Source of the DNA: a virus
Reading direction: 5' to 3' (one strand)
Virus record (IMG/VR): IMGVR_UViG_3300025118_000118
Coordinates: 1-26,374 of that record
DNA length: 26,374 bases
Every line of letters begins with the position of its first letter. Within the stretch, counting starts at the first letter, position 1. The notes beneath the pieces are model-generated. The model worked only from the letters and a program-made list of their open reading frames with translations. It did not search any database and was not told the DNA's origin. Positions 1 to 26,374 of the stretch are shown in pieces. A program made the position numbers and the translations under genes.

Positions 1-426
1 GTAGTATTTAGAATGGCAGGTAGATTCTTAGTGGTTAGCCTACCAACGGGCAGAAGTCTGCACTATTACATGCCAAGGGTTATAGAAAAAGTTACACCCT
101 GGGGGGCTATGGCTCCTGCTGTACAGTTCTTTTCTGAAGATTCTATGAGCAAGGTCTGGAGACTGACCGATACCTACGGAGGAAAGCTTGTTGAGAATAT
201 TGTTCAGGCTATCGCCAGAGATTTGTTGTGTTGTGCTTTGGCCAGGGTAGAGCAAAGTGGTACATATAAAACGGTATTGCATGTGCATGATGAGATAATA
301 GCAGTAGCCAAGAAGGATACCGGCAGCGTTGAAGAGTTTGGCCGGATCATGGAAGAGAAACCAGATTGGGCTGAAGGAATCCCCATTGGGGCTGAAGCCT
401 GGAAGGGCCAAAGATACCGAAAATAA
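1..426 (+). CDS. Family A DNA polymerase, C-terminal part (cut by window edge)
   Basis: Partial gene: the reading frame is open from base 1, so the start lies outside the window and about 141 residues are visible. The visible segment is the end of the polymerase domain. It contains a 'LPTGRSLHYY' strand typical of phage PolA-type enzymes, the segment 'GGKLVENIVQAIARDLL' (the helix before motif C), and motif C itself as 'HVHDEII', whose Asp binds the catalytic metal. The final 'EAWKGQRYRK' is a usual end for phage versions. The enzyme would replicate the phage genome. With the sliding clamp encoded at 2665-3798 it indicates that the phage brings part of its own replisome. The N-terminal exonuclease part cannot be judged. 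Family assignment is firm; the subfamily is not resolved. Confidence 0.9.
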   Translation, partial: VVFRMAGRFLVVSLPTGRSLHYYMPRVIEKVTPWGAMAPAVQFFSEDSMSKVWRLTDTYGGKLVENIVQAIARDLLCCALARVEQSGTYKTVLHVHDEIIAVAKKDTGSVEEFGRIMEEKPDWAEGIPIGAEAWKGQRYRK

Positions 427-501
427 AGGTATCTAGGGTCCAGGAAGGTTCCGATCGTCCATTCTCGTGGACCTGAGCGGCCCTCTTTTTAGGGGTTCTG
501 G

Positions 502-516
502 TATAATTTAAGCTTA
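502..516 (+). promoter_or_regulatory. Extended -10 promoter, apparently leaderless
   Basis: TGGTATAAT (TGn plus a perfect TATAAT at 502-507) ends 8 nt before the ATG at 516. Transcription starting about 7 nt after the -10 would begin at or next to the start codon. No good -35 lies 16-18 nt upstream, and no Shine-Dalgarno lies within 15 nt of the ATG. The 89-bp gap after the polymerase gene (427-515) otherwise holds only a short GGTCCA/TGGACC inverted repeat. Confidence 0.55.
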
Positions 517-866
517 TGCCTGAAATTTCAGAATCTTCCGAGCAACAAAAGGTAGTCTCGTACTTCCGCACTCTCTACCCCTGGATTCTGATATTCGCTA
601 TCCCCAATGGGGGTTTAAGGAATCCAGCTGAAGCCGCCAGGTTGAAAAAGGAAGGGGTACTAGCTGGCGTTGCTGATTTGTTTATCGCGGAACCCAGGGG
701 AAACTATCACGGGCTATTCCTGGAAATGAAAAAGAAAAAAGGATCTTATCTTAGCGTCAAGCAAAAGGATTTTAGAAGTCAGGTAGAAAAGCGCGGTTAT
801 AAATTTGAAGTGGGGCGCGGATTTCTTGACGCAAAGCAAAAAGTCCTTGCCTACCTGGTAGAGTAG
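516..866 (+). CDS. VRR-NUC domain nuclease
   Basis: A 116-aa protein matching a stand-alone VRR-NUC domain, a PD-(D/E)xK-type nuclease common in phage replication modules and thought to act on branched DNA. Visible family marks are 'IPNGGLRNPAEAARLKKEG' (residues 29-47), then 'GVADLF' with the metal-binding Asp at about 54. 'LEMK' follows with Glu70 and Lys72, then 'SVKQKDF' (80-86) and 'RGYKFEVGRG' (93-102). The length is normal for a single-domain phage copy. It follows the DNA polymerase by 89 bp but has its own -10 box, so it may be expressed separately. Its last codons form the left arm of a terminator hairpin. The cellular substrate is not deducible; processing of replication or recombination intermediates is inferred from context. 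Confidence 0.88.
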   Translation: MPEISESSEQQKVVSYFRTLYPWILIFAIPNGGLRNPAEAARLKKEGVLAGVADLFIAEPRGNYHGLFLEMKKKKGSYLSVKQKDFRSQVEKRGYKFEVGRGFLDAKQKVLAYLVE

Positions 867-880
867 ACAAGGATTTTTTT
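838..880. terminator. Probable bidirectional intrinsic terminator
   Basis: AAAAAGTCCTTG (838-849) pairs with CAAGGATTTTTT (868-879) over 12 positions, including one G-U. The loop contains a smaller CTAC/GTAG hairpin. On the + strand the stem runs into seven T (874-880), and on the - strand into the complement of the A run. It lies between the convergent nuclease gene and the leftward early operon, and its left arm is inside the nuclease coding sequence. Confidence 0.7.
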
Positions 881-887
881 AAGCAGA

Positions 888-1103
888 CTAGCTTTGGTTA
901 TGTTTTCGTAACATCTCCAGAAAAAACTTCTTGGTAGTTTCTGATCTCGGGTAATATGTAATGCCTGAAAAACTTTCCCCATCTACCTTAAACTCTTCGT
1001 ACATAGCGGTTGAGTAGTGGTTATATAGCCTGTGCCGGATAGAGCCCCACGACCCTATCCAAGTCTCATAGACTTTGCCTTTCTGGATAAATTCTATCTT
1101 CAC
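888..1103 (-). CDS. Hypothetical protein, last gene of the early operon
   Basis: A 71-aa protein starting at GTG 1103, because GAAGGGAGAA lies 6-8 nt upstream. A longer reading from ATG 1148 would overlap the 34-aa gene before it and has no ribosome binding site. It begins VKIEFIQKGKVYETWIGSWGSIRHRLYNHY and reads as alternating beta strands and turns, with a Lys-rich C terminus. No known family is recognised. It starts one base after the stop of the small membrane gene at 1105, so it belongs to the same leftward transcript, and it ends just before the shared terminator. A role in early host take-over or replication is possible from position only. Confidence 0.7.
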   Translation of the reverse strand: MKIEFIQKGKVYETWIGSWGSIRHRLYNHYSTAMYEEFKVDGESFSGITYYPRSETTKKFFLEMLRKHNQS

Positions 1104-1104
1104 T

Positions 1105-1209
1105 TTAAATTCTCCCTTCAACCCAGGCCCGCAAAACGAGCCCGGCAAAAATTATTACCACTATCAATTCTGATCGGTCCTTGATTCCCTTTAAGATTGT
1201 TTGAATCAT
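1105..1209 (-). CDS. 34-aa putative single-pass membrane miniprotein
   Basis: A tiny gene: ATG at 1209, stop at 1107-1105. The product starts MIQTILKGIKDRSE and continues with the hydrophobic run 'LIVVIIFAGLVL', then RAWVEGRI. It therefore looks like a single membrane helix with a basic N-terminal side. Reality is supported by an ATGA overlap with the stop of the upstream HTH gene and a GAGGG Shine-Dalgarno 6 nt before the ATG. The next gene starts one base after its stop, so it exactly fills the space between two genes. No homologue is recognised. Phage membrane miniproteins in early operons often act on host envelope or host enzymes, but nothing here shows which. Confidence 0.6.
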   Translation of the reverse strand: MIQTILKGIKDRSELIVVIIFAGLVLRAWVEGRI

Positions 1210-1409
1210 AATTGGCCCTCATCAAAAAACAACGAAGAATGAGTACCTATTACATCTAAAGCCCATAAAGCTAAGGTAGGGGCTTTGTTTTCCCCACTTG
1301 CCCATTTATAAGCAGTAATCTGCTTAACTTTAGTGATCTCGCAGAATTCTTGGATTGATATTCCTTTCTGGTTTAAGTTTTGTGCAAAAGTTGTTAATGG
1401 TTTGTTCAT
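1206..1409 (-). CDS. Small helix-turn-helix protein (Cro/YdaS-like)
   Basis: A 67-aa protein. 'ISIQEFCEITKVKQITAYKW' (residues 17-36) has the spacing of a helix-turn-helix: helix, turn at E-I-T-K, recognition helix with Q-I-T-A-Y-K-W. 'APTLALWALDVIG' follows, as in lambda-repressor-like or YdaS-like single-domain regulators. It is preceded by the conserved leader at 1414-1428. Its stop overlaps the ATG of the 34-aa membrane gene. It is probably a DNA-binding regulator of early genes. Candidate targets in this window are the palindrome in the operon promoter (4255-4266) or the intergenic repeats, but this is untested. The short C-terminal tail shows no second domain. Confidence 0.72.
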   Translation of the reverse strand: MNKPLTTFAQNLNQKGISIQEFCEITKVKQITAYKWASGENKAPTLALWALDVIGTHSSLFFDEGQL

Positions 1410-1546
1410 TTTAGTTTATTCCTTTCTGAAAAAATTTCATGAAGACAATTCTCTGCCAGTTCTCGGAGTGAAGTAACTCCCACACCTCCCAGGGAATCTT
1501 CCGCTATTTTGATGCAGAGTCGCTCGGCCCCTGATTTTAATTCCAG
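1406..1546 (-). CDS. Possible 46-aa coupled ORF with non-standard start
   Basis: The gap between the genes ending at 1537 and starting at 1409 holds an open frame that reads like protein: 'LELKSGAERLCIKIAEDSLG', then 'GVGVTSLRELAENCLHEIFS', then 'ERNKLK'. It ends in an ATGA overlap with the HTH gene, the same coupling style as its neighbours. There is no ATG or TTG; the only full-length candidate is CTG at 1546, and an internal GTG has a badly spaced ribosome site. It may be a CTG-started gene or the remnant of a gene that lost its 5' end. The other frames of this gap are less protein-like. Confidence 0.3.
   Translation of the reverse strand: MELKSGAERLCIKIAEDSLGGVGVTSLRELAENCLHEIFSERNKLK
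1414..1428 (-). promoter_or_regulatory. Conserved leader / extended ribosome binding site
   Basis: On the - strand, CAGAAAGGAATAAAC precedes the HTH gene (ATG 1409). The AGAAAGGA core could pair with a 16S tail of the type CCUCCUUUCU. The same leader stands before genes starting at 1875, 2608, 3798 and 6110. Confidence 0.65.
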
Positions 1547-1875
1547 TCGTATAGATCAGGATCATTTCTGATCTCGTCCACCTCGTCTTCGATCGCCTGG
1601 ATGGTATTTTTCATCCACTCTTCAAACTGTTCATACTCATGCTCTTCGGCTAAGTATTCGTAAGTGTGGGTGCCAGTGGTGGCTTCACACCCCTCGACGA
1701 TGGAGCCCAGGCTTAAAACAGGGCCAGCGTCTACGGTGTGTAATAGCTTCATCCAGGCACCACACTCGGTATCCTTATAAAGTCGACTTTCAGCCTCTTC
1801 GAAGCTTTCTGCCTGGAAAAATTTCAACACCCATTCATGTAATTCATCGCTATCCATGCTTATTTCAATGTCCAT
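1537..1875 (-). CDS. Acidic hypothetical protein
   Basis: A 112-aa protein. ATG 1875 is chosen because the conserved leader ends just upstream; reading from 1917 would translate through that leader. It starts MDIEISMDSDELHEWVLKFF and is strongly acidic and helical throughout. A C-terminal half rich in Glu and Asp ('EYLAEEHEYEQFEEWMKNTI') ends DPDLYDWN. The composition recalls DNA-mimic or adaptor-type phage early proteins, but no family is recognised and no fold can be claimed. It lies 4 nt downstream of the stop of the 83-aa gene, whose last codons contain this gene's ribosome binding site, so translation of the two is probably coupled. Confidence 0.72.
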   Translation of the reverse strand: MDIEISMDSDELHEWVLKFFQAESFEEAESRLYKDTECGAWMKLLHTVDAGPVLSLGSIVEGCEATTGTHTYEYLAEEHEYEQFEEWMKNTIQAIEDEVDEIRNDPDLYDWN

Positions 1876-1876
1876 C

Positions 1877-1892
1877 GGTTTATTCCTTTCTG
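1877..1892 (-). promoter_or_regulatory. Conserved leader inside the upstream gene's end
   Basis: CAGAAAGGAATAAACC on the - strand precedes ATG 1875. It also encodes the final residues (R-K-E-stop) of the 83-aa gene ending at 1880, so one sequence serves as coding end and ribosome binding site. Confidence 0.65.
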
Positions 1893-2131
1893 AAAAAATC
1901 AGCATGGCTCCAGACAACTACAGACTCCAGGTCTTTGGTATCTCGGATACATGCGTAATAGTGGGCCGATCCTATGCAGGGGTAGTTTGAAACCTCGACA
2001 AAATCAGACTCTCCATAGATTTTGAGAAATTCCCTGTTAACCAGGGCCTCAAGGTCCAGAATCTCGTTCGGTGCAATTGATCGGTGAGTTACTACGTGCC
2101 CGCTGCAAGGCTCTTCTATGTATAGATACAT
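1880..2131 (-). CDS. Hypothetical early protein, 83 aa
   Basis: An 83-aa protein, start ATG 2131 with GGAGGG 8 nt upstream. It begins MYLYIEEPCSGHVVTHRSIA and includes 'EALVNREFLKIYGESDFVEV' and 'IGSAHYYACIRDTKDLESVV', suggesting a small alpha/beta fold. It contains three Cys but no CxxC pair, so a zinc ribbon is not supported. No family is recognised. It starts 3 nt after the stop of the 52-aa gene and carries the next gene's ribosome binding site in its last codons. Confidence 0.7.
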   Translation of the reverse strand: MYLYIEEPCSGHVVTHRSIAPNEILDLEALVNREFLKIYGESDFVEVSNYPCIGSAHYYACIRDTKDLESVVVWSHADFFRKE

Positions 2132-2134
2132 GGT

Positions 2135-2293
2135 CTATTCCCTCCAATCTTTGCAAGCTCTTTGAGAAAGATAATACTCTCCTGTCCCATCACTGCTCTG
2201 ATATTCTTTGAGCATTGCCAGGGCTTCCTTTCTGGTTTCAAACTGATCCACGGTTTCAAGGTATCCTTTTCCTTTTCTTTGAATGTAAATCAT
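2135..2293 (-). CDS. 52-aa conserved-type phage miniprotein
   Basis: Start ATG 2293, stop TAG 2137-2135. The product is MIYIQRKGKGYLETVDQF followed by ETRKEALAMLKEYQ and a tail with 'EYYLSQRACKDW'. The pattern 'YLETVD-FETRKEA--ML-EY---D---EYYLS-R-CK-W' is one I recognise from short uncharacterised proteins in many phages and environmental contigs. The function is unknown. The size suggests a compact strand-helix-strand fold. It begins 3 nt after the preceding stop and ends 3 nt before the next ATG, the tight packing expected of a real operon gene. An AAGGTG ribosome site lies just upstream. Confidence 0.75.
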   Translation of the reverse strand: MIYIQRKGKGYLETVDQFETRKEALAMLKEYQSSDGTGEYYLSQRACKDWRE

Positions 2294-2296
2294 AAA

Positions 2297-2608
2297 CTAC
2301 ACCTTCACCTTTGCAGCTAACTTGTAGTAGCTCTTTAGTGCCTTAGAAAGTGCTTTTTCAAACTTTAAACTTTCCAACTCTCTTTCCTTGTATATGCCCG
2401 TCTCATTTAAGTGCCTACCCGTTGTTGGCCCCCAATAGTTTACCGTTCGAGCTATTACACCCATCCCTCGAAAAGCTACAGGAGTTTCATAAGAATAGTA
2501 AATATCAAGTGATCCGGTTTCCCCTTTTTTTTCAATAAAGGGGAATTCCAAACAATGGGCCGGTGTCTTTCTACCTGTATAGTCAGTGGTTTTTGGTGCT
2601 AAGTTCAT
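2297..2608 (-). CDS. Conserved small phage protein (probably DUF8033-like)
   Basis: A 103-aa protein starting at ATG 2608 directly behind the conserved leader. The central stretch 'IYYSYETPVAFR' followed by 'RTVNYWGPTTGRHLNETG' is a signature I associate with a widespread uncharacterised phage family (I believe DUF8033, not checked). The C terminus is a basic helix rich in Lys ('ALSKALKSYYKLAAKVKV'). The biochemical role is unknown. It sits two genes below the clamp gene in the leftward operon, separated from it by a GC-rich hairpin. Confidence 0.72.
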   Translation of the reverse strand: MNLAPKTTDYTGRKTPAHCLEFPFIEKKGETGSLDIYYSYETPVAFRGMGVIARTVNYWGPTTGRHLNETGIYKERELESLKFEKALSKALKSYYKLAAKVKV

Positions 2609-2623
2609 GTTTATTCCTTTCTG
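2609..2623 (-). promoter_or_regulatory. Conserved leader / ribosome binding site
   Basis: CAGAAAGGAATAAAC on the - strand directly abuts ATG 2608, giving the shortest spacing of the five copies. Confidence 0.65.
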
Positions 2624-2628
2624 TTATA

Positions 2629-2648
2629 AGCAGGCCAGGGGGCCTGCT
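2629..2648. other. GC-rich hairpin between clamp gene and next gene
   Basis: AGCAGGCC (2629-2636) and GGCCTGCT (2641-2648) form a perfect 8-bp stem with a 4-nt loop. No T run follows on the - strand (TATAAC), so it is more likely an mRNA-stabilising, processing or attenuation hairpin than a full terminator. Confidence 0.5.
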
Positions 2649-2664
2649 AGTTCATCGCGTTTTC

Positions 2665-3798
2665 TTAATGCAAGCTTAGCGACATGATGACGCAAGTATG
2701 ATTCCCTGATCTCCAGTAGGTAGGCATCCCTTCGCCTTCAAAGGCAGCGTCGATATCTTCTGTAGTGGCGAATTTCAGGCAATCCAAAACATACTTGGAG
2801 TTAAGGGCAATGCGGTTTTTTGAATCAGGATAAACAGAATCTTCAACCGGGAATACAGTAGATATATTTGTATCATGGTCTGGAAAGATAATGTCGAGTT
2901 CCTTGGTTAGCGTGAAAAAAGCTCTCTCTACTTCAGCGGCTTTTGCCAGGTTCTTTAAAGTAGTGTGTAGCTCTTTTCGGTTAACTCTGAAAGTCATAGC
3001 CTGGCCATAAAAAATATCTGGTACGTATTCCTGATAGTCTACGAAATCTACTTCTGATTGAAGCATGTAAAGTTTGGAATCAGAATCGAAAGCCTTGATA
3101 AGCTTTTGACTATCTGAGAAATCCAGGGATAGACCTCGAGTGTTTGCAGTCTTAATGTAGTGACGTAAAACTGCCAGGGAATCAGAGTCGATAGCGTAGT
3201 GGCGTTTAGTCTTGCCCTTATATTCCCCTTGCAAGACTGATACTGCCAGACGGTTTCCATCGGTACTCGCGGCCCCCAAATTGTCTGGAGTAGGTGAAAA
3301 AACTAAACCGTTGAACCCTTGATAGGAATTGTTTTTGGTATCGGCACAATGGGCCGCAAAATCTAAGTCTTGTAAAAGTGTTTTAGGCTTAGAGAAGTAA
3401 TAAGGATCAGAAGGGGCGAATTCTGGAGCCTGATGAAAATCGTCTATTTCTCGGGACATAAAAGTTACTTTAGTTTTCCCCTGGGAGAAATATCCCCGGC
3501 GTTGATCCGTATCAAAATAGATTTGAAGTAAGTCCTCGGGCTTGAAAACTTTCAAGGCTTTAAAAGTCTTGGCGGGAATGAGGAATTCCAAACCCTGAAA
3601 GTTGGGATTAGTATCCGCTTCAATGTTTTGAACCTGGTAGATTCTCAAATTTGTAGCGGATAGCTGGACCCAACCTGAACGGATATCAAACTTGATACTT
3701 TGCAATTCAGGTATCGACGTGACTTTAGGCACCGTTTTCTCTAAACGGGCAAAGGCAGTAATAAGGCGCTGTGCGGGTGTTTCTATTAAATTGTTCAT
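2665..3798 (-). CDS. dnaN: DNA polymerase III beta-subunit-like sliding clamp
   Basis: The 377-aa length is that of bacterial beta clamps. Clamp features are visible through the three repeated domains. 'AASTDGNRLAVSVL' (about residues 176-190) matches the ATDGHRLAL motif. 'VDYQEYVPD' resembles the FPDY segment. 'RVNRKELHTTLKNLAKAAE' opens the third domain, and 'LNSKYVLDCLKFATTEDI' matches the NxKYLLDxL motif. The C terminus 'HTCVIMSLSLH' replaces the usual YVIMPMRL. The protein would encircle DNA and tether the phage family A polymerase. The altered C-terminal residues, part of the partner-binding pocket in bacterial clamps, suggest adaptation to a phage partner. Start ATG 3798 follows the leader variant CAGAAAGGAAACCTT. 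Divergence from host clamps appears high but the fold assignment is good. Confidence 0.85.
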   Translation of the reverse strand: MNNLIETPAQRLITAFARLEKTVPKVTSIPELQSIKFDIRSGWVQLSATNLRIYQVQNIEADTNPNFQGLEFLIPAKTFKALKVFKPEDLLQIYFDTDQRRGYFSQGKTKVTFMSREIDDFHQAPEFAPSDPYYFSKPKTLLQDLDFAAHCADTKNNSYQGFNGLVFSPTPDNLGAASTDGNRLAVSVLQGEYKGKTKRHYAIDSDSLAVLRHYIKTANTRGLSLDFSDSQKLIKAFDSDSKLYMLQSEVDFVDYQEYVPDIFYGQAMTFRVNRKELHTTLKNLAKAAEVERAFFTLTKELDIIFPDHDTNISTVFPVEDSVYPDSKNRIALNSKYVLDCLKFATTEDIDAAFEGEGMPTYWRSGNHTCVIMSLSLH

Positions 3799-3813
3799 AA
3801 GGTTTCCTTTCTG
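3799..3813 (-). promoter_or_regulatory. Conserved leader variant before the clamp gene
   Basis: CAGAAAGGAAACCTT on the - strand. It keeps the AGAAAGGA core but has the CCTT end seen in the + strand copy at 6093-6109. Confidence 0.6.
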
Positions 3814-3818
3814 TAGTT

Positions 3819-4016
3819 TTAATAACCAAGAATGTTTCGTGCATCCTTGATAGTCATAGCGGTTAGGATCTCTACCCCGTCACCCTGAAGAGAACTGTAA
3901 GGAACTTCAATTGCTACGCATATTCCTGAAAGAATATAAGCGTGATTCCCGTGCGATCGGACAAAGTGTAGGATAGTTTGTAGATGTTTGGGGACTGTAG
4001 TAGGTTGAATACTCAT
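3819..4016 (-). CDS. Small hypothetical protein, 65 aa
   Basis: A 65-aa protein whose ATG (4016-4014) overlaps the stop of the preceding gene in an ATGA, indicating coupling. It begins MSIQPTTVPKHLQTILHFVR; the middle 'AYILSGICVAIEVPY' looks like two beta strands, and the end is 'MTIKDARNILGY'. A C-terminal helix ending A-R-x-x-L-G-Y is common in short phage proteins of unknown role, but I cannot name the family. It is followed directly by the clamp gene leader. Confidence 0.68.
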   Translation of the reverse strand: MSIQPTTVPKHLQTILHFVRSHGNHAYILSGICVAIEVPYSSLQGDGVEILTAMTIKDARNILGY

Positions 4017-4204
4017 AGCTCAATATCACTTCCGTCAAAAGCATAGCCGCTTATTACAAAGCGGCCCGAGCGTCGAAAGATCTTTGAAAACTTGGAAGTG
4101 TAAATTCCATCGGGTGTTATCTCCCTGGTATTAGTTACACCAGGGACAAAGCCCTTAGATATCCAAGCGGCTACTTCCTTTTGGCTTATAAGTCTCTCTT
4201 TCAT
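4013..4204 (-). CDS. First gene of the leftward early operon, 63 aa, unknown
   Basis: ATG 4204 is the chosen start because GAGGAG lies 8-9 nt upstream. The longer reading to 4339 would run through the promoter and palindrome at 4251-4281 and is Ile/Tyr-rich low-quality sequence. The product starts MKERLISQKEVAAWISKGFV. Its N-terminal helix-turn pattern and 'TPDGIYTSKFSKIFRRSGRF' suggest a small basic DNA- or protein-binding domain, but no family is recognised. Being the promoter-proximal gene it would be made early and in quantity. Confidence 0.7.
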   Translation of the reverse strand: MKERLISQKEVAAWISKGFVPGVTNTREITPDGIYTSKFSKIFRRSGRFVISGYAFDGSDIEL

Positions 4205-4250
4205 GGTTTTAGCTCCTCTTTGGTTTTCTGTTAGTAGCGAATGTTTATTT

Positions 4251-4281
4251 ATTATCCTACGTAGGAAACTATATATGTCAA
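4251..4281 (-). promoter_or_regulatory. Early leftward promoter with embedded palindrome
   Basis: On the - strand there is a perfect TTGACA (complement of 4276-4281). The -10 candidates are GATAAT (complement of 4251-4256, 19-nt spacer) or TAGGAT at 16 nt. Between and over them lies the perfect 12-bp palindrome TCCTACGTAGGA (4255-4266), well placed as an operator. The first gene starts at 4204, leaving a leader of about 40 nt. Confidence 0.65.
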
Positions 4282-4602
4282 GGGGTAAATATATATATAT
4301 ATTAAATGAGGGATAATTACATTCATAAGAGAAAGACAAAAAAAGGTTATTTTAGGCATTTTTTAGTAAATATATATATCTAGGTACGGAAGTATAAAGG
4401 GCAGGGTAAGTCCAGGGAATGAGGATTTTATATGTTTGGGGGGCTTAGATATAAAGGGGCTATTTTAGACGTTTTTTGTTAGTTTGATCTTTCAAATTGG
4501 GTTTTGATGAACCAAGCTGAAGGGGGCTGAAGGGTGATTAAGGGAAAATAGCTCACTGAGAGGGGGTGACTCATAGTGCCTTAAAACTTTTTTGGAGTTA
4601 TG

Positions 4603-4696
4603 AGTCACCCGCTAACCCTTTGGTAGCCAAGGTCTCCAAGGTTTCTGTCATAAGTCTGTTTTGAGATAATAGTCACCCGCTAACCCTTTGGTAGCC
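4603..4696 (+). repeat. 26-bp perfect direct repeat, two copies
   Basis: Bases 4603-4628 and 4671-4696 are identical over 26 bp, with a 68-bp period. Each begins with the AGTCACCC end of the iteron-like motif and continues GCTAACCCTTTGGTAGCC. Only two copies are seen and the intervening sequence is not a spacer of CRISPR type. Confidence 0.85.
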
Positions 4697-4886
4697 TGCA
4701 TTTGAGAGGTAGGGTGTCTTATAACTATTGTATTATATGTGTTAAGGAATGTTATATACATATAAATACATACATTATAGGGAGGGGTGTAGCTATATAT
4801 ACCTACTTGGCGGAGAATGCATACAACTCCTGTCCGTCAACTGGTTTTTTTTGAAAGTTATGAGTCACCCTACCTCTCAAATGCAG
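4696..4886. repeat. 21-bp perfect inverted repeat, 149 bp apart
   Basis: Bases 4696-4716 are the exact reverse complement of 4866-4886. Each arm contains one end of an iteron-like copy plus the shared segment TACCTCTCAAATGCAG. The 149 bp between the arms includes an AT-rich stretch (4721-4775). The arms could form a cruciform or long RNA stem, or be recombination sites; no invertase gene is seen nearby. Confidence 0.85.
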
Positions 4887-5294
4887 AGCTGGAGCGGGTC
4901 GGAGGGTGTCTATTATATGTTTTTTGACTTATGCCAGGTATCTTGGATATGCAGGGTCAGAGTGGGCTAAGGGGCGACTCAAAGTTTGTGACAAATTGTG
5001 ACACGCTATGAGTCACCCCTTCTGGAGTAGGTATTTTAGTCTAATCGGGCTATAGCGGGTTATATCTTGGTTCATATAGGGTGTATTTTAGGGCGAACGG
5101 ACATAAAAGGTTTAGAAGCCTTGGTTTATGTATTTTTAGGGGTTTTGGCTTAGTTAAAATTAAGTTTGGAAGCTTTAAAAGTGTTTCGCGCAACCATAGC
5201 AGGCGGGGTTACCTTTAGTTAGTAGGTAGAGAAGGGGAAAGGCTTAGTACCTGGCAATACTGGGGCTTTCAGGTCGGTTTCCTTGTCAGTAGGT

Positions 5295-5342
5295 AAAAAA
5301 GGGCTGAAAAAGGTATGTTTTTGGGTACTTTTACCCTTTTTT
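5295..5342 (+). terminator. Weak intrinsic terminator-like hairpin
   Basis: GGGTA (5323-5327) and TACCC (5332-5336) form a short stem with a 4-nt loop, followed by six T (5337-5342). Alternatively AAAAAAGGG at 5295-5303 pairs with CCCTTTTTT at 5334-5342. It would stop + strand transcripts crossing the non-coding region. The stem is short, so this is tentative. Confidence 0.35.
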
Positions 5343-5359
5343 GCTTGGGTTTAGCTCTT

Positions 5360-5401
5360 TCAGGGGCTGTCAGTGGGTAGTCAGGGGCTGTCAGTGGGTA
5401 G
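5360..5401 (+). repeat. 21-bp tandem repeat, two exact copies
   Basis: Bases 5360-5380 are repeated exactly and without spacer at 5381-5401. The unit contains CAGGGGCTGTCAGTGGGTAG. Partial echoes (GTCAGTAGGTA at 5285, TTAGTAGGTA at 5218) lie 70-140 bp upstream. It could be slippage or a binding site pair. Confidence 0.85.
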
Positions 5402-5645
5402 TATTCACCGATTGTACTATATACATATATTTCACAATTCCGATCAAAAACACATCAAAACCTGGCCGTTTACTCCCATTTACTACCTGATCCCTTCCTT
5501 TCCCGGTCTCCTCTTGATTATTCCTGCTACTGGATCTATGGCCCTGGTTCAGCTGCCTATTGCCTGCTCAGGATCAGGCACTAGCCTTACCCGGTATCGC
5601 CAGGTGAAAGTGACTTTTCCAGCTTTTCATAATACCTATAGGGAG

Positions 5646-5665
5646 ATCGGAGCAAATCGGAGCAA
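5646..5665 (+). repeat. 10-bp tandem repeat ATCGGAGCAA
   Basis: Two exact adjacent copies, 5646-5655 and 5656-5665, followed 13 bp later by a run of nine G (5679-5687). Function unknown. Confidence 0.7.
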
Positions 5666-5778
5666 ATTCGAGGGATGAGGGGGGGGGTGTTTTGTGGATG
5701 ATAGGGGGTAGCCCCCCGGGTTCGGGCGTGATTTGTGTATAATACAGGTACCCACCCCACACAAAAGCCCCCAAAATC

Positions 5779-5833
5779 TAAACGTGTAGTATATATCTAA
5801 CTATACTTATATACTACACGTTTATGGTACAAT
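5779..5833 (+). promoter_or_regulatory. Operator (17-bp inverted repeat) and leaderless promoter
   Basis: TAAACGTGTAGTATATA (5779-5795) is exactly inverted at 5808-5824, with a 12-nt spacer. It is followed at once by TGGTACAAT, an extended -10 (TACAAT 5828-5833). The ATG at 5840 is 6 nt further on, so transcription would start on the start codon itself, and no Shine-Dalgarno is present. The inverted repeat covers the -35 and spacer region, as expected for an operator bound by a dimeric repressor, perhaps the downstream gene's own product. Confidence 0.65.
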
Positions 5834-5839
5834 GCTCCC

Positions 5840-6070
5840 ATGCCTTTACGTAAAATATCTATGAAAGAAAAAGTCTTTGCTTATATCCCTAAGAGGGGGA
5901 ACATCCTCTCTAAAGCCCTATGCGCTTGCCTTGGGAAACCTCTCAACAGTATTTACATCCATTTGGTAGCTCTGGAGAAAGAGGAAAGAGTTGAAAGGGT
6001 TAAAGTGCCCGGGGCTACTGAAGGGCATGAGAAACTAGCCTGGCAGCGAAAAAAGGATTCGCAGGCCTGA
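5840..6070 (+). CDS. Small winged-helix-like regulator, probable autorepressor
   Basis: A 76-aa basic protein. 'MKEKVFAYIPKRGNILSKAL' then 'CACLGKPLNSIYIHLVALEK' and 'EERVERVKVPG' follow a winged-helix layout: helix 1 (MKEKVFAYI), helix 2 (ILSKALCACLG), recognition helix (PLNSIYIHLVALEKE) and a beta hairpin (RVERVKV). The MarR/IclR-type pattern 'L---LG-----IY-HL--LEKE--V' is evident. ATG 5840 gives a leaderless mRNA; ATG 5861 is an alternative start but has no ribosome site either. The 17-bp inverted repeat at its promoter is the likely operator. It precedes the 171-aa gene by 39 bp and may share its transcript. The fold call is by pattern only. Confidence 0.65.
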   Translation: MPLRKISMKEKVFAYIPKRGNILSKALCACLGKPLNSIYIHLVALEKEERVERVKVPGATEGHEKLAWQRKKDSQA

Positions 6071-6092
6071 CGGCCCGCTCACGGTACCAAAC

Positions 6093-6109
6093 CAGAAAGG
6101 ATAAACCTT
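6093..6109 (+). promoter_or_regulatory. Conserved leader on the opposite strand
   Basis: CAGAAAGGATAAACCTT directly precedes ATG 6110. It is the only + strand copy of the leader used by the leftward early operon, suggesting a shared origin or shared translational control. Confidence 0.65.
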
Positions 6110-6625
6110 ATGCAAGACCCTTTTAATATTAAAATACCTATCCTGGAGTCCCTACCGACAGATACTTTGGAGAATGTAAATGAACTCATAACACCCTTCG
6201 TAGAACCGGGTACCCAAATCCCCCACCACATTTTGGTAGCTACCCATAAAATAGCACAAGTTTCAGGGAATATTTTCAATGACCCTACAATAGCTAGATT
6301 CATTCAGGATAATGCCCCCTTGAATCAGCGCCTGGTCCCCCCGCCTAACACCCCCAAAGATCCTACAATCTACACAACCGAAGAAATTCTGGCTTCTCCC
6401 GCCCTACTTGAAAAAGTAAAACGTCATGAGATTATTATCCCAGACGATTTCCTTAGAACCGTCAGTGAGAATATAGCTAAAGCCCAGATGTATAAAAAGG
6501 TTCAAGATGGGGAAATTACTCTCGACTCCGAGTCTAAAACCCCCAAAGCTAACAGGGAAAGGAAAAAGGCCAACATCAAGAAACTTTTGGCCCAGAACCC
6601 TACCAACCCTAAAGATATGCTATAG
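6110..6625 (+). CDS. Hypothetical protein, 171 aa
   Basis: It starts MQDPFNIKIPILESLPTDTL. The N-terminal half is mixed with many prolines ('VPPPNTPKDPTIYTTEEILA'), then a helical stretch (residues about 108-130) and a strongly basic C-terminal tail with 'KANRERKKANIKKLL'. The basic tail suggests nucleic acid contact. Position before the terminase region and a size near small terminases (P22 gp3 is about 160 aa) make a small terminase conceivable. However, no HTH is evident, a divergent cassette separates it from the large subunit, and its leader is of the early type, so I do not assign it. The 75 bp after it, up to the convergent methyltransferase, hold no clear terminator. Confidence 0.72.
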   Translation: MQDPFNIKIPILESLPTDTLENVNELITPFVEPGTQIPHHILVATHKIAQVSGNIFNDPTIARFIQDNAPLNQRLVPPPNTPKDPTIYTTEEILASPALLEKVKRHEIIIPDDFLRTVSENIAKAQMYKKVQDGEITLDSESKTPKANRERKKANIKKLLAQNPTNPKDML

Positions 6626-6700
6626 TATAACTAATAATACCCTTAACGCCTCTACACAAAGCGCACCTTTTGGGGTTATTGCGTAAACCTTTGGCGGGGC

Positions 6701-7723
6701 CTACCAGCCCACTTGAGCGTCAGGGGTTTTCTTTTTCAATAATCCAGGTTGTTGGTTCTTTGTCGTAGATCGCCCCCTTTTTGTCTGGATTGACAAGGTG
6801 TTACGTTCCCAAAAAACGCCATCATCGTAACCTTGAATACTTGGCTCCGCTTTACTGAGCTCAAGTCGACGGAGAGCAAGGAGGCAATATTCTTCATTGA
6901 CTTCGATACCATAGAATTTCCTAGCAAGTTTATCTGCAACAATTGCTGTTGTACCACTTCCGAGAAACGGATCAAGGACTTGATCACCGGGTTTGGAACT
7001 CGCGAGTATCAACTTTGCTAGCAGCTTCTCACTCTTCTGTGTAGGATGGTCAGTATTTTCTGGCATTGACCAAAATGGTATTGTTATATCAGTCCACAAA
7101 TTTGACGGGTGTGTGTCCCTGAGGTTTCCAAGGTCTGAAGCATCCCAATCTTTCGGTTCTCCATTATCATCGCGATATGGTGCCACAACACGCCTTCGTA
7201 GCTTTACAGAGTCTACATTAAATTGATAGTCATCCGAATTGGTACAAAACCAAATATCTTCACTTGAATTTTTCCAATTTGCTTTTGCGCCCCGCCCCTT
7301 TTCACGCTCCCAAGTTATTCGATTTCGAACAATAAAATGTTGTGTCGCCGCTTCATAAATTGAGTGGGAGGTATGCCAGTCCCCACAAATATAGATACTT
7401 GCAGTTGGACTTAAAAGCGGTTTCAGATTACCTAATATCTTTGCCAGCCATTCTGTATAGTCTTTCGTATTCATTTTTGAAAATTTATTGCCATTAAATG
7501 TTTTATTAAGATTATAGGGTGGATCAAGGAAAAGCAGATCAATTGAAGATGGGCAAATTTTAAGTAAATAATCTCTATAATCCCCACATAAGATTAAATT
7601 TTTTTCATGTGAATCAACTTTTTCTTTATGCGCATAAAGTGTTTGTCTTAACCTCTCTTGATCTTCTGATGTTAGAGTAAGTGTCCGATTTCTCGGAGCC
7701 CTTGCCTTTTTATGTATTGCCAT
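6701..7723 (-). CDS. Beta-class DNA methyltransferase (adenine N6 or cytosine N4)
   Basis: A 340-aa protein that transfers methyl from S-adenosylmethionine to an exocyclic amino group in DNA. The catalytic motif IV 'LDPPYN' (67-71) precedes the cofactor-binding motif I 'DPFLGSGTT' (251-259), which defines the beta permutation. 'HPTQKSEKLL' (226-235) is the usual motif before it, and 'YGIEVNEEY' follows. DPPY favours adenine N6. No endonuclease is next to it, so it is an orphan, likely protecting phage DNA or altering regulation. Its start has AAGAAGGGAA upstream, located just after the stop of the truncated excisionase-like frame. The gene looks AT-richer than the late genes and lies in a - strand island, suggesting acquisition as a cassette. 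Confidence 0.88.
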   Translation of the reverse strand: MAIHKKARAPRNRTLTLTSEDQERLRQTLYAHKEKVDSHEKNLILCGDYRDYLLKICPSSIDLLFLDPPYNLNKTFNGNKFSKMNTKDYTEWLAKILGNLKPLLSPTASIYICGDWHTSHSIYEAATQHFIVRNRITWEREKGRGAKANWKNSSEDIWFCTNSDDYQFNVDSVKLRRRVVAPYRDDNGEPKDWDASDLGNLRDTHPSNLWTDITIPFWSMPENTDHPTQKSEKLLAKLILASSKPGDQVLDPFLGSGTTAIVADKLARKFYGIEVNEEYCLLALRRLELSKAEPSIQGYDDGVFWERNTLSIQTKRGRSTTKNQQPGLLKKKTPDAQVGW

Positions 7724-7735
7724 CGCTTCCCTTCT

Positions 7736-7873
7736 TTACCTCTCAAATTTGCTAATCCTAGGCTGAATTTTGACCCATTCGTCGATTTCTTCTCTATCAA
7801 ATCGCCACTGAGCTCCAATTTTAGTCGCAGGAATTTGCGGTCTGCTTACAAGGTATCTGCCAACCCAGGGGCT
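7736..7873 (-). pseudogene. Truncated excisionase-family (HTH_17-like) DNA-binding domain
   Basis: A - strand frame of 46 codons including the stop reads GRYLVSRPQIPATKIGAQWR then FDREEIDEWVKIQ before ISKFER. This matches the second half of the short excisionase/MerR-like domain ('LV-RG-IPA-KIG-QWRF-REEI-EW'). An in-frame stop lies at 7876-7874, there is no usual start codon, and the first helices are missing. It overlaps the end of the RHH gene in another frame and stops 12 nt before the methyltransferase ATG, the position of a former operon partner. It is best read as a 5'-deleted remnant; frameshifted expression from the RHH gene is possible but less likely. Confidence 0.6.
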
Positions 7874-8034
7874 CTACCCCTCCGCTGCTTTAGATCAGAA
7901 GATTCATACCACTCTCTAATAATGTTTCGCAGGGCTTCGCCTTTGCTTATACCCCCAAAATAGGCGGCTTTTTTAACGATCAAATCTTCTTCCAATGATA
8001 TTCTGGCGGTGAGGGTTTTATTGAGTGGGGGCAT
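7846..8034 (-). CDS. Ribbon-helix-helix (Arc/CopG-type) regulator
   Basis: A 62-aa protein from ATG 8034, preferred over ATG 8067 because AAGAGG lies just upstream and the -10 box for this strand (8063-8058) would lie downstream of the longer start. 'NKTLTARISLEEDLIVKKAA' then 'YFGGISKGEALRNIIREWYE' shows a beta strand with alternating residues (TLTARIS) followed by two helices separated by a G-I-S-K turn, as in RHH repressors. Such proteins bind short palindromes as dimers. The 12-bp palindrome between the divergent promoters at 8066-8077 is the obvious candidate, which would let it control itself and the terminase operon. The C terminus (RAPGLADTL) overlaps the excisionase remnant in another frame and may be a neo-end from the same rearrangement. 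Confidence 0.7.
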   Translation of the reverse strand: MPPLNKTLTARISLEEDLIVKKAAYFGGISKGEALRNIIREWYESSDLKQRRGRAPGLADTL

Positions 8035-8057
8035 TGGACCTCTTATATTTAAGTTAG

Positions 8058-8084
8058 ATTGTATCACGGTTTACCGTTTATACT
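8058..8084. promoter_or_regulatory. Divergent promoters with a shared operator
   Basis: On the - strand, TGATACAAT is an extended -10 (complement of 8058-8066) serving the RHH gene. On the + strand, TATACT (8079-8084) ends 6 nt before the terminase ATG at 8091, giving a leaderless late transcript. Between them ACGGTTTACCGT (8066-8077) has 5-bp arms ACGGT/ACCGT. One dimer bound there would touch both -10 regions. No strong -35 is visible for either direction. Confidence 0.6.
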
Positions 8085-8090
8085 CCAAGC

Positions 8091-9437
8091 ATGGATGCCT
8101 ACCAAGACAGTCCTTCCCAGTTGACCCTGCCTTATAAGTTTACTCCGCGTCCGTATCAGATTCCGGCCTTTAACACCACCAAATCAAGGATCGCGATCTG
8201 TTGGCACAGACGAGCAGGAAAAGACCTGCTTATGTGGAATAAGCTCATTGCCCGTACTATGACAAGAAAAGGGCTCCATGCTTATTACTTTCCAGAGGCG
8301 AGACTTGGCAGGGACGTTATATGGGATGGTATGGACAACCAGGGCAGACCCTTTATGGATTACCTGCCTTACAATCTCATCAAGAGGCGTGATTCCCAAA
8401 AGATGCACATTGAGACTACCAACGGGTCCATGATTAAGATCTTTGGTGTCGATCACATGACCAACGTAGGCACAAATCCCGTCACCGCCATCTTATCCGA
8501 ATACTCGGTCCAAGATCCTAAAGGCTGGCAGCTCCTGCGCCCCATCTTCAAGGCGAACAAGGGCCAAGTCATGTTTAACTTCACCCCCAGAGGGAAGAAT
8601 CATGCTCATGACCTCTCATTACTGGCACAGGAAAACCCCGACTGGTTCTATGAAATTCTCACAATTGAGGACACCGGACTCCTCAACCAAGATGATATGG
8701 ACGAAGAGCGCAAAACGGGAATGCCTGAAGATCTACTCCTGCAGGAATACTACTGCTCTTTCACACTATCACCACCTGGAGCCTATTACGCTGAACAAAT
8801 GATGGCGTTGGAAACCTCTCACCGTATTACCAAGACCACTCACGACCCCCGCTTACCAGTGCATACCGCCTGGGACATAGGGGTAAACGATCCGACTTGT
8901 ATCTGGTATTTTCAGGTTACAACAGGCGGTCTCTTAACCTTTATTGATTACTCCGAGATCTCAAGAGGGGACATTTACAAGGCCCTGGATGAGTTGAAGG
9001 AAAAGCCCTACAGATACGGCACTCACCTTGCGCCCCACGATATCAATGCCAAACACTTCTCAGCCAAATCTACCTCGAGAGAGATAGCTAAAAATCACGG
9101 GGTTAACCTGGTGGTAGTTCCAAAGACAGAAGTGTTTGAGGGGATCAGAACAACCCGCTCACTCTTGATGCGCTGTGTCTTTGATAAAGAGAAATGTCGC
9201 AGAGGAATCTCAGCGCTCAAGGATTATGCGTGTAAATGGGATGAAAAAAATCGTACCTACACAAAATCTCCAATTCATAACTGGGCTTCCCATGCTGCCG
9301 ATGCCCTCAGGGTACTGGCCACGGGAGAGCAGTTCTTAGGTAAATCAAACTTTGATAAGGATGACTTAACTCAGTCCAGATCAACAAGACCAAATTTTCA
9401 AACAAAGAGGCACCGATCAACTTGGATGGGTGCGTAA
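8091..9437 (+). CDS. Terminase large subunit
   Basis: A 448-aa protein, the ATPase-nuclease motor that cuts and packages phage DNA into the prohead. The ATPase half has a deviant Walker A 'HRRAGKD' (39-45), Walker B 'TAILSEYS' (132-139, catalytic Glu about 137) and the coupling motif 'FNFTPRG' (162-168). The RNase H-like nuclease half supplies acidic residues in 'AWDIGVNDPT' (Asp262), 'APHDINAK' (Asp317) and 'NWASHAADALR' (Asp404). The length is normal. The start has no Shine-Dalgarno and follows a -10 box by 6 nt, so it is probably leaderless. It opens the late operon. No small terminase gene precedes it on the same strand. Confidence 0.95.
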   Translation: MDAYQDSPSQLTLPYKFTPRPYQIPAFNTTKSRIAICWHRRAGKDLLMWNKLIARTMTRKGLHAYYFPEARLGRDVIWDGMDNQGRPFMDYLPYNLIKRRDSQKMHIETTNGSMIKIFGVDHMTNVGTNPVTAILSEYSVQDPKGWQLLRPIFKANKGQVMFNFTPRGKNHAHDLSLLAQENPDWFYEILTIEDTGLLNQDDMDEERKTGMPEDLLLQEYYCSFTLSPPGAYYAEQMMALETSHRITKTTHDPRLPVHTAWDIGVNDPTCIWYFQVTTGGLLTFIDYSEISRGDIYKALDELKEKPYRYGTHLAPHDINAKHFSAKSTSREIAKNHGVNLVVVPKTEVFEGIRTTRSLLMRCVFDKEKCRRGISALKDYACKWDEKNRTYTKSPIHNWASHAADALRVLATGEQFLGKSNFDKDDLTQSRSTRPNFQTKRHRSTWMGA

Positions 9438-9449
9438 AGGAGTAACATC

Positions 9450-9599
9450 ATGGAATACAAACCAAAATCAGAAGACAATCGGTTCTGGGGTGAAAACAAA
9501 GAAGTAGACCAACGCCAGACTCCCCCTAAAGAGGGTGGAAAAGGTACTGATTTCCTTCAGCCTGGTGGAAGCAAAGTCTCTCACGGTTCTAAGAAGTAA
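9450..9599 (+). CDS. 49-aa hydrophilic late protein
   Basis: ATG 9450 with AAAGGAG 7 nt upstream, 12 bp after the terminase stop. It starts MEYKPKSEDNRFWGENKEVD and is rich in Gly, Lys and Pro, ending GGSKVSHGSKK, so it is probably disordered. The good ribosome site and tight spacing support a real gene. A GC hairpin follows. No family is recognised. Confidence 0.65.
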   Translation: MEYKPKSEDNRFWGENKEVDQRQTPPKEGGKGTDFLQPGGSKVSHGSKK

Positions 9600-9611
9600 G
9601 AGAAGACACGC

Positions 9612-9624
9612 GGGCCTTCGGCCC
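9612..9624 (+). other. Small GC-rich intergenic hairpin
   Basis: GGGCC (9612-9616), loop TTC, GGCCC (9620-9624), then TTGTCT. There is no proper T tract, so it is probably an mRNA stabiliser or weak attenuator between the terminase unit and the structural genes. Confidence 0.4.
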
Positions 9625-9646
9625 TTGTCTAAGTGAGGAATTTAAC

Positions 9647-9973
9647 ATGATCCCTATGGAATTAAGCGGTGCTCCGGGTATCCGCAAAAAAGCCGATAGT
9701 GTAGCTGTTGCCAAGCTTACAGCAGGAGGCGCGGCGGTCGCGATCACTGTTCCTACCGACATAGGCAGGGATAAGCCGAGGTATGCCTTCTTTAGTAAGA
9801 CTGACGACTTCTGGTGCAACGTGGACGTTACAGCTGTAGTACCGGCGGCAACGTCTCAGGCAAACAGCACCAACCCCGTCTTTAACCCACAAGCACTTCA
9901 TATTGAGGGCTCGACTACCATCAGTCTGATCTCTGAGTTTGACTGCAGCGTGGTAGTGGAGTTCTTCAGGTAA
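9647..9973 (+). CDS. Small beta-rich late protein, possible capsid decoration
   Basis: A 108-aa protein starting MIPMELSGAPGIRKKADSVA, with GAGGAA upstream of the ATG. It alternates short hydrophobic strands ('AVAKLTAGGAAVAITVPT', 'YAFFSKTDDFWCNVDVTAVV', 'ISLISEFDCSVVVEFF'), typical of an all-beta virion accessory protein. The layout is similar in style to the 111-aa gene at 23998. It has two Cys and no signal peptide. The position after terminase suggests a virion or head component, but the role is inferred only. Confidence 0.7.
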   Translation: MIPMELSGAPGIRKKADSVAVAKLTAGGAAVAITVPTDIGRDKPRYAFFSKTDDFWCNVDVTAVVPAATSQANSTNPVFNPQALHIEGSTTISLISEFDCSVVVEFFR

Positions 9974-9977
9974 AGCT

Positions 9978-10319
9978 ATGACTTATCTAATTCCGGCCCA
10001 ACCCCCTAGCCCTAAGTCTGTTGGGGCAAAGCGTATAGCCAACCATACGGACGGCGCTCTTAGTGCCGCCGTGGGAAGCCTATACAAGTTTCGTCTGACG
10101 GAAGCTATTACAGTTACGCTGCCCGAGACCCCGGCAGATGGTTCAACCATTGATATTCTCGATGCCCTTGAGAATTTCAACACTTATAATGTGACGGTTG
10201 CGGCTTCAGGGTCAGATACGATCCAATCCGGCGGGGAAACACTTTCAGACGATGGGCTATCCATCCAGTATGTTTACGATACAGCTACTACTAGCTGGAG
10301 ATTGAGGAGGGTAACGTAG
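9978..10319 (+). CDS. Small structural protein with fibre-tip-like beta module
   Basis: A 113-aa protein starting MTYLIPAQPPSPKSVGAKRI. From residue about 30 it has 'SLYKFRLTEAITVTLPETPA' then 'DGSTIDILDALENFNTYNVT' and a C-terminal 'YDTATTSWRLRRV'. This is a module that also ends the 481-aa fibre and, more loosely, the 202-aa fibre-like protein. I know such modules as C-terminal or attachment domains in phage fibres and small virion proteins. Here the module stands almost alone after a Pro-rich N terminus. It starts 5 nt after the previous stop, and its TAG overlaps the next gene's GTG. Confidence 0.7.
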   Translation: MTYLIPAQPPSPKSVGAKRIANHTDGALSAAVGSLYKFRLTEAITVTLPETPADGSTIDILDALENFNTYNVTVAASGSDTIQSGGETLSDDGLSIQYVYDTATTSWRLRRVT

Positions 10320-10552
10320 TGAAGAACCATATCACCAATGATTCCTGGGAAGCTGAGTATGACTCAAACACCCTGGCTGAAGCTGAGGCGATTAAAGCGG
10401 ATTCGGCAAGACATGACAGGGCTAAAAGGGCTGCGGCACAAAAGGCACAAGACCTGAGGAAACAAGCGGATCACATGGAAGACGCTACCAAGTCCTCGGA
10501 TACCAAAGGGCCTGTCAGAGAAAGTCTTGATCTCAACAAGGTAGGTGGATAA
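10319..10552 (+). CDS. Ala/Lys-rich helical late protein, 77 aa
   Basis: GTG start sharing its G with the previous TAG stop; GAGGAGGG lies about 7 nt upstream and fixes this start. The protein begins MKNHITNDSWEAEYDSNTLA and continues as a charged Ala-rich helix ('KADSARHDRAKRAAAQKAQDL'). It looks like a coiled or extended helix with no hydrophobic core. A small assembly or chaperone role next to the fibre genes is possible; no family is recognised. Confidence 0.68.
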   Translation: MKNHITNDSWEAEYDSNTLAEAEAIKADSARHDRAKRAAAQKAQDLRKQADHMEDATKSSDTKGPVRESLDLNKVGG

Positions 10553-10554
10553 AC

Positions 10555-11163
10555 ATGGTCCGGTTCCTTATCCTCCTTTTAACCCTAACTCTACCTGCCT
10601 TTTCCGCTTCTCCTTTCAAGTGGAAGAAGTCACACGACAAGGATGCTGGGGCCTATATCGGATTGGATAAGCTCAGACCGACCACGGACACCACGCCTTT
10701 TAAAATTCAGAACAAAGCAGGTTCCTCAGACATAATGATTATTGACCTCGGCACTATGCAGATAGGGGTCAAGAAAACTCCTACTCAGGATCTTGATGTT
10801 GATGGAACAGTTAAAGCTACCAGTTTTATAGGGGATGGATCACAACTCTCAGGTCTTGAGGTAACAGGTGCGGCTCTGCCCTCTTTCACAGTTACTTCAA
10901 CAGACCACCAGGCACTTACTAAACAGTACGTCCTTGTTGATTCTAATGTACAGGCCATTGAAGTTACCCCGCCTGTTACATCTGTAGGAAACTGGTTTGT
11001 AGTAGCAGATATTGGCCAGGCGAGTGTAAACCCAATTCGAGTTCTGACCAACGGTTCAAAAATCATGAGTTCAACCAATAACATTCTTATTGACGCTGAT
11101 CGCGTATTCGTGAAGTTCGTCTACGCTGATGTGACTAGAGGATGGATTATAGAGGGTCCGTAG
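10555..11163 (+). CDS. Fibre-like protein with Sec signal peptide (202 aa)
   Basis: The N terminus MVRFLILLLTLTLPAFSA is a classic signal peptide (Arg, then a Leu-rich core, then AFSA with cleavage after residue 18). The mature part contains 'LDVDGTVKATSFIGDGSQLS' (about 80-100), a motif of trimeric fibre and adhesin proteins, and a C-terminal beta module with 'PIRVLTNGSKIMSS' and 'DVTRGWIIEGP'. AGGTGG precedes the ATG, 2 nt after the previous stop. Virion fibres normally carry no signal peptide, so this could be a secreted or surface protein, or a fibre with a hydrophobic anchor. It is the first of three such genes in a row. Confidence 0.75.
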   Translation: MVRFLILLLTLTLPAFSASPFKWKKSHDKDAGAYIGLDKLRPTTDTTPFKIQNKAGSSDIMIIDLGTMQIGVKKTPTQDLDVDGTVKATSFIGDGSQLSGLEVTGAALPSFTVTSTDHQALTKQYVLVDSNVQAIEVTPPVTSVGNWFVVADIGQASVNPIRVLTNGSKIMSSTNNILIDADRVFVKFVYADVTRGWIIEGP

Positions 11164-11196
11164 GTTCGGCCCCGTTTATTAGGAGGCGAAATCGCT

Positions 11197-12642
11197 ATGT
11201 TACAAGAATTTCGAAAATGGAGGCGACAGCTCGGAACTTTGGTTCTCGCCTTCTTCACCTTTCCACTACTTAGTATCAGCTTCTCAGCGGATACAAGTTT
11301 TTCAGGAAGCTATCTTCCCTGGAGCGGAAGAACGATAACGGGCATTACAAGCCTCACAGCAACCACGCTGGGCGGTACGACAGCCAATATCACAACCCTT
11401 AACTTGACCAATGACCTCTCAGTAGCTAACGGGGGTACAGGGGCGAGTACGGCAGGGGACGCAAGGACAAACCTTGGCCTTGTGATTGGTACCGACGTAC
11501 AGGCGCAAGATGATAACCTCGATGATATCGCGGGTTTCTCGGCCTCACCCGCTGATAGTAATATCATTGTGGGTAACGGTTCTGCTTTTGTTCTGGAGTC
11601 TGGTGCAACCGCAAGAACATCACTAGGGGTAGCCATTGGCACAAATGTGCAGGCCCAGGATGATGAGCTTGATGCGATTGCCGGGACAACTTCAGCAGCC
11701 GATAAGCTCCCTTATTTTACGGGTTCAGGTACAGCAGCTACTTTGGATTTCACATCCTTTACAAGAAGCTTTATCGATGACGCGAATGAAGCCACTCTGA
11801 AGGCTACTCTTAACATGGAAGCCGGTACAGACTTCCAGGGCTATGACGCGACCCTCGATGACTTCGCAGGGCTGAGTCCTACTGCCGGGAGACTGATCTT
11901 TGGTGATGGATCTAACTTCACCTTGCAAACCACCGCCGAAGCAAAAACCCATCTGGGCCTTGTTATAGGTACTGATGTGCAGGCGCAAGACGATGAGCTT
12001 GATGATCTGGCGGGGCTTTCCCCAACAGACAGCAATTTTGTTGTGGGTAATGGATCAGCGTTTGTTCTTGAGTCCGGGGCCACAGTAAGAACCTCTCTGG
12101 GGCTTTCTATTGGGTCTGATGTTCAGGCTTACCATGAGGAACTGGCCAACATCGTTGGGTTGACCATGACTGACAGCACCTTTGCCGTTGGTAATGGATC
12201 AGATATCGTCATGGAAGATGCGGCTACAGCTCGTACTTCTATGGGTCTCGGTACTATTTCCACAATGGCCGCTAACAATATCATCGTTACTGGGGGTACG
12301 GTTGCTGGTGTTGCCATTACCAATTCAAGTTTCTCAGGCACAGTAAATCAGTCAGCTCTTGTTAAAACAGGAAGCTATACTGCTTCAGCCGGTGAGATTG
12401 TCGGCGTTGTTTCTACTGGCGGGGCTTTTAGGGTTACTTTCCCTACTAATCCCACAGCAGGAGATATGATCCGAATTACAGACCTTGGACTTGCACTAGA
12501 AACTAATGCGGTAGTATTAGATGCTGGCGAGGCCACAGACCACATGAACGGGACTACCCAGAGTCTATCCCTCGATTGGAACGGGCTAGATCTCAGGTGT
12601 ATCGCGACCAGTGTTTCGGCCTGGTCCTGTTCAGGAACCTAG
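11197..12642 (+). CDS. Repeat-rich tail-fibre-like protein with signal peptide (481 aa)
   Basis: It starts MLQEFRKWRRQLGTLVLAFF; basic N region, hydrophobic core 12-28 and cleavage site FSA before Asp32. Mature sequence opens DTSFSGSYLPW, nearly the same as the next gene. Residues about 80-370 hold at least five fibre repeats of 40-50 aa, built on 'LGLVIGTDVQAQDDELDDLA' and 'VGNGSAFVLESGATARTSLG', as in phage side-tail fibres. The C terminus (about 390-481) is the beta module shared with the 113-aa gene ('RVTFPTNPTAGDMIRITDLG'). AGGAGG lies 10 nt before the ATG. It is probably a trimeric fibre or surface adhesin. The signal peptide is the odd feature. Confidence 0.82.
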   Translation: MLQEFRKWRRQLGTLVLAFFTFPLLSISFSADTSFSGSYLPWSGRTITGITSLTATTLGGTTANITTLNLTNDLSVANGGTGASTAGDARTNLGLVIGTDVQAQDDNLDDIAGFSASPADSNIIVGNGSAFVLESGATARTSLGVAIGTNVQAQDDELDAIAGTTSAADKLPYFTGSGTAATLDFTSFTRSFIDDANEATLKATLNMEAGTDFQGYDATLDDFAGLSPTAGRLIFGDGSNFTLQTTAEAKTHLGLVIGTDVQAQDDELDDLAGLSPTDSNFVVGNGSAFVLESGATVRTSLGLSIGSDVQAYHEELANIVGLTMTDSTFAVGNGSDIVMEDAATARTSMGLGTISTMAANNIIVTGGTVAGVAITNSSFSGTVNQSALVKTGSYTASAGEIVGVVSTGGAFRVTFPTNPTAGDMIRITDLGLALETNAVVLDAGEATDHMNGTTQSLSLDWNGLDLRCIATSVSAWSCSGT

Positions 12643-12669
12643 AAAGAATCAGTTTGCAGGAGGGTGAGA

Positions 12670-15528
12670 GTGAACCACAAGATCATGCACAAGTTTAATT
12701 TGTTAAGGGCAGTCAAAATGCCATTGGTCCTGTGTACCATTTTTTTATGCCTCTCACCCTTTCTGTACTCTGCTGATACAAGTTTCAAGGGAAGTTATCT
12801 TCCCTGGGCCTCCAGGATCATTACCCTTACGGGGGTTGATGCGAGTGGAACAGTTACCGCAACCAATCTTCAGATTAACGGTAGCGGTACTTTTGCAGAT
12901 GACGTTCAGATCAATGACGATCTCAATGTCTCATCTGAAGGAACCTTTGCTTCTATTGTAGTCACAGGGCTTACTGAAGGAACCATAGACAACGTGGTTA
13001 TTGGGGGCTCGACAGCGAAAGCGGGAACCTTTACCACCTTAATAGGTACTGCCGGAACTATTAACGGTTCAACTATTGGGGGTACTTCAGCAGGAGCAGG
13101 AACCTTTACAAATTTAACAGCCAACGGAACCTTTACCGCTACAGGCGGGACTATTGACGGGATTCCTATTGGGGCCACAACTTCTTCGGCCGCGCGGTTT
13201 CTTTACCTCACTAGCGCCGGGATGACTTTGACTTCTACGATTCAAGGGGGCGCTGATGCAGCCCTCGGGGATCTTACTCTTACGGGGGATATAGTAACCG
13301 CCGTTGGTGCAAATTTCTCAGGCAATATAACAGTGGTAGATATTAACTCCACAGGAAACATCTCAGGTTCAAGTTCTGCTTTTACTACCGCAGTCTTTAC
13401 AGAAGTGCCAAACGGGTTTATGGTCGATGGGACAGTGACCGCCACAAGTTTTTCTGGCGATGGGTCTGGGATTACAAACCTATCAGCGGGAACACAGATT
13501 GTTGACGGCGATGCCCATGCCACCGCGAGCGACGGCGTGAGTATCATATTCGATGTAGATGGTGGTGGTAATGAAATGACCATACTGACTACCTCAGTCG
13601 GTATCGGCACACCAACCCCAAGCAAAGAACTTACTGTGAATGGGGAAATCACGGCCTCATCTGAAATATCCAGTTCCACAACCGTTAGTGGCACCACCCT
13701 AACCGCATCCACATTGATCACAGCACCACAAGGAACTTTCACCAACATTTCAGGCAACGGAACCGGAATAGGGGGCGTGGTTCACACGGCCACAAATGAA
13801 ACCATCAATGGCACAAAAACCTTCTCTGATATTGATGTTGATGGCGGGTATATCGATGGAACCCCCATCGGCCAAACATCTGCATCAAATGCTAAATTTG
13901 GAATCGTGACGGCAACCACAGCCAACCTGACGACCATCAACGCCACAACGATCAACGGCACAATCAACACGGCTACTCAAGGCACCATAACAGACATCGG
14001 AACTCAAGTTACTGCCGACATTAACGGCGGGTATATCGACGGAACCCCCATCGGCCAGAATGTAGCTTCCAACGCAATCTTTGGAACCGCCACGGCTACG
14101 ACTGGAAACTTTACAACCATCAACGCCACAACGATCAACGGAACTTTGGGGGCCGCCGCACAGCCAAATATAACCAGCTTGGGCGCATTAGCCAGAGTCA
14201 CAGCTACCGACTTTGACGGATCAAATGGAAATTTCTCAGGAACCGTCACGGGGCAATTAAAGGGGGGCAACACTCCAACGGTTAGCGGCACAGATAGTGC
14301 ATCTCTCGGGGGCTTGAGAAATATTGTATCTGGAGATTATAGCTCAGTAGCGGCGGGAACAGACAACACCGCCAGTGGAAACTATAGCTTCATAGGCGGC
14401 GGGATTCAAAACAGCGCCTCGGATACATACAGCACGGTCCTTGGTGGATTGATAAACGCTGCCAACGGCTTTAATTCTTCGGTTCTCGGCGGGTCTAATA
14501 ACTTCGCGAATGGCGATAGATCTCTAATTCTTGGGGGGCAAAATCTAACCGTGACGGGTGAGAACGTGGTAGCCTTTCGGAATGGGAACCTATCCTCTCC
14601 CATCACCTTAACCGCAAGTTATACAATGTTTTTGGACTCCATGTCCTTATGCGTAAAAGAGGGCAACGAATGCACGGCGTCGAGCTACTCAAATGGGGAA
14701 ATTTACACTGACCGCGTATGGGCTGACGAAGCTCTCCATGTGGACGCGCCCGCTGGTGCAGCCTATGTTACTATTGACTCCGCTGATAATTTAGCTGCTG
14801 TTTATCTAAAAAGCGCTACGGAAGGAAGCGATTATGAATGGGCCGTTCAAGTCACCGCAAGCGCAGATGCTCTCTTGATAGGCACAGATACGGGGGCGGG
14901 GGCAAATCACGCATTCCACCCGAACTCGATGTCAATCAACGGTGTCAATCCGGCAGGATACACCCTTCACGTTAACGGCACTGAGCACGTTACCGGGGCA
15001 ATAACCAGCGACACCTCTATTGATGCGCCATCTGTAAAGGTCAGCGGTGTAAGTCTCGTGCTCCCCTCATACGGTGGGCTTTATATAGCCGATGACTCAA
15101 TCACCCAGGTTACTATCTCAGCGGCGGGGCATTACGCCACCACCTCAACCTGGACAAAATCAGTAGACAAGTCGGGATTCCTTACAGATTCGCAAGGTAA
15201 TTCAGATCACTCTACCTACCCAAGTGACGGATTCATAGTTGATACCAATGGGGCCGGGATATACAACTTTCAGCTTCAGGTTACCGCCAGCGGGACAAAT
15301 AACGCCGAGGTCAAAATCTATCCCCATATTGACGGGGTAATCATGGCGGGGTGCGGAATCAAGTTGAAACTAGACTCTGGTGGTAGCTCCAGTCGAGGAG
15401 CTGTTTCATGCCTTCAGACTCTATCTGTAGGAGAGTTTGTAGATGTTCGTATCACGGCAGACGGAGCGGGTAACACGGTGGCAATCTCTCCCGGAAACTT
15501 CACGCTCACAAGGGTGGATAATAACTAA
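12670..15528 (+). CDS. Large trimeric fibre/adhesin-like protein with signal peptide (about 952 aa)
   Basis: GTG 12670 is chosen because AGGAGG ends 6 nt before it; the in-frame GTG 12664 is too close. After NHKIMHKFNLLRAVK comes the core MPLVLCTIFLCLSPFLYSA, then DTSFKGSYLPW as in the previous gene. Next are Thr/Gly-rich strands, a duplicated unit 'GGYIDGTPIGQ' + 'TTINATTINGT' (about 395-500), and 'AAAQPNITSLG' of fibre type. Residues about 548-645 are YadA-head-like ('SGDYSSVAAGTDNTASGNYS', 'STVLGGLINAANGFNSSVLG'). The last 150 residues resemble a jelly-roll tip ('GIYNFQLQVTASGTNNAEVK'). Its stop overlaps the start of a chaperone-like gene. It is probably a receptor-binding fibre, or an exported adhesin. 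Confidence 0.82.
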   Translation: MNHKIMHKFNLLRAVKMPLVLCTIFLCLSPFLYSADTSFKGSYLPWASRIITLTGVDASGTVTATNLQINGSGTFADDVQINDDLNVSSEGTFASIVVTGLTEGTIDNVVIGGSTAKAGTFTTLIGTAGTINGSTIGGTSAGAGTFTNLTANGTFTATGGTIDGIPIGATTSSAARFLYLTSAGMTLTSTIQGGADAALGDLTLTGDIVTAVGANFSGNITVVDINSTGNISGSSSAFTTAVFTEVPNGFMVDGTVTATSFSGDGSGITNLSAGTQIVDGDAHATASDGVSIIFDVDGGGNEMTILTTSVGIGTPTPSKELTVNGEITASSEISSSTTVSGTTLTASTLITAPQGTFTNISGNGTGIGGVVHTATNETINGTKTFSDIDVDGGYIDGTPIGQTSASNAKFGIVTATTANLTTINATTINGTINTATQGTITDIGTQVTADINGGYIDGTPIGQNVASNAIFGTATATTGNFTTINATTINGTLGAAAQPNITSLGALARVTATDFDGSNGNFSGTVTGQLKGGNTPTVSGTDSASLGGLRNIVSGDYSSVAAGTDNTASGNYSFIGGGIQNSASDTYSTVLGGLINAANGFNSSVLGGSNNFANGDRSLILGGQNLTVTGENVVAFRNGNLSSPITLTASYTMFLDSMSLCVKEGNECTASSYSNGEIYTDRVWADEALHVDAPAGAAYVTIDSADNLAAVYLKSATEGSDYEWAVQVTASADALLIGTDTGAGANHAFHPNSMSINGVNPAGYTLHVNGTEHVTGAITSDTSIDAPSVKVSGVSLVLPSYGGLYIADDSITQVTISAAGHYATTSTWTKSVDKSGFLTDSQGNSDHSTYPSDGFIVDTNGAGIYNFQLQVTASGTNNAEVKIYPHIDGVIMAGCGIKLKLDSGGSSSRGAVSCLQTLSVGEFVDVRITADGAGNTVAISPGNFTLTRVDNN

Positions 15529-15845
15529 TGCCTCGAAGACCCAAGCCTTTAAGTGAAGGGGGTAAAAGCAGAATTAAAAATATTGAGAAACCCTTGGTGA
15601 TTATAAACCAATTGAACGGGGTTACTTTTACTTGGGATCGTAACAACAAGAAGGACGCGGATGTTTTGGTTAAAGACTGTGAGGAACACTTTCCCGTCTG
15701 TGTACGAAATATCAATGGGGAATATAAATACCCATCTTTCTCGGCACTGATTGCGCTATTGATTGAAGGGATCAAAGATCTCAATGGGCAGGTAAGGACT
15801 CACCAGGTAAAGCTCTGGGCCTTGGAGAAGAAGCTAAAGAAGTAA
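15528..15845 (+). CDS. Free-standing S74-type fibre chaperone domain
   Basis: 105 aa. 'KSRIKNIEKPLVIINQLNGV' then 'TFTWDR', 'FPVCVRNINGEYKYPSFSAL' and 'IALLIEGIKDLNGQVRTHQV' match the intramolecular chaperone domain (Peptidase_S74) that normally ends fibres. The hallmarks are R-x-K-NI, L-GV-F-W, the 'Y--L-ALLIE-IK-L' helix and a final coiled coil. Canonical domains have Ser three residues before the Arg (S-D-x-R-x-K), giving self-cleavage with Lys. Here Gly is at that place. The Glu-Val peptide-binding segment is degenerate ('DCEEHFPV'). Encoded with a TAATG overlap after the 952-aa fibre, it probably helps that fibre trimerise in trans, where cleavage is not needed. Confidence 0.78.
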   Translation: MPRRPKPLSEGGKSRIKNIEKPLVIINQLNGVTFTWDRNNKKDADVLVKDCEEHFPVCVRNINGEYKYPSFSALIALLIEGIKDLNGQVRTHQVKLWALEKKLKK

Positions 15846-16051
15846 TGGAAGATTCAGAAGGCATAGAGAAATTCTGCACCAGAGTCTTAGTACTAAGGAG
15901 AGAACTAAAAGAACTTGTAGAACACACAGAATGCAGCAAGAACCCAACAGGGATAACTTCACACAACGTAAGTTTGTCAGAGGCGTTGAATTGGGTAGAT
16001 GTAAGTATCAGCATGTTTTTAGATGAAGAAGCAAAAGTGAAACGATTATGA
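15845..16051 (+). CDS. Small helical protein, 68 aa, unknown
   Basis: Starts MEDSEGIEKFCTRVLVLRRE with a TAATG overlap on the previous stop. Two helices are likely: residues 8-29 and 42-66 ('LSEALNWVDVSISMFLDEEA'). Many short helical phage proteins have this layout, including cyclic-nucleotide sponges of the Acb2 type, but the key residues of that family are not recognisable and I do not assign it. Translational coupling on both sides supports a real gene. Confidence 0.65.
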   Translation: MEDSEGIEKFCTRVLVLRRELKELVEHTECSKNPTGITSHNVSLSEALNWVDVSISMFLDEEAKVKRL

Positions 16052-16389
16052 GCCCGGAACAGATGACTAAACGAATAGATAACTTGGTTAGACAGGTTGC
16101 GGATTCAGAAAAATGTATTGCCACTTTAAAGGAGCGAGTTCAAGGCCTACTCATTAGTTTGACCAATCACAAGGATAGGACTGAAAAGGAATTCGAAAGG
16201 ATGATTAGTGTGGGCGATAAATTAGCTAATGCAGTGGATCGGCTTACTACAGAAATGCACATTTTCCAGGTTAACGAGGCCAAGAAGGTTGGCAAAGAGG
16301 AAGGCAAGGCGTGGGTCTTTGCGAAGACCGCGGCCACAATGACCCTTTGCGCTTCTGTAGGGGGATTGATTGTGAAGTTTGTCAAATGA
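16048..16389 (+). CDS. Coiled-coil protein with C-terminal membrane helix (holin/XhlA-like?)
   Basis: A 113-aa protein whose ATG overlaps the preceding TGA. Residues 1-75 are a heptad-rich coiled coil ('MTKRIDNLVRQVADSEKCIA', 'MISVGDKLANAVDRLTTEMH'). Then 'GKEEGKAWVFAKTAATMTLC' leads into a hydrophobic segment 'ASVGGLIVKFVK' at the C terminus. This matches the plan of XhlA-type and other small phage lysis-associated membrane proteins. No endolysin is in the window, so a lysis role is uncertain. An alternative is a tail or fibre assembly factor anchored in the membrane. Confidence 0.65.
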   Translation: MSPEQMTKRIDNLVRQVADSEKCIATLKERVQGLLISLTNHKDRTEKEFERMISVGDKLANAVDRLTTEMHIFQVNEAKKVGKEEGKAWVFAKTAATMTLCASVGGLIVKFVK

Positions 16390-16526
16390 GTACCAAACAA
16401 ATATCTGATAACCCTCAAGGCCAGCAAGTGACCTCGGACGATTTAAAGAAGCCTAAAGAAGAGAAGCCTTTGAGTCAGGCTGAGATACTTTTAGGTAAGC
16501 CTTACCAGAAGAAATGGGAGAAATAA
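16386..16526 (+). CDS. 46-aa hydrophilic protein
   Basis: ATG 16386 overlaps the previous TGA (ATGA) and is preferred to the in-frame ATG 16311, which would lie wholly inside the upstream gene. The product starts MSTKQISDNPQGQQVTSDDL, is Lys/Glu/Pro-rich and ends EILLGKPYQKKWEK. It is probably disordered with a short C-terminal helix. Its TAA overlaps the next ATG. No family is recognised. Confidence 0.6.
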   Translation: MSTKQISDNPQGQQVTSDDLKKPKEEKPLSQAEILLGKPYQKKWEK

Positions 16527-16882
16527 TGGGGTGGTTGAGAAAGCTTTGGGGTCTAATCAAGCGGCCTATTAAAAGGATTGTTACCCAGGATGCCGCGGTG
16601 AATGTTATCGGGGAATTGGTATCTGTGATTATTACTGGAGTGGGGGAAGTGCTTATAGACCGTAAGACCCGGCAGAGACTCAGGGATTTGAACCTGCTTT
16701 TAGAGGGAGCCCTTGCCAAGCTCAGAGAATATGGGATTGTTATCCAAAAAGAAAGAGCCTTTAAAAAAGCACTTGAAGACTTTATCGATCATAAGAAGCT
16801 AGGTACTGAGGCCCAGAAGTGGGTTGAAGAGAGAATTACAAAAATCAGTGAAGAGGATATAGAAGATCCTGAGATACTATGA
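16526..16882 (+). CDS. Hypothetical protein with amphipathic N terminus, 118 aa
   Basis: ATG 16526 shares its A with the previous stop and has GGGAG 6 nt upstream; ATG 16514 is a weaker alternative. It begins MGWLRKLWGLIKRPIKRIVT, a basic amphipathic helix. A hydrophobic helix 'VNVIGELVSVIITGVGEVLI' (about 26-45) follows, then a charged helical C-terminal two thirds. It could associate with the membrane. Position next to the coiled-coil membrane protein suggests a shared lysis or envelope function, but this is inference. It ends in an ATGA overlap with the portal gene. Confidence 0.65.
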   Translation: MGWLRKLWGLIKRPIKRIVTQDAAVNVIGELVSVIITGVGEVLIDRKTRQRLRDLNLLLEGALAKLREYGIVIQKERAFKKALEDFIDHKKLGTEAQKWVEERITKISEEDIEDPEIL

Positions 16883-18888
16883 AATTAGAAAATTCTCAAA
16901 CATTTCCAGGTTCAAGGGGTGAAGTACAGCACTTCAATCTTGAGGACTACCCGGAAGCTAAACGGCAAAAGATGGAGGACTCCCATAAAAGGGATCTCTT
17001 CAGAGAGGGTATTTCCCGTTTAGAAAATACGATCAGCGGGGATGAGCATAACCGCAAGGATATGCACGATGACCTGAGGTTCCTCAACAACGATCAGTGG
17101 GATTCTGAGGTACTGGCAGCAAGAACTGAAGCGGGAAGACCCTGCATCACCGCGAACTACCTCTCAACCCTTGTCGATTCCATTGTTGGTGAATATCGTC
17201 AAAACCCCCCAGGGTTAAAGATTATCCCAAGGGGCGGGGAAGATGACGTAGAAGTAGCCAACATTCTACAGGGCCTTGTCAGGCATATTGAACAGAAGGG
17301 CAACGGCAGGACCGCGAGAACCTGGGCTTTGGAGTGTGCCGTCAAATGTGGACAGGGGTTTTACCGGGTAAAGACTCGATATAGGAATACCGAATCTTTT
17401 GACCAGGAAATCATCTATGAAAAAATACTCAACCCCTTATCAGTCTTTTCAGACCCCGATGCCGTAGGTGCTGACCTCGGGGATATGAACTTCTGTTTCA
17501 TTACTCAGAACATGTCTCGCACCAAGTTTAAAGAGATATTCCCCGGGCATACCCCGTCTTCGGTATCGATAGGTTCAGCCTCCACAGCCCTTAATTCTGG
17601 GGGAGAAGAGATCATCCGGGTCGCTGAGTATTGGTACAAAGAATACAAGAACAAAACTCTTGTCGAGATGGATAACGGGTCTGTCATGGAGAAGAAGTTA
17701 GTTCCAAAGGGAGAACGGAAGAGGATTAAGAAGACCCGCACTATTAAAGCTGCTCAGGTAAAAATGGCTTATATGAGCGGAAGTGAAATCCTTGGAGATC
17801 CTATAGAGTGGCCGGGGAAGTATATCCCCATCATCCGGGTCTACGGGAAAGAGGATGTAGTAGATGATGTAATCTACCGCCGGGGCATTGTCAGAAATGG
17901 TAAGGATTCCCAGCGGGTTTACAACTACATGCGCTCTTCTGCTGTAGAGCATGTGAGCCAAAGTCCCAGAGCCCCATACATAGGTACTAAAGAAATGTTT
18001 GAGGGGCACGAAGAGGAATGGGATAACTCTAACATTGAACCAAGGCAGAGGCTTACTTATCAACGTGACCCAGACGGCAATGTACCGAAAAGGGAGACCC
18101 CGCCTACAATCCCCTCAGGTATGGTCAACGAAGCTCAGAGTGCTGTCAATGACATGCACTTTACTACCGGAGTCTTTCAGGCAGCTACAGGGCAGAAGTC
18201 TAATGAGGTATCCGGCAAGGCCCTTCGAGCGAGAAATAGAGAGATTGCTAATAACGCCTATGCTTTTCTCGGCAATTTCAACAACGCTTTAATCCACGAA
18301 GGCCGGGTAATCGTTGATCTAATCCGGGGAGTCTATGACACCTTTCGTATTATTCAGATTGTAGATGAGATGGATCAGCCACAAGAGGCCGCGATCAATG
18401 TTCCTGATGATACTGTAACCCCCGGAAAGGGTGTTGATCGGGTTATTAGTGATGTGACTGTTGGTGAGTACGATGTGCAAGTAGCAGTAGGGCCAGGGTA
18501 TCAGACTAGAAGAGAAGAAGGTTTCGACCAGATACTTGAATTGACCCGGCACAACCCGAATATCCTCCCAATGGTTATGGATGTTCTCGCCGGGATGAGT
18601 GACTGGTACGGCGCGGATCAATTGAGACTTCGTTTTGAAAAAGCTCTGCCCCCAGATATTAAAGAGTCAGAAGGTATCGAAGCTGGGCCTCCTCCCCCTC
18701 CCGATCCAGCGGTACAGGCAGAGCAACAGAAGAATCAGTTTGAGCTTGAGAAATCCAAGCTCGAGATTCAGAAGCTACAGCTACAGGTTGAATCTAGCAA
18801 AAAAATGGATGATGAACGAGTTCAACAGGTGGCGGCGCAGACTGTTATGCGCCTCATGAAAAATGCACGAGAAAGGAGCAAACAGTAA
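16879..18888 (+). CDS. P22-like portal protein
   Basis: A 669-aa protein, close to the size of P22 gp1 (725 aa). It forms the dodecameric ring through which DNA enters and leaves the head. Family signs are 'LRFLNNDQWDSEVLAARTEA' then 'GRPCITANYLSTLVDSIVGE' (about 69-105), 'KILNPLSVFSDPDAVGADLG' (about 180-200), the wing/stem region and 'VSGKALRARNREIANNAYAF' (about 445-465). The C terminus has 'GPPPPPDPAVQAEQQ' followed by a long charged helix (about 610-669), equivalent to the barrel helices of P22-type portals. It is coupled by ATGA to the gene before and by TAATG to the scaffold gene. The assignment is strong. Confidence 0.9.
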   Translation: MKLENSQTFPGSRGEVQHFNLEDYPEAKRQKMEDSHKRDLFREGISRLENTISGDEHNRKDMHDDLRFLNNDQWDSEVLAARTEAGRPCITANYLSTLVDSIVGEYRQNPPGLKIIPRGGEDDVEVANILQGLVRHIEQKGNGRTARTWALECAVKCGQGFYRVKTRYRNTESFDQEIIYEKILNPLSVFSDPDAVGADLGDMNFCFITQNMSRTKFKEIFPGHTPSSVSIGSASTALNSGGEEIIRVAEYWYKEYKNKTLVEMDNGSVMEKKLVPKGERKRIKKTRTIKAAQVKMAYMSGSEILGDPIEWPGKYIPIIRVYGKEDVVDDVIYRRGIVRNGKDSQRVYNYMRSSAVEHVSQSPRAPYIGTKEMFEGHEEEWDNSNIEPRQRLTYQRDPDGNVPKRETPPTIPSGMVNEAQSAVNDMHFTTGVFQAATGQKSNEVSGKALRARNREIANNAYAFLGNFNNALIHEGRVIVDLIRGVYDTFRIIQIVDEMDQPQEAAINVPDDTVTPGKGVDRVISDVTVGEYDVQVAVGPGYQTRREEGFDQILELTRHNPNILPMVMDVLAGMSDWYGADQLRLRFEKALPPDIKESEGIEAGPPPPPDPAVQAEQQKNQFELEKSKLEIQKLQLQVESSKKMDDERVQQVAAQTVMRLMKNARERSKQ

Positions 18889-19964
18889 TGAAAACCACTT
18901 TTGACGCGGATGCGATTCTGGCAGGTGTTGAAAAACATGACCCGGATTCAAAGCCGAATCAGCCTAAACCAACCATGCAGGTTATTGGCACAGGACAGGC
19001 TCGGGAGATTGAAACCTCAGAGGATGGGAACATAAGAGTCCTGAGATCTGACGGTACGATCCCTGAGAAGAAAGTTTTGTACCAGGAATTTGCAGATGGT
19101 TCAGAAGGTACTGATAAAACCGACCAAACAGAGGGAGCGGAACCCTCGTCTACCGATCCAAAAGAAGGAGCGGAACCTTCAATAGAAGCCGATAAGAAAG
19201 TCCCATCTGGGGTACAAAGGCGTATTAACGAACTTACTAAAAAGAATCACGATCTTTCTAGTAAGTATGATGAGTTAGCCCGTTTTTCGGATAGCCAGAA
19301 ACAGGCACTAACCACGCAACAAAAAGAGCTGGACCTTATCAAAGCCGAAAGACCTAAGCAGGATTCTTTTGAGAATGAAAGCGATTTCCAGGAAGCAGTT
19401 TTAGACTGGAGGGTAAAAACGTCTGCAAGAGAGATTGCGGTACAAGATGCCTCGACACGAGTTAAAGGGTATGAACAAGAGCAGCAGAAAGCGCAAACGG
19501 ATATTCAATCCACTTCTCAGGAAATGGTTCGGGCCAAGATAGATGAAGCTATCGCAGTTGACCCGGAATTCAAGTCCCTGGTAGTGGATAATGAAAAACT
19601 TCCAATCAGCGCGGGTATGCTCTCTGTCATGTCTGAGTCGGAGCATTTTCACGATATCGCAAAACACTTTGGACGAAACCCCCAGGAAGCCCAGAGAGTA
19701 GCACAAATGCCCCCACAGCAGGTCGCTATGGAAGTGGCGCGGCTCGAAGGGAAAATCGAGTACATGAAATCACAACCACCGCCGGAAGTTAAAACGTCTT
19801 CCGCACCCCCTCCCCCGCCTGTGAGTCTTCACGGAACGGGCGGTGTCGCACCCCGCAAAGATGCGGGAATGTCTATGCAGGATATATTTTCCCACATGGA
19901 TCAAGCCGATGCCGACGAGCGGGAACTGCGAAAGCACGGGAAGAGAAAATATGTCGGGTATTAA
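18888..19964 (+). CDS. Scaffolding protein
   Basis: A 358-aa acidic, helical protein placed between portal and coat, as gp8 is in P22. It would direct coat assembly and leave the prohead. The N terminus MKTTFDADAILAGVEKHDPD and the Glu/Ser/Thr-rich region to about 105 look disordered. Residues about 110-215 are a long coiled coil ('RRINELTKKNHDLSSKYDEL'), with a further helix at 'VAMEVARLEGKIEYMKS'. The C-terminal tail is basic ('DERELRKHGKRKYVGY'), fitting the coat-binding role of the C-terminal basic helix-turn-helix in P22 scaffold. Sequence similarity alone is not decisive; position and composition are. Confidence 0.8.
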   Translation: MKTTFDADAILAGVEKHDPDSKPNQPKPTMQVIGTGQAREIETSEDGNIRVLRSDGTIPEKKVLYQEFADGSEGTDKTDQTEGAEPSSTDPKEGAEPSIEADKKVPSGVQRRINELTKKNHDLSSKYDELARFSDSQKQALTTQQKELDLIKAERPKQDSFENESDFQEAVLDWRVKTSAREIAVQDASTRVKGYEQEQQKAQTDIQSTSQEMVRAKIDEAIAVDPEFKSLVVDNEKLPISAGMLSVMSESEHFHDIAKHFGRNPQEAQRVAQMPPQQVAMEVARLEGKIEYMKSQPPPEVKTSSAPPPPPVSLHGTGGVAPRKDAGMSMQDIFSHMDQADADERELRKHGKRKYVGY

Positions 19965-20022
19965 ACCCCTAGCTCTGAATGAAACTTTCGGGAAGGTGGT
20001 ACTTATTCTTGGAGGTTAGAAA

Positions 20023-21246
20023 ATGGCGTTAGCCAATACTTTGATTACAGATGACATTATCGCCGCTCTCGCTGTGCGTGAGCTTGATAACGCTCTGGTT
20101 GCTTGTGGACTGATCCACAGGGATTACGAACCAGAGTTTGATAAGGTTGGAGAGTCCATCCGTATCCGAAAGCCGGTTAAGATCAAGAGTACCAGTGGAG
20201 CAGTTATTGCAAGCACTCCCAATCTGCTTGAGGAGAACGAAACTTTCACCGTTGCGAGTCGTGAGAAAGTCCACTGGGCTTTTACTACTCAAGACCTGAA
20301 GATGAAGATTGAAGACTTCAATCATCGTTATGTTCGACCAGGTATGATTTCCATTGCTAACAAGATCGAGTCTGATCTTCTTGGCCTTTACACCGGGATC
20401 TACAACTTTGTAGGTACTCCAGGTACAACCCCCTCAAGCATCGCTACCATTGGTGATGCCGGTCAGCTTCTTGATGAGGAAATGGCCCCTTTTGAGGAAA
20501 GAGCTTGTGTAATGGGACCTGCGATGCAGAACAAGATGACCACTGGAGATCTCAAAGGTTATTTCAATCAGCAGTTAGCTGAAGATCTAACCCGCCGCGG
20601 TTTTCTCGGACAACTCAACAACACCCAGTTTTACATGGGTCAGGCTGTTAAGCAGCATACTGTTGGTGAGTATTCTGGGACTCCCCTGGTTAACGGGGCT
20701 ACCGCTGAAGGTGCCACTACTATCAATATCGATGGTTGGGGCGGTTCTAACGGCGATGTAGTTCTGACCAAAGGTGATGTTTTTACCGTTGCAGCTGTGA
20801 ATGCGGTAAATGGTCGTACCTATGAAAGCACCGGATCTCTTCGGTTCTTCGTAGTGACTGCCGATTCCGCGCAGAATGCCTCTGGTGAATCAGCTACCGC
20901 TGTTAGTCCTCGTGTTGTAAGTTTGGCTGATACCAGCAGTAAAGCGCCCTATGCGACTATAGACGTTTTGCCTGCTGACAATGCGGCTATTACGATCAAG
21001 ACCGGGGCTTCTCAGAGTCAACACCCTCAGAACTTGATGTTCCACCCGGATGCTTTCGCACTTGCTACCATTCCGCTTGACGTTCCACGTTCAGCAGTTT
21101 ATGGGGCTAGTGTGACCTACAAAGGTTTGAATGTAAGGCTCTATTCTTACCTTGACGGAACAAACGATGAGGAAAATTATCGTCTTGATGTTTTGTACGG
21201 CGTACACACTATCAATGCTCCCCTTGGTGTAAGGATCACGGGGTAG
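20023..21246 (+). CDS. Major capsid (coat) protein, P22 gp5 family
   Basis: A 407-aa protein, near P22 coat size (430). It begins MALANTLITDDIIAALAVRE with the N-arm. HK97-fold elements follow: 'VGESIRIRKPVKIKSTSGAV', 'WAFTTQDLKMKIEDFNHRYV' and 'MISIANKIESDLLGLYTGIY'. The inserted domain of P22-like coats is recognisable from about 220 to 345 ('TKGDVFTVAAVNAVN', 'RFFVVTADSAQNASGESATA', 'VLPADNAAITIKTGAS'), then 'NLMFHPDAFALATIPLDVPR' returns to the core fold. GGAGG is about 8 nt before the ATG, in a 58-bp gap after the scaffold. Two hairpins follow the gene. It would be the most abundant product of the late operon. Confidence 0.93.
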   Translation: MALANTLITDDIIAALAVRELDNALVACGLIHRDYEPEFDKVGESIRIRKPVKIKSTSGAVIASTPNLLEENETFTVASREKVHWAFTTQDLKMKIEDFNHRYVRPGMISIANKIESDLLGLYTGIYNFVGTPGTTPSSIATIGDAGQLLDEEMAPFEERACVMGPAMQNKMTTGDLKGYFNQQLAEDLTRRGFLGQLNNTQFYMGQAVKQHTVGEYSGTPLVNGATAEGATTINIDGWGGSNGDVVLTKGDVFTVAAVNAVNGRTYESTGSLRFFVVTADSAQNASGESATAVSPRVVSLADTSSKAPYATIDVLPADNAAITIKTGASQSQHPQNLMFHPDAFALATIPLDVPRSAVYGASVTYKGLNVRLYSYLDGTNDEENYRLDVLYGVHTINAPLGVRITG

Positions 21247-21303
21247 TAAGCGTTTTGGCGCTTATCCTTTCTGTGTTAGACAGGGTTTCGGCCCTGTCTT
21301 TCT
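21247..21303 (+). terminator. Two hairpins after the coat gene; attenuator or terminator
   Basis: TAAGCG (21247-21252) pairs with CGCTTA (21259-21264). Next AGACAGGG (21278-21285) pairs with CCCTGTCT (21292-21299), followed by TTCTC. The second stem is 8 bp with a short T tract, so it could lower readthrough from the highly expressed coat gene into downstream genes. Confidence 0.6.
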
Positions 21304-21325
21304 CGGGGAGGAAAGGACTACGGAT

Positions 21326-21490
21326 ATGCTGATAACAGGAAGGACTAAGAACTTGACGATGGTGTACCATCCTATAAGTGCTCCCCACGGGCGCAAGGTT
21401 GATATCCACCAGGCTAAAGATTTGATTAGGAAAAAAGGGTACTTTGACACCCCGGCTAAGTACGCGGCTCCTAAGTATGGAAGGAATTAA
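21326..21490 (+). CDS. Small late protein, 54 aa (paralogue of the next gene)
   Basis: ATG 21326 behind GGGGAGGAAAGGA. The product starts MLITGRTKNLTMVYHPISAP and ends with 'KKGYFDTPAKYAAPKYGRN'. The pattern 'MVYHP--AP-G--V----A--L---GY-DTPAK(Y/F)' is shared with the 55-aa gene that follows, so the two look like a tandem duplication. Similar short proteins ('GWVDSPAKF') occur next to capsid or adaptor genes in many phages, with unknown function; head completion is a guess. Confidence 0.72.
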   Translation: MLITGRTKNLTMVYHPISAPHGRKVDIHQAKDLIRKKGYFDTPAKYAAPKYGRN

Positions 21491-21491
21491 A

Positions 21492-21659
21492 ATGAGCAAG
21501 TGTTTTATGTATCATGAGGACTTAGCCCCTGAGGGGGAAATTGTCGAGTCCAAGGATATTCCTAAGCTTGAGAAAGCCGGGTATGTAGATACCCCTGCCA
21601 AGTTTGGAATTGAGAAACCTAAACCCAAACCCGTTTCCCGGGTTAAAAAGGATAAGTAG
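21492..21659 (+). CDS. Small late protein, 55 aa ('DTPAKF' family)
   Basis: ATG 21492 with AAGGA upstream, 1 nt after the previous stop; the longer in-frame start at 21444 lies inside the paralogue. It begins MSKCFMYHEDLAPEGEIVES and continues DIPKLEKAGYVDTPAKF, then a Lys/Pro-rich tail (EKPKPKPVSRVKKDK). It is related to the gene before it over the first 40 residues, but the tails differ. It is followed 4 nt later by the adaptor gene. Confidence 0.72.
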   Translation: MSKCFMYHEDLAPEGEIVESKDIPKLEKAGYVDTPAKFGIEKPKPKPVSRVKKDK

Positions 21660-21663
21660 ATAA

Positions 21664-22407
21664 ATGTCTTTAACAGGTGTGGGTCTTATAGAGTCGGCAA
21701 TGCGGCTAATAAATGTTCTCTATACAGGGGAGTCTGCTTCTACACAGGAGAAGACAGATATTTTGGAGGCATTAAATTTAATGCTCTCCTCCCTCTATAC
21801 TGAGAATTATTTTCTCCCTCAGGAAAATGAAATGTCCTGGGCGGTAGATAGCACTTATACCGCGCCTGCCTCTATAGGTACTGACCCCTCGCCTAGTTCA
21901 GAATATGGGGGACCACATATCGCACAGGTCCGGCCCATGTCTATTAACTACGCATGGGTCAGAGACAGCGGAGGGCTAGACTCCCCGCTCGATCTTATAT
22001 CCTGGAAGGACTATGATTTCCACTACGGGAATAAGTCGTCTTCAGGGAGACCAGGTATCTTGTCTTTTAAACCTGGCTGGGTTACAGGGTATATCACCCT
22101 CTATCCAACACCAGACACCAATTACACTGTTTTCATATCAACACTTCAGAGCTTTAGTTTCATCACAGATGCAACCCTGGCCCTGGGTTATCCTACGGAA
22201 TACCTCGAAGCTTTGAAGTACCTGCTTGCCCTTCGTATTGCCCCTGAGTTTGGGAAGCCTATCAATCCTTTTATTGTACAAGAGGCTAACCGGCTCAAGG
22301 GAAACATGAAGAGGCTCCAGCAGAATGTGTCCTCAAGGACAGTGTTTGAACTGAAGAACCGTAGGAGAAATGGGGTTTCACGCGCCGGATTCTTTGGGGG
22401 TCTGTAG
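21664..22407 (+). CDS. P22 gp4-like head-to-tail adaptor
   Basis: A 247-aa protein in the place of P22 gp4 (166 aa; here longer). That protein closes the portal and joins the tail machine. It begins MSLTGVGLIESAMRLINVLY. Family-like features are the first helices with 'EALNLMLSSLYTENYFLPQE' and 'PRPMSINYAWVRDSGG'-type strands (the exact text is 'VRPMSINYAWVRDSGG'). A 'W-DYDFHYGNKSSSGRPGIL' segment follows, then 'LGYPTEYLEALKYLLALRIA' and a final basic helix. An internal bypass product is not needed. Its TAG overlaps the GTG of the stabilisation gene. Confidence 0.82.
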   Translation: MSLTGVGLIESAMRLINVLYTGESASTQEKTDILEALNLMLSSLYTENYFLPQENEMSWAVDSTYTAPASIGTDPSPSSEYGGPHIAQVRPMSINYAWVRDSGGLDSPLDLISWKDYDFHYGNKSSSGRPGILSFKPGWVTGYITLYPTPDTNYTVFISTLQSFSFITDATLALGYPTEYLEALKYLLALRIAPEFGKPINPFIVQEANRLKGNMKRLQQNVSSRTVFELKNRRRNGVSRAGFFGGL

Positions 22408-23786
22408 TGCTTATAGACTTTGTAGGCCCGGCTTATGCCCTCAGAACTCCTAATCTCAATGCCCAGCAGTGTATCAATTGGTACGTCAGGGCAGGAGGTC
22501 CGGGGGGCAAGAGCGCAGGAGCGCTTTACCCCACTCCGGGGTTAGAAGCTTTTGTCACCCTGGCAGCAGCGGCTAAAGTCCGAGGGCTTATATCCACCGA
22601 CGATAAACTTTATGCTGTCAGTGGAACCAAACTCTACTCCATTACCGAAGCAGGGACCATGACAGAGCTGGGGACAATTCCCGGCACTGATCCCATATCC
22701 CTTGCTCATAACGGGGTTGAAGTCTTTGTTGCTAACGGGACTTCTACGGGGTACAGGTTTGTTATCTCAGGATCTACTTTCTCATCTGTAGCACTCCCAG
22801 CGGCAATCCGACAGGTAGTGTTTCTCGATGGGTATTTTGTAGGGGTTGAGTTAGGCGGGCAGAAGGTCTACGTATCTACCCTCTATGATGGTAGTGCCTG
22901 GGCTTCTCTCGATTTCGCAAGCGCTGAGATCAACCCAGATAAGTCTCTGGCCATTATCGCAGATCAAAGAGAACTGATGATCGCCGGAACAAAATCTACC
23001 GAATTCTGGTACAACTCAGGAAATGCGGATTACCCCTTTGAGAGAATCAGCGGAGGTATAACAGAATATGGCTGTGCGGCCCCCTGGTCTGTTGCTTCAA
23101 TCGCGGACTCTAAATTCTGGCTTACCAACCATCGCACGGTTGTTATGGCCTCCCAGTGGCAGGCACAACCCATTGGCACTGACGCGCTCCACGAAACAAT
23201 CGCAGGATACTCTACGATCTCTGATGCTGAGGGGATGACCTACAGCATCGATGGGCACTACTTTTACGCACTAACTTTTCCGACTGAAGGGGCAACGTGG
23301 GTTTACGATTTGAATACTCAGATGTGGCACGAGAGGCAAAGTCCCTCCCTGACCCACTTTCGAGGTACCTTCTGTACGGAGCTGAACGGGGTTTGGTATG
23401 TAGGGGACTACACCAACGGGAAGGTCTACAAACTCACCCCCACGGTTTACACAGAAAACGGTGCTGTAGTTACGAGAACCCGTACAACCCCAGTTATCAG
23501 TGAAGAAGATAAACGCATTACCCTGACCAGACTCCAGATTGATTTTGAGGAGGGGATCAATGCCGCAGGTGATCCTCAAGCAGATCTCTCCTGGTCAAAA
23601 GATGGAGGGCATACTTTCTCCCCGGTGCAAAGTGAATCTATTGGGGCCACAGGTGCGTACACTAATAGAGTGGTATGGAGAAGGATAGGCCAATTCCGTG
23701 AGATCATTTTTAAACTTCAGGTAGCTCATGATATGAGAGCAATTGTCCTGGGGGCCTTTGGCGAATTAGAAGTAGGGGAGGACTAA
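22407..23786 (+). CDS. P22 gp10-like packaged DNA stabilisation protein
   Basis: A 459-aa protein starting at GTG 22407 in a TAGTG overlap. 'FVGPAYALRTPNLNAQQCIN' then 'WYVRAGGPGGKSAGALYPTP' is the typical opening of the Phage_stabilise family, whose member P22 gp10 (472 aa) forms the hub below the portal adaptor. The rest is beta-propeller-like repeats ('LYAVSGTKLYSITEAGTMTE', 'VYDLNTQMWHERQS', 'VWYVGDYTNGKVYKLTPTVY') and a C-terminal beta domain. Length and position both agree with gp10. No tail needle gene of P22 gp26 type follows; two small genes take its place. Confidence 0.87.
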   Translation: MLIDFVGPAYALRTPNLNAQQCINWYVRAGGPGGKSAGALYPTPGLEAFVTLAAAAKVRGLISTDDKLYAVSGTKLYSITEAGTMTELGTIPGTDPISLAHNGVEVFVANGTSTGYRFVISGSTFSSVALPAAIRQVVFLDGYFVGVELGGQKVYVSTLYDGSAWASLDFASAEINPDKSLAIIADQRELMIAGTKSTEFWYNSGNADYPFERISGGITEYGCAAPWSVASIADSKFWLTNHRTVVMASQWQAQPIGTDALHETIAGYSTISDAEGMTYSIDGHYFYALTFPTEGATWVYDLNTQMWHERQSPSLTHFRGTFCTELNGVWYVGDYTNGKVYKLTPTVYTENGAVVTRTRTTPVISEEDKRITLTRLQIDFEEGINAAGDPQADLSWSKDGGHTFSPVQSESIGATGAYTNRVVWRRIGQFREIIFKLQVAHDMRAIVLGAFGELEVGED

Positions 23787-24007
23787 TGCCTTCAACTATT
23801 AAATTCCCCCCTTTCCCTTCTCGCGCTGAACCGGGTAAGGCTGAGTGGCAAAGATGGTACAATAGGTTAGTAGCTGAAATGACAAATGCTGCTGAAGATA
23901 TCCAGCTCACCGGGGCTTCAGTAATTATGTCAGATGGGTTTTTACATGAACAAAGCGCACGATCAGAAGATATTGAAAGATTATTGGCGATAGGCTTATG
24001 GCAGTAA
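23786..24007 (+). CDS. Small late protein, 73 aa
   Basis: TAATG overlap with the stabilisation gene. It starts MPSTIKFPPFPSRAEPGKAE, then a helix 'WQRWYNRLVAEMTNAAEDIQ' and a charged C terminus 'ARSEDIERLLAIGLWQ'. It occupies the location of a P22 needle gene but is far too short, so a minor tail or assembly role is only inferred. It overlaps the next gene by 10 nt. Confidence 0.68.
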   Translation: MPSTIKFPPFPSRAEPGKAEWQRWYNRLVAEMTNAAEDIQLTGASVIMSDGFLHEQSARSEDIERLLAIGLWQ

Positions 24008-24333
24008 ATATTAAACAACTCATCGCGCCTTCCTTAGTGCCCAACACTGAGCAGACTTTCTATACCTGCCCGGCTTCCACGAGTACCGTATTTCGTGCTC
24101 TGAACCTTTACAACAATACCGCAGGTGCAGTCGATGTAGAATTCTGGATTGTCCCTACGGGGCAGTCAACAGGTAACGACTACCTGGTAGCTAAGAAATC
24201 AGTGAGCGGTACAAGCGCTTCAAGGGTTACAGAGGTAGAGGGCTTAGTCTTACAGGCGGGGGATTTTCTTGTAACCAAAGGCACCGTAAATGGAGGATGC
24301 TCCATCATTGGCGGGGGAGTGGAGGTAATCTAA
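23998..24333 (+). CDS. Beta-rich small virion protein, 111 aa
   Basis: Starts MAVNIKQLIAPSLVPNTEQT. Alternating strands such as 'FRALNLYNNTAGAVDVEFWI' and 'EGLVLQAGDFLVTKGTV' give a jelly-roll-like pattern, with a Gly-rich end. Similar short proteins that bring 'Y-CPA-T-----L-L-N' strands occur as accessory head or tail parts. The gene overlaps both neighbours, so its product is made with the tail proteins. The role is inferred. Confidence 0.7.
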   Translation: MAVNIKQLIAPSLVPNTEQTFYTCPASTSTVFRALNLYNNTAGAVDVEFWIVPTGQSTGNDYLVAKKSVSGTSASRVTEVEGLVLQAGDFLVTKGTVNGGCSIIGGGVEVI

Positions 24334-26374
24334 TGTCTATAATACCACCAGTTGATCCGGTTAGTGCCGTACTGGGTATAGGCTCCCTTGTCTTAGGTAA
24401 AAAGTCTTCTGATGCCCAGGCAGATGCTTCTCAAGCTATTGCGGGGCAACAAGCTGCTGCCCAGCAGTATGCGGCAGAGTTAGACTACAAGGCCACTCAA
24501 GAGGCTAATAAATTACTTAAAGAGCAATTTGATAGCCAGCTTGCGGAACTTCAGTTTCAATACGATAAGAGCCAACAAACTCTTCAACCTTTTCTTGATT
24601 CAGGTTCTCGTGCTCTTTCTTCTCTTGAACAAAAGGTCCTGGCTGGCCCTGATATGAAGGATGACAGGCTTCAGTCTTTTATATACAACCCGGCACCTCA
24701 TTTAACCACAAGACCTTCTTATTATGGGGATCAACTATCTACTCCCGAATCTACATTTGAGGGGTTTGGTGAGCCTGGTAGGGGGCAAGTTCCGGGAGGA
24801 CAGGCTGGAGCGCCCAGTGATCGAGTTTCTTCGCGTTTGTCTAATGAGGGGATACGTACCCCAGGTATATATACCGACCCGACGGGAAACTTGTTTACAG
24901 TTCACCCCACTACGGGCATACCTACGCAACTCTCCAAAGACTCTTCCTATATAGACCAAAACGGCTTTCTTGCGTTGAACACAAAAGAGCACGGATGGCT
25001 GTCTAACATAGACAGGCCGCTCGCCTTTGGCCCTGACGGGAAAATGAAATTGCTCCCTCCGGATTTTGATGTGCCAGATCCTCTTGGGGATTATTTAGCC
25101 CGAGAGCACAACAAACGTTTAGGTATTGAAACCCCATCTCCTGAACTTCCTCCTATGGATGGCACGCCTTCTGTAGATGTAGATGACCCTATGTACCAGC
25201 CCCCAACGGCTCCGGAGATCGAGGCGAAAGTTCAAAGCGGGGAATTGGTTCCTTATTTAAAAGATGATGGTACACAAGGGTACTACCGCCCCGTTTCTCC
25301 CCATACTACAGACATTAACCGCTTGTTTGAAACTCGGGAGGAAAATGTTAACGCCATATCCCAGCAGTATGGGGATACCAGTAAAACCATGAGCAAGATT
25401 GAGGGTTTTGACCCAGCCAATGAGGGTAATCTTCCTACCGGCGGAGTCATAGACACGGGCACACCCCCCGCATTGGAAACCGGAACCGCGCCTAAAACTT
25501 CTGATCTTTCCGAGATAGATCCTGAAGAAACTCGCCAGCCAGTTCAAGTCCCTGAAAGGGGGATACTTCCTGATAAGGGCAATATAGGGTTTGCTGAATC
25601 GGGGATATATAAGCAGACGGGAAAATCTGACCCATCAAAATTAGACCCTTCAATAGAGAACGATCAACGTGCTTTAGTTCAGATGTTCATGGAAGACACA
25701 GGGTTCAGTGTAGCGAGACAGAATTCTGCGGAAGGGGCCCCCAACCCAGCTCTTATGAACAAGTTCAAGTGGTGGCTATTAGAGAAACAAGACCCTCAAT
25801 CCGCTTTTGTTAACGAGAATCACCCCAACGACCACTACGGCAGCAAAACACTAGGGCAGGGGCTTAGTAGGATCAAGCAGCAAAAAGGTATCCCCCCCAA
25901 CGATCCTCTTTGGAAGTATATGGATGAGCCCGTAGCGGGTACTCTTAGGCAGGAGTTTGGCGTTCAAACGGTCCCAGTTCAAGGGGGGACGGGGGAAAGC
26001 ACCCCTTTGATTGAAGATTTAGGACAAATGTTTGAACAGGTGCACGCCCCGGGGCAACCTACAACCTACATATCTGATGATATTTTTACAGAGATGAATT
26101 CCGGGGGGACTCAGACAACCGATGCCGCGTGGTCTTCGGCAATTAGCAAGATTAGTGAACAATCCGTGGTGACTGGGCCTAAGATAACTGAGAAGTTTTT
26201 TGATTCTTTACCAGACAGTATAGTAAGACGAACGAATGCTTCGAGCGGATACCAAATACCTGGAACAGACTCAAGGTGGGAACTCCCTACGGATCATCAG
26301 TCCCGTTCTTTTCTGAAGGGCGATTTGTCTAACATGACTTTTCAGAGCATGGCAGCGGGGTACGCTGGTAAATA
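24333..26374 (+). CDS. Probable DNA ejection/injection protein (cut by window edge)
   Basis: Frame open from ATG 24333 (TAATG overlap) to the last base, at least 680 residues. The first 25 residues (MSIIPPVDPVSAVLGIGSLV) are hydrophobic. Then comes a long Gln/Ala-rich helix 'QAAAQQYAAELDYKATQEAN' leading to 'LQPFLDSGSRALSSLEQKVL'. This end is typical of phage internal proteins that leave the head with the DNA (P22 gp7/gp20/gp16 region). The remainder to 680 is Pro/Gly/Asp-rich with no recognised enzyme motif, and 'NDHYGSKTLGQGLSRIKQQK' (about 503-522) may start a folded domain. The gene order after gp4- and gp10-like genes supports ejection, but an assigned domain is lacking. Confidence 0.7.
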   Translation, partial: MSIIPPVDPVSAVLGIGSLVLGKKSSDAQADASQAIAGQQAAAQQYAAELDYKATQEANKLLKEQFDSQLAELQFQYDKSQQTLQPFLDSGSRALSSLEQKVLAGPDMKDDRLQSFIYNPAPHLTTRPSYYGDQLSTPESTFEGFGEPGRGQVPGGQAGAPSDRVSSRLSNEGIRTPGIYTDPTGNLFTVHPTTGIPTQLSKDSSYIDQNGFLALNTKEHGWLSNIDRPLAFGPDGKMKLLPPDFDVPDPLGDYLAREHNKRLGIETPSPELPPMDGTPSVDVDDPMYQPPTAPEIEAKVQSGELVPYLKDDGTQGYYRPVSPHTTDINRLFETREENVNAISQQYGDTSKTMSKIEGFDPANEGNLPTGGVIDTGTPPALETGTAPKTSDLSEIDPEETRQPVQVPERGILPDKGNIGFAESGIYKQTGKSDPSKLDPSIENDQRALVQMFMEDTGFSVARQNSAEGAPNPALMNKFKWWLLEKQDPQSAFVNENHPNDHYGSKTLGQGLSRIKQQKGIPPNDPLWKYMDEPVAGTLRQEFGVQTVPVQGGTGESTPLIEDLGQMFEQVHAPGQPTTYISDDIFTEMNSGGTQTTDAAWSSAISKISEQSVVTGPKITEKFFDSLPDSIVRRTNASSGYQIPGTDSRWELPTDHQSRSFLKGDLSNMTFQSMAAGYAGK

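Follow-up and report, generated by a model that had tools for sequence, protein, structure and literature searches.

A gene-free block in the genome of an uncultured phage carries a long, imperfect inverted repeat (dyad) on which ten iteron-like sites lie in mirror order around an AT-rich centre. At a probability of about one half, we consider it to be a cis-acting replication origin, i.e., the site at which two opposed initiator hexamers would be loaded in a phage of the PrimPol-SF3 type. An origin is judged most likely because the array has opposed iterons as well as a long potential stem-loop, with a centre prone to melting.

Genome context of the gene-free block

The stretch of DNA analyzed (hereafter, the window) is an IMG/VR virus record of 26,374 bases. 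Both of its ends overlap with IMGVR_UViG_3300025109_000021 (G003), a second contig of 38,182 bases, with 5 mismatches over positions 16065-26374 and none over positions 1-548, and the two join into a circle, or a circularly permuted genome, of ~53.7 kb. Features of the region and its surroundings are listed in Table 1.

At 1.6 kb, the block is the largest gene-free gap of this genome; the other gaps exceeding 200 bp measure 339 and 248 bp. ORF listing and codon-usage scoring recovered no ORF with coding-like codon usage inside it, which bears out the gene-free region of the original prediction within slightly wider limits. The 65-aa ORF at the left border has a good RBS but falls under the threshold of the gap scan, and the gap becomes 4017-5839 if this ORF is left out. 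The flanking small ORFs have no Pfam or PHROG match, and an Rfam scan of the region at the gathering score yielded chance-level matches only, with nothing near threshold.

Leftward of the block, two 65-aa ORFs precede the gene for a DnaN-like sliding clamp; on the rightward side, small ORFs (5840 and 6110) are followed by a methylase gene, leftward, at 6701 and by TerL at 8091. The clamp is so diverged that a tblastn search of 50,697 phage records revealed no relative, and the clamp query gave no relatives in IMG/VR or phages. The proposal that leftward replication genes diverge from rightward genes at this place holds for the clamp; DNA polymerase A, an SNF2-type helicase, an Enc34-type SSB and the primase-helicase are encoded elsewhere on the circle, together with a DUF2800/PDDEXK nuclease, a MerR-like protein and a sigma-r4-like protein. 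TerS (phrog_51) is at ~38.1-38.8 kb of the circle (15436-16113 of contig L024), and the distance of ~23 kb between it and TerL (window 8091-9437) on the closed circle is unusual. A 954-aa protein encoded at 12664-15528, tail-fibre-like by look, has internal DNA repeats that give the highest 500-bp repeat score in the window.

Table 1. Features of the gene-free block and related loci (window coordinates unless a contig is named).
Feature	Position	Strand	Basis or remark
Gene-free intergenic region	4208-5839		ORF listing with codon-usage scores; flanked by leftward ORF 4013-4210 and rightward ORF 5840-6070
Left AT-rich element, possible unwinding element	4286-4386		81% AT; holds copy 1 of TATTTTAG
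TATTTTAG motif	4348-4355; more copies at 4461, 5032, 5084	+	Motif count
Left arm, 182-bp imperfect inverted repeat	4545-4726		blastn self-match, E 4e-9; to ~4507 with looser scoring
Dyad centre	4727-4855		4727-4786 is 75% AT
Right arm, 182-bp imperfect inverted repeat	4856-5037		As left arm; reaches ~5075
Site 1, TATGAGTCACCC	4564-4575	-	Mirror of site 10
Site 2, TATGAGTCACCC	4599-4610	+	Mirror of site 9
Site 3, degenerate CATAAGTC	4649-4660	+	Mirror of site 8
Site 4, TAATAGTCACCC	4667-4678	+	Mirror of site 7
Site 5, TATAAGACACCC	4712-4723	-	Mirror of site 6
Site 6, TATGAGTCACCC	4859-4870	+	Mirror of site 5
Site 7, TAATAGACACCC	4904-4915	-	Mirror of site 4
Site 8, degenerate CATAAGTC	4922-4933	-	Mirror of site 3
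Site 9, TTTGAGTCGCCC	4972-4983	-	Mirror of site 2
Site 10, TATGAGTCACCC	5007-5018	+	Mirror of site 1
21-bp tandem pair TCAGGGGCTGTCAGTGGGTAG, both copies exact	5360-5401	+	Repeat search
DnaN-like sliding clamp (first large gene on leftward side)	2665-3798	-	PF02767, 2e-6; phrog_947, 2.5e-26
Sashavirus TGCACGTTGTGNATTA array, Salmonella phage Sasha	L102:27956-28146
Sashavirus TGCACGTTGTGNATTA array, E. coli phage KarinMuster_Bas82	L104:25084-25543

A mirror array of iteron-like sites on a long dyad

The two arms of the dyad are complementary at 120 of 182 positions (66%), without gaps, and are centred at 4791. The ungapped dyad score is 64, while dinucleotide shuffles of the region (n = 150) have a mean of 12.2 and a maximum of 18, and no second dyad spanning up to 800 bp scores even 18 in the window or G003. 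The long repeats noted earlier are mainly this single inverted repeat. In a fold stability scan of 212 genome windows, the dyad window is far ahead of all others (pooled z of -10), a position that it owes to the inverted repeat; predicted folding z is ~-12 on both RNA strands and ~-11 as single-stranded DNA, with little local structure in the region outside the dyad. The second-strongest fold region (L024:9049-9800) was rejected as an origin candidate, as the primase gene starts within it and it lacks a repeat array.

The original prediction counted at least seven copies of a 15-bp motif in both orientations. The 15-mer AGTTATGAGTCACCC has just two exact copies (4596-4610 and 4856-4870); the count of seven stands for the 12-bp core TATGAGTCACCC at up to 2 mismatches, and sites are indeed present on both strands. 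Four of these seven are exact, and all lie within 455 bp (4564-5018). In the whole window, 1.65 matches are expected, and none of 100 shuffles reaches 8; the single match outside the region is at 26104. Degenerate copies at 4649, 4904 and 4922 raise the number of TATGAGTCACCC-type sites to ten, which form five mirror pairs about position 4791. Neither the rest of the genome nor the viral contigs searched showed a similar site cluster.

Since homologous arms entail a mirrored placement of sites, this placement is not counted as additional evidence. Two facts are independent of it: the motif recurs within one arm, and it is preferentially conserved between arms, which match at 43/48 (90%) at the four best site pairs vs. 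77/134 (57%) elsewhere (p = 3e-5). As is typical of iteron origins, a short motif is clustered in one non-coding place and AT-rich DNA adjoins the iterons, on the left (81%) and in the centre (75%, within the top 0.4% of 60-bp windows). In the left element, 4287-4386 has the highest AT content of all 100-bp stretches in the genome, confirming the AT-rich end described before. Repeats in opposite orientations surround the centre, as in opposed-repeat origins. The four TATTTTAG motifs are likewise confirmed; these are the only copies in the window (1.49 expected; 2 of 100 shuffles reach 4), and the 38-kb contig G003 has none.

The start of a third contig (L005) falls at window position 5400, adjoining or just inside the 21-bp tandem pair. 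This contig differs from the window at 9 of 379 positions in 5400-5778 and at 11 of 4674 positions beyond, i.e., the right end of the block changes at ~10 times the rate of genes and is thus under weak constraint. Positions 4286-5091 are the probable functional core.

Other elements were observed in and beside the block. A perfect 17-bp inverted repeat with a 12-bp spacer (5779-5824) lies just upstream of the 76-aa ORF at 5840 and is a candidate operator; its symmetry is broken in L005, in which five left-arm bases (5784-5789) differ. A leftward sigma-70-like promoter with a perfect TTGACA box (4281-4254; TTGACA-16-TAGGAT), whose -10 region is covered by the palindrome TCCTACGTAGGA, is probably the promoter of the clamp operon. 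The + strand of 4300-5400 is strongly C-poor and G/T-rich, with a GC skew of +0.4 to +0.6 in most 100-bp bins (exceptions are 4600-4699 and 4800-4899); the skew turns to -0.57 at 5400-5499. This strand skew could stem from long single-stranded exposure (R-loop or transcription).

The primase-helicase and a possible mechanism of initiation

The same phage encodes an SF3 initiator-type protein with DNA-binding domain matches, as in elements with opposed-repeat origins. This 731-aa primase-helicase has PrimPol, D5_N, DUF5906 (SF3) and C-terminal winged-helix (Cdc6_C/Pox_D5) matches, and its gene is at ~42.7-44.8 kb of the circle. The C-terminal domain covers about residues 600-731. The family profile matches pRN1 ORF904 (2.5e-9) and the primase 6k9e (3e-22), and the single sequence matches 7ola (1e-14), a SaPI5 protein; the AlphaFold2 model is too poor for use (pLDDT 50).

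Judging from sequence, the primase-helicase may bind at the array. In the mechanism we propose, its C-terminal winged helix would bind the TATGAGTCACCC-type sites, and the five mirrored sites of each arm would assemble two opposed hexameric rings. The rings would then melt the AT-rich centre (about 4727-4790), where the PrimPol domain would prime bidirectional synthesis, to be taken over by polymerase A and the sliding clamp. Binding of the protein to the sites, loading of hexamers and the start of replication at this place are all suggested by analogy with known systems.

Comparison with known origins

Initiators of this class recognize, or have been proposed to recognize, the origins of their own elements. 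Rep of the Staphylococcus aureus pathogenicity islands (SaPI) and the related Cch2 bind iterons via a C-terminal domain (PMC7581432), and SaPI origins resemble that of SV40 in that opposed repeats recruit two head-to-head hexamers (PMC9894130). The phage shares with SaPI the opposed iterons and an SF3/D5-type initiator with a C-terminal DNA-binding domain (PMC7581432, PMC9894130). However, the SaPI origin directly follows rep, whereas the phage gene is 13 kb from the array; the phage motif is unrelated as far as compared, and the phage arms form one continuous inverted repeat of 182-220 bp with a 129-bp centre.

Large stem-loop origins have been proposed for the PrimPol-SF3-winged-helix replicators of pRN1 and phage BIP-1 (PMC4234260). 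The archaeo-eukaryotic PrimPol, SF3 and winged-helix domains and a long stem-loop are common to pRN1 (ORF904), Bordetella phage BIP-1 and our phage (PMC4234260). The pRN1 stem-loop is ~100 nt long, just 3' of the replication gene and without iterons, while the phage dyad is ~490 nt long, has ten repeated sites and is not 3' of the primase gene; a search of L024:8000-14700 for a stem-loop directly 3' of the PrimPol-SF3 gene found no inverted repeat of at least 16 nt within 600 bp. The alpha protein of satellite phage P4 is a multifunctional primase-helicase whose C-terminal winged helix binds origin repeats (reviewed in PMC4234260). P4 alpha is similar to the phage protein in being a primase-helicase with a C-terminal winged helix (PMC4234260), but its primase is of the Toprim type rather than a PrimPol.

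Searches for relatives found no contig carrying the region or the array among those searched. A motif pattern scan of IMG/VR returned 18 contigs with single, chance-like matches, and the hairpin pattern GGGTGACTC-N15-40-GAGTCACCC returned 17 that are otherwise without similarity to the region and also chance-like. Protein queries recovered only the same phage or relatives at ~40% identity or less, and TerL and primase queries against GTDB genomes had no matches. A comparable dyad is absent from 8 viral contigs and 3 isolate phages with related primases, and contigs with a related DNA polymerase have no comparable long inverted repeat.

Sashavirus primases (Salmonella phage Sasha and E. coli phage KarinMuster_Bas82) are ~35% identical over the helicase-winged-helix part. 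These two phages share six to seven TGCACGTTGTGNATTA repeats, all of them in the non-coding DNA that directly precedes TerS, at a distance of several kb from the primase gene (in KarinMuster_Bas82, the iteron region is at ~53.1-53.5 kb of its record); the array is a candidate origin or pac site. Like the sites of the window phage, the Sashavirus repeats are confined to a non-coding junction remote from a related primase gene, and therefore iteron blocks remote from the primase gene do occur in the group. Unlike those sites, they have another motif in mostly direct orientation, are without a long dyad and adjoin TerS.

Weighing the alternatives

Against an origin is the distance of 13 kb to the initiator gene, which in SaPI, pRN1 and BIP-1 is immediately followed by the origin. 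The lack of a homologous region in the contigs searched and of a comparable dyad in related PrimPol-D5 phages also counts against it. Cumulative GC skew had been suggested as a check, and the detrended skew of the ~53.7-kb circle has its minimum at ~46.8 kb and its maximum at ~38.8 kb, neither at the region; this says little because skew in this genome follows gene strand. The strong skew inside the region also fits a transcribed or single-stranded state. A DnaA-dependent origin was rejected, with 25 near-matches in the window vs. 21 expected and only 3 in the region. The block might instead be an operator array, on which a phage regulator (MerR-like, sigma-region-4-like or a small winged-helix protein) binds TGAGTCA-containing sites and controls divergent promoters, the inverted duplication being incidental. 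The block does separate divergent genes, a strong leftward promoter-like site is present, MerR-like and sigma-r4-like proteins are encoded by the phage, and the core TGAGTCA is near-palindromic, as for a dimeric regulator. We find this unlikely, given that ~280-740 bp separate the sites from the leftward promoter and at least ~820 bp lie between them and the rightward gene, that other promoters in the genome are without such a cluster, and that ten sites in strict mirror layout are more than ordinary operators have.

A structured non-coding RNA, an imperfect hairpin of ~490 nt transcribed from either strand, would account for the very stable predicted folding and for a + strand that resembles a transcribed non-coding strand in composition. 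This reading is weakened, and to us distinctly improbable, since the two strands are similarly stable, a result of the inverted repeat, and since G-U-type mismatches between arms (16 on +, 10 on -) are in no clear excess over composition, by our own estimate. In addition, the conserved positions are repeated DNA motifs rather than paired helices in general, and we found no Rfam family and no clear framing pair of promoter and terminator. Packaging (pac/cos) or partition, through a terminase or a partition protein, is suggested by the location of the block at a divergent junction, with its end 2.3 kb before TerL, and by the position of the Sashavirus array directly upstream of TerS; it is very unlikely in view of the phage's own TerS far from the block, a circle closed by overlaps of two contigs with no end at the block, and no ParA/ParB recognized among the proteins scanned. 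Finally, divergence between the arms of about one third, the rapid change at 5400-5778 and the lack of homologues among our searches would suit a decaying inverted duplication without present function, to which we give similarly little credence: the motif sites are preferentially conserved, the arms are gapless relative to each other, and a block of 1.6 kb is costly where the remaining gaps are at most 339 bp. An iteron origin, as originally predicted, is still the best reading, and the symmetry of the array, its AT-rich centre and the class of the encoded initiator all favour it; the description as loose iterons had missed the dyad.

Implications for PrimPol-SF3 phages

Phages of the PrimPol-SF3 type with a mapped origin are, to our knowledge, few. 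It is conceivable, if rather doubtful, that the region represents a novel type of origin, in which ten iterons of a free-living phage make up a 500-bp mirror array that receives a PrimPol-SF3 protein in trans, as two head-to-head hexamers and 13 kb from the gene of the protein. If true, it would give bacterial viruses an equivalent of the SV40-type origin, one whose symmetry selection would have maintained through a third of sequence divergence. The clear dyad array offers a concrete, testable place at which two hexamers might load themselves. Among the phages compared, KarinMuster_Bas82, with its analogous iteron region, suggests itself as a test case.
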